Made by a program: the position numbers and the translations under genes. Below are positions 1-64,000 of a DNA stretch of 64,000 nucleotides, one piece after another; within the stretch, counting starts at the first letter, position 1, and each line of letters opens with the position of its first letter. The stretch lies in contig NZ_CP043318.1 in assembly GCF_001984825.2 (NCBI RefSeq), forward strand, positions 3,286,001 to 3,350,000, in the 5' to 3' direction. The notes under the pieces are model-generated. The model ran no database searches. It was not told where the DNA came from and worked only from the letters and a program-made list of their open reading frames with translations. The stretch comes from Enterobacter chengduensis (GTDB lineage: Bacteria > Pseudomonadota > Gammaproteobacteria > Enterobacterales > Enterobacteriaceae).

Positions 1-152
1 GAAATTTCTTTATTCAGCGCCTTTCGGAAAGATAAAAACGTTTTCTCAGACGTTCTGTCGCGGTAGTCTCATAGGTTCCGTTTATATGACGGCCGCTATG
101 TGAGTGACCTTTTCTTATACCAATAATTAAAATCAGTATGGACAGGACAACT

Positions 153-1469
153 ATGGACTCCACCCTCATCTCCGACCGCCCCGGCGAGGAGACCCCTTCG
201 CTCAATCGTGCCCGCCGCGCAGCCCTGGGCAGCTTCGCGGGCGCCGTCGTCGACTGGTATGATTTTCTGCTTTACGGCATCACTGCCGCGCTGGTCTTCA
301 ACCGCGAGTTCTTTCCGCAGGTCAGCCCCGCGATGGGCACGCTCGCCGCCTTTGCCACCTTCGGCGTCGGGTTTCTGTTTCGCCCGCTGGGCGGGGTGAT
401 CTTCGGCCACTTCGGCGACCGTCTCGGCCGCAAGCGCATGCTGATGCTCACCGTCTGGATGATGGGGATCGCCACCGCGCTGATAGGCGTTCTCCCGTCG
501 TTTTCCGCCATTGGCTGGTGGGCACCGGTACTGCTTGTCACCCTGCGCGCCATCCAGGGCTTCGCCGTGGGCGGCGAATGGGGCGGTGCGGCGCTGCTGT
601 CCGTCGAGAGCGCGCCGAAAAACCGTAAAGCGTTTTACAGCAGCGGCGTGCAGGTGGGTTACGGCGTAGGCCTGCTGCTCTCCACGGGGCTGGTATCGTT
701 AATCAGCCAGCTCACCACCGACGCGCAGTTCCTGAGCTGGGGCTGGCGCATTCCGTTCATCTTCAGCATCGTTCTGGTGATTGCCGCCCTGTGGATCCGT
801 AACGGGATGGAGGAGTCCGCTGAATTCGAACAACAGCAGCAGGAAAAACCGGCCGCCAAAAAACGGCTGCCGGTGATGGAAGCCCTGATTCAGCACCCTG
901 GCGCTTTTCTGAAAATTATCGCCCTGCGGCTGTGCGAACTGCTGACGATGTATATCGTCACCGCGTTTGCCCTGAACTATTCGACGCAGAATCTCGGCCT
1001 GCCGCGCGAACTGTTCCTGAATATCGGCCTGCTGGTGGGCGGGATCAGCTGCCTGACCATCCCCTTCTTTGCCTGGCTGGCGGACCGGTTTGGCCGCCGT
1101 CGCGTTTACATCACCGGGGCGCTGATTGGCACCCTCAGCGCCTGGCCGTTCTTTATGGCGCTGGAGGCGCAGTCCGTCTTCTGGATCGTCTTCTTCGCCA
1201 TCATGCTCGCGAATATCGCTCACGATATGGTGGTCTGCGTGCAGCAGCCGATGTTTACCGAGCTGTTCGGCGCAAGCTATCGCTACAGCGGCGCGGGCGT
1301 AGGCTACCAGGTCGCCAGCGTGGTCGGCGGTGGGTTTACGCCGTTTATTGCTGCCGCGCTGGTGACCTTCTCCGGCGGTAACTGGCACAGCGTGGCGATT
1401 TATCTGCTGGCCGGCTGTCTGCTGTCGGCGGCGACGGCGCTGCTGATGAAAGAGACGCGCCACGGCTGA
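153..1469 (+). CDS. shiA: Shikimate:H+ symporter ShiA (MFS)
   Basis: Inner-membrane MFS permease of the metabolite:H+ symporter family; E. coli ShiA imports shikimate and dehydroshikimate. The protein is hydrophobic throughout, with about 12 membrane segments, and carries the MFS loop 2-3 signature GHFGDRLGRKR at residues 85-95. The central hydrophilic loop is Gln/Lys-rich (EQQQQEKPAAKKR). The whole sequence aligns by eye with E. coli ShiA. An in-frame ATG exists at 138, but the ATG at 153 has AGGA five bases upstream and gives 438 residues, the E. coli length, so 153 was chosen. It lies directly upstream of amn, as in E. coli. Confidence 0.93.
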   Translation: MDSTLISDRPGEETPSLNRARRAALGSFAGAVVDWYDFLLYGITAALVFNREFFPQVSPAMGTLAAFATFGVGFLFRPLGGVIFGHFGDRLGRKRMLMLTVWMMGIATALIGVLPSFSAIGWWAPVLLVTLRAIQGFAVGGEWGGAALLSVESAPKNRKAFYSSGVQVGYGVGLLLSTGLVSLISQLTTDAQFLSWGWRIPFIFSIVLVIAALWIRNGMEESAEFEQQQQEKPAAKKRLPVMEALIQHPGAFLKIIALRLCELLTMYIVTAFALNYSTQNLGLPRELFLNIGLLVGGISCLTIPFFAWLADRFGRRRVYITGALIGTLSAWPFFMALEAQSVFWIVFFAIMLANIAHDMVVCVQQPMFTELFGASYRYSGAGVGYQVASVVGGGFTPFIAAALVTFSGGNWHSVAIYLLAGCLLSAATALLMKETRHG

Positions 1470-1542
1470 TCTCCCTTTTGTTTCACAGGCGTGTGACATA
1501 CTATCGGGTAGAGTCGCACACCTGTGGAACAAGGAGACAGAG

Positions 1543-2997
1543 ATGAATAATAAGGGCTCCAGCCTGACCCCGGCTCAGGCGCTGGAACAACTCGACGCGC
1601 TGTATGAACAGTCCGTCAACGCGCTGCGCAACGCCATCAGCGAATATATTGAAACAGGGAAACTTCCCGACGAAAAGGCCAGATCCGAGGGCCTTTTTGT
1701 TTATCCATCGCTCTCTGTGACCTGGGACGGCAGCGCCAGCACGACGCCAAAAACCCGCGCCTACGCCCGTTTTACCCACTCCGGCTGCTACAGCACCACC
1801 GTCACCCGCCCTGCACTGTTCCGCCCCTACCTCGAAGAACAGCTCACGCTGTTATACCAGGATTACGGTGCGCACATTGCCGTTGAGCCATCGCGGCATG
1901 AGATCCCCTATCCCTACGTGATTGACGGCTCGGCGCTGACGCTTGACCGCTCCATGAGCGCGGGGCTAACCAGCCACTTCCCGACCACTGAGCTTTCACA
2001 AATTGGCGACGAGACGGCTGACGGGATCTATCACCCGGCAGAGTTTTCTCCCCTGTCGCACTTTGATGCCCGCCGGGTCGATTTCTCACTGGCGCGCCTG
2101 CGCCACTACACCGGGACGCCGGTCGAACATTTCCAGCCGTTCGTGCTCTTTACCAACTACACCCGCTACGTTGACGAGTTTGTCCGCTGGGGCTGCAGCC
2201 AGATCCTCGACCCGGAAAGCCCCTACATCGCGCTCTCCTGCGCGGGCGGGATCTGGATTACCGCGGAGACCGAAGCGCCCGAGCAGGCCATTTCCGACCT
2301 GGCGTGGAAAAAACATCAGATGCCCGCCTGGCACCTGATCACCGCCGACGGTCAGGGCATCACGCTGATCAACATCGGCGTGGGCCCGTCAAACGCCAAA
2401 ACCATCTGCGACCATCTGGCGGTGCTGCGCCCGGACGTCTGGCTGATGATTGGCCACTGCGGCGGCCTGCGCGAAAGCCAGTTGATTGGCGACTACGTGC
2501 TGGCCCACGCCTATCTGCGCGATGACCACGTGCTGGATGCGGTACTGCCGCCGGACATCCCCATCCCGAGCATCGCCGAAGTCCAGCGCGCCCTGTATGA
2601 CGCCACCAAAGAGGTCAGCGGCATGCCGGGTGAAGAGGTTAAACAGCGCCTGCGCACCGGTACGGTCGTCACGACGGACGATCGCAACTGGGAGCTGCGC
2701 TACTCCGCCTCCGCGCTGCGGTTCAACCTGAGCCGCGCGGTGGCGATCGATATGGAGAGCGCCACCATCGCCGCGCAGGGATATCGCTTCCGCGTTCCCT
2801 ACGGCACGCTCCTGTGCGTCTCCGATAAGCCGCTGCACGGTGAAATTAAGCTCCCGGGTCAGGCCAACCGCTTCTACGAAGGGGCTATCTCAGAGCATCT
2901 GCAAATTGGCATTCGCGCCATTGACCTGCTGCGGGCAGAAGGTGACAAACTGCATTCCCGCAAGCTGCGCACCTTCAACGAACCGCCGTTCCGCTAA
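1543..2997 (+). CDS. amn: AMP nucleosidase
   Basis: Hydrolyses AMP to adenine and ribose 5-phosphate in the cytosol. At 484 residues it equals E. coli Amn in length and is nearly colinear with it from MNNKGS to the NEPPFR end. The C-terminal half is the nucleoside phosphorylase-like catalytic domain (IGVGPSNAKT, IGHCGGLRES, and AIDMESATIAAQG, the purine/ribose-binding segment). An AAGGAG Shine-Dalgarno lies about 7 bases upstream of the ATG. E. coli amn is a reported PhoB target; here the 73-base gap after shiA holds TGTCA and TGTGA 11 bases apart on the minus strand (about 1485-1502), a weak pho-box-like pattern only. Confidence 0.95.
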   Translation: MNNKGSSLTPAQALEQLDALYEQSVNALRNAISEYIETGKLPDEKARSEGLFVYPSLSVTWDGSASTTPKTRAYARFTHSGCYSTTVTRPALFRPYLEEQLTLLYQDYGAHIAVEPSRHEIPYPYVIDGSALTLDRSMSAGLTSHFPTTELSQIGDETADGIYHPAEFSPLSHFDARRVDFSLARLRHYTGTPVEHFQPFVLFTNYTRYVDEFVRWGCSQILDPESPYIALSCAGGIWITAETEAPEQAISDLAWKKHQMPAWHLITADGQGITLINIGVGPSNAKTICDHLAVLRPDVWLMIGHCGGLRESQLIGDYVLAHAYLRDDHVLDAVLPPDIPIPSIAEVQRALYDATKEVSGMPGEEVKQRLRTGTVVTTDDRNWELRYSASALRFNLSRAVAIDMESATIAAQGYRFRVPYGTLLCVSDKPLHGEIKLPGQANRFYEGAISEHLQIGIRAIDLLRAEGDKLHSRKLRTFNEPPFR

Positions 2998-3015
2998 TAG
3001 CAATAAGGAAAAACC

Positions 3016-4782
3016 ATGTCCAGCACATCTCCGCTCTCTGCCCTGCGCCACTGGCTTGAGGCCAGCCATCTCGACGGGATGATCGTCCCGCGCGCGGATG
3101 CCTGGCAGAGTGAATATTGCGCGCCCTACGACGAAAAGTTGGCCTGGCTGACGGGATTTGACGGTTCGGCCGGCGTGGCGCTGGTGCTGCAAAACAAAGC
3201 GCTGCTGTTCGTCGACGGACGCTATCAGGTTCAGGCCCGCGTTCAGGTTAATACGGATGAGATTGCGATCCACCACCTGCACAACGAGCCGCTGGCGCAA
3301 TGGCTGGCAGAAAACGTTGCGGCAGGAACACGCATCGGTTTTGACGCGCTGCTGATGACCAACACGGAGTTTGAGCAACTGTCTACCACGCCGTGCGAGC
3401 TGGTTCCCCTGAAGGCCAGTCCGTTTGATACCTTATGGACCGACCGCCCTGCCGCGCCGGCGGGGCTTATCCGGGAAATGCCGATTGAGCACAGCGGCGA
3501 ACGCAGCGCGGACAAGCGTCAGAGCGTCGCCGCCGTGCTGGCCGCAAATGGTGCCGATTATCTCGCCATTACCCTGCCGGATAACATCGCCTGGCTGTTA
3601 AACGTGCGCGGCGCGGATATCCCTTACAGCCCGGTACCGCTCTCCTTTGCCCTGCTGGGGCGTGACGGTCACGTTGAGTGGTTTGTTAACGACAACAAGC
3701 TCAGCGCGCTGCCTGACGATGTGCGCGGTGCTTTCACCCTCGCGCCGCAGGATACCTTTATCGATCGCTGCCAGCAGATTGCTGAAGGCAAACGGGTGAT
3801 GGTTGATGCCGATTCCGCGCCGGTTGCCCTGCGCTTCGCCATTGAGCCACGGGGAGAGATTGTCTGGCAAACCGACCCCATCACCCTGATGAAGGCCACC
3901 AAAAACCCGGTCGAGCTGGCGGGCTATCGCGAGTGTCATCACCGGGACGGCGCCGCGTGGGTCAACTTCCTGGCCTGGCTGAGCCGTGAAGTGCCGCGGC
4001 GAGAGGCGGCAGGTCATCCGCTAACCGAGCTCGACGTCCAGGCGCAGCAGCTCGCGTTCCGTCAACAGCAGCCCGGCTTTATCGAGCAGAGCTTTGCGAC
4101 TATCTCCGCCTCTTCGAGCAATGCGGCGATGTGCCACTATCATTCGAGCGTGGCCAGCAATAAGCCCATCGGCCACGATCATTTTTACCTGAACGATTCC
4201 GGCGGACAGTATGCTAATGGCACCACCGACGCCACGCGCATGCTGGCGTGGGGTAACGTCGGTCCGCAGCAGCGTCTGCACTACACTGCCGTGCTGAGAG
4301 GCTTCCTGTCGCTCATTACCCTGCAGTTTCCTTCCGGGACTCAGGGGCATCAGCTGGATGCATTCGCGCGTCGCCCGCTGTGGGAGATGGGGCTGGATTA
4401 CGATCACGGCACGGGGCACGGCGTGGGGCACCAGCTGCTGATCCACGAGAACCCGCATCGCATCGCCAAAAAGGTCAACCCGTGGCCGCTGGTGGCGGGC
4501 AATATCATGACGATCGAGCCGGGCTACTATCTGGGCGATAGCCACGGTATTCGTATCGAAAACCAGGTGGAGATTGTGGAGAGCCGACCGGGGTTCTGCC
4601 GATTTGCCTCGCTGACGCTGATCCCGATCGACTTAAGCCAGGTTGAGCTGCATCTGCTGAGCGAGCAGGAAATACAGTGGCTGAATGCATACCACCGGGA
4701 GGTGCGTGAGGCGCTGGCACCGCTGGTGAACAGCGAGGCGCGTACGTGGCTGGAAGAGGCGACGGCACCGATTCGTTTGTAA
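3016..4782 (+). CDS. M24 family aminopeptidase P-like metallopeptidase
   Basis: 588-residue cytosolic protein with the architecture of long aminopeptidase P (XPNPEP1 type): two creatinase-like N-terminal domains (about 1-300) and a C-terminal pita-bread catalytic domain. The five metal ligands of family M24 are visible: D394 and D405 (DSGGQY...GTTDATR), H468 (GTGHGVGHQ), E501 (EPGYY) and E515 (IRIENQ). Such enzymes release N-terminal residues preceding proline. It is longer than E. coli PepP (441 aa) and is not the same gene. It follows amn by 18 bases with an AAGGAAA ribosome site, so co-transcription is likely. It is not part of the E. coli K-12 shiA-amn neighbourhood as I know it. Substrate preference is inferred from the family only. 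Confidence 0.88.
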   Translation: MSSTSPLSALRHWLEASHLDGMIVPRADAWQSEYCAPYDEKLAWLTGFDGSAGVALVLQNKALLFVDGRYQVQARVQVNTDEIAIHHLHNEPLAQWLAENVAAGTRIGFDALLMTNTEFEQLSTTPCELVPLKASPFDTLWTDRPAAPAGLIREMPIEHSGERSADKRQSVAAVLAANGADYLAITLPDNIAWLLNVRGADIPYSPVPLSFALLGRDGHVEWFVNDNKLSALPDDVRGAFTLAPQDTFIDRCQQIAEGKRVMVDADSAPVALRFAIEPRGEIVWQTDPITLMKATKNPVELAGYRECHHRDGAAWVNFLAWLSREVPRREAAGHPLTELDVQAQQLAFRQQQPGFIEQSFATISASSSNAAMCHYHSSVASNKPIGHDHFYLNDSGGQYANGTTDATRMLAWGNVGPQQRLHYTAVLRGFLSLITLQFPSGTQGHQLDAFARRPLWEMGLDYDHGTGHGVGHQLLIHENPHRIAKKVNPWPLVAGNIMTIEPGYYLGDSHGIRIENQVEIVESRPGFCRFASLTLIPIDLSQVELHLLSEQEIQWLNAYHREVREALAPLVNSEARTWLEEATAPIRL

Positions 4783-4803
4783 GTGAAGTGCGGTTTGTTG
4801 TTT

Positions 4804-4871
4804 GCCCGGTGGCGCTGCGCTTACCGGGCCTACAATCCCGTAGGTCGGGTAAGGCGAAGCCGCCACCCGAC
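4804..4871. repeat. REP/BIME palindromic element
   Basis: Two inverted REP-type units: GCCCGGTGGCGCTGCGCTTACCGGGC, then GTAGGTCGGGTAAGGCGAAGCCGCCACCCGAC. It sits in the gap after the M24 peptidase gene. An almost identical element lies at 13686-13755. REP elements of this kind can stabilise upstream mRNA 3' ends or bind gyrase; no effect is shown here. Confidence 0.8.
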
Positions 4872-4894
4872 AATTTCACCCGCCCCAGAATAGC

Positions 4895-4923
4895 AAAAAG
4901 CCTGCTTTAAAAGCAGGCTTTTT
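4895..4923. terminator. Bidirectional rho-independent terminator
   Basis: Hairpin of AAGCCTGCTT against AAGCAGGCTT, with an A tract on one side and a T tract on the other, so it can work in both directions. On the minus strand it lies just after the tRNA-Asn 3' end; on the plus strand it ends the amn/M24 transcript. Confidence 0.8.
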
Positions 4924-4928
4924 AAATT

Positions 4929-5004
4929 TGGCTCCTCTGACTGGACTCGAACCAGTGACATACGGATTAACAGTCCGCCGTTCTACCGACTGAACTACAG
5001 AGGA
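4929..5004 (-). tRNA. tRNA-Asn (GUU anticodon), copy 1
   Basis: 76-base tRNA with encoded CCA. It has acceptor stem TCCTCTG/CAGAGGA, D-loop AGTTCAGTCGGT, anticodon loop ACTGTTAATC with GTT, and T-loop GGTTCGAGTCC. It is identical in sequence to the copy at 6724-6799, which points the other way. It corresponds by position to one of the E. coli asn tRNA genes around yeeO. Confidence 0.97.
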
Positions 5005-5022
5005 ATCGTGTGAACGGGGCGC

Positions 5023-5051
5023 ATATTATCGATGCTCCCCCGGGATGTCAA
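5023..5051 (-). promoter_or_regulatory. Promoter of tRNA-Asn copy 1
   Basis: Consensus -35 TTGACA (5046-5051) and -10 TAATAT (5023-5028), 17 bases apart on the minus strand. A GC-rich discriminator (GCGCCCCG) follows, as is typical of stringently controlled stable-RNA promoters. Confidence 0.75.
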
Positions 5052-5107
5052 AGGCAGAATGCAGTTTTTCGATCGTTTGCCGAATTATTCTTCACTTCAC
5101 GCAATTG

Positions 5108-6589
5108 TCAGGCATTTTTCCGCGGGTATTTCCACAGCCAGCGTCCGCTAACCATACGCCAGTAGAACAGCGCGCCCCGCACGGCCCAGTCGAGGAACAT
5201 CCCCAGCCAGACGCCAACCACACCCCAACCGAGCATCACCCCGAGCGTATACCCCGCGACAACGCGACATCCCCACATGCCGAACATCGACACCCACATC
5301 GCAAAGCGGGCGTCGCGTGCGCCTTTCAGCCCGGCGGGCAATACCCAGGAGGCCGCCCAGATCGGCATAAAGGCCGCGTTGAGCCAGATGAGGATCTTAA
5401 CCACCTCTTTAACGTCGTCTTCATGGGTATAGAAAGAGGCCATCAGCCCGGCAAACGGCGCGGTTCCCCAGGCGATCAGCGTCAGCCCAATGGTCGACAG
5501 CCAGAACACGTGCCGAAGCTGTCGCTCCGCCTGACCTATCTGCCCTTTCCCGAGCCGTTTACCCGTGATGATGGTCGATGCCGACCCCAGCGCGTTACCC
5601 GGCAGGTTAATCAGCGAGGCGATCGAAAAAGCGATAAAGTTGCCGGCGATAACGTCGGTCCCCATACCGGCGACAAACATCTGCGTCAGCAGCTTCCCGC
5701 CGTTAAATAACACCGACTCTATGCTCGCAGGAATGCCGATCCCCATCACTTCCCAGATAATGGCGAAATTAAAGGGGCGGAAATAGCTCTTCAGCGTCAG
5801 ACGCAGCGAAGGCGTGATCCCCGCCATCAGCACCCCAATGATGGCCGCCGCACCGATATAGCGTGAAATAGTCAGCCCCAGTCCCGCGCCGACGAAGCCT
5901 AGCCCGTCCCACGAGAACACGCCGTAGATCAGGACGCTGCTGATGATAATGTTCAGGATATTCATCCCGCCGTTGATCAACAGCGGAATTTTCGTGTTGC
6001 CCGCCCCGCGCAGCGCACCGCTGCCAATCAGCGCGATCGCCGCCGCCGGGTAGCTTATGACGGTCATCTCCAGGTAGGTCAGCGCCAGGTCTTTAACCTG
6101 GTTAGAAGCCTCTCCGGCAACAAAGTCGATAATCTCTTTACCGAAATAGTGGATCGCCGCCGCCAGAAGGATCGAAAAGACAGTCATGATCATCAGAGAC
6201 TGGCGGGCCGCCTCGCGGGCACGTTTGGGATCAAGCTTGCCGAGGCTAAAAGCCACCACCACCGTCGTCCCGAGATCGATGGCGGCAAAGAACGAGATCA
6301 CCACCATGTTAAAGCTGTCCGCTAGCCCCACCCCCGCCATCGCCTCTTTCCCCAGCCAGCTCACCAGGAAGGTACTTAATACCCCCATCAGCAGAACGCA
6401 GGTATTTTCCAGGAAGATAGGCACAGCAAGCGGGGTGATTTCACGCCAGAACAGGACACGATAGCTTTTACGTTTTGCATACCATGGCGTGCGGGCTATC
6501 GCCTGGCGTAAGGAGGCAGTGACGTTCAAAATGGACCTTAGCAAGAAAAGTTGAAACTCCATTTCAAATAATGGGGGACAAATGCTCAT
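5108..6589 (-). CDS. yeeO: MATE family exporter YeeO
   Basis: Multidrug and toxin extrusion family inner-membrane exporter with about 12 hydrophobic segments in two repeats. MATE-like stretches include PLAVPIFLENTCVLLMG near the N terminus and GSGALRGAGNTKIPL. E. coli YeeO is reported to export FMN/FAD; the same substrate is inferred here from orthology. Its location between two tRNA-Asn genes is exactly the E. coli arrangement. At 493 residues it is shorter than E. coli YeeO as I recall it (about 547), the difference being at the N terminus. A second possible start lies at 6562 (MEFQLFLL), and no strong ribosome site separates the two. Confidence 0.85.
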   Translation of the reverse strand: MSICPPLFEMEFQLFLLRSILNVTASLRQAIARTPWYAKRKSYRVLFWREITPLAVPIFLENTCVLLMGVLSTFLVSWLGKEAMAGVGLADSFNMVVISFFAAIDLGTTVVVAFSLGKLDPKRAREAARQSLMIMTVFSILLAAAIHYFGKEIIDFVAGEASNQVKDLALTYLEMTVISYPAAAIALIGSGALRGAGNTKIPLLINGGMNILNIIISSVLIYGVFSWDGLGFVGAGLGLTISRYIGAAAIIGVLMAGITPSLRLTLKSYFRPFNFAIIWEVMGIGIPASIESVLFNGGKLLTQMFVAGMGTDVIAGNFIAFSIASLINLPGNALGSASTIITGKRLGKGQIGQAERQLRHVFWLSTIGLTLIAWGTAPFAGLMASFYTHEDDVKEVVKILIWLNAAFMPIWAASWVLPAGLKGARDARFAMWVSMFGMWGCRVVAGYTLGVMLGWGVVGVWLGMFLDWAVRGALFYWRMVSGRWLWKYPRKNA

Positions 6590-6679
6590 CCTGCAAAGTA
6601 TTTTCCAGAAAAAGATGTGTGGATTTACAACAAACTGTCGACAGAATCAGCAATCAGTCGATTTTCCCTAAGATCAGGT

Positions 6680-6707
6680 TTGACAAAACTTTTTTCGCCG
6701 CTAAGAT
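6680..6707 (+). promoter_or_regulatory. Promoter of tRNA-Asn copy 2
   Basis: -35 TTGACA at 6680-6685 and -10 TAAGAT at 6702-6707 with a 16-base spacer, ending 16 bases before the tRNA 5' end. The sequence differs from the promoter of copy 1, so only the tRNA bodies are duplicated. Confidence 0.65.
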
Positions 6708-6723
6708 AAGCCTCCACAACGAT

Positions 6724-6799
6724 TCCTCTGTAGTTCAGTCGGTAGAACGGCGGACTGTTAATCCGTATGTCACTGGTTCGAGTCCAGTCAGAGGAGCCA
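6724..6799 (+). tRNA. tRNA-Asn (GUU anticodon), copy 2
   Basis: Identical 76-base tRNA-Asn with encoded CCA, on the opposite strand to the copy at 4929-5004. The two form a 76-bp inverted repeat around yeeO. Its 3' side borders the accessory genes at 7-8.5 kb; asn tRNA genes are common integration sites in enterobacteria. Confidence 0.97.
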
Positions 6800-6810
6800 A
6801 ATTCAAGAAA

Positions 6811-6837
6811 AGCAGACGTCACTGACGTCTGCTTTTT
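6811..6837 (+). terminator. Rho-independent terminator after tRNA-Asn
   Basis: Inverted repeat AGCAGACGTCA/TGACGTCTGCT with almost no loop, followed by five T residues, starting 12 bases after the tRNA CCA. Confidence 0.85.
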
Positions 6838-6988
6838 GCATTTATACCCGTTGGCTATTTCGATTCTCTGGCGCTCTGCATCATCACTATCAGGGATCAC
6901 GCCACTACCCGCGAAAAATAGGCGGGTGAACGAAGCGCCACCCGCCTATTGATTAACGCAAAATCATCACCAGATGACCGTCTTGCCT

Positions 6989-7945
6989 TTATTCCATATT
7001 GTTATGCGGTGTAAAAATGAAGTCCAGCTGACCGTTGACAGCCGTTAGCGGTGATGTGTTATTGATTAGGTTGAACTGCGTTTCAGAATTGAATTTAAAA
7101 TACACAATCTGATCCGGCTGCCACTGTTGACCTGCAATGAAGAACTCATGCTCCATCACTAAATCGCCATTAGTAATTTGTAAAATGACCGGTAGATCAG
7201 AAGCCTCAGCTAATGTCACTTTCGTAATATACTCGTCACTTGGAGACACGCGTGTGTATACTGTCTGCGGTAGTTTATCTGCCGGAAGGGTAAACTGCGC
7301 TGAGTCATTTTCTGTAAGTAAGAGTTCTAAAATAAAATAACCAGAAACATCACTGCCAGAATCTGCGGGATTGCTGATATAAATATCATACTCACTTCCT
7401 GGTTCAAATGTCGTACCGTTAAAGAACCACGACACATGCATATACGGGTCGCTCATGTAGGAATACGCACCAAGCACGTTTCCTGCTTTGTCGACAACCT
7501 GAGCATCCAGAGGAAACGCCGAGGCAGCATATAATGCGAGCTCCATATTTGAATAGATAGGTGCAGTGAAAGAAGTGAGCAACGTTCTTGATTGCGGCGG
7601 GAGTGAAAACGGAATTGACGCTTCGGCAGCAGGTGTAAACTGGAACGAAATGGTTCCTGAAGCAGCAGTATGTGTCAAACTCATTTCAAATGACCACTGA
7701 CTCCCGGCTGGCATAAATACATAACCTCTATCAGCACCAATAGAATACTGATATTCGAAAACAATCTGGCTCGCCGTTTGAGAATCAGTCTGATAGAGTT
7801 CAAGCGAAACGGGATAATATGTACTATCCATTATTTCAGCCAGAAACATCATATCTTCCGTAGCCGTATACTGGTAGATCGTTGTTGATTCAGTTGTAGA
7901 TGTCGTGAACGGGACGTCAATAACATCTTTTTTAATATCTTTCAT
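6989..7945 (-). CDS. Uncharacterised three-repeat beta-rich protein
   Basis: I do not recognise this 318-residue protein. It reads as three units of about 100 residues (roughly 11-105, 111-210, 217-313). Each opens with a PF-T/S or QFTLP segment, passes through a PL/PV strand motif and a W/F...G or W...P segment, and closes with G-x-hydrophobic-x-F. High Ser/Thr/Tyr and alternating hydrophobics suggest beta-sandwich domains. There is no signal peptide, membrane segment or cysteine, so cytoplasmic or non-classical export is likely. AGAGGA lies 9 bases before the ATG, supporting expression. Base composition is more AT-rich than its neighbours, and it sits beside tRNA-Asn, suggesting acquisition by transfer. 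No function is assigned. Confidence 0.75.
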   Translation of the reverse strand: MKDIKKDVIDVPFTTSTTESTTIYQYTATEDMMFLAEIMDSTYYPVSLELYQTDSQTASQIVFEYQYSIGADRGYVFMPAGSQWSFEMSLTHTAASGTISFQFTPAAEASIPFSLPPQSRTLLTSFTAPIYSNMELALYAASAFPLDAQVVDKAGNVLGAYSYMSDPYMHVSWFFNGTTFEPGSEYDIYISNPADSGSDVSGYFILELLLTENDSAQFTLPADKLPQTVYTRVSPSDEYITKVTLAEASDLPVILQITNGDLVMEHEFFIAGQQWQPDQIVYFKFNSETQFNLINNTSPLTAVNGQLDFIFTPHNNME

Positions 7946-8217
7946 GATTTATTTTCCTCTTTAATACTCACCATTGAGTAAATACAATCATGGCATATGA
8001 AAATACATGAAACTGACTAAAATATAATTACACGGCGTGCAATTAAAATGTAATTTATTGAGCGCAACAGTTCTGGCGGTATCTATATGCTGATTGAATT
8101 ATTTATGCATTTATTAATGCGTAACCCGCTGACGATGCTCATCGTTTTTTATTGTCAGGGTCGTTCGAGTACACTTAAACTATAGCGCTCTGTTTTTCGC
8201 TTCACAGGTAAGGGAAA

Positions 8218-8553
8218 ATGAACGCTCTGTTTGTCTACGGCACGCTGCGCCCGGGCCACGCTAATGCGCATATTCTTGAAAAAATTGGCGGCGAGTGGCT
8301 GGCCGGCTTCGTCACCGGTACGTTTTACGAACGCGGTTGGGGCGCTGCGGCGGAATTCCCGGGGGTAGTGCTCCACCCTGATGGACCCCGCGTCGAAGGC
8401 TATCTGTTTATCTCTGATAGCCTTGCCGCGCACTGGGACATGCTGGATGAATTTGAAGACGGCTACGATAGGGTTGAGGTCACGGTGACCTCCCTTGAAG
8501 GCAAGCAGGTTCAGGCCTGGATTTATCAGCTACAGCCGCAGTCTGCATCATAA
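8218..8553 (+). CDS. Gamma-glutamylcyclotransferase-fold (AIG2-like) protein
   Basis: 111-residue cytosolic protein of the GGCT/YtfP family. The substrate loop VYGTLRPG lies at residues 6-13, and the LDEFEDGY motif supplies the likely catalytic glutamate (about E80). Family members cyclise gamma-glutamyl amino acids or process gamma-glutamyl amines; the substrate of this one is unknown. Shine-Dalgarno AAGGGAA precedes the ATG. It stands alone between the unrecognised 318-residue gene and tmaR, with its own terminator, and is not in the corresponding E. coli K-12 position. Confidence 0.82.
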   Translation: MNALFVYGTLRPGHANAHILEKIGGEWLAGFVTGTFYERGWGAAAEFPGVVLHPDGPRVEGYLFISDSLAAHWDMLDEFEDGYDRVEVTVTSLEGKQVQAWIYQLQPQSAS

Positions 8554-8585
8554 AAAAAGGCTCTCTGTCACCAGAGAGCCTTTTT
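8552..8585. terminator. Bidirectional terminator between convergent genes
   Basis: Stem GGCTCTCTG/CAGAGAGCC (8559-8567 and 8572-8580) with a TCAC loop. An A tract lies before it and a T tract after it. It separates the plus-strand GGCT gene from the minus-strand tmaR. Confidence 0.88.
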
Positions 8586-8600
8586 CACTGTTCGCTGCGA

Positions 8601-8936
8601 TTACTCGCTTTTTGCTTCGCCGTTCTTGATTTCGCCCATCACTTTCAGCTTCTTGGAAATGTCGCGGCGCTCTTTGGACAGCTCGGCGTTTTTGATAATG
8701 TAGTCATCAACGCGGTCTTCGTAGTCGCTCTTCATGCTGGCGATGATGCCCTGGATTGCTTCTACGCTCATACCTGGCTTGATGTAGTCGCTCAGGTTGT
8801 CGAGCAGCAGAACGCGTTTCTGGTTGTCACGGATCTTCTTCTCAACGTCCTGGATTTCACGCTGCAGCTTGTTTTTGCGGCGGAACAGGCGGACGAATTC
8901 CAGAACATCCTGGAACGAAGGCTTGGTAGTTTCCAT
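8601..8936 (-). CDS. tmaR: PTS polar localiser TmaR (YeeX)
   Basis: 111-residue protein nearly identical to E. coli TmaR/YeeX (109 aa), which clusters at one pole and sequesters PTS enzyme I, controlling sugar uptake. The sequence is highly charged and helical with coiled-coil character (residues about 15-50 and 75-105). A tyrosine in the [10 protein letters not shown] region is the kind of residue reported to be phosphorylated in E. coli. A GGGGTG ribosome site precedes the ATG. The neighbour yeeA lies upstream on the same strand. Confidence 0.93.
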
Positions 8937-9094
8937 TTTTACACCCCTGATAATGTGAGATTCGGATTCGTTAAAGCAACCGTTGTAACAATAACCTTAC
9001 TGACAGCGGCTGCGAATGACAATGACTATATCGTTTAAAGGTATCATAACCCCAATTGCTGCTGAATCGAAGCAGCAGCCGTCACATCCGCGTT

Positions 9095-10153
9095 TTATTT
9101 GCGCAGCGCCCGACAAATAAGATGCGATAACAGCTCAAGCTGCCGCGCCAGCTCCATGCTCAGCCAGACGTAGCCATGAATAGGCGTTTCCGCCACGTTA
9201 TCGCCCTGGCGTTCATTGATTAACAGCCTGAGCTCCGCAACGATCTCATTCAATCGCTCGCTGTTGGCCAGTATCGGCTGCGGGTTCCCTTCATAGAGCG
9301 CATGGGCGATGGTCAACAACGTCTGCTGCGTCATCTGCTGGGTCTCTTTGAGTGTCTGCGCGTTAAGCATCAGCAGATGGCTGGGTCGCGAGGCCCAGTG
9401 GGCGTTGATTTGCAGCTCAAGCATGCAGACCAGATTGCGGCTTACCGTCTGGATGGCTTCGAAAATCGATTTTTGGATATGGGTTTCTTTGCTGGCAGGC
9501 GTAATCAGTCCACGCATTTTGACCACGTCGTTGAGGATGGTTTGCAGGTGCTTTTCCAGCCGCGGGCGCTCTACCAGGTTCGGAGAAAAACCGGCCTGAT
9601 ACACGCGGTTAAAGGCGGTAACGTAGTTAGCCATCTGAATACGCCAGTGCAGAAAAGCACGCTGCGGCCAGATACCGGTGAAGAGCATGGCCAGCAGTGA
9701 GCCCAGAATGACATCCCCGCTTCGCCACAGCGCCGTGGTCATGTCCCCGGCGGGCGCACCGACCACCACCGCGAGCGTGATCCCAATCAGCAGCGCCTGA
9801 TAGGGCTTTTTACCCAACGCCAGCCAGCCGCACAGGAACATGGCCGCACCGCACCATACCAGCATGACGGGAAATGAGATCAGCTCAAGCTTTAGGGCAA
9901 TAAGCCCGAGGGCTGAGCCTAACACCGTCCCGCCAATTCGTTCGAATGCGCGCGGAACAACGTTCCCCCAAAACGAGATAGGCCCCATCACTACCACCAG
10001 CGTGATCAGCGGCCACGTCCCTTCCGGAACATCCAGCATACGGACCAGGATAAACGTCAACACGAAAGCCAGCGCGATGCGACACCCGTGCACCACGCGA
10101 TAATGTTTATACAATCGAATTTCAAAAGGGGTTAATGATTTGTCGGGACGCAC
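9095..10153 (-). CDS. yeeA: FUSC-family inner membrane protein YeeA
   Basis: 352-residue membrane protein with an N-terminal block of about six hydrophobic segments (residues about 20-160) and a soluble C-terminal helical half, the layout of FUSC/aromatic acid exporter-like proteins. It aligns closely with E. coli YeeA (352 aa). The function in E. coli is unknown; transport is inferred from family membership. The GTG start at 10153 has GGAG nine bases upstream and gives the E. coli length. An upstream in-frame ATG at 10177 would add eight poorly conserved residues. Confidence 0.9.
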   Translation of the reverse strand: MRPDKSLTPFEIRLYKHYRVVHGCRIALAFVLTFILVRMLDVPEGTWPLITLVVVMGPISFWGNVVPRAFERIGGTVLGSALGLIALKLELISFPVMLVWCGAAMFLCGWLALGKKPYQALLIGITLAVVVGAPAGDMTTALWRSGDVILGSLLAMLFTGIWPQRAFLHWRIQMANYVTAFNRVYQAGFSPNLVERPRLEKHLQTILNDVVKMRGLITPASKETHIQKSIFEAIQTVSRNLVCMLELQINAHWASRPSHLLMLNAQTLKETQQMTQQTLLTIAHALYEGNPQPILANSERLNEIVAELRLLINERQGDNVAETPIHGYVWLSMELARQLELLSHLICRALRK

Positions 10154-10245
10154 ACCCGCTCTCCAGCTACACGGCAAATCACAATTGTACTGTGTTTTCA
10201 GCCGGGCGGATCGCTTCCGGCTGAAAAACCCTTCATTAAGCAGGC

Positions 10246-10719
10246 TTAAACCGTTTTATGCTCTACCGCGATATACATTTCGATATCCCAGTAGCCGTCC
10301 GCATTGCCGTCATTGAGATAGCGCTCGAAGCAGGGTTTGAGCGCCATCTGGTACTTATTGTCCTCCAGCAGGGAGTTGAAGAACTGGTACCACGGTGTGG
10401 CAAAGTCGTAGTTTTCCACGCGCGCCGTGGCCACGGCATAATCCCCGGCCGCGATTTCCGTCATCATGACGCCTTCGCTGTTTTCCGGAATAACGAAATC
10501 ATCCGCTACCGTCACTGCCGTGTCGCAGCGCAGTTTTTCTGCCGGGACTTCATCCGGGTTATCGTAGTAGACCGCAACCCACTCCAGCGGCTCAATGTGA
10601 CGCCCGTCCACCCACATGACCAGCTGTTCAAAGCCCTGCTTTACCGTTTGTTCCCACGGCCCCACCAAATGAAAACCGGCAATCTTACGTTTCTTTTGCT
10701 GCTTGATGCTGTAGTCCAT
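10246..10719 (-). CDS. sbmC: DNA gyrase inhibitor SbmC (GyrI)
   Basis: 157-residue GyrI-like protein, the same length as E. coli SbmC, which binds gyrase and protects against microcin B17 and other gyrase poisons. Conserved segments include [20 protein letters not shown] and [12 protein letters not shown]. The ATG at 10719 has GGAGG five bases upstream; an upstream in-frame start at 10752 would overlap the LexA operator and is rejected. The operator directly upstream makes SOS induction likely, as in E. coli. Confidence 0.94.
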
Positions 10720-10734
10720 GCTGCCTCCACTTAT

Positions 10735-10754
10735 TACTGTATATATATACACTA
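10735..10754 (-). promoter_or_regulatory. LexA (SOS) box of sbmC
   Basis: TACTGTATATATATACACTA matches the LexA consensus TACTGTATATATATACAGTA at 19 of 20 positions and keeps one perfect CTGT half-site. A -35-like TTGCAT (about 10756-10761, minus strand) precedes it, placing the operator over the -10 region of the sbmC promoter. Confidence 0.9.
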
Positions 10755-10838
10755 TAATGCAAGCTCTGAGCGTTCAGCAAACGTGAAGTGTTTATTATGT
10801 GAGCAGACTCGCAACCCTGCCAGTCTGCTCATCTGCCG

Positions 10839-12005
10839 TCAGAGCACGTGGTGAAGATAATCGCTCAGGCGGGAGAACACGCCCCCTTTCTCAACGGCTT
10901 CCAGCGTCACCAGCGGCCAGTGCGCCACCACTTTGTCACGGTCATAGAGCTGGATCTCCCCTACCCGCTGATGTGCGGCAATCGGCGCTTCCAGCTCTTT
11001 TTTATCCAGCACGTATTTGGCTTTGATGTTGGGCACTTCCGCTTTCGGCAAGGCCAGCCAGAAGTCCTGGTCGGTGCCCAGCTTCACCTGCTCCTTGTCG
11101 CCGAACCAGATCCGCTCCGTCCCCACTTTTTTACCGCTATGCAGGATCTGCACCGTATCGAAATTCTGCTGCCCCCAGTGCAGCAGTTTTCGGGCCTGGT
11201 CTTCGCGGCCTTTCGGGCTGTCGGCCCCCATCACCACCGCGATTAAGCGGCGCTGGCCGTCCACGGCGGAGGCAATCAGGTTAAACCCTGCCCCCGAGGT
11301 GTGCCCCGTTTTGAGGCCGTCCACGTTCATGGTTTTATCCCACAGCAGGCCGTTACGGTTTTGCTGGGTGATCCCGTTCCAGGTCAGGCTCTTTTCGCTG
11401 TACATATGATAAAACTCGGGCTCACCGTGGATGATGGCGCGGGAGAGCACGGCCAAATCGTAAGCGGAGCTGTGCTGGCCCGGCGCGTCCAGCCCGTGGA
11501 CGGTTTCAAAGTGCGTATCGCGCAGGTTCAGCTTCTGCACGTAGTCGTTCATCATCTTCACAAACTGCGGCTGCCCGCCCGCCACGTGATCGGCCAGCGC
11601 CACGCAGGCGTCGTTGCCGGAATCGACGATCAGGCCGCGGCTTAAGTCACGCACGGAGACGCGATCGCCCTCTTTCAGGAACATCAGCGACGATCCGTCA
11701 AACACCGGGTTTCCTTTTGCCCAGGCATCGCGCCCGACGGTGACGATGTCGTCCGGCGTTATACGGTGGCTGTCAATGGCCCGATCGACCACATACCCCG
11801 TCATCAGCTTGGTCAGGCTCGCCGGATTACGCTGTTGATGCTCGTTGCCCGCCGTTAAGATCTGACCAGTCGTGTAATCCATCAGCACCCAGGAGCCCGC
11901 CTGAATGGCTGGAGGCTGCGGCGAAAAATCCAGCGGTTCGGCCGCAAAAGCAGATGAGATACTCGAAGCGAGTAAAGAAACAGCAATAAACAGACGGCGT
12001 TTCAA
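10839..12005 (-). CDS. dacD: D-alanyl-D-alanine carboxypeptidase DacD (PBP6b)
   Basis: Periplasmic, inner-membrane-associated low-molecular-mass penicillin-binding protein that trims the terminal D-Ala of muropeptide pentapeptides. The signal peptide is residues 1-21 (cut near SAFA-AEP). Class A/S11 motifs are intact: S63-x-x-K66 (SLTK), S129-G-N131 and K232-T-G. A C-terminal PBP5-type beta domain and a final amphipathic segment (SRLSDYLHHVL) suit membrane tethering. The length of 388 equals E. coli DacD. Position next to sbmC and sbcB matches E. coli. An inverted repeat GAGCAGACT/AGTCTGCTC at 10801-10830 just downstream may act as a terminator. Confidence 0.95.
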   Translation of the reverse strand: MKRRLFIAVSLLASSISSAFAAEPLDFSPQPPAIQAGSWVLMDYTTGQILTAGNEHQQRNPASLTKLMTGYVVDRAIDSHRITPDDIVTVGRDAWAKGNPVFDGSSLMFLKEGDRVSVRDLSRGLIVDSGNDACVALADHVAGGQPQFVKMMNDYVQKLNLRDTHFETVHGLDAPGQHSSAYDLAVLSRAIIHGEPEFYHMYSEKSLTWNGITQQNRNGLLWDKTMNVDGLKTGHTSGAGFNLIASAVDGQRRLIAVVMGADSPKGREDQARKLLHWGQQNFDTVQILHSGKKVGTERIWFGDKEQVKLGTDQDFWLALPKAEVPNIKAKYVLDKKELEAPIAAHQRVGEIQLYDRDKVVAHWPLVTLEAVEKGGVFSRLSDYLHHVL

Positions 12006-12215
12006 CGGTATATCCTCAGGTCATTAAAAATCGATGACCTTTTTACGGGAGTTCTGATGTCGTTACCTGGCTTAATTGCAAAGAAATGTGACAGAGCGCA
12101 GATTTTTCCCTGAAGCTGGCGCGCAGATTTGCGTCACAGCGGCGCTTTTTATTCGGTCTGGACGGCACGATCGTTTACCATAGTGACGTCATTTTTTAAC
12201 AGGATGGTATTACTG

Positions 12216-13640
12216 GTGTCTGACTCTGCCGCTCGCCCGACTTTTTTATTTCACGACTACGAAACCTTTGGCACGCACCCGGCGCTGGACCGGCCGGCGC
12301 AGTTTGCCGCCATCCGCACCGACGACGAGTTCAACATTATTGGCGAGCCCGAGGTCTTTTACTGTAAACCGGCTGATGACTACCTGCCGCAGCCCGGGGC
12401 GGTTATGGTCACCGGCATCACCCCGCAGGAAGCGCGGGAAAAAGGCGTTAACGAGGCAGAATTCGCCCGCCGCATCCACGATCTCTTTACCGTCCCCAAT
12501 ACCTGCGTGGTCGGTTACAACAACATCCGTTTCGATGACGAAGTAACGCGCAACGTTTTCTATCGCAACTTCTACGATCCCTATGCCTGGAGCTGGCAGA
12601 ACCGCAACTCGCGCTGGGATTTGCTCGACATCATGCGGGCATGCTACGCCCTGCGTCCTGAGGGCATTCACTGGCCGGAAAATGAGGAAGGGCTGACCAG
12701 CTTCCGGCTGGAACACCTGACGCGCGCCAACGGCATCGAGCACAGCAATGCCCACGACGCGATGGCGGATGTCTATGCCACCATTGCCATGGCGAAGCTG
12801 GTGAAAAGCGCGCAGCCCCGGCTGTTTGAATATCTGCTGAGCCACCGCAGCAAGCAGAAGCTCATGACCCTTATCGACGTACCGCAGATGAAACCCCTGG
12901 TGCATATTTCCGGCATGTTTGGCGCCTGGCGCGGCAATACCAGCTGGGTCGCGCCGCTGGCGTGGCATCCGGACAACCGTAACGCGGTCATTATGGTCGA
13001 TTTGGCCGGCGATGTTTCGCCGCTTCTGGAGCTCGACAGCGACACCCTGCGCGAACGGCTTTACACCCCAAAAAATGAGCTCGGGGATTTGCCTGCGGTG
13101 CCGGTCAAGCTGGTGCATATCAATAAATGCCCGGTACTGGCGCAGGCGAACACCCTGCGCCCGGAAGATGCGGACAGGCTGGGTATTAACCGCCAGCACT
13201 GCCTCGATAACCTGAAGGTGCTGCGCGATAACCCGCAGGTGCGCGAGAAGGTGGTCGCCATCTTTGCCGAAGCGGAGCCGTTCGTGCCGTCTGAAAACGT
13301 GGACGCCCAGCTTTATAACGGTTTCTTCAGCGATGCCGATCGCGCGGCCATGAATATCGTACTGCAAACCGAACCGCGCAACCTACCCGCGCTGGATATC
13401 ACCTTCGCTGATAGCCGTATCGAAAAGCTGATGTTTAACTACCGCGCGCGTAACTTCCCAGGCACGCTAGATGAAGCAGAGCAGGAACGCTGGCTGCAGC
13501 ATCGTCGTAACGTGTTTACGCCGGAGTATCTGCACAGCTACGCCCAGGAGCTGGAAATGCTTTATGGCCAGTATGAGGGAAATGCTGAGAAACAGGCGCT
13601 GCTGAAATCCCTGTTCCAGTACGCGCAAGAGATAGTTTAA
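12216..13640 (+). CDS. sbcB: Exodeoxyribonuclease I
   Basis: 3'-5' single-strand DNA exonuclease of the DEDDh superfamily, acting in recombination and mismatch repair. The ExoI motif FHDYETFG gives the first metal residues (D14, E16); further acidic positions lie in the NNIRFDDE region and HNAHDAMADV-like segment (SNAHDAMADVYAT). The SH3-like and helical C-terminal ExoI domains follow. The start is uncertain. GTG at 12216 gives 474 residues (E. coli 475) with AGGA upstream; ATG at 12204 adds four residues; more distant in-frame starts would extend into a non-conserved region. Confidence 0.94.
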   Translation: MSDSAARPTFLFHDYETFGTHPALDRPAQFAAIRTDDEFNIIGEPEVFYCKPADDYLPQPGAVMVTGITPQEAREKGVNEAEFARRIHDLFTVPNTCVVGYNNIRFDDEVTRNVFYRNFYDPYAWSWQNRNSRWDLLDIMRACYALRPEGIHWPENEEGLTSFRLEHLTRANGIEHSNAHDAMADVYATIAMAKLVKSAQPRLFEYLLSHRSKQKLMTLIDVPQMKPLVHISGMFGAWRGNTSWVAPLAWHPDNRNAVIMVDLAGDVSPLLELDSDTLRERLYTPKNELGDLPAVPVKLVHINKCPVLAQANTLRPEDADRLGINRQHCLDNLKVLRDNPQVREKVVAIFAEAEPFVPSENVDAQLYNGFFSDADRAAMNIVLQTEPRNLPALDITFADSRIEKLMFNYRARNFPGTLDEAEQERWLQHRRNVFTPEYLHSYAQELEMLYGQYEGNAEKQALLKSLFQYAQEIV

Positions 13641-13651
13641 GAGAGGGGTAC

Positions 13652-13685
13652 AAAAAAGCCGGAGGCGATGTCTCCGGCTTTTTTT
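13652..13685 (+). terminator. Rho-independent terminator of sbcB
   Basis: Stem AGCCGGAG/CTCCGGCT followed by a run of seven T, about 15 bases after the sbcB stop codon; an A tract on the other side could serve plaP from the minus strand. Confidence 0.88.
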
Positions 13686-13755
13686 GCCCGGTGGCGCTGC
13701 GCTTACGCGGGCCTACGGGGTATGTAGGTCGGGTAAGGCGTAGCCGCCACCCGAC
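13686..13755. repeat. REP/BIME palindromic element
   Basis: Near copy of the element at 4804-4871 (GCCCGGTGGCGCTGCGCTTAC..., then GTAGGTCGGGTAAGGCG...CCGCCACCCGAC). It lies between the convergent sbcB and plaP genes. Confidence 0.8.
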
Positions 13756-13761
13756 ACAGTC

Positions 13762-15120
13762 TTACGCGACGTCTTCGTACTGAGGAACCGGGTTACGGAA
13801 GCTCTTCGTGACGCAGGCCAGGTACACCAGGCCGATACCCGCCCAAATCAGGCCAAGCACCATCGAGCTCTCTTCCAGGTTAACCCACAGCGCGCCCACG
13901 GTCAGGGCACCACACATCGGCAGGAACAGATACTGGAAGTGATCTTTCAGCGTCTTGTTACGCTTTTCACGGATCCAGAACTGAGAGATAACCGACAGGT
14001 TAACAAAGGTGAACGCCACCAGCGCACCGAAGTTAATCAGCGCCGTTGCCATCACCAGGTCAAAGTTAATCGCCAGAAGCGCGATCGCACCGACCAGGAT
14101 AATGTTCATCGCCGGGGTACGCCAGGTTGGATGCACGTAGCCGAAGAAGCTTTTCGGGAATACGCCATCGCGGCCCATTACGTACATCAGACGCGCAACG
14201 CCTGCATGCGCGGCCATACCGGACGCCAGTACGGTGATGGTGGAGAAGATCAGCGCGCCGACCTGGAACGCTTTACCCGCCACATACAGCATGATTTCCG
14301 GCTGAGACGCATCCGGATCCTTGAAGCGAGAGATATCCGGGAAGTACAGCTGCAGGAAATAGGTCGAGAAAATAAAGATCAGACCGCCAATCAGCGCCGT
14401 CAGGAAGATGGCACGCGGGATCACGCGCTCTGCATCTTTCGTTTCTTCAGACAGGTTGCTGATCCCGTCAAAACCGGTAAAGGAGAAGCACAGAATGGTT
14501 GCCCCGGTAATCATCGGGATCACATGCGCATCACCAGACCAGAACGGCTTGCTGCTCGCCAGGGTGCCCGCGCCTTCGCCGTGGAATACGCCGTAAATAA
14601 CCATGCCAAGAATAACCGCAATCAGCACAACCTGAAGCACAACGATAACAGAGTTAAAGTTGGCAACGGACTTGATGCTGCGCAGGTTAAAGGCTGTCAT
14701 AAAGGCCACCAGCGCCACGACGAACATCCACGAGGGAATCGATGGCACCAGCGCTTCAAAATAGATTTTTGCCAGCAGAATGTTGATCATCGGCGCGAAC
14801 AGATAGTCGAGCAGCGAAGACCAGCCCACCATAAAGCCAACCGTCGGGCTGATGGATTTCTGGGCATAGGTGTAGGCGGAACCCGCAGACGGATAGCGAC
14901 GCACCAGTTTACCGTAGCTCAGCGCGGTAAAGAGGATCGCAATCAGCGCGAAGCCGTAAGCCGTCGGCACATGACCGTCGGTGAGGCCCGATACGATACC
15001 GAATGTATCGAACAGCGTCATCGGTTGCATATAGGCCAGGCCCATCATAACAACCGGAATTAACGTAAGCGTTTTACGTAATTCCACGCGAGAGGTGTTT
15101 GGAGTTGCGTTATGCGACAT
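13762..15120 (-). CDS. plaP: Putrescine importer PlaP (YeeF)
   Basis: APC-superfamily amino acid/polyamine permease, 452 residues with about 12 membrane segments, nearly identical to E. coli PlaP throughout. E. coli PlaP is a low-affinity putrescine:H+ importer linked to swarming. APC features visible are the N-terminal VPVVMMG-like helix (here [13 protein letters not shown]) and [15 protein letters not shown] in the helix 6 region, part of the substrate site. GGAG precedes the ATG. The upstream gap to yeeY (15121-15391) is AT-rich and includes an inverted GTACGAA/TTCGTAC pair. Confidence 0.94.
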
Positions 15121-15224
15121 CGTTATTCTCCTTTACGGTGATAACCGCCACGTAAGCGAAAAATTGCCCCATTTCTTTCTTCCTCAGCGACAACAACTGT
15201 CGGATTTTAGTAAATATCTATCCG

Positions 15225-15265
15225 GTACGAAGCCCGGCCTCTTGGTTTTTAGTTTCGTTTCGTAC
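15225..15265. promoter_or_regulatory. Inverted repeat in plaP upstream region
   Basis: GTACGAA (15225-15231) and TTCGTAC (15259-15265) are exact inverted copies separated by 27 bases, upstream of plaP. They could be half-sites for a regulator or chance; no regulator is identified. Confidence 0.25.
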
Positions 15266-15391
15266 ATGCAAAAAAAAATAACCGACGCCTTTTATATCGT
15301 CGATTATTCATTTGGTTGCAGCGGCGGCATTTTGCCCCACATCGGATACAAAAGGCAATACTTTGCAACGCAGCGGGGAATTTTCTTTTTG

Positions 15392-16321
15392 CTAACTGGC
15401 TGATTTCTGGACGCCGGGCTGAGAGTAAACGGCGGCGATAGCACTATTTGCTAAAATCTCATCCCGCCACCAGGCGCTGGCCAGCCCGGCAGTTTGTTCA
15501 TTCCAGCCCACCCACACCGATTCATGACTGCTTTGAGAAAGTACCTGCTTTTCAACAAGCGCGCCGCTATCAATGAAGCGCTGCGCCAGATAGCGGGGTA
15601 AATAGCCGCAGCCCAGGCCGCTTATTTGCAGTTCCAGCTTGGTTTTAAAGTCGAAAACGGTAATGGCCTCCTGCTCGTCAAGCAGCTGCGAGGAGACCGA
15701 ACATTCCGGACGCGCGCTGTCCCCGACCACGATGGCGCGGTAGCCTTTAATCACGCGACGGTTAATCGGCTCGGGTTCCTGTGCCAGCGGATGATGGGGC
15801 GCCACGGCAAACACCTGCTCCAGCACGCCCAGACGGGCAAAGCCAAACTCACTCAACTGGGGAGGCTCATGAAGCGCCCCCACAAAGATATCCGCCTTCC
15901 CCTGCGTTAAGGCATCCCAGGAGCCGCCCAGCACGCCATTAATAAAGATAAGCCGGGTGACGCTGTGGTGCTGATAGAAGGTTTCAATCAGCGGCGTTAG
16001 CAGAGAAAACGGAAAGGTATCATCCACGCCAATAGTTAGCTCGTTTTCCCACCCCTGATGGAGTTTTACGGCCTGTTTCTCAAGCTCACGAACGGTATGG
16101 AGCACTTCGCGGCCTTTTTCCAGCAGCATCTGTCCGGTACGGGTAAAACGGGCGCGATGCCCGGAGCGATCGAGGATCTGGATATTGAGATCGCTCTCCA
16201 GCTTTTGAACGGTATAGCTCAACGCTGACGGGGTTTTGTAGAGCTTTGCCGACGCCGCGGCAAAGCTCCCCTCTTTTTCCAGAGCATCCAGAATAATAAG
16301 AACATCCAGCAGCGGTTTCAT
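15392..16321 (-). CDS. yeeY: LysR-family transcriptional regulator YeeY
   Basis: 309-residue LysR-type regulator. The winged helix-turn-helix is at residues about 1-62 (SFAAASAKLYKTPSALSYTVQKLE is the HTH). A linker helix follows, then a periplasmic-binding-like effector domain (TIGVDDTFPFSLL onward). It matches E. coli YeeY in length and position between plaP and yeeZ. Target genes are not established. It faces away from plaP in the sense that both read leftward, so yeeY lies upstream of plaP. Confidence 0.9.
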   Translation of the reverse strand: MKPLLDVLIILDALEKEGSFAAASAKLYKTPSALSYTVQKLESDLNIQILDRSGHRARFTRTGQMLLEKGREVLHTVRELEKQAVKLHQGWENELTIGVDDTFPFSLLTPLIETFYQHHSVTRLIFINGVLGGSWDALTQGKADIFVGALHEPPQLSEFGFARLGVLEQVFAVAPHHPLAQEPEPINRRVIKGYRAIVVGDSARPECSVSSQLLDEQEAITVFDFKTKLELQISGLGCGYLPRYLAQRFIDSGALVEKQVLSQSSHESVWVGWNEQTAGLASAWWRDEILANSAIAAVYSQPGVQKSAS

Positions 16322-16362
16322 GCTCGCCCCCTTCTGGTGCGCGATCGTCTCCGCTGCGGGAC

Positions 16363-17187
16363 TTATTCCATGGGCATCACCAGCGGATCGGGATACTGAT
16401 ACTCAAACCCCAGCTCATGGCAAATGCGATTGCCATCGACAATTTTGCCTTTACTGCCCTCTTTTGCCTCACCAAAGACCGGCGGTGCCAGGCCCAGCTG
16501 ACGCGCCATCAGCGGGTAAAACGTGCTGCGAGCCGGATGAGACGGTGCACATATATTATAGATGTGTCCACCTTTTGGAGCCTGTAAGAGTAGCTCAATT
16601 GCGCCAACCACATCATCAAGATGCACAAGATTGACCCCATGCTGGCCGTCTGGCGCCGACTTCCCGGCAAAAAAGCGCCCCGGATGGCGGCCCGGGCCCA
16701 CCAGCCCCGCAAGGCGGACGATATCGACCTGCGTGCCGGGGAGATTATGCAGCCAGTCCTCCAGCTCTTTCAGAACCTGACCGCTGGCCGTAACGGGACG
16801 GCGCGCGGAACTCTCTTTCACCACGCCCTCAACCTCGCCATAAACCGACGTCGAGCTGGTAAAAATGATGCGCGGAACGTGGTGCGCCAGCGCGCTGTCG
16901 ACAATCTCCTGCATCGCCTGCAGGTAAAACGACTCGCCCGGGCCGCTGCGCCGCGCGGGTAGCGTGATGACCAGCGCATCGACGTTCATCAGCGTGTCCA
17001 GATCGTCAGCATCACACACCAGCTCCGGTTCAAGACGCAGTTCAACGCCATCAATACCGCACATCCGCGCTGCCTCAGCCCCATCCCTCGTGGTTTTGCT
17101 GCCGGTCACCTCCCAGCCTTTCGCGGCTAATGACATCGCCAGCGGCATTCCCAGCCATCCTAAACCGACAATCGCGACCTTTTTCAT
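16363..17187 (-). CDS. yeeZ: NAD(P)-binding epimerase-like protein YeeZ
   Basis: 274-residue cytosolic Rossmann-fold protein of the atypical SDR group, the same length as E. coli YeeZ. The nucleotide-binding glycines are at VGLGWLGMP (residues 7-15). SSTSVYGEVEG occupies the position of the SDR serine segment, but no canonical YxxxK is obvious. The substrate is unknown. It ends 41 bases before yeeY on the same strand and is divergent from the his operon. Confidence 0.88.
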   Translation of the reverse strand: MKKVAIVGLGWLGMPLAMSLAAKGWEVTGSKTTRDGAEAARMCGIDGVELRLEPELVCDADDLDTLMNVDALVITLPARRSGPGESFYLQAMQEIVDSALAHHVPRIIFTSSTSVYGEVEGVVKESSARRPVTASGQVLKELEDWLHNLPGTQVDIVRLAGLVGPGRHPGRFFAGKSAPDGQHGVNLVHLDDVVGAIELLLQAPKGGHIYNICAPSHPARSTFYPLMARQLGLAPPVFGEAKEGSKGKIVDGNRICHELGFEYQYPDPLVMPME

Positions 17188-17293
17188 GCGAATTCTCCTG
17201 GCTCTTACTCGTCTTTCATAAGGCTACGCCAGCCTGGCAGAACACACAATTCATAGCATCAATATGAAATGAATTAATGATCAAAAAAAGCCC

Positions 17294-17323
17294 TTGCAAT
17301 ATGTCGTACAACTGGTTTAGGTT
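17294..17323 (+). promoter_or_regulatory. Histidine operon promoter
   Basis: -35 TTGCAA (17294-17299) and -10 TAGGTT (17318-17323), spacer 18. The -10 hexamer is the same as that known for the E. coli/Salmonella his promoter. Initiation would fall about 35 bases before hisL. Confidence 0.75.
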
Positions 17324-17362
17324 AAAAGACATCAAATGAATAAGCATTCATCGAGAATTTAT

Positions 17363-17413
17363 ATGACACGCGTTCAATTTAAACACCACCATCATCACCA
17401 TCATCCTGACTAG
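17363..17413 (+). CDS. hisL: his operon leader peptide
   Basis: 16-codon leader reading MTRVQFKHHHHHHHPD, with seven consecutive histidine codons, the same as the E. coli/Salmonella leader. Ribosome stalling on these codons when His-tRNA is scarce prevents formation of the downstream terminator. Confidence 0.98.
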   Translation: MTRVQFKHHHHHHHPD

Positions 17414-17429
17414 TCTTTCAGGCGATGTG

Positions 17430-17512
17430 TGCTGGAAGACGTTTGGATCTTCCAGTGGTGCATGAACGCATGAAAAAGCCCCCGGAAGATCTTCTTCCGG
17501 GGGCTTTTTTTT
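17430..17512 (+). terminator. his attenuator
   Basis: The terminator hairpin GCCCCCGGAAGA (17478-17489)/TCTTCCGGGGGC (17493-17504) is followed by eight T. Upstream GGAAGACG and GATCTTCC (about 17433-17458) are complementary segments able to form the alternative pause/antiterminator structures. Together with hisL this forms the classical histidine attenuation system. Confidence 0.93.
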
Positions 17513-17557
17513 GGACCAAATTCAGACAGGTTAAAACAGGTTAACGAGGAATAAAGA

Positions 17558-18457
17558 ATGTTAGATAACTCACGTTTACGCATAGCTATTCAAAAATCAG
17601 GCCGTTTGAGTGACGATTCACGCGAACTGCTGGCCCGCTGCGGGATTAAAATTAACCTGCACACCCAGCGCCTGATTGCCCTGGCTGAAAACATGCCCAT
17701 CGACATTCTGCGCGTGCGTGATGACGATATTCCTGGCCTGGTCATGGATGGCGTCGTTGACCTCGGCATCATTGGGGAAAACGTGCTGGAGGAAGAGCTG
17801 CTGACCCGCCGCGCGCAGGGCGAAGATCCGCGTTACTTTACGCTGCGTCGCCTGGACTTCGGCGGCTGCCGCCTGTCGCTGGCAACGCCGGTCGATGAAG
17901 CGTGGGACGGCCCTGCCGCGCTGAACGGCAAACGTATCGCCACCTCCTACCCTCACCTGTTAAAGCGTTATCTCGACCAGAAAGGCGTGCAGTTCAAGTC
18001 CTGCCTGCTGAACGGCTCTGTTGAAGTGGCGCCGCGCGCGGGTCTCGCTGACGCCATCTGTGACCTCGTCTCTACCGGCGCGACGCTGGAAGCCAACGGC
18101 CTGCGCGAAGTGGAAGTTATCTACCGCTCTAAGGCGTGCCTGATTCAGCGCGACGGCGAGATGGCCGACGCCAAGCAGCAGCTGATCGACAAGCTCCTGA
18201 CCCGTATTCAGGGCGTGATTCAGGCGCGTGAATCCAAATACATCATGATGCACGCCCCAACCGAGCGTCTGGATGAGGTGATTGCCCTGCTGCCGGGCGC
18301 CGAGCGCCCAACCATCCTGCCGCTGGCGGGCGATCAGCAGCGCGTGGCAATGCACATGGTGAGCAGCGAAACCCTGTTCTGGGAAACCATGGAAAAACTG
18401 AAGGCGCTGGGCGCAAGCTCCATCCTGGTGCTGCCAATTGAGAAGATGATGGAGTAA
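17558..18457 (+). CDS. hisG: ATP phosphoribosyltransferase
   Basis: First enzyme of histidine synthesis, condensing ATP with PRPP; feedback-inhibited by histidine. It is 299 residues, the long HisG form, with the catalytic bilobal domain followed by a C-terminal ACT-like regulatory domain (from about residue 225, [14 protein letters not shown]). A GAGGA ribosome site precedes the ATG. It is the first structural gene after the attenuator. Confidence 0.97.
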
Positions 18458-18462
18458 TGGCC

Positions 18463-23967
<5,505 letters not shown>

Positions 23968-23974
<7 letters not shown>

Positions 23975-24579
23975 CAGAGCAACAACAGGCGCAGCTGGAC
24001 TGGGAAAAAACCGACGGATTACTGCCGGTGGTTGTCCAGCATGCCGTATCAGGCGAAGTGCTGATGCTGGGATATATGAACCAGGACGCGCTGGCGAAAA
24101 CCCTCGACAGCGGCAAGGTGACTTTCTTCTCCCGCACCAAACAGCGACTGTGGACGAAAGGTGAAACATCTGGTCATTTCCTGAATGTGGTCAGCATGGC
24201 GCCGGACTGCGATAACGACACCCTGCTGGTGCTGGCCAACCCAATCGGCCCAACCTGCCATAAGGGCACCAGCAGCTGCTTCGGCGAGGCGAGTCACCAG
24301 TGGCTGTTCCTGTATCAACTTGAACAGCTACTGGCAGAGCGTAAAACGGCCGATCCTGAAAGTTCCTATACCGCGAAGCTGTACGCCAGCGGGACTAAGC
24401 GTATTGCGCAAAAGGTGGGTGAAGAAGGCGTGGAAACGGCCCTGGCCGCGACGGTGCATGACCGCGAGGAGCTGACGAATGAAGCGTCGGATTTAATGTA
24501 CCATCTGCTGGTGCTGCTGCAGGATCAGGATCTGGATTTGACGGCGGTGATAGAGAATCTTCGTAAGCGTCACAAGTAA
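23968..24579 (+). CDS. hisI: Bifunctional PRA-CH / PRA-PH
   Basis: Fusion of phosphoribosyl-AMP cyclohydrolase (N-terminal, with metal residues in [11 protein letters not shown] and the [11 protein letters not shown] cysteines) and phosphoribosyl-ATP pyrophosphohydrolase (C-terminal MazG-like, [12 protein letters not shown] and [15 protein letters not shown]). It catalyses steps 2 and 3 of histidine synthesis. It is 203 residues and overlaps hisF by seven bases; it is the last gene of the operon. Confidence 0.97.
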
Positions 24580-24580
24580 A

Positions 24581-24607
24581 AAAACCGGGGAATTTCCCCG
24601 GTTTTTT
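24581..24607. terminator. Bidirectional his operon / wzzB terminator
   Basis: Stem AAAACCGGGG/CCCCGGTTTT with a short AATTT loop and T/A tracts on both sides, between convergent hisI and wzzB. Confidence 0.88.
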
Positions 24608-24621
24608 ATATCTGATGTGAA

Positions 24622-25602
24622 TCAGGCTTTTGGCTTGTAGTTGCGCAATGCGTTGCGGCCTAGTAGAACAGCAGAACCGACCACAGCACCAAGCAAAACG
24701 GAGAGGATCAAAATAACAGCTTTTTTCGGACTGTCACGACGAACTGGCAGATCCGGTTTCATCACGTAACGGTAGACGTGGACTGTGTCCGGGTTGACGT
24801 TCAGGTTTTGAATATCCAGTAAGTTTTGCCTGGTCTGATAGTATGCAGCGGAAAAGACCAGTGGACGCGTGGCTTCGTTTTCAATCATTGATTTCAGCCC
24901 CTCGCTTCCCAGCAGGAACATCGTCTCCTGCGTCACATCCTGGGTTTGTTGAATCTGCGGGGAGGTGATTTTAGCAGCCTCAGCGTTTTTCAGCGCCTCA
25001 GTAATCTGTTTGATACGCAGATTTTTCTGCTCCTGAGCAACCTTCTCCTGGTTTTGCAGAGAATCGTTCAGGGTCTTGATCTGTTCCTTGATGTTGTCCT
25101 TAAGGTCAACGGCAAGTTCTTTCGCCGTTTGCTCATCAACCTGCTGAATGTATTGCGCCAGCTGTTTTTGTGCAGCTTCGGATGAAGTGCTGGTATAGGA
25201 AACACTTAAAGGTAACGCTTCTCCCTTAACAGCAGGTTCGATGGTCAGTTTTTCAGGTTCTTCCTGGTTTTCAAGTGCCTGCGCTAACGCAGAGAAGGAA
25301 GAATTGAAACGACCAATCGCGCGCGTTTGAATGTCCGTCATGGAAGGAGCAGCACTACCATACAGGATGTTCAATGCATTGGAATAAGTTGCAATTTGAG
25401 CCGCATCAGGTTGCGCGATAATCGCACTTGACGTCCATTTTTCTTTCGCAACAGACAGATATCCTACAGCCAGGGCAATAAAAACAACAACAAAGATTGC
25501 TATCGTCCACTTCCCACGCCACAGTTGCAGCATTAAATCAAGTAAATCAATTTGCTCAGGCTCATTGCTTCGGCTGACCTGGCTATTGTTGTTTTGCGTC
25601 AT
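24622..25602 (-). CDS. wzzB: O-antigen chain length regulator WzzB
   Basis: Inner-membrane polysaccharide co-polymerase that sets the modal length of Wzy-made O antigen. Typical layout: a cytoplasmic N terminus, TM1 at about 32-52, a large periplasmic coiled-coil region (about 150-240, rich in Gln/Lys/Glu), a Pro-rich PDLPVRRDSPKKA, and TM2 at about 293-314. It is 326 residues. It sits at the his side of the O-antigen locus, as in E. coli, and would work with the wzy at 32089-33237. Confidence 0.95.
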   Translation of the reverse strand: MTQNNNSQVSRSNEPEQIDLLDLMLQLWRGKWTIAIFVVVFIALAVGYLSVAKEKWTSSAIIAQPDAAQIATYSNALNILYGSAAPSMTDIQTRAIGRFNSSFSALAQALENQEEPEKLTIEPAVKGEALPLSVSYTSTSSEAAQKQLAQYIQQVDEQTAKELAVDLKDNIKEQIKTLNDSLQNQEKVAQEQKNLRIKQITEALKNAEAAKITSPQIQQTQDVTQETMFLLGSEGLKSMIENEATRPLVFSAAYYQTRQNLLDIQNLNVNPDTVHVYRYVMKPDLPVRRDSPKKAVILILSVLLGAVVGSAVLLGRNALRNYKPKA

Positions 25603-25795
25603 ACAATCCCTAACTGATAAAAAAGGGCAAACTTAATTTTGTTTGTATAGTTTATCCAATGCTGTGGATATTTCTATAAGAATCCGATGAGTAATATCGG
25701 AAAGATGGGTTATGTAACTTTCACCCTTCGCGCTATCATAGCCCCCATATGATGCGCTATGGCGTCAGTAAGAAGACAGGTTTATGAGGGAAGCT

Positions 25796-26800
25796 ATGAA
25801 ATTTTTGGTCACGGGTGCAGCGGGTTTTATTGGTGCGAATGTCAGTAAACGCCTCCTTGAGGCGGGTCATCAGGTTGTTGGTGTTGATAATCTGAATGAC
25901 TACTACGATGTCAATCTGAAACTGGCGCGGCTGGAACTGCTAAATTCCGAGAGCTTCACCTTCCACAAGCTGGAGTTAGCCGATCGCGAAGGTATGGCAG
26001 CGCTTTTTGCGCGCGAGAAGTTTGATCGCGTTATTCATCTGGCCGCACAGGCGGGGGTACGCTACTCCCTGGAAAACCCTCACGTATACGCGGAAGCCAA
26101 CCTGATTGGCCACCTCAACGTGCTCGAAGGCTGCCGACATAACAACGTTCAGCATCTTCTTTATGCCTCATCCAGCTCCGTTTATGGTCTCAACCGCAAG
26201 ATGCCTTTCTCCACTGACGATTCCGTTGACCATCCGGTGTCTCTTTATGCCGCGACCAAAAAAGCCAATGAGCTGATGTCGCATACCTATTCGCATCTCT
26301 ATAACCTGCCGACTACCGGCCTGCGCTTCTTTACCGTGTACGGTCCATGGGGACGCCCGGACATGGCGCTATTTAAATTTACGAAAGCGATGATTGAAGG
26401 CAAAAGCATTGATGTCTACAACTACGGTAAGATGAAGCGCGACTTCACCTACATTGATGATATTGCTGAAGCGATTATTCGTCTGCAGGATGTCATTCCG
26501 CAAGCAGACAGCGAATGGACGGTGGAGACAGGCTCACCGGCGACCAGCTCGGCGCCTTACCGGGTTTACAACATCGGTAACAGTTCACCCGTAGAACTCA
26601 TGGACTATATTCTCGCCCTCGAAGACGCTCTGGGTAAAAAAGCGGAAAAAAATATGATGCCGCTCCAGCCCGGAGATGTTCTGGAAACCAGCGCCGACAC
26701 CCAGCCACTTTATGACGCGATTGGATTTAAGCCGCAGACCTCGGTTAAAGATGGCGTGAAAAACTTCGTTGACTGGTACCGCGACTACTATAAGGTCTGA
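25796..26800 (+). CDS. UDP-glucuronate 4-epimerase-like NAD-dependent epimerase
   Basis: 334-residue extended SDR closely resembling Klebsiella Gla/Uge-type UDP-GlcA 4-epimerases, which make UDP-galacturonate. NAD motif GAAGFIG (7-13), SSSSVYG (126-131 region) and catalytic Y151-x3-K155 (YAATK) are intact. Start chosen at 25796 with GAGGG five bases upstream; a GTG/ATG 12 bases earlier lacks that spacing. It is convergent with ugd, whose product UDP-GlcA would be its substrate. No galacturonosyltransferase is seen in the O-antigen cluster, so its product may serve lipid A core or another polymer. Confidence 0.85.
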
Positions 26801-26804
26801 ACAT

Positions 26805-26835
26805 AAAAAACCCGGCGTATCAGCCGGGTTTTTTT
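26805..26835. terminator. Bidirectional terminator between epimerase gene and ugd
   Basis: AAAAAACCCGGC/GCCGGGTTTTTTT with a GTATCA loop, directly after the epimerase stop codon and before the ugd 3' end. Confidence 0.88.
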
Positions 26836-26853
26836 ACAGGATAAAACAGAGAA

Positions 26854-28020
26854 TCAATCGCTACCAAAGAGATCGCGGGTATAAACCTTATCCGCAACGT
26901 CAGCCAGCTCTTCCGCCATGCGGTTTGAGATGATGACATCGGCTTCTTTCTTGAAGGCATCCAGATCGCGGATCACCCGTGAATTGAAGAACTGGTCGTC
27001 CGGCATGGCTGGCTCATAGATGACAACCTCAACCCCTTTCGCCTTGATGCGCTTCATGATCCCCTGAATGGAAGAGGCGCGGAAGTTATCGGAACCGCTC
27101 TTCATGATCAGACGATAAACGCCGACCACTTTCGGCTGGCGAGCAAGGATGGAATCGGAGATAAAATCTTTGCGCGTACGGTTAGCATCAACAATCGCCG
27201 AAATCAGGTTATTCGGCACCGCCTGATAGTTTGCCAGCAGCTGCTTCGTGTCTTTCGGAAGGCAATAACCGCCGTAGCCAAATGACGGGTTGTTGTAGTG
27301 GTTGCCAATGCGTGGATCGAGACAGACACCTTCGATAATCTGGCGGGTGTTCAGTCCAAGACTTTCTGCATAGCTGTCGAGCTCATTAAAGTAAGCTACC
27401 CGCATTGCGAGATATGTGTTTGCGAAGAGCTTAATCGCCTCCGCCTCGGTGGAATCAGTGAACAGCACCTGAATATCTTTCTTCACTGCGCCTTCCTGAA
27501 GCAGCGCGGCAAAGCGCTCAGCGCGCTCGGAACGTTCGCCAATCACGATACGGGAAGGATGCAGGTTATCGTAAAGGGCTCTCCCCTCACGCAGGAATTC
27601 CGGCGAGAAGAAGATATTATCAATACCGAACTTTTCTTTAATAGATTTGGTAAACCCAACAGGAATGGTTGATTTAATGACCATCACCGCATTAGGGTTG
27701 ATCGCAATAACGTCCTTGATCACCGCCTCTACCGTTGAGGTATTGAAATAGTTGGTTTTAGGATCGTAGTCAGTAGGCGTTGCAATAATGACGTAATCCG
27801 CATTGCGGTATGCATCTTCTTTATCTGTCGTGGCGCGGAAATTCAGCGATTTATTGCTGAGATAGTCCTGGATTTCTTTATCCACAATCGGCGATTTTTT
27901 CTGATTGAGCATATCCACTTTGGCCTGCACGATATCCAGCGCAACCACTTCATGATTTTGAGCAATCAGAATGCCGTTAGAAAGACCGACATACCCTGTT
28001 CCGGAGATTGTTATTTTCAT
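26854..28020 (-). CDS. ugd: UDP-glucose 6-dehydrogenase
   Basis: Oxidises UDP-glucose to UDP-glucuronate with two NAD+. Rossmann motif [10 protein letters not shown] is at 7-16, and the catalytic cysteine is C253 in [13 protein letters not shown] active-site residues lie in the [20 protein letters not shown] segment. It is 388 residues, the E. coli length. UDP-GlcA feeds colanic acid (operon in this window), Ara4N lipid A modification and the neighbouring 4-epimerase. The 222-base gap upstream holds a GATGGTC/GACCATC hairpin (28052-28069) in the probable leader. Confidence 0.96.
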
Positions 28021-28193
28021 TCGCTAATGACTTCTGTGAGTTAACTGTACTGATGGTCGCCAGACCATCGCGATAAACATAACTGTTGGGCTTTGTACCT
28101 CCTGGCAAAGTTAACTGTCAAGGCAAACCAGGAGTAATCGCTTCGAGCAGGATGAGATTCGGACTACTTCGAATAACAGGCGACATTTTTTGC

Positions 28194-28220
28194 AAAAAAA
28201 ACCCGGAGACAGGCTCCGGG
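28194..28220 (-). terminator. gnd terminator
   Basis: CCCGGAG/CTCCGGG hairpin (28202-28208, 28214-28220); the run of eight A at 28194-28201 reads as a U tract on the minus strand, 22 bases past the gnd stop codon. Confidence 0.85.
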
Positions 28221-28242
28221 TTGCGAATAGCGTGTAGTTAAA

Positions 28243-29649
28243 TTATTCCATCCATTCGGTATGGAACACGCCTTCTTTATCGGTGCGTTTGTAAGTATGC
28301 GCGCCGAAGTAGTCACGCTGTGCCTGAATCAGGTTGGCAGGCAGAACGGCTGAACGGTAGCTGTCGTAGTAGGCTACTGCAGCAGAGAAGGTCGGAACCG
28401 GAATCCCGTTCTGAACTGCATAGGCCACCACATCACGCAGCGCCTGCTGATATTCGTCCGCAATTTTCTTGAAGTACGGTGCCAGCAGCAGGTTAGCAAT
28501 ACCGGCGTTTTCAGCGTAGGCATCGGTGATTTTCTGCAGGAACTGCGCACGAATGATGCAACCCGCGCGGAAGATCTTGGCGATTTCGCCGTAGTTCAGA
28601 TCCCAGTTGTTCTCGTCTGATGCGGCACGCAGTTGAGAGAAGCCCTGCGCGTAAGAGACGATTTTACCCAGGTACAGGGCACGACGCACTTTCTCAACGA
28701 ATTCAGCTTTATCACCGGCTGGTTTGGCCTGTGGGCCTGACAGCACTTTAGATGCCGCGACGCGCTGCTCTTTCAGAGAAGAGATGTAGCGAGCGAAGAC
28801 GGACTCGGTGATCAGAGACAGCGGCTCGCCCAGATCCAGCGAGCTCTGGCTGGTCCATTTACCGGTACCTTTGTTGGCTGCTTCATCCAGAATCACATCA
28901 ACCAGGTATTTACCCTCTTCATCTTTTTTCGTGAAGATATCTTTGGTGATGTCGATCAGGTAGCTGTTCAGCTCGCCTTTGTTCCACTCGGTGAAGGTTT
29001 CAGCCAGCTCTTCGTTAGAGAGGTTCAGGCCGCCTTTCAGCAGGGAATACGCTTCCGCAATCAGCTGCATGTCGCCATATTCGATACCGTTGTGCACCAT
29101 TTTCACATAGTGACCTGCACCGTCCGCACCGATATAGGTTACGCAAGGCTCGCCATCTTCAGCGACGGCTGCGATTTTGGTCAGGATAGGCGCAACCAGT
29201 TCGTATGCATCTTTCTGGCCGCCAGACATGATAGACGGGCCTTTCAGCGCGCCCTCTTCACCACCGGATACACCGGTACCGATGAAGTTGAAGCCTTCAG
29301 CAGACAGCTCACGGTTACGACGGATGGTGTCCTGGAAGAAGGTATTACCGCCATCAATGATGATGTCACCTTTTTCGAGGTATGGCTTCAGGGAGTCGAT
29401 GGCTGCATCGGTACCTGCGCCCGCTTTCACCATTAACAGGATACGACGAGGTGTTTCCAGAGACTCAACGAACTCTTTAACCGTATAGAAAGGAACCAGT
29501 TTCTTGCCTGGATTTTCGGCAATCACTTCTTCGGTCTTATCACGGGAGCGATTGAAAACGGAGACGGTATAACCACGGCTTTCGATGTTGAGCGCCAGGT
29601 TGCGCCCCATCACTGCCATACCGACAACGCCGATCTGTTGCTTGGACAT
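28243..29649 (-). CDS. gnd: 6-phosphogluconate dehydrogenase, decarboxylating
   Basis: Pentose phosphate pathway enzyme producing ribulose 5-phosphate, CO2 and NADPH. The N-terminal NADP site [17 protein letters not shown] (9-25) and the signature around [19 protein letters not shown], with catalytic Lys and Glu, are present. It is 468 residues. It is the housekeeping border of the O-antigen locus, where recombination exchanging O-antigen clusters is known to occur. A perfect 8-bp hairpin CTGTCGGG/CCCGACAG (29675-29694) lies in the leader 26 bases before the ATG. Confidence 0.97.
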
Positions 29650-29858
29650 TACATACTCCTGTCAGGTGTGGTCACTGTCGGGTAACCCCGACAGATATAA
29701 TTTGCAAGAATCTTAACTCATAAATCGGGGTCAGAGATAGGCATTTGTGGCCTTGATCACCCAAGACGACACAAAACTGGATATATTTTAAACCTTAGGA
29801 AAAGTACAGGTATGATTTATTTATATTTAAACTTAAACATGACAAATAACAAATCGAA

Positions 29859-30244
29859 TCACTTATTATGTTTATTATTTATTGCTTTTTGATAATGCTC
29901 CAAAGTTTTATTATACATTGCGTTGAATGAGAAGTTTTCAGAGAAGAACTCATTACGATTCCTGCGCTAGAAGAATGAAGAGCAATCACATGCTGAGGAG
30001 ATTATTTTATAATTTTGCGTGTAATTATAACGCTTATGATTTCCTTAACAAGGCAACATTTTGCTTGAAAACTCTGCTATAATATAAACCTTCACTTCAA
30101 AGGCGCTAAATTCATCAACCAGAGTACTCTGTCTTCAATGATTAACTTATTGACCATCATTTACTAAGTGGATGTCATATTACGCAAACGAGTATGAACA
30201 CCACCGATTTCATTCGCGCATGCAATCAAATAAAGAGTTCTCAT
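29859..30244 (-). pseudogene. Decayed GT4-type glycosyltransferase remnant
   Basis: Fossil in the 667-base gap between gnd and the last O-antigen gene. From an ATG at 30244 the minus strand reads MRTLYLIACANEIGGVHTRL and then stops at 30164; this resembles GT-B glycosyltransferase N termini (hydrophobic strand, then GG-hook). Near the other end another frame reads RNEFFSENFSFNAMYNKTLE, continuing HYQKAINNKHNK and a stop at 29859, which resembles the C terminus of GT4 enzymes (F-S-x-x-x-M-x-x-x-x-x-x-Y). The two are about 380 bases apart instead of about 1.1 kb, with stops and frame changes between. So the gene appears internally deleted and frameshifted. The family is inferred by eye. Confidence 0.55.
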
Positions 30245-30316
30245 GTTTTTAGAATCAGTTCAATGAGTATATTCTTACTCACTCCCACCAACTCGCAACG
30301 AGACATAGAACTAATA

Positions 30317-31186
30317 TTAATTTCTATTAAATGGACCGAATCTACCTGAAAGACCATCATAGACACCGTAAAATATCATCATCAACGTTTTCTTTTTTTC
30401 TTTGTTAAGAATTAAAGATATTCCTGCGCGAACAAAATTCAAGAAAATCTCGCGAATTTTATATCCCACAGGAATATATGGTTTCCTAATCATAAAGAAA
30501 CTATTCCTTACCAGGAAGTAACGTCGCATGGGACTATGAACAGATATTTTGCGCCCTAACAAATTCAGCCTTGAATCACCGATCGTGTGAGCCATTGATG
30601 CTTTATTAGTCATTGCCACACGATACCCTAATTTTTTGGCACGCAGAGCCCACTCAACATCAATATAATCCACAAAAAGTGCTTCTTCCATCTTGCCAAC
30701 TCTTTTGAAAACTTCGGTAGAAAAGAAGGAGCCAGAAGCAATAACATAAGTTACATCGGTTATCTCTTGTATCGCCGTTCGTTTAATGAAAGGGCCAATA
30801 TAATTAGTGCCCCAATAGAGTTCGTTCGTGTGTGGATCATAAAACGAGGGCCCCAGAATACCAACATTATACTGGGTATATATCTGGCTCATGGCGCTAA
30901 TAAAATTAGCTCCTAGCACACTGTCTTGATCAAGCAGTAATAAATAATCAGCACCGCGTGATATTGCGTTTTCGATACCAATATTTTGTGCATAGGAAAG
31001 TCCACGATTTGTATTCAATTTAATTAAATCGTATTGGAACTGTTGGCACAAACTTTCAATCTCCACTACATTTTTTGAACCATTGTCTACGATTACACAA
31101 TTATCCAGTTGATGATGAAGAGATTGTAACTGTGCCTTAAAACAATCAATGTCTGGATTATAAGTTACAGTGACCGAACTAATCAA
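30317..31186 (-). CDS. GT2 rhamnosyltransferase-like glycosyltransferase (distal)
   Basis: 289-residue GT-A fold enzyme with N-terminal VTVTYNPD, VDNGS (sugar-nucleotide binding) and LLLLDQDS (DXD-type metal motif). The middle YIDVEW...GYR...HTIGD and SPMRRYFLVRN motifs are typical of the RfbF/WbbL rhamnosyltransferase family. It is presumed to add L-rhamnose from dTDP-Rha on undecaprenyl-linked O units at the cytoplasmic face. It starts with TTG, supported by AAGGAG about 8 bases upstream and no nearby ATG. The C-terminal half is highly similar to the next gene, pointing to a tandem duplication. AT-rich. It is the last intact gene of the O-antigen cluster. Confidence 0.85.
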   Translation of the reverse strand: MISSVTVTYNPDIDCFKAQLQSLHHQLDNCVIVDNGSKNVVEIESLCQQFQYDLIKLNTNRGLSYAQNIGIENAISRGADYLLLLDQDSVLGANFISAMSQIYTQYNVGILGPSFYDPHTNELYWGTNYIGPFIKRTAIQEITDVTYVIASGSFFSTEVFKRVGKMEEALFVDYIDVEWALRAKKLGYRVAMTNKASMAHTIGDSRLNLLGRKISVHSPMRRYFLVRNSFFMIRKPYIPVGYKIREIFLNFVRAGISLILNKEKKKTLMMIFYGVYDGLSGRFGPFNRN

Positions 31187-31226
31187 TTAAAACTCCTTAA
31201 AACAAATCTATTACATTCGCAAGAAT

Positions 31227-32123
31227 TTAACCCGCAGACTTTCCATATATCCCCAGAATCCCATCCTTCCATCCACGTAGGATATATTTAATATACAGTC
31301 TTTTTTTATCCACACAGGCAACAAACATTATCGTGCGAATCGTTGAAAAAATGGCCTCTCTAAATTTATATCCAATAGGAACATATGATAATCGCATCAT
31401 ATAAATTGAGTTTCTTGCAAGATAGTAGCGTCTTAATGGGCTATGTATACTTACTTCTCTTCCCAGAAAAAGCTTTCGCTCATCTCCAATTGTATGACTC
31501 ATTTTGGCATCGGGTATCGCATATAAAGAATATCCATTACTAGCTGTTCTCAAACACCATTCGATATCAATATAATCAATAAATAACTCATCACGCATCA
31601 AACCCACTTTCTTTAATACTTCAACAGGAACTAACATCCCTGAATTTATAAGAAAAGAAACTTTGAGCGGATCAGAGGATTTTGGATAAATGCTTCTAAT
31701 ACGACATCCATCAATTAATGAAAAGGGAGTATTTGTTCCTGTTCTGGGATCATAAAATACAGGTCCAACAGCACCAACCTTATGTCCTTTGGCATTAAGT
31801 TCCATCAAACCTTGTGATAGAGAACTAATAAATTCATCAGTTGGCTCTGAATCCTGATCAAAGAAAAGTACTGCATCTGAATCAGAATCCATAATTTTTT
31901 TAAGTAGAATATTTTGTGCACCAGCCAATCCTAGATTCTCTGACAGAAAAGTATAATCATGGTCAGATAAATACTCATCTTTCAGATGTTGTGCATTATT
32001 GCTGGCGTTGTCAGCCAGATATATTTTTAAATCTAATCGAGATGTTTTTAAAAGTTCAATAAGCTTAGCTAGCACTTCGGTATCTGGGTTATAGGTGACT
32101 ATTAAAGCCGCTATCTTTAACAT
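31227..32123 (-). CDS. GT2 rhamnosyltransferase-like glycosyltransferase (proximal)
   Basis: 298-residue paralogue of the adjacent gene. It shows IVTYNPD, LADNAS and VLFFDQDSEP, then YIDIEWCLR...GYSLY...HTIGDE and SPLRRYYLARNS. It is presumed to be a rhamnosyltransferase of O-unit assembly; the linkage is unknown. ATG at 32123 is preceded by GGAAGA; an alternative in-frame ATG at 32135 would lengthen the overlap with wzy (35 bases with the chosen start). The strong overlap implies translational coupling to wzy. AT-rich like its neighbours. Confidence 0.85.
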   Translation of the reverse strand: MLKIAALIVTYNPDTEVLAKLIELLKTSRLDLKIYLADNASNNAQHLKDEYLSDHDYTFLSENLGLAGAQNILLKKIMDSDSDAVLFFDQDSEPTDEFISSLSQGLMELNAKGHKVGAVGPVFYDPRTGTNTPFSLIDGCRIRSIYPKSSDPLKVSFLINSGMLVPVEVLKKVGLMRDELFIDYIDIEWCLRTASNGYSLYAIPDAKMSHTIGDERKLFLGREVSIHSPLRRYYLARNSIYMMRLSYVPIGYKFREAIFSTIRTIMFVACVDKKRLYIKYILRGWKDGILGIYGKSAG

Positions 32124-33237
32124 TTTTTCTTCCATACGTCATTAAACACCCAATAATAATCAGCAAAATCCAATTTGATAGCCATGTAAAATATTGATCA
32201 TCTATCAATTGCATCAGTATTGCATAAAGTGCTAAGGGATATACGATATAATAAGCCCGAACGTTCTTGTATTTCCATGTATAAATGCGACCTGAAAAGA
32301 AACCAAAAAATGCTGGAAAAACAATTGAAAAATATCCAAAATCCATGAAATAGGGACGTAAATATGTATATATATTTGTAGGAAAAGGTATAAACACCCA
32401 CTCCTGAACTATATTCGCAATTTTAAATGGATAAAGAAAAGTCAACCACAAATAAATATTTCTAAATGAGTAGAAACCGAAATTTTCAGAGGCATTATCA
32501 GGGAGTTGTGAGAATGCCAATATCCCACCAGACATATAATTATAGAGATAATAAAACATTAGACCAGGGGGGGCATCAGGGTATCGTAGACTCATAACCC
32601 CCAAGAAGCACAATATGAACCCGCCTCCAAAAAGAACTACTTTCGATAACTTTAATCGTTTCGGAGTTAAAATAAGTATTGTCGACAAATATAGTAAAAC
32701 AAGTACTTTAGCACCAAGTAACAGTAGCATAGGTAGAGCAAGAACAAAACTTAGTATAAAAAGCTTACGAGAACTAATCAGTAAAAAACATGAAGAGAAA
32801 AGTGATATTAATGCTAATCGTCCCAAAAGGCCGAAATTTGCACCGTCATCAGCAACGAGATATTCGCGGAAAGCTGAAATATTCCACAAAGTGCTAATAG
32901 GAAACTTCAGAAAAAAAACAAGATAAAACAATAACATGAACGCAAAAGGTATTACATTGGGCCAGTGTTCATTTCGTTTTGCCACCATCTTACCCATTAC
33001 TTTTGGTAAAGTTGTTTCCCCACCAATAATTGCAGCCAAGAAAAATGCTAAATTTGCATAGAGAATGAAGTACGTTTTAGGTAAATACTCTTCTTCCGAA
33101 AAAAACAAAGCTAAAGATGAAGAAAATAACCACAATAGAGCATGTACTACAGCTGGATGAATCCACTCGAGTTTGAGATAAAAACAAAGCAATAAACCGC
33201 ATGTATAAACTATTATCAACGCGATTATAACATCCAT
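32089..33237 (-). CDS. wzy: O-antigen polymerase Wzy
   Basis: 382-residue integral membrane protein with about 10-12 hydrophobic segments and little recognisable sequence otherwise. The stretch NIYTYLRPYFMDFGYFSIVFP resembles the N-x-Y-T-x-x-R-x-x-x-x-D-F-G motif of oligosaccharide repeat unit polymerases. A large periplasmic loop lies near residues 215-300. It is the only polymerase candidate in the cluster. Start chosen at ATG 33237, with AGGTGG upstream; an in-frame GTG at 33246 overlaps the end of wzx. WzzB would control the length of its product. Confidence 0.85.
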   Translation of the reverse strand: MDVIIALIIVYTCGLLLCFYLKLEWIHPAVVHALLWLFSSSLALFFSEEEYLPKTYFILYANLAFFLAAIIGGETTLPKVMGKMVAKRNEHWPNVIPFAFMLLFYLVFFLKFPISTLWNISAFREYLVADDGANFGLLGRLALISLFSSCFLLISSRKLFILSFVLALPMLLLLGAKVLVLLYLSTILILTPKRLKLSKVVLFGGGFILCFLGVMSLRYPDAPPGLMFYYLYNYMSGGILAFSQLPDNASENFGFYSFRNIYLWLTFLYPFKIANIVQEWVFIPFPTNIYTYLRPYFMDFGYFSIVFPAFFGFFSGRIYTWKYKNVRAYYIVYPLALYAILMQLIDDQYFTWLSNWILLIIIGCLMTYGRKNVKDSGFNSHL

Positions 33238-33238
33238 T

Positions 33239-34495
33239 TTAGCCACCTGTTTTCATACGAATTCCAAATTTTTCAACATAAAATAAAATTAAAAAATCGG
33301 CAAATGATCTTATCAAAAATGCAACTGCGGCACCAAAGATGGAATAGGTTGTAGTCAGATAATATAGAATCGCGAGGTAAGGGAAAAATTCGATAATATG
33401 CACAACTCCCGTCCATTTTGCATGTCCTGCGGACTGTATTTTTGCAAAGCAGATCTGTGCGACTGAATTAAAGACAAAGCCTAACAATAAAATCTTAAAT
33501 ATTTGTGCCGCATCCCCCATATATTCTTTACCTAACCACAAGCCTAAAATCTCGCTTGAAAACATAAAAAAAGGAGTTGCAAGTAGTATGGAAAACAAAA
33601 ATACCGACCACAAAGTGCGATGATAGACTGTATGAGAATCGTTCGATTGCGAATAGCTTAATTTTGGAAATAACGCTCTGGCAACAGCACCTGGGAATAA
33701 AGATAATCTTGAGACCATATCTGAGGGCCCAGAATAGTGAGCCACAACGCTTGCACCAGAAAAATGAGAAACTGCAAATCGATCGACAAACCCCATGAGT
33801 GGCCCGATTATATTACTTAGGGTAACCCATCCACCGAAGCTCATTAGTTCTGAAAAAACATCCTTCCGAAAAATTCGTCGAAATTCTATAAGGTGGCTTT
33901 CACAAATTTTCCAACTTATAAGTGCAACTATCCATCTTCCAGCAACTAACCCACATACAGCAGAGGTCAAGGTCGGAGAATATAGCACTGCAAAAAGAGG
34001 GAGTAAAATGATAAATGGACTTGTTGTGACTTGTTGAATATTGAGACTTGAGAATTTCTCAACGCCCTCAAGATAGGCTCTCCAGACTTGTGTAAGCAAC
34101 AAAGCTGGCACGCATAATACTAACAAACGAAGCGCTAGCGTCAATTCATTGAGGAGCTCAGGCGAAACATTCAAAAATCTTGCTAACAAAGGAGCAAAAA
34201 AATATCCAAGCAGAACGATAATAATGCTAAGTCCTGTCACAGCATAAAGTGAGGTTCCAAGAATAGCATTAACTCGATTATCATCGTTTCGATGTGTAGA
34301 AACAAATCGTATAACAGCCCTCGACAGTCCACCATCGAAAACACTCGCATAGCCCATTAGGGCATATGCGATTGTAAAAAGACCAAAGCGTTCCACTCCA
34401 AGTGATCTTGCTAAAATCCCCATTACGGGGATAGCCATTAGTAATGGAAGCGCAAGCCCAAATATATTCCAACTACTGTTCTTAATTAAACTCAT
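33239..34495 (-). CDS. wzx: O-antigen flippase Wzx
   Basis: 418-residue polysaccharide transporter (PST/MATE-like MOP superfamily) with about 12 membrane segments. It begins KNSSWNIFGLALPLLMAIPV, typical of Wzx, and holds R/K-bearing inner segments such as LSRAVIRF. It translocates undecaprenyl-PP-linked O units to the periplasm for Wzy. Its ATG overlaps the rmlC stop by four bases. Very AT-rich, marking the start of the low-GC serotype-specific part. Confidence 0.9.
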   Translation of the reverse strand: MSLIKNSSWNIFGLALPLLMAIPVMGILARSLGVERFGLFTIAYALMGYASVFDGGLSRAVIRFVSTHRNDDNRVNAILGTSLYAVTGLSIIIVLLGYFFAPLLARFLNVSPELLNELTLALRLLVLCVPALLLTQVWRAYLEGVEKFSSLNIQQVTTSPFIILLPLFAVLYSPTLTSAVCGLVAGRWIVALISWKICESHLIEFRRIFRKDVFSELMSFGGWVTLSNIIGPLMGFVDRFAVSHFSGASVVAHYSGPSDMVSRLSLFPGAVARALFPKLSYSQSNDSHTVYHRTLWSVFLFSILLATPFFMFSSEILGLWLGKEYMGDAAQIFKILLLGFVFNSVAQICFAKIQSAGHAKWTGVVHIIEFFPYLAILYYLTTTYSIFGAAVAFLIRSFADFLILFYVEKFGIRMKTGG

Positions 34496-35046
34496 ATAAT
34501 TTTACTTTTAATCAAAAAACTCATCATTGGAGCATTTTTATCCTTACTAGATAAAATAATATTGTCTTCTTTAGGCCAATCTATACCAATGTCTTCATCA
34601 TTCCAGAGAATCGAACCTTCAGCTTCTGGATGATAGTAATCTGTTGTTTTGTATAAGAATTCAGTATTATCTTCTAATGTAAGAAAACCATGGGCGAATC
34701 CCTCAGGAATCCACAATTGACGTTTATTTTCGGCAGATAGAATAACACCAACCCATTTGCCAAAAGTTGAAGATTGCTTGCGGATATCAACTGCTACATC
34801 AAATACTGCACCAGCGACACAGCGGACCAACTTCCCCTGAGCATAGGGATCTTTCTGATAATGCAATCCACGAAGTACGCCTTTTGCGGATTTTGAATGG
34901 TTATCTTGAACAAAATCTATTTGTTGGCCAACAGCATCTTCAAATGTTTTTTGATTGAAACTTTCCATGAAAAAACCACGTTCATCCCCAAATACTTTTG
35001 GCTCAAAGATTAATACTTCTGGGATTTCTGTTTTAATAATATTCAT
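34492..35046 (-). CDS. rfbC: dTDP-4-dehydrorhamnose 3,5-epimerase
   Basis: RmlC, third enzyme of dTDP-L-rhamnose synthesis, double epimerisation of the 4-keto sugar. Cupin fold, 184 residues, with the catalytic histidine H62 in GVLRGLHYQ, the substrate segment LVRCVAGAVFDVAVDIR, and IPEGFAHGF. It is transcribed after rfbA with a three-base gap and overlaps wzx by four bases. Confidence 0.96.
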   Translation of the reverse strand: MNIIKTEIPEVLIFEPKVFGDERGFFMESFNQKTFEDAVGQQIDFVQDNHSKSAKGVLRGLHYQKDPYAQGKLVRCVAGAVFDVAVDIRKQSSTFGKWVGVILSAENKRQLWIPEGFAHGFLTLEDNTEFLYKTTDYYHPEAEGSILWNDEDIGIDWPKEDNIILSSKDKNAPMMSFLIKSKII

Positions 35047-35049
35047 CAG

Positions 35050-35928
35050 TTAATAACCTTTGATCATTTTCAACAAATATTGTCCATATTGGTTTTTTGA
35101 TAAAGGCGCGGCAAGTTTTTTAACCTGCTCAGCATCAATAAACCCTTTGCGATAGGCAATTTCTTCAGGGCAAGCAACTTTAAGTCCCTGACGCTCTTCA
35201 ATGGTTGCAATGAAATTACTCGCTTCAATTAGACTCTGGTGAGTCCCTGTATCAAGCCAGGCAAAACCACGCCCCATCATAGCTACGGAAAGTTGTCCCT
35301 GCTCCATGTAAATGCGGTTGATATCCGTGATTTCTAGCTCACCACGTGCTGAAGGTTTCAAATTTTTTGCCATTTCAACGACACTGTTGTCATAGAAATA
35401 CAGCCCTGTCACCGCATAATTACTCTTCGGCTCCAGCGGTTTTTCTTCGAGGCTGATGGCTGTTCCATTTTTATCAAACTCGACAACACCGTAACGCTCA
35501 GGATCGTTCACGTGATAGGCAAAGACCGTTGCACCATTTTCTTTATTAACCGCGGCATCCATTAATTTAGGAAGGTCGTGACCATAGAAAATGTTATCGC
35601 CCAACACCAGGGCACAATCATCGTTACCAATGAATTCTTTGCCAATAACGAAAGCCTGCGCCAGGCCATCCGGGCTTGGCTGGACTTTGTATTGCAGATT
35701 TAGCCCCCACTGGCTTCCATCACCCAGAAGTTGTTCAAAACGCGGTGTATCCTGCGGAGTACTAATAATTAAAATATCTCGAATACCAGCCAGCATCAGC
35801 GTTGAAAGCGGATAGTAAATCATCGGCTTATCATAAATAGGCAATAACTGTTTACTAACAGCCATGGTCACTGGATACAGACGAGTACCAGAGCCACCCG
35901 CCAGAATAATACCTTTACGCGTTTTCAT
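35050..35928 (-). CDS. rfbA: Glucose-1-phosphate thymidylyltransferase
   Basis: RmlA, first step: dTTP + Glc-1-P to dTDP-glucose. Nucleotidyltransferase motif [11 protein letters not shown] (11-21), catalytic [17 protein letters not shown], and LGDNIFYG with the metal aspartate are present. It is 292 residues, long like RmlA of E. coli. Order rfbB-rfbD-rfbA-rfbC is the usual one. Confidence 0.96.
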
Positions 35929-35980
35929 TTCATCATCTCTATATTCATGAGATGCCCATACCCAGGCATCTTGATCATCA

Positions 35981-36880
35981 TTAAATCGCAGTCGCTGTGA
36001 ACCACTCAGTCAGCATACGCTTAACCCCAGTCTCCCACTGTGGCAGTACAAGGTCGAAATTCTCCTGAAACTTTGAAGTATTCAGACGGGAGTTTGCCGG
36101 GCGTTTAGCAGGCGTAGGGTACGCGCTGGTCGCAACCCCATGAAGCTGGTTTAATGCCAATTCAATCCCTGCTGCACGCGCCTCTTCGAATACCAGAGAG
36201 GCATAGTCGAACCAGGTTGTCGTACCACTGGCAACCAGATGATAAGTTCCTGCTACCTCAGGTTTATTCATAGCAACCCGAATTGCATGAGCCGTGCAGT
36301 CCGCTAATAATTCGGCTCCTGTGGGTGCACCAAATTGGTCGTTAATCACAGACAACTCAGAACGCTCTTTTGCCAGTCGTAACATAGTACGCGCAAAGTT
36401 ATTCCCTTTGCCGGCATAAACCCAGCTAGTACGGAAGATCAAATGGCGTGAGCAATTTTCGCTTAATGCTTTTTCACCCGCTAGTTTGGTCTCACCATAA
36501 ACATTGAGCGGCGCAGTAGCGTCAGTTTCCAGCCAAGGTGTAGTTCCATTACCCGGAAATACGTAATCAGTAGAGTAATGAATAACCCAAGCACCTAATT
36601 TCTGTGCCTCTTTGGCAATCCCCTCGACACTTGTGGCATTCAGAAGCTGAGCGAATTCAGGTTCTGACTCAGCCTTATCAACGGCGGTGTGCGCAGCTGC
36701 GTTAACGATCACATCTGGCTTAATACGACGCACAGTTTCTGCAACACCCTCAGGATTACTGAAATCGCCGCAATACTCTTGAGAATTGACGTCAACAGCA
36801 ATCAAATTACCCAGAGGTGCAAGAGCACGTTGAAGTTCCCAACCCACCTGACCGGTTTTACCGAACAGAAGAATATTCAT
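35981..36880 (-). CDS. rfbD: dTDP-4-dehydrorhamnose reductase
   Basis: RmlD, last step, forming dTDP-L-rhamnose with NAD(P)H. SDR with GKTGQVG (7-13), [10 protein letters not shown] and catalytic Y128-x3-K132 (YGETK). It is 299 residues. Its ATG overlaps the rfbB stop by one base. Confidence 0.96.
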
Positions 36881-37965
36881 CAGGTACGATCTCCATAATT
36901 TTCTTCAATCCAGGACTTGTAGCTACCGCTTTTTACGTTCTCTACCCATTGTGTGTTCGCCAGGTACCATTCTACGGTTTTGCGAATGCCGCTTTCGAAG
37001 GTTTCCTGGGGCTTCCAGCCAAGTTCCCTACCAATTTTCTCTGCATCAATCGCGTAGCGGCGATCGTGGCCCGGACGGTCGGCAACATACGTTATCTGGT
37101 CACGATAGGAGCCTTCTTTCGGCACAATCTCATCCAGCAGGAAGCAGATGGTGTTTACTACATCAAGATTTTGTTTTTCATTGTGGCCGCCGATGTTATA
37201 GGTTTCCCCAATCTTACCCTTCGTCACCACGGTATATAATGCACGGGCGTGATCTTCAACATATAGCCAGTCGCGAATCTGGTCTCCTTTACCGTAAACC
37301 GGCAAGGCTTTACCATCCAACGCATTGAGAATGACCAGTGGGATAAGTTTTTCAGGGAAGTGGTAAGGACCGTAGTTGTTTGAACAGTTAGTCACTATGG
37401 TCGGGAAGCCGTAAGTGCGAAGCCAGGCACGGACCAAATGGTCGCTTGACGCTTTAGACGCAGAATATGGGCTGCTTGGGGCATAAGCGGTAGTTTCAGT
37501 AAAGAGAGGCAGTTTAGAGCCCTCTTCAATCTCATCCGGGTGCGGAAGATCGCCATACACTTCATCTGTGGAGATATGGTGGAAACGGAATGACGCTTTT
37601 TTATCAGCACTTAACTCAGACCAGTACTTGCGGCTCGCTTCCAACAGCACATAGGTGCCAAGAATGTTAGTCTCTATAAAAGCTGCCGGGCCGGTAATCG
37701 AGCGATCAACGTGGCTCTCAGCGGCCAGATGCATCACAGCATCCGGCTGGTGCTCTGCAAAAATACGCGCCATGGCGTCGCTGTCGCAGATATCGGCATG
37801 TTCAAAACGATAGCGATCGCTGTGTGAGACATCAGCCAGCGATTCAAGATTACCTGCATAAGTCAGCTTATCGACGTTGATAACAGAATCTTGTGTATCA
37901 TTAATAATGTGTCGTACCACTGCAGACCCAATAAAGCCTGCTCCACCAGTGACCAGAATTTTCAC
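36880..37965 (-). CDS. rfbB: dTDP-glucose 4,6-dehydratase
   Basis: RmlB, second step of dTDP-rhamnose synthesis. Extended SDR with NAD motif GGAGFIG (7-13), active-site T133-D134-E135 (ISTDEVYG) and Y167-x3-K171 (YSASK). Start assigned to the GTG at 37965: this gives 361 residues and the conserved MKILVTGG N terminus, as in E. coli rfbB. An upstream in-frame start at 38001 would add 12 non-conserved residues. Confidence 0.95.
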
Positions 37966-38067
37966 GTTTATTTCGCTCTTAATGTTTTCAGAAACAATCA
38001 ATTACATTCCATCGCCCCGGTAGCTATCGGCAAGCATTCAGGGCGGAGGAAAGCACAATCTGCTATC

Positions 38068-39987
38068 TTAACTTATCTTTTCATTCCAAAGTAAATCGCA
38101 GATAACATCGGTTGGATTGAACGCTGCAGGTGCTTGCAACAGGATCTCACGTACGCGTTCGTAGTCGAAATCGCGGCAGGCCTTGTCGAGGTCGTGGAGA
38201 ATAATGCTCATCTCATTCCACGGCAACATCACTTCGTTAGCAGTCTTTATTCGCGGGTGCTGCGTGACAGACACATTGTCGCCGATAAGTAACTCTTCAT
38301 AAAGTTTCTCACCTGGACGTAGGCCCGTCGTTTTTATCTCAATATCACCGTACGGATTTTTATCATCACGAACGGTGAGCCCTTGAAGGGTAATCATGCG
38401 ATGCGCAAGCTCTATAATCTTGACGGGTTCACCCATATCCAGAACAAAGACATCGCCGCCCGTCCCCATAGCTCCCGCCTGGATTACCAACTGCGCCGCT
38501 TCAGGAATCGTCATAAAGTAGCGCGTAATATTCTCATGGGTCAGCGTCACGGGACCACCCGCAGCTATTTGTTTTTCAAACAGTGGCACGACAGAACCCG
38601 ACGAGCCTAGTACATTGCCGAAGCGAACCATGCTAAAGCAAGTTTTACTGGATTCTTTCGCTAGCGCCTGAAGCACTAACTCAGCCATTCGTTTGGTCGC
38701 CCCCATTGTATTGGTCGGCCGCACGGCTTTATCAGTCGAAATTAAGACAAAGTTTTCTACACCGCAGCGCGCTGCAGCCTGTGCACAGCTCAGCGTACCA
38801 AAGATATTATTGCGAACTCCGTCAAGAACGTTGAATTCGACAAGCGGTACATGCTTGTAGGCCGCAGCGTGATAAATCGTATTAACGTTAAATGCGTCGA
38901 TTAATCTTTCGAGATGCTCTTTATCCTGAACATTACCGAGAATAGGATAAATTTTAACCTGAAGATTCTGGCTCAGATTCAGATTACGCAGCTCCGAGTC
39001 GATGGAATAAAGTGAGAACTCGGACAATTCGAAAAGAATAAGCTGGTTCGGTTTATTTTTAATTATCTGTCGACAAAGCTCCGAACCAATCGATCCCCCT
39101 GCCCCGGTAACCATGACCGTTTTCCCGTTAATATTACGAGACACCAATTCCGGAATTGGTGAAACGGGATCGCGGCCCAGCAGATCGGTAATAACCACTT
39201 TGCGCAATGCATCAATACGCGCTTTCCCCTCCACCAGATCGACCATGCCGGGAATGGAGAGTACCTCGCACGGCAAACCTTCCAGTGTTTTAATGACTTC
39301 GTTCTTCCTGGCTCGACTGGCGCTTGGCATGGCAAGCAGAATCTTTTTCGCTTCGTATTTCTCAACTAACCATGGCAGTTTTTCCGGGGCGAAAACGCTG
39401 ACACCATGAATGACCTGACCTTGCAGAGCACGGTTGTCATCGACGAAAGCTACTGGATAGTATTCATCCATCTGGCTCAGCGCAGGTAGTAATTGACGGC
39501 CCGATGCCCCAGCACCATAAATTACCACCCGAGTGCCCAGGTTTAACCCACGATTTACCAGCATTCTCATCCCAAGTCGTGATCCGGCAATGAGCAGTAA
39601 TCCGAAGGAGAAATAAATAAATGGAATCGTTCTTGGCAGAAAGAGATTGGTATAAAATGCTGCAACAATAAGCAAAATGGATGATATAACCATCCCTACT
39701 GTAACAACCAATAATATTTTTGCAGTTATATAGCGAATAACGGCTCGATAAAGTCCTAACTTTACAAATATCGCCAAAGTTACGATGATTATCGAAAATA
39801 TAAATAACCAATATTTCGCACTATATATCGGCGTCATTGAATCAATGCGTACCCAAAATGCAAACCAAAATGCGCATAAAAGAAGTACAACATCTATCGA
39901 AAGTGTAATAATCCGTTTTATTGGTCTGGGCAAAGATATTAAATAATTTAGCATACTTAAAACTGGTCGCCTCGTTAAAGCTTGCAT
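38068..39987 (-). CDS. WbpM/FlaA1-family membrane 4,6-dehydratase
   Basis: 639-residue nucleotide-sugar dehydratase of the WbpM/CapD/PglF type. Four hydrophobic segments lie at about 25-45, 58-80, 90-112 and 118-138. A CoA-binding-like Rossmann domain follows (VIYGAGASG, 155-163), then a C-terminal SDR domain (VTGAGGSIG, 293-301). In the active site the usual Tyr is replaced by Met: S417-T-D, M428-x3-K432 (TMGATK), the hallmark of WbpM-like enzymes that make UDP-4-keto-6-deoxy-GlcNAc from UDP-GlcNAc. It is presumed to supply the keto intermediate for a QuiNAc or FucNAc initiating sugar with the nearby reductase. A second candidate start is at 39954 (MLNYLISLP); neither has a strong ribosome site. 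Confidence 0.9.
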   Translation of the reverse strand: MQALTRRPVLSMLNYLISLPRPIKRIITLSIDVVLLLCAFWFAFWVRIDSMTPIYSAKYWLFIFSIIIVTLAIFVKLGLYRAVIRYITAKILLVVTVGMVISSILLIVAAFYTNLFLPRTIPFIYFSFGLLLIAGSRLGMRMLVNRGLNLGTRVVIYGAGASGRQLLPALSQMDEYYPVAFVDDNRALQGQVIHGVSVFAPEKLPWLVEKYEAKKILLAMPSASRARKNEVIKTLEGLPCEVLSIPGMVDLVEGKARIDALRKVVITDLLGRDPVSPIPELVSRNINGKTVMVTGAGGSIGSELCRQIIKNKPNQLILFELSEFSLYSIDSELRNLNLSQNLQVKIYPILGNVQDKEHLERLIDAFNVNTIYHAAAYKHVPLVEFNVLDGVRNNIFGTLSCAQAAARCGVENFVLISTDKAVRPTNTMGATKRMAELVLQALAKESSKTCFSMVRFGNVLGSSGSVVPLFEKQIAAGGPVTLTHENITRYFMTIPEAAQLVIQAGAMGTGGDVFVLDMGEPVKIIELAHRMITLQGLTVRDDKNPYGDIEIKTTGLRPGEKLYEELLIGDNVSVTQHPRIKTANEVMLPWNEMSIILHDLDKACRDFDYERVREILLQAPAAFNPTDVICDLLWNEKIS

Positions 39988-39992
39988 TCAGT

Positions 39993-40553
39993 TTATAAAA
40001 TAGTACCAGCAGGACACACTGAGTAATCGTCTACTTTTGTATTATACCCACCGACAGTACCCGCCTGTAGAAACGCTGACTTACCAATGACAGCACCTCC
40101 AGCAAGATGGACACCTACCCCTAAGTGGGAAAAATCATCCAGAATAGAATCATGATCTACTGTCGAATGACTATTTACAATCGTACCCGCCCCTAATTTC
40201 GAATTGGCACCAACCACTGCGCCTGCTAATACAACCGCGCCATCTGAAATCGTTGCCGATGGACTGACAAATGCAAAGGGGTGTATAAGCGTTACGGGGG
40301 AAATACCTAAGCTAATAAGCTGCCGAAAGAGTTGTTCTCTGATTGTATTATTCCCAATTCCGATAGCTATGTGATTGGCATTTTTGATGTGTAATTTTAG
40401 TTCGGAAATTTTCCCGATGATAAGTTTGTTAGTATCAACGATTGGTGATCTATTATCGTCAAGGAAAACGATATCCTCATACCCCAGAAGTCCCGCCATC
40501 TCGTACAGGGTTCTTCCATGCCCACCTGCACCTAAAATCATTAGGTCATGCAT
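39993..40553 (-). CDS. NeuD/PglD-like left-handed beta-helix acetyltransferase
   Basis: 186-residue protein. The N-terminal Rossmann-like nucleotide-sugar binding part has GAGGHGRTLYE (8-18) and FLDD. The C-terminal hexapeptide-repeat beta-helix (about 95-186) contains the likely catalytic H134 in TVDHDS, as in PglD/NeuD proteins. These transfer acetyl groups to amino or hydroxyl groups of nucleotide sugars. No aminotransferase is present in the cluster, so O-acetylation of an O-unit sugar or precursor is as likely as N-acetylation. It overlaps the initiating transferase gene by eight bases and is followed by the dehydratase after five bases. Confidence 0.82.
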   Translation of the reverse strand: MHDLMILGAGGHGRTLYEMAGLLGYEDIVFLDDNRSPIVDTNKLIIGKISELKLHIKNANHIAIGIGNNTIREQLFRQLISLGISPVTLIHPFAFVSPSATISDGAVVLAGAVVGANSKLGAGTIVNSHSTVDHDSILDDFSHLGVGVHLAGGAVIGKSAFLQAGTVGGYNTKVDDYSVCPAGTIL

Positions 40554-41589
40554 TGACGTTGCTCTCTTTGTCTTTTACGCCTGCACCGCATTTGAGTGCT
40601 ACTGCGAAAAGCGGGAGCCAGGCAATAATCAACCCAACAACGCCATCAATTTTGGCTGAGGCGATAAGGTAGGCGATCGGGAAAAGCCACAGCAGGTTGA
40701 CGGCGATCGCCATCATTGTCACCGGAACATGACTGCCATATTTTCTAGCGAGAATTTGATAGCCATGACTGGCATGCGCTTCATAGACCTTTTTACCCGC
40801 CACGAGCCTTCTTAGCAACGTTGTCGTTGCATCGACGATAAATACGCCTAGCAAACATAATTCCGCGATAAAGAAATGGGTGTCTACTTTCGCAATATGG
40901 AGGATCATCAGCCCAATGGTTATCCCCAGGAAACCACTCCCGGCATCGCCCATGAAGATTTTCGCTACTGGAAAATTCCAGACAATAAAGCCTGCCGCGC
41001 CACCGATAAGGGCCAACGTCAGCGGATAAATACTTCCAGGGAGGTCCGTGTACTGGCTTACAACAATCAATATCGCACTGCATGCGGCAAACGTGATTGC
41101 TTCTGCGCTGGCCAGGCCATTAATCCCGTCCATGAAATTATATAAGTTCAGCATCCAGACCAGATACACACAGCCCAGAATCATACCAATCCAGGATAAG
41201 GATAGATCGTAACCAAAAAGCGTAATTACAGGGAAGGAACCCAAGAAATAAATACCAATTGCAGCAGCAAGGAAATGCATCAACAGGCGCCAGCGAGCCG
41301 CAATATGACCATGATCGTCAAGGAAACCGATGATTGCAACAATCACGCCTGGAATAAATAGGCCCAGGAAGTTCTCCAACGTAAACGTTTGGTTAAAATA
41401 AAAGTATACTAAAGCAACGAGTACCGTCAGGACGATCGCTACGCCACCACCACGAGGCGTTGGCACAGAATGCGAACTTCGCTGGTTTGGACGATCAATA
41501 ACGTTATGCTTAATAGCATAACCTCGCAATCCCCAAGTCAGTGCGCATGACACTAAAAAAGCGAATATCACAATCCCCAAATTCATCAT
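40546..41589 (-). CDS. WbpL/WecA-family initiating glycosyl-1-phosphate transferase
   Basis: 347-residue polytopic membrane protein of the MraY/WecA PNPT superfamily, with about 10-11 membrane segments. Signatures: RSSHSVPTPRGGG (38-50), the metal-binding D91-D92 in GFLDD, NLYNFMDGINGLA (148-160), FMGDAGSGFLG (D215) and cytoplasmic HASHGYQ (272-278). It transfers a HexNAc-1-phosphate to undecaprenyl phosphate. Clustering with WbpM-type and WbpK/V-type genes suggests the sugar is UDP-QuiNAc or UDP-FucNAc, as for Pseudomonas WbpL. It is not WecA itself, whose gene lies in the enterobacterial common antigen cluster. Its ATG overlaps the upstream gene stop by one base. Confidence 0.9.
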   Translation of the reverse strand: MMNLGIVIFAFLVSCALTWGLRGYAIKHNVIDRPNQRSSHSVPTPRGGGVAIVLTVLVALVYFYFNQTFTLENFLGLFIPGVIVAIIGFLDDHGHIAARWRLLMHFLAAAIGIYFLGSFPVITLFGYDLSLSWIGMILGCVYLVWMLNLYNFMDGINGLASAEAITFAACSAILIVVSQYTDLPGSIYPLTLALIGGAAGFIVWNFPVAKIFMGDAGSGFLGITIGLMILHIAKVDTHFFIAELCLLGVFIVDATTTLLRRLVAGKKVYEAHASHGYQILARKYGSHVPVTMMAIAVNLLWLFPIAYLIASAKIDGVVGLIIAWLPLFAVALKCGAGVKDKESNVNA

Positions 41590-42533
41590 TATTTGCTACC
41601 TTCGATATAATAGTTCGCCGTTTTTCTCATCGTTTCATAAAGCGTTATTGGAGGAGTCCAGTTTAAATGCTCCCGAGATTTGGTGGCATCAACTTCCAGA
41701 TCGCCAAATAACTGATCGTAAATTCCGCCTTTACCTGCAGCGGAAAGCAATATTTTCAGGATTACCTTAGGGAAATAGATAACTTTCGCTTTAATGTTCA
41801 TGCCTGAAGCAAAGGCATTAATCATATCTTCAGTTGAAGGTCGTTCTGCATCTGCGAGCAGATAGAGCTGATTTTTTGATTTTTCATTAATTACGCACTC
41901 ACTGATAAAGCTGACGACATTATCTAGCGAGACAAGTGCCCGCTTATTCTTCACGTTTTTAAATGGTAACGGTAGGTTTTTCGACACCAGTTTCAAAAGA
42001 CGCTGTATATTACCTGGAGCATTTTTACCGCAAATTAATGCAGGACGAACAATGGTGATCGCCATGTTGCTGCCAGAGAAATTTTTAAGCAGACTTTGCT
42101 CGGCTTCAAGCTTAGAAATGGCATAATCAGAAGTTGGCTGGGGTTTTGACGCTTCAGAAAAAGGGATCCCCGAGGTAGCGTTACCGTTGACACCAATCGA
42201 GCTGACGAAAATAAAATGCTTCACCCCGCTGGTCGCGGCATCTGCCGCTAATTTCATGGTCGCGTCGTGATTAACCCGACGAAATTCCGCCAAAGCATCC
42301 TGTGCATCATCATTAAGAATATGCGCCCTCCCCGCAGTATGAATGACAGTCTCGCATCCCTCAAGGAGGTTAACCCAGTTGGTATCGGCGGAGATATCTC
42401 CCAGGTTGTAAATTCCCTGTTCAGGGTTCCCCTGTTTGCGCGTTGTTAATATCACCTCATGTCCTGATGATTTCAACGTCCGGACTAAAGCAGTACCAAG
42501 AAACCCGGTGCCACCCGTCACCAATACTTTCAT
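41589..42533 (-). CDS. NAD-dependent epimerase/reductase, WbpK/WbpV-like
   Basis: 314-residue extended SDR with GGTGFLG (7-13), SSIGVNG and a catalytic YAISK. It resembles Pseudomonas WbpK/WbpV and rhizobial WreQ-type enzymes, which reduce C4 of UDP-4-keto-6-deoxy-GlcNAc to UDP-FucNAc or UDP-QuiNAc. Which epimer is made cannot be told by reading. It is the first gene after the JUMPstart element. Start at ATG 42533 with GGGG about 6 bases upstream; a second ATG at 42539 is too close to that site. Confidence 0.82.
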   Translation of the reverse strand: MKVLVTGGTGFLGTALVRTLKSSGHEVILTTRKQGNPEQGIYNLGDISADTNWVNLLEGCETVIHTAGRAHILNDDAQDALAEFRRVNHDATMKLAADAATSGVKHFIFVSSIGVNGNATSGIPFSEASKPQPTSDYAISKLEAEQSLLKNFSGSNMAITIVRPALICGKNAPGNIQRLLKLVSKNLPLPFKNVKNKRALVSLDNVVSFISECVINEKSKNQLYLLADAERPSTEDMINAFASGMNIKAKVIYFPKVILKILLSAAGKGGIYDQLFGDLEVDATKSREHLNWTPPITLYETMRKTANYYIEGSK

Positions 42534-42645
42534 TGCCATCCCCTATCTGCTCAATCTGATTTTTTTGCCCGCGAGAAGTGCTGAATCGCGAGAAACTCTG
42601 TATAGACCAGGACTGTTCGTTCAATATTCAATTGCGAATGCAAGG

Positions 42646-42684
42646 CACGCTACCGCCCCTGGCTTAACAGCTACCAGTGCACTG
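42646..42684 (-). promoter_or_regulatory. JUMPstart element with ops site
   Basis: On the minus strand, CAGTGCACTGGTAGCTG... ends in the ops core GGCGGTAGCGTG (42646-42657). This 39-base element precedes polysaccharide operons in enterobacteria and recruits RfaH to paused RNA polymerase for long-operon antitermination. It lies about 110 bases before the first O-antigen gene. A candidate promoter upstream (TTGTAA, 17 bases, TATGGT, about 42750-42790) is weak evidence only. Confidence 0.93.
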
Positions 42685-42837
42685 ATTGAATTTACAGAAA
42701 AGCAGTTTCTGGTCTGGATACAGACAAAAAACTGGCGTTAATTGTCGTCCTAAATGACCATAGAAACAAGCACAAATCGTTACAAATCTGTCGAGATTTG
42801 AATCATATAACTCTATGTTATCATTATGAATAATAAC

Positions 42838-42894
42838 AAAAAACGGTAGTCATCATTTTAGCTATGTTTTCACATATCCTGATGATGACTACCG
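42838..42894 (-). terminator. galF terminator
   Basis: A perfect 13-bp inverted repeat CGGTAGTCATCAT/ATGATGACTACCG (42844-42856 and 42882-42894) with a 25-base loop, then six U on the minus strand. It lies 25 bases after the galF stop codon and separates galF from the O-antigen promoter. Confidence 0.75.
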
Positions 42895-42919
42895 CTTATA
42901 CAAAGCGTTTAAGAAAATA

Positions 42920-43816
42920 TCAGTCGTTTGCCAGCAACTTCTCAATACGGGTTCTGAACTTCGCCCCTTCCTTCAGGTTACGCAGACCATAGTTCACAAA
43001 CGCCTGCATATACCCCATTTTCTTACCGCAGTCATAGCTGTCGCCGGTCATCAGCATCGCGTCAACAGACTGTTTTTTCGCCAGTTCGGCAATCGCGTCG
43101 GTCAGCTGAATACGGTCCCAGGCGCCTGGTTCGGTTTTTTCCAGTTCCGCCCAGATATCGGCGTTCAGAACATAGCGGCCCACCGCCATCAGATCTGAGT
43201 CCAGCGTCTGCGGCTGATCCGGTTTTTCGATAAACTCAACGATGCGGCTCACCTGCCCTTCCGTCTCCAGCGCTTCTTTCGTCTGAATCACGGAGTACTC
43301 GGAGAGATCGCCCTTCATGCGTTTCGCCAGCACCTGGCTGCGACCCGTTTCGTTGAAACGCGCCACCATGGCCGCCAGGTTGTAACGCAGCGGATCGGCA
43401 GATGCGGTATCGATGATGATGTCCGGCAGCACGACGATGAATGGATTATCCCCGACAACAGGGCGGGCACACAGGATAGAGTGTCCCAGACCCAGCGGCT
43501 GCGCCTGACGCACGTTCATGATGGTTACGCCCGGCGGACAGATGGACTGCACTTCCGCCAGCAGCTGGCGTTTGACGCGCTGCTCAAGCAACGCTTCGAG
43601 TTCGTAAGAGGTGTCGAAGTGGTTCTCAACCGCATTCTTGGACGAATGCGTAACCAGGACGATTTCTTTGATCCCTGCAGCAACAATCTCGTCGACAATG
43701 TATTGAATCATTGGCTTGTCAACGATCGGCAGCATCTCTTTAGGAATGGCTTTTGTGGCTGGCAGCATATGCATGCCCAAGCCTGCTACCGGAATGACTG
43801 CTTTCAAATTAATCAT
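42920..43816 (-). CDS. galF: GalU-like regulatory subunit GalF
   Basis: 298-residue homologue of GalU (UTP-glucose-1-phosphate uridylyltransferase). E. coli GalF is weakly active and thought to modulate GalU and the UDP-glucose level. The N-terminal motif reads [24 protein letters not shown]: GalU has GLGTRMLP, whereas His-Met here matches GalF. Start at ATG 43816 with GGAAG six bases upstream; an in-frame GTG at 43828 is less likely. It marks the boundary between colanic acid and O-antigen loci. Confidence 0.94.
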
Positions 43817-43992
43817 TATTTCTTCCACCTTAAAATGGTTGACGAATTATAGCTCTTAAACCTGTTTTCGCCAGCATGATTTGCCGTAATTCATGGGTAA
43901 TGTTACGCCCTGACACTACAAATTTCCGTAGTTGTAATCTGATAAGATCACGTTTTTATACCAGGAATAGTCTCAAAATTGACAAGTGGCGA

Positions 43993-45384
43993 TTATCTGT
44001 GCGGAAGCGTAAAGTTCAGCCTTTCCACATTCACCACCTTCTGGTCGACCCGGTCAATATCCACCGAGCTCTGCCCCTTCTCATTCACAGCCTTAATGTT
44101 CGCCAGCGACAGCAGCGTCTCGTCTTTCGCCATGAATTTACCCCGCACATCTTTACGCAGGTCGAAGTTAATTTTCAGGGCTGGCCCTACAGCGGCCTCC
44201 TGCATCACATTGATGTTGCGTAAAAAAAGATGCTGAGGTTTGTTGTGCAGTTCAAGCGTGGCGCGCTGCATTTCCACGTTAGTTATTGCCACAAACGAGG
44301 TGGCGTTACCGGAGGAAATCTGTATTCCGCGCAATTTATACGCAAGCTGTCGATTATCAAGGTGAATATTATTGAGCTTGAAGTTTTGCGGAATGGACAA
44401 ATAATCGCCTTTTATAACCCCATAACCAATTAACATGCCCGCACTATTGACCATGTCGACATTATCAATAATGAAATTATCACAGCCATAAATGGCCACC
44501 GTGGCGTTATCTATTCCCGCCTTTTTACTGAAGTCAGGGGTAATATTTTTGGCCTTTATATTACGGATAACAAAATGCTTACCGTTTTCGACGTGCACCA
44601 GCTGGCGACAGTTGCTGCCGGTGATGTTAGCCACCACGAAGTTCTTGACGGTTTGCTTTTCCGGATAGTCGTTATCGTAAGTGCTGCCGGCGAGGCCAAT
44701 GCCGATGCCCCAGTTGATCTTGCCGTTGGTGCAGTTGATGTTGTCGATGACATGATCGGAGATCAGGATATTGCGATCGTTGATGGCCACGTTCCACTCA
44801 ATCGCATCGCCCTGCAGATGGCTAAATTTGCTGTTGATGATGCGGGCACCGTCCACCTGGTTGTGGAATCCCTGGCGCAGGATGGCGTAGTTGGCCTGAC
44901 TCACGCTGATGTTATCTATCAGTAAATTGCGCATTACGCTGGCATTCTTGCCGCCGATGTAAATCTGCGCCACCGGGCCAAAACCGCTCATCGCCAGACC
45001 TTTGATGACGCAGTCAGAGCCGCGAACGTCGAGCGTAATGTTCTCCGTGCGCCCGGCCCCTTCGCCGATCACCTTGCTCCCTTCCTGCAGAACAAAGCGG
45101 CCGCGCCCGTTGCCGGTTAACGCCCCGCGGATCAGCAGCGTTTTCCCGTCGGGAATGAAAATGCCCGTATTGACGTTTTCGCAGGTGAGCCCGGCAGGGA
45201 CCACGACCGTGTCGCCGTCATTAAACGCCTGCTTAAAGGCGGCAATCCAGTCGTTGTTATTGTACTGATTAACAGAAACCGTTCTCCCGGCTGCCGCACG
45301 CGCAATGCGTGACGACAGCAGCGGCGTGGCCGCCAGAACGGACAGAGAAGAGACAAAGGTGCGTCGGGTAATCTTTTTCAGCAT
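43993..45384 (-). CDS. wcaM: Colanic acid biosynthesis protein WcaM
   Basis: 463-residue exported protein with a twin-arginine-type signal (TRRTF, R7-R8; hydrophobic core, cut near IARA-AAG). A right-handed beta-helix-like repeat region follows, rich in N-I-x-V rungs. It aligns with E. coli WcaM, whose role in colanic acid assembly is not defined. It is the last gene of the operon. Confidence 0.93.
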
Positions 45385-45396
45385 ACAACCTCGGCG

Positions 45397-46617
45397 TTAC
45401 AGCGTTTGCAGCAGGCTCGCGAGCTGGCGATTGATCACCTGCTGGTTAAAATCGGTTTCCACTTTTTGTCTGGCATTGTGAAGCACGGGCTCCAGCGCCT
45501 GCTGGTCAATGTCGCTAAAGGCCGCTAGTCGGTCGGCAAGGGCCATCGCGTTATTCTCCGGCACCAGCCAGCCGGAATGTTCGGACTTGATCAGCTCCGG
45601 GATCCCGCTGTGCAGGGTCGACACCACCGGAATACCGACGGCCATCGCCTCCATCAGCGCCACCGGAATGCCTTCCATATCGCCATCGGCGCCCGTCACG
45701 GAAGGCAGCAGGAACACGTCCGCCTCGTCGAGCATGGCCTTGACCTCGTGGCTCGGCTTAAAGCCCGGCATCTCGACGACATCTTCCAGCTGATACTGTT
45801 CGATAAGCGTCCGCAGACGCCGCTCCCACGGCCCAATGCCGAGAATGCGGTAGTGGAAATCCACCCCGCGTGCTTTCAGCTGGCGGCAGGCTTCAATGGC
45901 CACGTGCAGGCCTTTCTTCTCGGTCAGACGCGCAACGGAGATGATCTGCAGCGGTTTGCCCGGCACCTTCACCGGGCGGCGGGTAAAGCGCGTTAAGTCC
46001 ACGCCCATGCGCGAAACGGCAATTTTATCTCCCGGGCAGCCCATGTTTTTCAGGCGTCCAGCCCACAGATCGCTGATGGGCAGCATCATGTCGCCGCGCC
46101 GGAAAAGCTGCTGATACTCCGGCGTGTAGTGGTTCAGCACCTCGCGGCTGGAGATGTCTATCCCATGGAAGATGGTGGCAATTTTGCCGTCAATCACCCC
46201 CAGCTCGCGCAGTTTCGCGGCCGTGACGCCCGCCGGGCCGAAGTGGGCAATAAACACGTCGGCGCGATACGGCCGCGCGGTTTGACCGCAGATGGCCGAC
46301 AGGATCAGATTGCGGGATTCGGCCCCATAACGGGAAACATTCAGCGCCCGCCAGGTCGACGCGCGATGGATCCCGCGCAACGTCTGGCTGGCCCGGCGGC
46401 CAAGCTTGCTCAGCTTCCCGGACGGCTCATCCTGCAGCCAGCGGGTTTTCGCCTCCAGCCCGTACTGGGTATACGCCGCATGGGTATTTTGGGTATCGCC
46501 CTTTTGCAGGGCGATAATCTCCACGTCATATCCCATATCGATAAACGCGGTGATTTGGTTCAGAACAAATGTCTCGGACGACAGCGGAAATTTCAGCAAG
46601 AAGAAACCAACCTTCAT
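45397..46617 (-). CDS. wcaL: Colanic acid glycosyltransferase WcaL
   Basis: 406-residue GT4 (GT-B) enzyme: N-terminal KVGFFLLKFPLSSETFV, and C-terminal donor site GIPVALMEAMAVGIPVVST and HSGIPELI (E-x7-E type). E. coli WcaL adds a sugar of the colanic acid repeat, assigned to a galactose in published work. Its ATG overlaps the end of wcaK by four bases. Confidence 0.94.
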   Translation of the reverse strand: MKVGFFLLKFPLSSETFVLNQITAFIDMGYDVEIIALQKGDTQNTHAAYTQYGLEAKTRWLQDEPSGKLSKLGRRASQTLRGIHRASTWRALNVSRYGAESRNLILSAICGQTARPYRADVFIAHFGPAGVTAAKLRELGVIDGKIATIFHGIDISSREVLNHYTPEYQQLFRRGDMMLPISDLWAGRLKNMGCPGDKIAVSRMGVDLTRFTRRPVKVPGKPLQIISVARLTEKKGLHVAIEACRQLKARGVDFHYRILGIGPWERRLRTLIEQYQLEDVVEMPGFKPSHEVKAMLDEADVFLLPSVTGADGDMEGIPVALMEAMAVGIPVVSTLHSGIPELIKSEHSGWLVPENNAMALADRLAAFSDIDQQALEPVLHNARQKVETDFNQQVINRQLASLLQTL

Positions 46618-47894
46618 TTCCCCTCCCGCACGCGGTCGAGGACCGATTTCACCATCCCAATCCCCTTCTCGCGCTCGGCCTTCACCGCCACCGCCAGGCG
46701 TTCATTGATAGCAGGCAGCTGGCCAAGCGTGTCGCCCACCATCGCACCCAGCGAACCGTCCAGCAGATGGCGAATATCCACCGCCATTTCCGGCATGCCG
46801 AGCTGCTGCATAATCCCGGCGGACTTGTGCTCGTAGTTAATGGCAATCGCCGGGGTGCCGAAGTTCATGGAGATAATCGCCGAGTGCAGGCGCGTGCCGA
46901 CGGTCAGGTCACAGGCGGAGAGCAGCTTGCCCATCTCCAGATCGTTCAGCTCGTCCATCACCACGTGATAGCGGGACGGGTCGTTGACCAGGTTGCGCAG
47001 GTTCAGCGCCACCATGCGGTCATCTTTATTGTAGCTGTCGATGCCGGTGCAGGTGGACAGGGCCAGCACCTGATACCCGCTGTCCAGCACGCGGTTCACC
47101 ACGTCGGCAAAGGCTTTCTCGTAGGCCGCCTGCGTGGTGCCTAAACGTTTATCGAAGGGCGCCAGCTCGCGCAGGGTAATCGCGACGGTTTTCTGTTTTG
47201 CCGCCACGTCCAGCCAGTGCTGCACCGCGTAGCTTGCCTGGAAGCTGTCGTCCTGGTGATCCACCAGCCAGGCGGTATCCACGCCGAGCTCAACTTTAGA
47301 GGTGTCAATTTCGCTGCGCTTCATCATGTCGAGGCTGACCGATTCGCGCAGGATCAGCGCGTCGCAGTGGCCAAACACGTAGTTCGCCAGCTGGTTAAAC
47401 TGCGGATCCTGGAATGGCCCGACGCTGTGGCCAATCATAAACAGCGGCTTTTTCGCCATGAACGTGCAGAGCGCATGCTCAAACTGCGGCACGCCGTAGA
47501 GATCGACGAAGAACGATCCGCCCACCTGGATAATGGCGTCATAGCCGGACAGCAGACGAACAAAATCGGTAAAGCCCTGGGCGATCGCGATGTTGCGCAG
47601 CTTGCCGGTATCGGTCACGCGGGAAAGCAGCACCTGGTGCTGGTAGCGGCGACGCAGCACTTTCTTCACGCGACCCATCACGCCCGCAGCGTTGTTATGC
47701 TGTTTCATCTGGCTGTAGAGCGGATCGCCCATTACCGGGCGGTTCAGTAGCCAGGATGAGCTCACCGGATAACGGCTCATCACGTCCACTTCGGTCTCAG
47801 GCTTAAGGGTGTTAATCGCATCCAGTAAACCGCGCAGGATGGCGCTGTCGCCACGGTTGCCGCAGGTATGGTTGCCAAGAATTAATAATTTCAT
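46614..47894 (-). CDS. wcaK: Colanic acid pyruvyltransferase WcaK
   Basis: 426-residue member of the polysaccharide pyruvyltransferase family (GNHTCGNRGDSAILRGLL at the N terminus; GHSVGPFQDP; TRLHSAIISMNFGTPAIAI near the C terminus). It is presumed to place the pyruvate ketal on the terminal galactose of the repeat. It lies after wzxC with a 17-base gap. Confidence 0.94.
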   Translation of the reverse strand: MKLLILGNHTCGNRGDSAILRGLLDAINTLKPETEVDVMSRYPVSSSWLLNRPVMGDPLYSQMKQHNNAAGVMGRVKKVLRRRYQHQVLLSRVTDTGKLRNIAIAQGFTDFVRLLSGYDAIIQVGGSFFVDLYGVPQFEHALCTFMAKKPLFMIGHSVGPFQDPQFNQLANYVFGHCDALILRESVSLDMMKRSEIDTSKVELGVDTAWLVDHQDDSFQASYAVQHWLDVAAKQKTVAITLRELAPFDKRLGTTQAAYEKAFADVVNRVLDSGYQVLALSTCTGIDSYNKDDRMVALNLRNLVNDPSRYHVVMDELNDLEMGKLLSACDLTVGTRLHSAIISMNFGTPAIAINYEHKSAGIMQQLGMPEMAVDIRHLLDGSLGAMVGDTLGQLPAINERLAVAVKAEREKGIGMVKSVLDRVREGK

Positions 47895-47911
47895 AATGGC
47901 CTCTTAAATAA

Positions 47912-49390
47912 CTAGCCTGCGCGAAGCAGCGTTTTCATTTTTTCGTTACGGCAAAACTGGCGCTTCATCTCCACCACCAGCGCATTGCGTGACAGCACAA
48001 TCATCACGCCAAACGCCAGCGCGCCTGCGACCACCTGCACCGCCAGCAGCGCGGCCAGCGGCAGATGACCGCGAAGGATAATGCCCAGACCGTAGCTCAC
48101 CGCCAGGGTCGGCAATGAGAGATAGAACGGCAGCCACAGGCTCAGGATGTACTGGCGGTAGCTGGAGCCCAGCACCGGCTTGATCATGATGAAGTAGCTC
48201 AGAACGGTATTGACTATCTGCACCAGCAGGAAGCCGAGCGTGACGCCAATAGCGCCCGCCATATGCCCGCCGACGACGATCGCCGGAATAAACAGGAAGG
48301 TTTTGAACACGTTGAACTTAAAGCTGATGTCCACCCGCGCCTTCGCCATCAGCAGCGAACCAATCGGGTTCCCCACGGAGCGCAGCAGCCCCACCACGCA
48401 CAGCAATTGCAGGATCGGGATAATGCCGTTCCACTTCTCGCCAAACACCAGCGGCACGAAATTGCTTGAGACCACCATCAGCCCCAGCAGCACCGGGAAA
48501 TTGATGATCCCTACCACGGAAAGCAGCTTGTAGAAGTTGACGCGCAGCTTCTCGGTGTCGTCCTGGATTTTGGCAAACGCCGGGAACAGCACGCGGGTAA
48601 TAATCGGGTTGAGCTTCATCGGCGGCACCACCGCGACGTTGTAGGCCAGGTTGTAGCCCCCCGCCACGCTCGCGCCGAGAATACGCGCCAGCACCAGCGT
48701 CGAGAGGTTGGTGTTCACGTAGTTGATGATGCTGTCCGCCGTCAGCCACGCGCCAAAGCGCAGGTTGGACGAGACGGACGCGAGAGAGAAATGCAGCCCG
48801 GGACGGTAAATCTTGCGGCCAAAGTAGCCAAACAGCAGGGTACGCACGGCGGAGTTGACCAGGTAACCGAGGATAGCGGTCATCGCCAGCGGCCAGAAAT
48901 GGGCGCTCACCACGGTGAAGGTGAAACCCGCCAGCACGGCGCTGGTTTCGATCATGCCGATCTTGTTGAACTCCAGCTCTTTCTGCATCAGCGCGCGGAA
49001 CTGCTGCCCGTGCGGGATCGCCACGAAGGCAAAAGACAATGTTCGCATCAGCGGGGCGAGATCCGGGTTGTGCAGCACGCTGGCGATGGTGTCGCTCAGC
49101 AGGAACACCAGCACGAACACGAAAACCCCCAGCCCCACGTTCAGCCAGTAGAGCGTGGTCAGCTCCAGATGGCTGATCTCCTTGCGCTGGATAATCGAGT
49201 TGGCAATACCAAAGTCAGACAGCGTATCGGCCAGCGCGATGATCACCAGCGAGACGGTCAGCAGGCCGAACTGGTGGTTATCGATAATGCGCGCCAGCAC
49301 GGTCATCTGCACGAGGCCGAGGCCAATGATGACGATGGTCGCCATCGCTGACCACTTGGCGCCGCTGATGGTTTTTTCACGTAAGCTCAT
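47912..49390 (-). CDS. wzxC: Colanic acid flippase WzxC
   Basis: 492-residue PST-family membrane transporter with about 12-14 membrane segments; N terminus SLREKTISGAKWSAMATIVIIG. It moves lipid-linked colanic acid repeats across the inner membrane. It follows wcaJ after one base, so translation is probably coupled. Confidence 0.94.
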   Translation of the reverse strand: MSLREKTISGAKWSAMATIVIIGLGLVQMTVLARIIDNHQFGLLTVSLVIIALADTLSDFGIANSIIQRKEISHLELTTLYWLNVGLGVFVFVLVFLLSDTIASVLHNPDLAPLMRTLSFAFVAIPHGQQFRALMQKELEFNKIGMIETSAVLAGFTFTVVSAHFWPLAMTAILGYLVNSAVRTLLFGYFGRKIYRPGLHFSLASVSSNLRFGAWLTADSIINYVNTNLSTLVLARILGASVAGGYNLAYNVAVVPPMKLNPIITRVLFPAFAKIQDDTEKLRVNFYKLLSVVGIINFPVLLGLMVVSSNFVPLVFGEKWNGIIPILQLLCVVGLLRSVGNPIGSLLMAKARVDISFKFNVFKTFLFIPAIVVGGHMAGAIGVTLGFLLVQIVNTVLSYFIMIKPVLGSSYRQYILSLWLPFYLSLPTLAVSYGLGIILRGHLPLAALLAVQVVAGALAFGVMIVLSRNALVVEMKRQFCRNEKMKTLLRAG

Positions 49391-49391
49391 C

Positions 49392-50786
49392 TTAGTACGC
49401 CGCTTTGTTCACGAAGCCTTTGAAGATGGTCAGAAAAACAATCTTGATATCGAACCAGAGGCTCCACTCGCGGATGTACTCCAGATCGAATTCGATGCGT
49501 TTTTCCATTTTTTCCAGCGTGTCGGTTTCGCCGCGCCAGCCGTTGATCTGCGCCCAGCCGGTGATGCCCGGCTTCACCTTATGGCGCAGCATGTAGCCTT
49601 CAATCAGCGCGCGGTACTGCTCGTTATGCGCCACCGCGTGCGGACGCGGGCCCACAATCGACATCCCGCCGGTAAAGACGTTGATAAACTGCGGCAGCTC
49701 GTCCAGCGAGGTGCGGCGCAGGAAGTTACCCATGCGGGTCACGCGCGGATCGTTCTGCGTGGCCTGGGTCACCACCTTGTCGTTTTCCATCACCTTCATG
49801 GAGCGGAATTTCCACACCATAATCGGCTTACCGTCCATGCCGTAGCGGGTCTGGCGGAAAATAACCGGGCCGGGAGAGCTCAGCTTCACCGCCAGCGCAA
49901 TGCAGCACAGCACCGGGGAGATGAGCAGCAAAATCAGCGAAGAGAGTACGATATCTTCCACGCGCTTGAGCACGCGGTTAATGCCCGACAGCGGGGTGTC
50001 GTACAGCGGTACCACCGGCACGCCGTTCACCTCTTCAATGCGTGAATGGAGAATGTTGAAGGTAAACACGTCCGGGATCAGGATCACCGAGCAGGTGGTG
50101 TCCGCCAGCTCGCGCATCAGCTGCTTGATGCGGGATTCGTCCTTCATCTGCATGGCGATGTAGACGTTGTGGATTTTACCGGCCTTCGCGTCTTCAATAA
50201 GCTGTTCGTAATTACCCGCCCAGTCCGACGGCACGCCGCCCGGCTTCGCGTCGTGGTAAATCCCAACCACTTCAAACCCTAACCACGGCTCCTTGCGGAA
50301 GCTGTCGAGCAGCACCTTTCCGACCGGCAGATCGCCTGCCACCGCCACGAAGCGACGGTTATAACCCCGGTTGCGCAGCCAGCCCGCGCCAAAGCGGATC
50401 AGGGAGCGGCACACCACCATGCCGACGCTGGTCAACAGATACCAGCAAAGATAGGTCACGAGGCGATTATCAAAATCATGGCTGAACGCCACCAGGCCCG
50501 CGCTGAAGATCAGGCTCAGGGTCCAGTTCTGCAGCAGCAGCATCAGTTCGGTGGTCATTTTCACGCCGCGCCACGAGCGGTAGAAATCGGTCATCCCGCC
50601 GATCATCTGAAACACGACCAGCGCAATCAGGGCCATCAGCAGATGCATATATAAGAACGGCAGCCCGCTGATTCGACACACCGCCCACAATCCACCGACC
50701 ATGATGGTGATATCAGAAAAACGCTGCACCATAGAGATTAACGATGCATTCGTTCTCGCTCGTTCGCGTTTTTTTAGATTCGTCAT
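49392..50786 (-). CDS. wcaJ: Undecaprenyl-phosphate glucose phosphotransferase WcaJ
   Basis: Initiates colanic acid by loading Glc-1-P onto undecaprenyl phosphate. 464-residue polyisoprenyl-phosphate hexose-1-phosphate transferase: hydrophobic segments within 25-150, a Rossmann-like cytosolic domain (VAVAGDLPVGK), and a C-terminal catalytic domain with KFRSM, LRRTSLDELPQ, SIVGPRPH and KPGITGWAQ motifs. It is distinct from the O-antigen initiating enzyme at 40546-41589. Confidence 0.95.
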   Translation of the reverse strand: MTNLKKRERARTNASLISMVQRFSDITIMVGGLWAVCRISGLPFLYMHLLMALIALVVFQMIGGMTDFYRSWRGVKMTTELMLLLQNWTLSLIFSAGLVAFSHDFDNRLVTYLCWYLLTSVGMVVCRSLIRFGAGWLRNRGYNRRFVAVAGDLPVGKVLLDSFRKEPWLGFEVVGIYHDAKPGGVPSDWAGNYEQLIEDAKAGKIHNVYIAMQMKDESRIKQLMRELADTTCSVILIPDVFTFNILHSRIEEVNGVPVVPLYDTPLSGINRVLKRVEDIVLSSLILLLISPVLCCIALAVKLSSPGPVIFRQTRYGMDGKPIMVWKFRSMKVMENDKVVTQATQNDPRVTRMGNFLRRTSLDELPQFINVFTGGMSIVGPRPHAVAHNEQYRALIEGYMLRHKVKPGITGWAQINGWRGETDTLEKMEKRIEFDLEYIREWSLWFDIKIVFLTIFKGFVNKAAY

Positions 50787-50812
50787 CGTTGTTCCTTTAG
50801 TTCTAAACCTTA

Positions 50813-50894
50813 CCCCTCACCCTAACCCTCTCCCCAAAGGGGAGAGGGAACTTGAACACCCTCTCCCCTTTGGGGAGAGGGCTGGGGTGAGGGG
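50813..50894. repeat. Intergenic GC-rich double palindrome
   Basis: Between wcaJ and manB. Outer arms CCCCTCACCC.../...GGGTGAGGGG enclose two inner hairpins: CCCTCTCCCC-AAA-GGGGAGAGGG and CCCTCTCCCC-TTT-GGGGAGAGGG. The element at 62713-62805 is related. It looks like a dispersed miniature palindrome family; it could form strong RNA structures inside the colanic acid transcript. Confidence 0.8.
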
Positions 50895-50900
50895 CAGTTA

Positions 50901-52271
50901 TTACTGATTCAACAGCGCCAGAATGTCCTGCGTTCGGGCTTCCATCAGCGCCGCGTCAGCGCGGGACTCCACGTTCAGGCGCACCACCGGCTCGGTGTTC
51001 GACGAGCGCAGGTTGAAGCGCCACTGCGGGAACGCCATGCTGATGCCGTCCGTACGGTCAATTTCCAGCGCGTGAATCGCAAAGTGCTGCTCCACGCGGG
51101 CAATCGCCTCGGCGGGCTGCGCCAGCTTGCTGTTAATCTCCCCGCTCGCCGGGAAGGCCGCCATGCGGTCGCGCACCAGCTCGCCCAGGGTTTTCCCCTT
51201 CAGGCACAGCAGCTCGGTCACCAGCAGCCACGGGATCATCCCGCTGTCGCAGTAGGCAAAATCACGGAAGTAGTGGTGGGCGCTCATCTCGCCGCCGTAA
51301 ATGGCGTCTTCTTCACGCATGCGCTCTTTGATGAACGCGTGGCCGGTTTTGGACATCACCGGCGTGCCGCCTGCGGCAGACACCACGTCGACGGTGTTCC
51401 AGGAGAGGCGCGGGTCATGAATGATTTTTGCGCCCGGGTTTTTCTCGAGGAACGCTTCCGCCAGCAGGCCGACAATGTAGTAGCCCTCGATGAACTGCCC
51501 TTTCTCGTCGAACAGGAAGCAGCGGTCGAAGTCGCCGTCAAAGGCGATGCCCATATCCGCGCCGTGCTCAATCACCGCATTGCGGGTGTCGTCGCGGCAC
51601 TCCGGCAGCAGCGGGTTAGGAATACCGTTCGGGAAGTTGCCGTCCGGGGTGTTGTGCACCTTGACGAAGGTCACCGGCACGTTCAGCGCCTTAAAGCGGG
51701 CTTCCAGGGCATCGACAACCGGGCCGGCCGCGCCGTTACCGGAGTTGATGACCAGCTTAAGCGGCTTGAGGTTCGCCACGTTGATGTAGCCCAGCAGGTG
51801 GTCGATGTACTCTTTCTGCAGGTTGATTTTTTTGTAGCTGCCGCGCTTCGCCTCGTTCACCGGCGGGAAATCGTTGGCTTCCGCCAGGCGCTGCACGTCG
51901 CGCAGGCCGGTGTCGCCGCTGATAGGGCGCGCGCCCTTGCGCACCAGCTTCATGCCGTTGTAGTCCATCGGGTTGTGGCTGGCCGTCACTTCGATACCGC
52001 CGTCCACGCCCAGGTGGAAGGTGGCAAAGTAGATCTCTTCGGTTCCGGAAAGACCGATGTCCAGCACGTCCACGCCCGCGTCCTGCAGCCCTTTCGCCAG
52101 GGCCAGCTTGAGGGATTCACTGGTCAGACGCACGTCGCCGCCGAGCACGATGGTTTCTGGCTTGAGATATTCGCCGTACGCGCGGCCAATGCGCCACGCG
52201 ATGTCTTCATTCAGCTCTTCGCCCAGCCTGCCGCGAATATCGTAGGCTTTAAAACAGGTTAATTTTTCCAT
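50901..52271 (-). CDS. manB: Phosphomannomutase ManB (CpsG)
   Basis: Converts mannose 6-phosphate to mannose 1-phosphate for GDP-fucose synthesis. It is 456 residues; the phosphoserine is S98 in [11 protein letters not shown], the metal loop is [16 protein letters not shown] is the sugar loop, and [14 protein letters not shown] is the phosphate-binding loop. Start at ATG 52271 gives the E. coli length; an upstream in-frame start at 52292 adds seven residues. Read after manC. Confidence 0.96.
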
Positions 52272-52336
52272 GATGACCCCTTTTTCAGGCAACAGTCGGC
52301 CCGCCCGTTAACAGGCAAAATTGTTTTTATTCATTC

Positions 52337-52366
52337 GTAGGCCGGATAAGCGAAGCGTCATCCGGC
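52337..52366. repeat. Single REP unit
   Basis: GTAGGCCGGATAAGCG and CGTCATCCGGC arms form one REP-type palindrome between manC and manB, of the class widespread in enterobacterial intergenic regions. Confidence 0.75.
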
Positions 52367-52378
52367 GTTAAAACGGTG

Positions 52379-53815
52379 CTACACCCGCCCGTAGCGGTCC
52401 TGGAAGCGCACGATATCGTCCTCTTCCAGATACGAGCCGGAGCGCACCTCAATCAGGTCGAGAGGAATTTTCCCCGGGTTCTCCAGACAGTGCGTCGCCC
52501 CCAGCGGAATATAGATGGACTCGTTTTCGCCCAGCAGTTTGACTTCGCCGTCGATGGTGACCTTGGCCGTACCCGCCACCACCACCCAGTGCTCGGCGCG
52601 GTGATGGTGCATCTGCACCGACAGCCCCTCGCCCGGCTTCACGGTGATGCGTTTCACCTGATAACGCTCGCCCGCGTCGATGGAGTCATATTTGCCCCAC
52701 GGACGGTACACTTCGCGGTGAATGTGGTGTTCGTGTCGGCCGTCGGCCTTGATTTGCTCTACCACTTTTTTAACGTCCTGCACGGCGTTACGGTCGGCAA
52801 TCAGCACCGCGTCCTTGGTCTGGACCACCACCAGATCCTTCACCCCGACCGTGGTCACCAGGCCGGACTCGGCGTAGACGTAGCTGTTTTCCGTTTTGTG
52901 GCTAATGACATCGCCGTGATGGACGTTACCCTCCGGGGTATGGGCGCTGATCTCCCACAGGGAGGACCAGGAGCCCACGTCGCTCCAGCCGGCGTCCATC
53001 GGTACCACGACGGCGTCAGCCGTGCGTTCCATTACCGCATAGTCGATGGACTCTTCCGGGCAGGCGAGGAACGCCTCTTCATCCACGCGGATGAAGTCGA
53101 GGTCCGGGTCCACCACCGCCATCGCTTTCTCGCAGGCGTTCAGAATATCCGGGCGGTATTTGCGCAGCTCTTCCAGATAGCGACCGGCGCGGAACAGGAA
53201 CATCCCGCTGTTCCAGTAATACTCCCCGCTGGCAACGTACGCCTGCGCGGTTTCCAGATTCGGTTTTTCGACAAACTGCGCCACGTCAAAGGCGACGCTA
53301 TCGCCTTCACCCGGCGTCACGCTGCCGCGGCGAATGTAGCCGTAACCGGTTTCCGGCAGATCCGGCACGATGCCGAAGGTCACCAGCTTGCCGCTCTCGG
53401 CGTAAGGAATGGCCGCACGCACCGCATCGCGGAACGCGTCTTCCTGCTGGATAACGTGGTCTGCCGCGAGCACCAGCATCAGCGGGTCGCAGTCCGGGCT
53501 GCTGCGTTTTGCCGCCAGCGCCGCGAGGGCGATCGCTGGCGCGGTGTTACGACCGGCAGGCTCCAGAATGATGTTTTCAGTGAGTTTATTCAGCTGGCGC
53601 AGCTGCTCGGCAACGATAAAGCGGTGCTGTTCGTTACAAATCACCACCGGGCTTTCACACTCCACGCCGTGGAGACGGTTTACCGTCGTCTGCAGCATGG
53701 TGAGATCCCCTTTCAGGCAGAGGAACTGTTTTGGATAGAGCACGCGGGACAGCGGCCACAACCGGCTACCAGAGCCACCAGCCATCACAACCGGATACAA
53801 AGTGGTTTGACTCAT
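52379..53815 (-). CDS. manC: Mannose-1-phosphate guanylyltransferase ManC (CpsB)
   Basis: Forms GDP-mannose from GTP and Man-1-P. It is 478 residues: N-terminal nucleotidyltransferase ([14 protein letters not shown], 11-24; VEKPNLE), then a C-terminal cupin-type phosphomannose isomerase II-like domain ([26 protein letters not shown]). It precedes manB and follows wcaI. Long antisense open frames here are codon-bias artefacts. Confidence 0.96.
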
Positions 53816-53818
53816 GAT

Positions 53819-55042
53819 TTATCCCCGTATATCTGCAATAAATTGGTTCAGCACGTTCTCTTTCTCGAGCGTGCGTTCGGCATATTCACGTGCCACCGTG
53901 TTCGCTTTTGGCATGGCAAGCGCCTGCTCAATGCCGGTCACCAGGGCAGGAACCGATTCCGGCTCCACGCAAACGGCAATGCCCGGGTAGCTGTTGCACA
54001 GCTGGCCTAATTCAGTTTCGGCTTCGGCCGTAATCACCGCGTTGCCGCCCACCGCCAGAATGTTGGTCAGCTTGGACGGCAGCACCGCGTCCGCGGCGCC
54101 GCGTTTTTGCACCACCAGATGGCAGTCCCCCATCTTCAGCAGCGCAGGCAAAGCCTCGTAGGACTGAAGCGGGAAGAATTTCACGTTGCTCAGGCCGCGT
54201 TCGCCGACCAGTTTTTCCAGCCGCGCTTTGCCGCCGCCCTGCCCGACAATCACAAACATCCATGGATGTTCTTTCAGCAGCTGGGCCGCCTCGATCACGC
54301 TCTCAAGGCCCTGCTTTTCGCCGATATTGCCTGAGTAAAGAATGATTTTTTGGTCATCAGGCAAACCGAGCCGGGCGCGCAGCGCCCGAGCGTCCTGCTC
54401 CGTCACGTCGCGAAAACGCGCCACTTCGGACCAGTTCGGGAAGAAGATCACCTTCTCCGCCGGGACGCCCTTCTCCTGCGCCTTGTTCATCATCGAGCGC
54501 GAGATGGTCGAAACGTAATCCACGTTGTGCAGGCCGCTGCGCTCAAACGCGCTGGCGAGCTTCGCCACCTTGCCGCCTTTGCTTTTGCCTGCCATTCCCA
54601 GGCCCAGCATGGCGTCAACTTCATAATCCTGAATGTGCAGCAGGGTGCGCGCGCCGGAGAGTTTGCCCAGCAGGCGCATGCCCGGCGTGCAAAACAGCGT
54701 CGGCACCACGCCGATAATGCGATCCGGCTTCCAGCGACGCTGCGCCATCAGCGGGAAAAAACTGCTCAGGGCAAAGCTGCCGAGATGAAGCAGTCTTTTC
54801 AGCGTCGAGGGCTGCTTAGGCACATACAGCGGGCAGCGCCAGACGGTGGCTGCCCCCTCTTCGCGACGGTAGCGCCAGCTTGAGTAGCGCTCCCCCACTT
54901 TCCATTCCGGGTAGTACGGCGGCGCGGTAATGACCCGCACGTCATGTCCCTGGCTCGCCATCCATTCCACCATCTCGCCGGTGTATTTTCCGATGCCGGT
55001 TAATTCCGGCGAGTAGTTGATTCCGTATACGAGGATCTTCAT
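53819..55042 (-). CDS. wcaI: Colanic acid glycosyltransferase WcaI
   Basis: 407-residue GT4 enzyme ([36 protein letters not shown]; donor-site [17 protein letters not shown]). E. coli WcaI is assigned as the fucosyltransferase adding the first fucose to Und-PP-Glc. It overlaps gmm by four bases. Confidence 0.94.
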
Positions 55043-55518
55043 AAGCCCGGCACCCCGGACTGACGTTCAGCGAGGAAATAGGCACGGCTGTTGTCATGCA
55101 CATTGTCGCTCGCCAGCAGCGCCTCTGGCGTCTGCCAGCGGTAGTCGTCATGCTGAGCATCAGGCAGACGCAGGTCTGCCTGAGTCACCTTCAGGCGGAA
55201 CCCCAGCACGATGTAGTGCGTGGTGAACCCGGTGCCTGAAAAGTTATCGTCATAGAAGTGCTGCCAGACCCCGTAAAACTGGCCCGCCGCCATCGGCAGC
55301 TGCAGGCCCAGCTCCGCCAGAGTGAGACGCTCAAACGCATCATGAAGCGTCTCATCCTTCTGCACGCGCCCGCCGGGCACGAACCAGAAGCCCTGTGCAG
55401 GACGGTTGGTTCGTTTCCCCAGCAAGAACTCGCCGCGTTCGTTCTCCACGATCAAATCAATCGAGATGAGCGGAGTGGAACGCACCACCGTGGCAAAATC
55501 TTCCTGACTTAAAAACAT
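55039..55518 (-). CDS. gmm: GDP-mannose mannosyl hydrolase (Nudix)
   Basis: Also called WcaH/NudD; hydrolyses GDP-mannose and GDP-glucose to GDP and sugar. It is 159 residues with the variant Nudix box [23 protein letters not shown], which lacks the usual REUxEE pair, as in other GMM enzymes. Start MFLSQEDF at 55518 matches E. coli; a longer in-frame start at 55557 would overlap fcl and is rejected. Confidence 0.94.
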
Positions 55519-55520
55519 CG

Positions 55521-56486
55521 TTACCCCCGGAAGCGGTGCTGGTTTTCCAGGAACCACTGGTAGGTGCTGGCCAGCCCCTGCTCCAGTGACACCTCGTGAT
55601 ACCAGCCCAGCTGATGCAGACGGGTCACGTCCAGCAGCTTGCGCGGCGTGCCGTCCGGTTTCGTCGCGTCAAACACCACGCGGCCCTTGTAGCCCACCAC
55701 CTGCGCGATGGTCTGCGCCAGCTCGCGAATGGTGCAGTCCATGCCGGTACCGACGTTGATGTGCGACAGCATCGGCTCGGTGTTCTCCTGCCACACTTCG
55801 CGATCCAGCTCCATCACGTGAATGCTGGCGGCAGCCATGTCGTCCACGTGCAGGAATTCGCGCATCGGCGTGCCGCTGCCCCACACCACCACGTCCGGCG
55901 CGTTCTCGGTGGTCGCCTCGTGGAAGCGGCGCAGCAGCGCCGGGATCACGTGCGAGTTGCTCGGGTGGAAGTTGTCGTGCGGTCCGTACAGGTTGGTCGG
56001 CATCACCGAGCGATAGTCGCGGTTGTACTGACGGTTGTAGGACTCGCACAGCTTGATCCCGGCAATTTTGGCAATCGCGTACGGCTCGTTGGTCGCTTCC
56101 AGCGTGCCCTGCAGCAGTTCGCTCTCGGCGATCGGCTGCTTCGCCATTTTCGGGTAAATACAGGATGAGCCGAGGAACAGCAGCTTGTTCACGTTGTGCA
56201 GATGCGCCGCGTGAATGATGTTGCTCTCAATCATCATGTTTTCGTAGATGAAATCCGCCGGGTAGGTGTTGTTGGCGACAATACCGCCCACCTTCGCCGC
56301 CGCCAGATACACCTGGTCAATGCGTTCGTTCGCGAAGAAGTCCTGCACCGCACGGCTGTCGAGCAGGTTCAGCTCGTCACGGGTGCGGACAACCACTTCT
56401 ACATCACCGCGCTGTTCGAGCTGTCGAACAATCGCGGAACCCACCATTCCGCGATGGCCGGCGACAAAAATACGTTGTTTTGTCAT
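55521..56486 (-). CDS. fcl: GDP-L-fucose synthase
   Basis: Also wcaG. Epimerises and reduces GDP-4-keto-6-deoxymannose to GDP-L-fucose with NADPH. It is 321 residues; NADP motif GHRGMVGSA (10-18), active-site S107, C109 (GSSCIYP) and Y136-x3-K140 (YAIAK). Two bases separate it from gmd. Confidence 0.96.
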
Positions 56487-56488
56487 TC

Positions 56489-57610
56489 TCAGGACTCCAG
56501 CGCGATGGCAACCTCGTAGCCATGAGACTTGAGCAGGGAGTGTTTTTTCGCTGCTTCAAGATCTTTGGCTACCATCTCGGAAACCATCTCCTGCAGAGTG
56601 ATTTCAGGTTTCCAGCCCAGCTTCTCGTGCGCTTTGGTTGGGTCGCCCAGCAGGGTTTCTACTTCAGCAGGACGGAAGTAGCGCGGGTCAACCTGAACAA
56701 TCACGTCGCCTGGCTTCACGCCCGGCGCGTCGTGGCCGGTTACGGAAACCACGATACCCTTCTCTTCCACGCCGGTGCCTTCGAAGCGCAGCTTGATGCC
56801 CAGCTGTGCCGCGGCCATTTCAACGAACTGGCGAACGGAGTACTGCACGCCGGTCGCGATCACGAAGTCTTCCGGCTGTTCCTGCTGCAGCATCATCCAC
56901 TGCATTTTGACGTAGTCTTTGGCATGGCCCCAGTCACGCAGGGAATCCATGTTGCCGAGGTGCAGGCAGGACTCCAGGCCCTGCGCGATGTTGGCGATAG
57001 CGCGGGTGATTTTGCGGGTCACGAAGGTTTCGCCACGGCGTGGAGATTCGTGGTTGAACAGGATGCCGTTACAGGCGTACATGCCGTACGATTCACGGTA
57101 GTTCACGGTGATCCAGTAGGCGTACAGTTTGGCGACAGCATACGGAGAGCGCGGGTAGAACGGCGTGGTCTCTTTCTGCGGGATTTCCTGCACCAGGCCG
57201 TACAGCTCGGAGGTGGACGCCTGGTAGAAGCGCGTTTTCTTCTCAAGGCCGAGGAAGCGGATTGCTTCCAGCAGACGCAGCGTACCCATGGCGTCAACGT
57301 CAGCGGTGTATTCCGGAGACTCGAAGGAGACCGCGACGTGGCTCATTGCGCCCAGGTTGTACACTTCATCCGGCTGCACTTCCTGCAGGATACGGGTCAG
57401 GTTGGAGGTATCGGTCAGGTCGCCGTAGTGCAGGTGGAATTTCGGGTTCGCCGCGTGAGGATCCTGATAAATATGATCCACACGTTCGGTGTTGAACGAC
57501 GATGCACGACGTTTAATACCGTGCACTTCATACCCTTTTTCCAGCAGGAACTCTGCCAGATAAGAACCATCCTGCCCGGTAACGCCGGTGATGAGAGCGA
57601 CTTTAGACAT
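56489..57610 (-). CDS. gmd: GDP-mannose 4,6-dehydratase
   Basis: First committed step to GDP-L-fucose. It is 373 residues; NADP motif [12 protein letters not shown] (9-20), catalytic T133, E135 (STSELYG) and Y157-x3-K161 (YAVAK). Well conserved with E. coli Gmd. Confidence 0.97.
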
Positions 57611-57634
57611 GTTTATATTCCTCTACTTATGAAT

Positions 57635-58183
57635 TTAATCAGTTTCAACGCGTTCGCGTATCACCACTGCGGGGTTGCCACGGCAAACCTTATTTGCCGG
57701 TAGCGATTTAAAAACGCTGCTGCGGGCACCAATAACCGTGCCATCGCCAACAGAAACACCCGGTGCAACAAAAACATCCGTTGCCAGCCAGCATTTTTCA
57801 CCAATCACAATAGGCGAAGCGGTAATATCAAAATGCTGGCTCATAAAATCGTGGCTGCCGGTGCACAAATAACACTTCTGTGAAACCACAGAATTTGCGC
57901 CAATCGTAATCTCGCCAAGGGTATATAACACCGCGTCATCCCCTACCCAAGCGTAATCCCCAAGCGTTAATTTCCAGGGGTAGGTAATTTTTACCGAAGG
58001 CCGAATGACTACGTTTTTTCCGATTTTTGCGCCAAACAGACGCAATAAGAATGCTCGCCAGCGGTACAATATTTGCGGAGACCAGGCAAATAACGTTTCC
58101 TGAACGGCCCACCACAGCTGTACCTTAATACCGTTCCCGCCCCGAAAGCCTTTCGGCACGGAGAAACCGTTCAAATCCTGCAT
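57635..58183 (-). CDS. wcaF: Colanic acid acetyltransferase WcaF
   Basis: 182-residue hexapeptide-repeat acyltransferase of the left-handed beta-helix group (IGKNVVIRPSVKI, IGANSVVSQ, GDGTVIGARSSVF), with an acetyl-CoA/His segment TGSHDFMS. It O-acetylates a sugar of the colanic acid repeat, assigned in E. coli to the first fucose. Confidence 0.93.
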   Translation of the reverse strand: MQDLNGFSVPKGFRGGNGIKVQLWWAVQETLFAWSPQILYRWRAFLLRLFGAKIGKNVVIRPSVKITYPWKLTLGDYAWVGDDAVLYTLGEITIGANSVVSQKCYLCTGSHDFMSQHFDITASPIVIGEKCWLATDVFVAPGVSVGDGTVIGARSSVFKSLPANKVCRGNPAVVIRERVETD

Positions 58184-58198
58184 TGTGCTTCCTTATAT

Positions 58199-58945
58199 TC
58201 AGACTTTGTTATATAAGGTTTTCGTTTTGCCGGTGGTGCGCAGACGTAATAAATAAGACAATTCCGCCCAAAAACCCGGCACGCGTAATATTTTGCGCTG
58301 CACGTTTCTCGCATCCTGGCACAATTCCAGATTATTTGAGGTTGACACGCCGCCCATTGAAAATTCAGACACCAGCCCTTTAATTCGACGGAACGGGTAG
58401 CCGGATTTATACAGGCTGGCGGCCAGCGCATAATCGGATGACACTTTATACTGCAAATCGTAAGGCTGTTTTTTCAGACCCTTTACCGGAAAGAAAATGG
58501 CCTGATGGCTGGCGGGCAGGCTGTGGTAGATATACCAGCCCGGCTTCGCGCTGCGGCACGCCTTATGCCCGTCGCCAAAGTCGAGAAGCGCATCGCCAAT
58601 ATACATGGCGTCCTCTTTCTGACGCGCCAGCTGACGGGCGAACAGCGCCACGTCTTCATGGAAAATATCGCCGGAGTTGAGGAAAATGGCATAACGGCCC
58701 TGGGCCATGCTGATGCCTTTGTTCATCGCATCGTAGATGCCTTTATCTTTCTCGCTGATGTAGCGTAAGTTGAACTCACCGTTGAGTTTTTCCAGAAACT
58801 CCGCCGTGCCATCGTTCGAGCCGCCGTCGACGACAATCCACTCAAAGGTGAGGCTGGGATCGCGCGCCAGGTTGCGCAGCGAGCGCCAGGTTTTTACCAC
58901 CCCTTCGTAATTACGAAAAGCGACAGTAATGACGCTAAGAAACAT
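58199..58945 (-). CDS. wcaE: Colanic acid glycosyltransferase WcaE
   Basis: 248-residue GT2 enzyme ([48 protein letters not shown] as the DXD-equivalent). E. coli WcaE is assigned to addition of the second fucose. Confidence 0.93.
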
Positions 58946-58957
58946 AAGACCACCTCG

Positions 58958-60178
58958 TCATGAACTCGTAATATTAAGCGCTTTGCGCAAAATAAACGGA
59001 CAAACAATTAAGAAAGCATATTCCGGGCTAAATATTGACCCGGTAAAAAACAGCGACACCGGCGTAAAAAGATAAAGCTGCACGCGAAAGTTCTGGTTAT
59101 CACCAAACGCGTTAATCATCATCTTGAAAACTTTAAACAGATACCACAGGGTCAACAGTACGGCGAACCACGAAAAATAAATAATTAACAGATACAGACC
59201 ATTGTCTATGGTTTTACCGACATCCGCACCGTTAAAGATTCCGAATGATGCAACATATTCGTAAAGTGAGCCGAATCTTACTACCCCATCAATATGGGTT
59301 AATGAATAACCCACCATGACCAGTGGCCCGATGATGCGATAATAGGACGATGACCCTTCCGTTCCCAAATCACCCAGACGTTCTGAAATGTACGGGAAGG
59401 CAAATACCACGCCCACCATAAATACCGTCAGGGAGATAATCGCCAGCGGCAGTTTTTTCTTAATCGCTTCTTTGTTCAGGTACTGAAACGCCCACTCCAG
59501 CAGGTAAAACAGGATAAATGTCATTACCCCTGAGAACGATCCAGACAGAACAATTCCTGCAAGAATCATAGCATCGGTCTTAGGCGTTTTGATACCAAAC
59601 TGTTTGATGCTGAGCCAAATTGAGATTAACGCCAGAGCGAAAAATGCCGGTTCAAAATAGAGGGCCGTGGTGCGCTTCCCGCCAAACTTGATGAAGTTCA
59701 ATACATAACTGTTACTGTAAATGAGATATTTCGAAATTATCTCCATCAGGCTACTGCCGCCGGTGAGAATAATTTGCGCCATTTCCATTGCAGCAAGCAT
59801 AACAATTAACGCTACGGCAATATAAAAGAACCTGAGGATTTTCCGATAATTGTGCGGGGAAATAGTTTTGAAGCGAATACTCCAGACCATTCCGATAATA
59901 ATGACGATATATACAAAGAGCATGGTCGAGGTGACGTATTTACTGGCATCCAGCGACTGGCCGAAGATGTAGTTAAACAGCGTCAGTCCCGTGCCCAATC
60001 CCAGGGCAATCATCAGCTTCTTCAGGTTGATTTTATCGACATACAGCAGAAGCAGAACGGGCAAGAAGGTGACGATGGTTATCGGGAAGCTTTCGCCGAG
60101 CTGGGCAATTTTCACGTTGACCAGCAGGTAGATCAGCGGCAGCAGCAGATAACTACAGATTCTGATAGAACGAGACAT
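58958..60178 (-). CDS. wcaD: Colanic acid polymerase WcaD
   Basis: 406-residue polytopic protein with about 10 membrane segments, the presumed Wzy of the colanic acid system. It starts MSRSIRICSYLLLPLIYLLV, matching the E. coli N terminus (405 aa). Further upstream in-frame codons lie inside wcaC and encode an Arg/Cys-rich non-conserved extension. It overlaps wcaC by 26 bases. Confidence 0.94.
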   Translation of the reverse strand: MSRSIRICSYLLLPLIYLLVNVKIAQLGESFPITIVTFLPVLLLLYVDKINLKKLMIALGLGTGLTLFNYIFGQSLDASKYVTSTMLFVYIVIIIGMVWSIRFKTISPHNYRKILRFFYIAVALIVMLAAMEMAQIILTGGSSLMEIISKYLIYSNSYVLNFIKFGGKRTTALYFEPAFFALALISIWLSIKQFGIKTPKTDAMILAGIVLSGSFSGVMTFILFYLLEWAFQYLNKEAIKKKLPLAIISLTVFMVGVVFAFPYISERLGDLGTEGSSSYYRIIGPLVMVGYSLTHIDGVVRFGSLYEYVASFGIFNGADVGKTIDNGLYLLIIYFSWFAVLLTLWYLFKVFKMMINAFGDNQNFRVQLYLFTPVSLFFTGSIFSPEYAFLIVCPFILRKALNITSS

Positions 60179-61370
60179 ACTCCTCCAGCATCTGTTGTCC
60201 ACTGTAGGCCTTGCGGCTGCGGTTGCGGAACGATTCCAGGTCAGTGCCAAAAACAGCCTCGGCGATCTGCGCCTTAGGCCGCTGCACCAGCGGCAGCACC
60301 TCGTGCTCCGCGAAGGTTTTCCCGCCGGATTTTTCCAGCACTTCACGCGCCGCGTCGCTGTGGGTAGCAATCACCGGCACGCCGATGGAGAGCGCTTCGC
60401 AGAGGATCAGCGGATAGTTATCCACGCGGGAGCTGAACACCAGCGCGTCCATTGCGTTCAGCGCGCTCATCAGCTTGCGCTTGTCGGTTTCAAACCCGTG
60501 GTTTACCACGTTGGCCCCGTCGAACGGCGAAAACTTGCCGAAGGTATGCAGTTCAATCTTGTCGCCCAGCGCCATCATGTCGCGCACCAGCTGCTGGTTG
60601 GTTTTCCCGTCGTAGCGCAGGTCATGCGCAACGATGGCGATCTTCGGCTTGCCCGCGGTGTCCGCCACCGGCGTCAGCTCCGCCAGAATGGCTTCCGTCG
60701 CCACGTCGATGCCGTTGTTGATAATCTGGCAGCGCCCTGCCCCGTACAGGCTGTTGAAGGCATCGGCCACGTGCTGGCTCGGGGAGATAAACGTGCAGCC
60801 GAGCGAGAGCATGTCGCGGAACAGCTGACGCTTGCCGGCCACCAGCTGGTGGGCGCGATCCACCTTCACCGGCGGATAGTTGCTTAACGTCGGGCATTTC
60901 CGGCAGTTATCTTTCCAGCCTTCGCAGCCGTCGGTAAACGCGCAGCGTCCGGTCACGCTCCAGTGATCGTGCAGGGTCCAGACAAAGCGGGTGTCGGGCC
61001 TGTGGGCCTGCACCTTCTGACAAAACGCCACCACCTCGTCCAGGTTCAGCCAGTAGCTGTGCAGCACGTGAAAATGCAGCACGACCGGGCCCGCGGTGCG
61101 GGTCACCGTGCGGTAAAGCGTGTTCAGGTTGCCAAACAGGTCGCGGTTAAACAGGCGGAACAGCGCAATGTTGGCGATCGAGGTCAGGCGCGGCGTGTGC
61201 TTGTGCACCTGCGGAAAGTTATCGTGGCTGACGCTTTTCTTGCCGCCCTTGCCGTAGCCGTAAATAAAACGAGACTGAAGTCCTTTTTGCAGCGCGCGCT
61301 GGTGCAGATCCAGCGCCACGCCCGCCGCTCCGCCTTCTGCGAGGCGTACGTTAAATTGCAGAATATTCAT
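60153..61370 (-). CDS. wcaC: Colanic acid glycosyltransferase WcaC
   Basis: 405-residue GT4 enzyme: acceptor-side VRLAEGGAAGVALDLHQ, VWTLHDHWSVTGRC and a cysteine-rich GCEGWKDNCRKCP; donor-side SRVDNYPLILCEALSIGVPVIAT. E. coli WcaC is assigned to a galactose transfer. It overlaps wcaB by four bases and wcaD by 26. Confidence 0.94.
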   Translation of the reverse strand: MNILQFNVRLAEGGAAGVALDLHQRALQKGLQSRFIYGYGKGGKKSVSHDNFPQVHKHTPRLTSIANIALFRLFNRDLFGNLNTLYRTVTRTAGPVVLHFHVLHSYWLNLDEVVAFCQKVQAHRPDTRFVWTLHDHWSVTGRCAFTDGCEGWKDNCRKCPTLSNYPPVKVDRAHQLVAGKRQLFRDMLSLGCTFISPSQHVADAFNSLYGAGRCQIINNGIDVATEAILAELTPVADTAGKPKIAIVAHDLRYDGKTNQQLVRDMMALGDKIELHTFGKFSPFDGANVVNHGFETDKRKLMSALNAMDALVFSSRVDNYPLILCEALSIGVPVIATHSDAAREVLEKSGGKTFAEHEVLPLVQRPKAQIAEAVFGTDLESFRNRSRKAYSGQQMLEEYVSFYQNL

Positions 61371-61858
61371 TTAATCACCTTCACGCGGGCTTTTTCTCCC
61401 ACCACCAGCGCGTTGTCCGGAATGCTGTCCAGCACCACGCTGCCCGCACCAATCGTCACGTTATTGCCAATCGTAATGTCGCCAATCATCACCACGTTTG
61501 CCCCCAGCTCGACGTTATTGCCGATGACCGGGCAGGCCAGGCTGTCCGGACCCCGGTTGCCAATGGTGACGGCATGGCGAATGGTGAAATCATCCCCGGC
61601 GACCACGAACTTGTTGATCACCACCGCATAGCCGTGGTGGATGGTAAAGCGGCGGCCAATGGTGGCAGCAGCCTGAATTTCATAGCCAAAAAAGCATTCG
61701 GTGATGATGCGGTACAGCACCAGCACCGGTGCCGCCCAGATATTGTTCAGCACGTTTTTCTTGCGCCACACCGAGCAAAAGTGCGCGATGCGGTACGCCA
61801 GAACCATGCAGCACGGGCGCAGGCTCCAGCTGTTTGCGCGGCAATCTTCCAGAAACAT
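61367..61858 (-). CDS. wcaB: Colanic acid acetyltransferase WcaB
   Basis: 163-residue serine acetyltransferase-like left-handed beta-helix protein (IGRRFTIHHGYAVVIN; IGNNVELGANVVMIGD; IGAGSVVLDSIPDNALVVG). It O-acetylates the repeat unit, on galactose or a second position by published assignment. One-base overlap with wcaA. Confidence 0.93.
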   Translation of the reverse strand: MFLEDCRANSWSLRPCCMVLAYRIAHFCSVWRKKNVLNNIWAAPVLVLYRIITECFFGYEIQAAATIGRRFTIHHGYAVVINKFVVAGDDFTIRHAVTIGNRGPDSLACPVIGNNVELGANVVMIGDITIGNNVTIGAGSVVLDSIPDNALVVGEKARVKVIK

Positions 61859-62700
61859 TATTTCCCCCGAAGCCCGTCAGCCAGGCGCTTGCCGTTACGC
61901 ACGGACAGCAGCGTCAGCAGCGTGCGCCAGTTCATGCGCTTATTGCGGATCTGATAGAGGGTAAAGAGCTGATACTTCCGGCTGGCACGGTCGAACTTGT
62001 CCTTATGCTTGCGGTAAAAATGGAAGTACCCGGAGAACTTCTTCGGCGAGGAGGTGATTTGCATCTCCCCGTGGTTGATGTGCAGGATCTGCGTGGCCTC
62101 TTCCACTTTCCACGGCTCGCCGTACTCCACCACCATGCGCAGGAAGATGTCGTAATCCTGCGCGGCCTTGAGTTCGGTATCGAACAGACACTCTTTGAAG
62201 CGCCACGCCCAGGTGAAGACCTGGTTACCAATAATGTTGCGCTTGTAGAACAGTCGGCGGGAGTACGGTGATTTCGGATACAGCGGGAGGCTGGCGGGCT
62301 GCGAGTAGACCTCGCCCTGGCAGACATAGTCATTGGCATACAGGAAGGCGTGCGTGACCAGCTGCGCTTTATGCGACAGGAAGATAGACAGGCGGTTCGG
62401 CGTCCATTCGTCGTCGTCGTCGATCCCGGTCAGATACTGCCCTTTGGCCTGCATAATCGCCTGGTTGCGCACCGCACAGGCGCCGGAGTTCATCGGGTTA
62501 TGGGTGTACGTCACGCGCGGGTCGTTGAGATCGGTGACAAACTTTTGCAGCTGTTCATACGAAGAAGAACAGTCATCCACGACGATCAGTTCCCAGTTAT
62601 CGTAATCCTGACGTAAGACCGACTTAATTGCGCGGATCGCCAGCTGCTGACGATTCCATGTCGGCATATAGATAGAAATCAAAGGGCGTTGTGTGGTCAT
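61858..62700 (-). CDS. wcaA: Colanic acid glycosyltransferase WcaA
   Basis: 280-residue GT2 enzyme with SIYMPTWNRQQLAIRAI, VVDDCSSS and GIDDDDEW (DXD metal motif). E. coli WcaA is assigned to glucuronic acid transfer, which would use UDP-GlcA made by ugd in this window. The gap to wzc holds a palindromic repeat. Confidence 0.94.
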   Translation of the reverse strand: MTTQRPLISIYMPTWNRQQLAIRAIKSVLRQDYDNWELIVVDDCSSSYEQLQKFVTDLNDPRVTYTHNPMNSGACAVRNQAIMQAKGQYLTGIDDDDEWTPNRLSIFLSHKAQLVTHAFLYANDYVCQGEVYSQPASLPLYPKSPYSRRLFYKRNIIGNQVFTWAWRFKECLFDTELKAAQDYDIFLRMVVEYGEPWKVEEATQILHINHGEMQITSSPKKFSGYFHFYRKHKDKFDRASRKYQLFTLYQIRNKRMNWRTLLTLLSVRNGKRLADGLRGK

Positions 62701-62712
62701 ATCTTCCTCCTA

Positions 62713-62805
62713 CCCCTCACCCCGGCCCTCTCCCCTGAGGGGAGAGGGTGAAAGTGGCACCGAACCGTCCCCTCTCCCCTCAGGGGAGAGGGTTAGGGTG
62801 AGGGG
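62713..62805. repeat. Intergenic GC-rich double palindrome (second copy)
   Basis: Between wzc and wcaA. Arms CCCCTCACCCC.../...GGTGAGGGG enclose CCCTCTCCCCTGAGGGGAGAGGG-type and CCTCTCCCCTCAGGGGAGAGG-type hairpins. Same family as 50813-50894, with loops and spacer different. Confidence 0.8.
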
Positions 62806-62820
62806 TGTGGGGTGTGTTTT

Positions 62821-64000
62821 TTATTTACTGTCAGATTTATATTCGTACTCGTAATACCCGTAATCCTGGTACCCGGTCGCGCGGCGGAAGATGGAGTTCA
62901 GGATCACCCCTTTCACCTCAATCCCGTTCTGCTCGAAGCGGCTCAGGCTGGTTTCCACCTCTTTCAGGGTGTTCACCGCGTAACGCGCGACCATCAGCGT
63001 GGTGCCCGCATGGCGGCCCACGACGGCAGCGTCGGTCACGGCCAGAATTGGCGGCGTATCGATCAGCACCAGGTCATAGTTTTTGCTCGCCCACTCAATC
63101 AGCTGGGTGAAACGTTCGCTCATCAGCAGCTCGGACGGGTTAGGCGGCACCTGGCCGCGTGGGATCAGGTCAAATTTCGGCACCGTTGTCGGTTTCGCGC
63201 TCTGGCTGATGTCACCCTTGCCGAGCAGGATTTCCGACAGGCCGTTCACGTTGTTGGTGCCCAGCAGCTCGTGGGTATAGCCTTTACGCATATCGCAGTC
63301 GATCAGCAGCACGCGCTTGTTGGTCTGGCTGACCACCGCGGCCAGGTTGGCGCAGACGAAGGTTTTACCGATTGACGGGCTAACGCCGGTCAACATCAGG
63401 ACGTTATTTTTGGCCTGCATCATGGCGAAGTGCAGGCTGGTACGCAGGCTGCGGATCGCTTCGATGGCGAGGTCGGTCGGGTTACCCACCGCCAGAAGCT
63501 GGCTCTGCTTGTAACGCTTAACGCCCTTAATGGTTTTGACGCTGTCACGGGATTTTTGCCATTCAGACAGCGGAATGCTGGCATAAACGTTGATACCGCT
63601 CTCTTCCAGCACCTGCGGGCTTTCGATGCCGCGGTTGAACAGGGAACGCAGCAGCACGCCCACGATGGAGAGCATCAGGCCGAGAATAATGCTGCCGAGA
63701 ATAATTAGCGCTTTCTTCGGCTTCAGCACGCCGGGCTGGGTAATCGCCGGGTCGACGATGCGCACGTCACCGACGGTACTGGCTTCGGTGATTTTCAGCT
63801 CCTGCTGCTTGTTCAGCAGCTGCATATAAACCTGCTGTCCGGACTCCACGTCGCGGGTCAGACGCACGATCTCCTGCTGCGTTTTCGGCATCGCGGTCAC
63901 GCGGTCATTGAGCTTCGCCTTCTCCTCTTCCAGGGTACGGCGTTTCTCCAGCAGCGTGCGGTAGGCCGGGTGACGCTTGGTGTAGAGCTTGGAAATCTCG
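62821..64000 (-). CDS. wzc: Tyrosine-protein kinase Wzc (5' end outside window)
   Basis: C-terminal 392 residues of a BY-kinase that controls colanic acid polymerisation and export; the N-terminal part lies beyond 64000. Visible in order: the end of the periplasmic coiled coil (E/K-rich, 63800-64000), TM2 (ALIILGSIILGLMLSIVGVLL), Walker A GVSPSIGKT (about 63365-63395), Walker A' VLLIDCDMRKG (about 63290-63325), Walker B VLIDTPP and a C-terminal tyrosine cluster YQDYGYYEYEY (about 62833-62865). It would be dephosphorylated by Wzb, encoded upstream outside the window. An internal ATG near 63900 is not the start, since the frame stays open to the window edge. Confidence 0.95.
   Translation of the reverse strand, partial: EISKLYTKRHPAYRTLLEKRRTLEEEKAKLNDRVTAMPKTQQEIVRLTRDVESGQQVYMQLLNKQQELKITEASTVGDVRIVDPAITQPGVLKPKKALIILGSIILGLMLSIVGVLLRSLFNRGIESPQVLEESGINVYASIPLSEWQKSRDSVKTIKGVKRYKQSQLLAVGNPTDLAIEAIRSLRTSLHFAMMQAKNNVLMLTGVSPSIGKTFVCANLAAVVSQTNKRVLLIDCDMRKGYTHELLGTNNVNGLSEILLGKGDISQSAKPTTVPKFDLIPRGQVPPNPSELLMSERFTQLIEWASKNYDLVLIDTPPILAVTDAAVVGRHAGTTLMVARYAVNTLKEVETSLSRFEQNGIEVKGVILNSIFRRATGYQDYGYYEYEYKSDSK

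What the first reader, a model, noticed from the sequence alone, without database searches (positions are those of the whole stretch)
38068..42533. WecA-independent O-antigen initiation module (WbpK/V-like, WbpL-like, WbpM-like) at the head of an enterobacterial rhamnan-type locus
Seen: a reductase/epimerase, a PNPT-family initiating transferase with all metal motifs, and a WbpM-type dehydratase lie together directly after JUMPstart, ahead of rmlBDAC. Known: in Pseudomonas this trio makes and loads UDP-FucNAc or UDP-QuiNAc, whereas most Enterobacterales begin O units with WecA and GlcNAc/GalNAc. Inference: this O antigen starts with a 6-deoxy-HexNAc and carries rhamnose added by the two GT2 enzymes, suggesting a trisaccharide-like backbone.
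Basis: partly seen in the sequence, partly recalled or inferred. Interest (0 to 1): 0.7.

Follow-up and report, generated by a model that had tools for sequence, protein, structure and literature searches.

The report
Four-gene starter cassette for O-antigen sugars
This stretch of an Enterobacter-like genome makes an unusual deoxy-amino sugar and probably loads it as the first sugar of the cell-surface O antigen; the cassette type is already known from relatives, but it holds a conserved fourth enzyme whose job is unexplained and sits in front of a rhamnose gene set that in E. coli O19 lacks it.

Summary
Starting an enterobacterial O unit this way is already in print: E. cloacae O9-O12, O16 and O27 carry wbpL/wbpM/wbpK (PMC7198725), and an E. 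coli O45 genome carries the same four genes (70-87% identical). The likely first sugar is D-FucNAc, with QuiNAc as rival. The genes after the cassette (rmlBDAC, wzx, wzy, two rhamnosyltransferases) are collinear with E. coli O19, which lacks the cassette. So this is a known starter cassette before an O19-type rear, not a rhamnan locus; none of 24 E. cloacae serotype primer pairs matches it. A third glycosyltransferase gene has decayed beside gnd. Open questions: what the acetyltransferase does (kept in 12 of 16 cassette loci examined, catalytic residues invariant, dN/dS 0.10-0.14, 9 of those 12 without an aminotransferase in the locus), and how O19-type enzymes cope with a different first sugar. 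Sugar identity, WecA independence and acetylation remain inferences.

The parts
42920..43828 (-). galF, left flank of the O locus
   Evidence: 90.5% to E. coli O19 GalF; 98-99% in L050-L052
42647..42657 (-). ops core of JUMPstart (GGCGGTAGCGT)
   Evidence: exact match; 40-bp 95% match to the E. coli O19 galF-rmlB spacer
41589..42533 (-). SDR 4-ketoreductase, WbpK/WbpV type by context (ORF caller also offers start 42539)
   Evidence: PF01370 1.9e-29; 75% to the E. coli O45 SDR; 88-90% to proteins named E. cloacae, E. asburiae, E. chengduensis and E. bugandensis, 84% to Citrobacter
40546..41589 (-). WbpL-type polyprenyl-phosphate sugar-1-phosphate transferase (initiating)
   Evidence: PF00953 6.3e-31; TIGR02380 WecA model 84.5 bits against a cut-off of 326; 74% to E. 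coli O45
39993..40553 (-).
   Evidence: PF17836 + PF00132; best PDB match 4m98 'pilin glycosylation protein' 7.8e-33; N127, H134, D135, H143 invariant in 12 of 12 aligned
38068..39987 (-). WbpM-type membrane UDP-GlcNAc 4,6-dehydratase (non-inverting)
   Evidence: PF02719 1e-125 + PF13727; WlaL 5bju 4.9e-85; 87% to E. coli O45
36880..38001 (-). rmlB (true start probably inside the TTG ORF)
   Evidence: TIGR01181 above cut-off
35981..36880 (-). rmlD
   Evidence: NF007440 above cut-off
35050..35928 (-). rmlA
   Evidence: TIGR01207 above cut-off
34492..35046 (-). rmlC
   Evidence: TIGR01221 above cut-off
33239..34495 (-). wzx flippase
   Evidence: PF01943; 71% to E. coli O19 Wzx
32089..33246 (-). 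wzy polymerase
   Evidence: TIGR04370 101.6 bits over cut-off 40; 60% to E. coli O19 Wzy; 74-87% in proteins named from Enterobacter
31227..32135 (-). GT2 rhamnosyltransferase 1
   Evidence: TIGR01556 247.6 over 200.55; 60% to E. coli O19
30317..31186 (-). GT2 rhamnosyltransferase 2
   Evidence: TIGR01556 257.5 over 200.55; 61% to E. coli O19; 82% to L050
29650..30316 (-). no listed ORF; decayed remnant of a GT4 glycosyltransferase gene that is intact in L050
   Evidence: tblastn pieces 3e-14 and 5e-13; DNA alignment broken by about 720 missing bases
28243..29649 (-). gnd, right flank
   Evidence: TIGR00873 above cut-off
24622..25602 (-). wzzB chain-length regulator
   Evidence: NF012015 above cut-off

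Best explanation
[quoted passage not shown] The SDR reduces the ketone, most likely to UDP-D-FucNAc. The PNPT transfers the sugar-1-phosphate to undecaprenyl phosphate. Two GT2 enzymes add L-rhamnose from the rml pathway. Wzx flips the trisaccharide, Wzy polymerises it and WzzB sets its length. The PglD-like enzyme probably acetylates this same first sugar, by inference at the 4-hydroxyl. Shown by sequence: the genes, their families and order, recurrence of the four genes as a unit, purifying selection on three of them (SDR, PNPT, PglD), and collinearity of the rest with E. coli O19. Inferred: FucNAc rather than QuiNAc, loading by this PNPT rather than WecA, the trisaccharide unit, and the role of the acetyltransferase.
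For: Families. The four-gene order follows galF directly in L014, L015, L019, L050-L052 and follows rmlB in E. coli O45, L013, L053, L054 (galF itself is outside the listed part of L054). PMC7198725 (sections 7, 11, 14 read) deduces D-FucNAc as first sugar for E. cloacae O9-O12, O16, O27 and cites a FucNAc-containing O10 structure; by that paper's primers L051/L052 type as O27 and L053/L054 as O16. The PNPT is far under the WecA cut-off. In 5 of the 9 cassette genomes the second PNPT match is listed and lies 4.4-6.4 kb from a strong PF01041 match, the layout of the ECA cluster (recalled), so WecA coexists. PglD.
Against: No chemistry exists for this strain. P. aeruginosa WbpK and WbpV sequences were not obtained, so product stereochemistry rests on relatives and on the authors' naming; PMC4514872 (passages) warns that homology does not settle reductase specificity. 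The SDR reaches no NCBIfam cut-off, and PMC3682973 (one passage) places WbpV in a clade of mostly unknown function beside 4-epimerases. The O45 structure paper (Jann 1995) was seen only as a reference-list title. The PglD family normally N-acetylates amino sugars, so the acetylation step is the weakest. A cited title says P. [quoted passage not shown]
Confidence: 0.7

Rival explanations
1. Same pathway, but the SDR is a WbpV-type reductase and the first sugar is D-QuiNAc.
For: In Acinetobacter, Qnr and ItrB relate to P. aeruginosa O6 WbpV and WbpL, which serve QuiNAc (PMC3628348 passages); P. aeruginosa O1, O9 and O13 O antigens are listed with QuiNAc and O5 with FucNAc (PMC4815439 passage); the window SDR is 44% to Pseudomonas and Acinetobacter proteins of unknown product.
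Against: The closest described relatives (E. cloacae wbpK-bearing serotypes and the O16/E. coli O45 type) are assigned D-FucNAc by PMC7198725; the window SDR is 75% identical to that of O45.
Confidence: 0.2
2. WecA still starts this O unit with GlcNAc and the cassette sugar is internal or unused.
For: A WecA-level PNPT coexists with the cassette in relatives; the collinear E. coli O19 locus has no initiator of its own.
Against: Only two glycosyltransferases remain and both are rhamnosyltransferase-type, leaving none to add FucNAc; PNPT dN/dS of 0.04-0.07 in 6 pairs shows selection.
Confidence: 0.08
3. The PglD-like enzyme N-acetylates a 4-amino sugar made with an aminotransferase encoded elsewhere, so a 2,4-diacetamido sugar is involved.
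For: PglD-family homology with intact catalytic residues; all 14 genomes searched do hold PF01041 aminotransferases somewhere.
Against: A reductase occupies the aminotransferase step; in 9 of 12 PglD-bearing loci no aminotransferase lies in the locus, and in the other 3 (L015, L051, L052) it stands beside rml genes and is read as FdtB-type (the FdtB reading is inference).
Confidence: 0.08
4. The PglD-like gene is a passenger with no current role.
For: 4 of 16 cassette loci lack it (L017, L018, L020, L021); its dN/dS is higher than that of SDR and PNPT.
Against: Full length in 12 of 12 sequences with invariant catalytic residues and dN/dS 0.10-0.14 in the 7 of 11 pairs with finite dS.
Confidence: 0.2
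5. The SDR is a 4-epimerase (Gnu-like, acting on the lipid-linked or nucleotide sugar) rather than a 4-ketoreductase.
For: A Pseudomonas relative (P0124) bears the source name N-acetylglucosaminyl-diphospho-undecaprenol 4-epimerase, and WbpV groups beside 4-epimerases (PMC3682973 passage).
Against: A WbpM-type dehydratase product needs a reductase or aminotransferase next, and no other candidate lies in the locus.
Confidence: 0.06

Closest known systems
E. coli O45 / E. cloacae O16 O-antigen locus
   Same: SDR-PNPT-PglD-WbpM in the same order (SDR 75, PNPT 74, PglD 70, WbpM 87% identical; one O45:H2 record examined)
   Different: O45 has rmlB ahead of the cassette and other genes downstream; its wzx, wzy and GT gave no match to the window's at E 1e-3
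E. cloacae O27-type (L051, L052) and O12-like (L050) loci
   Same: Share galF-cassette-rmlBDA with the window at 87-88% DNA over 8.8-9.3 kb
   Different: Different wzx/wzy; the O27-type loci have a PF01041 aminotransferase; L050 keeps an intact GT4 and is only O12-like (5+4 primer mismatches)
E. coli O19 O-antigen locus (L035, L036; also E. whittamii L037)
   Same: rmlBDAC-wzx-wzy-GT2-GT2 collinear, 60-94% identical to L035
   Different: No initiation cassette; L035 and L036 carry an extra GT4 before gnd; L037 ends before that point
P. aeruginosa WbpK/WbpV-WbpL-WbpM
   Same: Same enzyme families and proposed pathway (as cited in PMC7198725)
   Different: Location after an enterobacterial JUMPstart; extra PglD-like gene; direct sequence comparison not made
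Acinetobacter qnr-itrB-gdr modules
   Same: Reductase, WbpL-like initiator and dehydratase together (PMC3628348 passages)
   Different: Capsule loci; QuiNAc assigned

Membership tests
WbpL-type PNPT initiating transferase | Glycos_transf_4 domain over its cut-off, not WecA | tested here: met
   PF00953 108 bits over 27; TIGR02380 84.5 under 326
WbpL-type PNPT initiating transferase | Transfers 6-deoxy-HexNAc-1-P to Und-P | not testable with these tools
   Needs biochemistry
WbpM-type non-inverting 4,6-dehydratase | PF13727 + PF02719 long form, nearer WlaL/PglF than PseB/FnlA | tested here: met
   5bju 289 bits against 120 for 2gn4; TIGR03589 179 under 407.75, TIGR04130 150 under 730
WbpK/WbpV 4-ketoreductase | Sequence closeness to characterised WbpK or WbpV | not tested
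   Reference sequences not obtained; only relatives and annotations
PglD/NeuD acetyltransferase | PglD_N + hexapeptide with the conserved His | tested here: met
   (catalytic role of the His recalled)
PglD/NeuD acetyltransferase | NCBIfam TIGR03570 cut-off | tested here: not met
   143.7 bits under 160.8
PglD N-acetyltransferase pathway (bacillosamine-like) | Partner aminotransferase in the locus | tested here: not met
   None among the window's galF-gnd genes; none in 7 PF01041-tested loci nor in O45 by annotation; one present in L015, L051, L052
E. coli O45-type cassette | Four genes in the same order | tested here: met
E. coli O19 serogroup locus | Whole gene content alike | tested here: not met
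   8 genes collinear, but cassette added and GT4 only a remnant of another GT4
Rhamnan locus (ABC-transporter type) | wzm/wzt | tested here: not met
   wzx/wzy present; the 12 galF-gnd genes are all assigned and none is an ABC transporter
Reference E. cloacae serotypes | wzy/wzt primer match | tested here: not met
   0 of 24 pairs at 6 or fewer mismatches per primer and size within 30 bp

The most novel reading that the evidence does not exclude
A four-enzyme starter cassette makes a 4-O-acetylated 6-deoxy-HexNAc nucleotide sugar in the cytoplasm with a PglD-family enzyme turned O-acetyltransferase, loads it as the first O-unit sugar, and stands in front of a WecA-type (E. coli O19) rhamnose rear, so that flippase, polymerase and first rhamnosyltransferase had to accept a new first sugar.
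Probability: 0.3. Interest if true: 0.55.

Novelty: new member of a known kind. Interest (0 to 1): 0.33.

Why it matters
It offers a natural pair (this locus against E. coli O19) in which related glycosyltransferases, Wzx and Wzy (60-71% identical) probably face two different starting sugars, so tolerance for the first sugar can be compared directly. It also flags an acetyltransferase that recurs in this cassette, in E. coli O45 too (annotated there as hypothetical protein), and that is not among the pathway enzymes named in the Figure 2 legend of the E. cloacae survey (the figures and supplements themselves were not seen). For serotyping, the locus falls outside the 24 published E. cloacae primer sets.

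Tried and rejected
The rhamnan idea was rejected on gene content. A close E. coli counterpart of the cassette was excluded: megablast of the whole block found nothing in E. coli; the sensitive search with 3940 of its 4472 bases found 31 of 5426 genomes, all in the 60-80% band (20 rows listed, 71.4% each). A second natural example of cassette gain was sought with the O45 wzx-wzy stretch: 30 of 5426 genomes matched, all at 99% or more, so no diverged relative that might lack the cassette turned up. WbpK and WbpV references were sought through a Pseudomonas query; only an untyped P. aeruginosa homologue (P0220) appeared among the 120 listed, so FucNAc against QuiNAc stayed open. Wzy relatives: the genome-collection scan gave only E. 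whittamii; 3 of 392 family genomes matched, one strongly; 0 of 61 genus genomes at 1e-40 (which carries no positive control of its own). The GT4 of E. coli O19 L035 or L036 gives no convincing match in the gap beside gnd, but that of L050 does, as a remnant. By their titles, the starts of abstracts shown and the passages opened, none describes a PglD-like gene in this cassette or this hybrid locus; but PMC7198725 says that acetyl transferases were assigned in individual strains, and its figures and supplement were not available, so the gene may be drawn there. The E. coli O19 and O45 structures were not found in text. No structure prediction was run.
Full report
WHAT IS THERE. Between galF (42920-43828) and gnd (28243-29649), all on the minus strand, lie twelve genes: SDR, PNPT, PglD-like, WbpM-type, rmlB, rmlD, rmlA, rmlC, wzx, wzy, GT2, GT2. 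The ops core of JUMPstart is exact at 42647-42657. The SDR and PNPT frames overlap by one base, the PNPT and PglD frames by eight, and five bases separate PglD from wbpM, as expected for coupled translation (inference). G+C is 43-47% in the cassette, 54% in galF and 34-39% from wzx to the GTs.

FAMILIES. The PNPT matches Glycos_transf_4 at 6.3e-31 but reaches only 84.5 bits on the WecA model, whose cut-off is 326. The large dehydratase has CoA_binding_3 plus Polysacc_synt_2; its nearest solved relative is WlaL (5bju, 4.9e-85; C. jejuni PglF by recall), and it is far under the cut-offs of PseB and FnlA, which points to the D series (inference). The small protein is PglD_N plus hexapeptide; its best solved relatives are a pilin-glycosylation acetyltransferase (4m98), the UDP-N-acetylbacillosamine N-acetyltransferase and a perosamine N-acetyltransferase; it falls under the TIGR03570 cut-off (143.7 against 160.8). 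The SDR is over Pfam's Epimerase cut-off but reaches no NCBIfam cut-off. Both GT2 proteins exceed the TIGR01556 rhamnosyltransferase cut-off.

HOW COMMON. Among 392 genomes of the GTDB family, 9 hold a PNPT at E 1.3e-108 or better; the next listed is 4e-22 at 27% identity. In the window's genus (61 genomes held) 5 have it at E 1e-60. That the window belongs to that genus rests on 92-93% DNA identity to three of its members in the 2.5 kb next to galF (a draw with no other genus of the same family) and on 98-99% GalF identity to L050-L052 against 90-92% in L013-L015. The closest named protein relatives are Enterobacter. In E. coli the block occurs in 31 of 5426 genomes (30 over at least 80% of the query) at 60-80% DNA identity; the one record examined is O45:H2.

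FOUR GENES, NOT THREE. I count 16 loci with a strong PNPT: the window, E. coli O45 (L022), nine from the family draw (L013-L021) and five from the genus (L050-L054). In 12 of 16 the PglD-like gene sits between PNPT and wbpM; L017, L018, L020 and L021 lack it, and L021 shows no ORF whose best match is the SDR either. In the 12 sequences N127, H134, D135 and H143 are invariant, and H134 aligns with the His of the HE/HD motif of PglD and the perosamine enzyme (that this His is catalytic is recalled). Against the window, dN/dS is 0.10-0.14 for PglD (7 of 11 pairs had finite dS), 0.07-0.09 for the SDR (8 of 11) and 0.04-0.07 for the PNPT (6 of 11); wbpM was not computed. A PF01041 aminotransferase lies in the fetched stretch of 3 of the 12 (L015, L051, L052), beside rml genes and read as FdtB-type (inference); it is absent from the stretches L013, L014, L016, L019, L050, L053 and L054, from O45 by annotation and from the window by its gene list. 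All 14 genomes do hold such enzymes elsewhere, so supply from afar is not excluded. A reductase plus an acetyltransferase without a local aminotransferase fits O-acetylation of the reduced sugar better than N-acetylation. This is inference; NeuD as an O-acetyltransferase of the same family is a recalled precedent.

ALREADY KNOWN. PMC7198725 (sections 7, 11 and 14 read in full, other passages seen) reports wbpL, wbpM and wbpK homologues in 6 of 26 E. cloacae serotypes (O9-O12, O16, O27), deduces D-FucNAc as first sugar, cites a FucNAc-containing structure for O10, and notes O16 to be close to E. coli O45. With its primers, L051 and L052 type as O27 (0+3 and 0+2 mismatches, exact size), L054, L053 and E. 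coli O45 as O16 (1+2, 2+4, 2+3), and L050 is O12-like (5+4, exact size); the window matches none of 24 pairs. One near-hit of 6+6 mismatches, 20 bp off size, in L014 shows the noise level.

MODULAR HISTORY. The eight genes after the cassette are collinear with E. coli O19: rmlB 87, rmlD 85, rmlA 94, rmlC 76, wzx 71, wzy 60, GTs 60 and 61%. Two of the four E. coli records that cover most of the wzx-GT stretch were opened (L035, L036); both lack the cassette and any initiator gene in the locus. E. whittamii L037 has galF-rmlBDAC-wzx-wzy-GT-GT without the cassette, up to the end of its contig. From galF to rmlA or into rmlC the window instead follows members of its genus (87-88% DNA over 8.8-9.3 kb against L050-L052), while wzx, wzy and the first GT find their match in O19. 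So a shared front block (galF, cassette, rmlBDA) is joined to serotype-specific rears, here an O19-type rear; the last GT2 is nearer to L050 (82%) than to O19 (61%). The direction of exchange was not tested. The same joint may exist in E. cloacae: an SDR (P0003) and a Wzy (P0240) named from that species both list a longest contig of 120,733 bases, which suggests but does not prove one contig.

A LOST TRANSFERASE. The 667-bp gap before gnd holds no listed ORF (at least 140 aa) but matches the intact GT4 gene of L050 in protein pieces (best 3e-14 and 5e-13) and two DNA pieces between which about 720 bases of L050 are missing. E. coli O19 records L035 and L036 also have a GT4 there, though of other sequence. 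The window's unit is therefore probably one sugar shorter than the L050 type: initiator plus two rhamnoses, three sugars (inference).

WECA. The own assembly is not held, so wecA could not be looked for. All 9 cassette genomes have two PNPT matches; for G377, G320, G066, G390 and G193 the second is listed and lies 4.4-6.4 kb from a strong PF01041 match, the layout of the ECA cluster (recalled). The cassette thus adds to WecA rather than replacing it in these relatives; that this O antigen is WecA-independent is likely but not shown.

WHAT STANDS AGAINST THE READING. PMC4514872 (passages) shows QuiNAc reductases of unrelated sequence and warns against inferring specificity from homology; PMC3682973 (one passage) puts WbpV in a little-known clade beside 4-epimerases; a Pseudomonas relative of the SDR is named as a 4-epimerase by its source (P0124); 4 of 16 cassette loci do without PglD. 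These leave the sugar and the acetylation open.

VERDICT. Real, correctly placed, functionally mostly right, but a new member of a published kind rather than a surprise. The open and testable points are the acetyltransferase and the O19-type rear.

Noticed in passing
L016, L017, L018 (unnamed family genomes G066, G390, G193): The SDR-PNPT-WbpM set (with PglD in L016 only) is not between galF and gnd. In L016 it lies between a MASE1-GGDEF-EAL gene (yegE-like) and an alkA-like gene, near udk-, dcd- and asmA-like genes; L017 and L018 have ORFs of like size and order, not scanned. An initiation module outside the O locus.
   Followed up: partly
window 29650-30316: Decayed remnant of a GT4 glycosyltransferase gene between the last GT2 and gnd; an intact relative exists in L050 3921-5033.
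   Followed up: yes
L035 and L036 (E. coli O19-type records): The third glycosyltransferase before gnd differs strongly between the two records (32% identical), and an ISAs1 transposase sits beside it in L035: possible serotype variation within O19.
   Followed up: no
L022 20262-20798: E. coli O45 has a second acetyltransferase (serine O-acetyltransferase family) besides the PglD-like gene, which RefSeq calls hypothetical.
   Followed up: no
E. coli collection: One of the 31 cassette matches lies on a plasmid; that record was not among the 20 listed.
   Followed up: no
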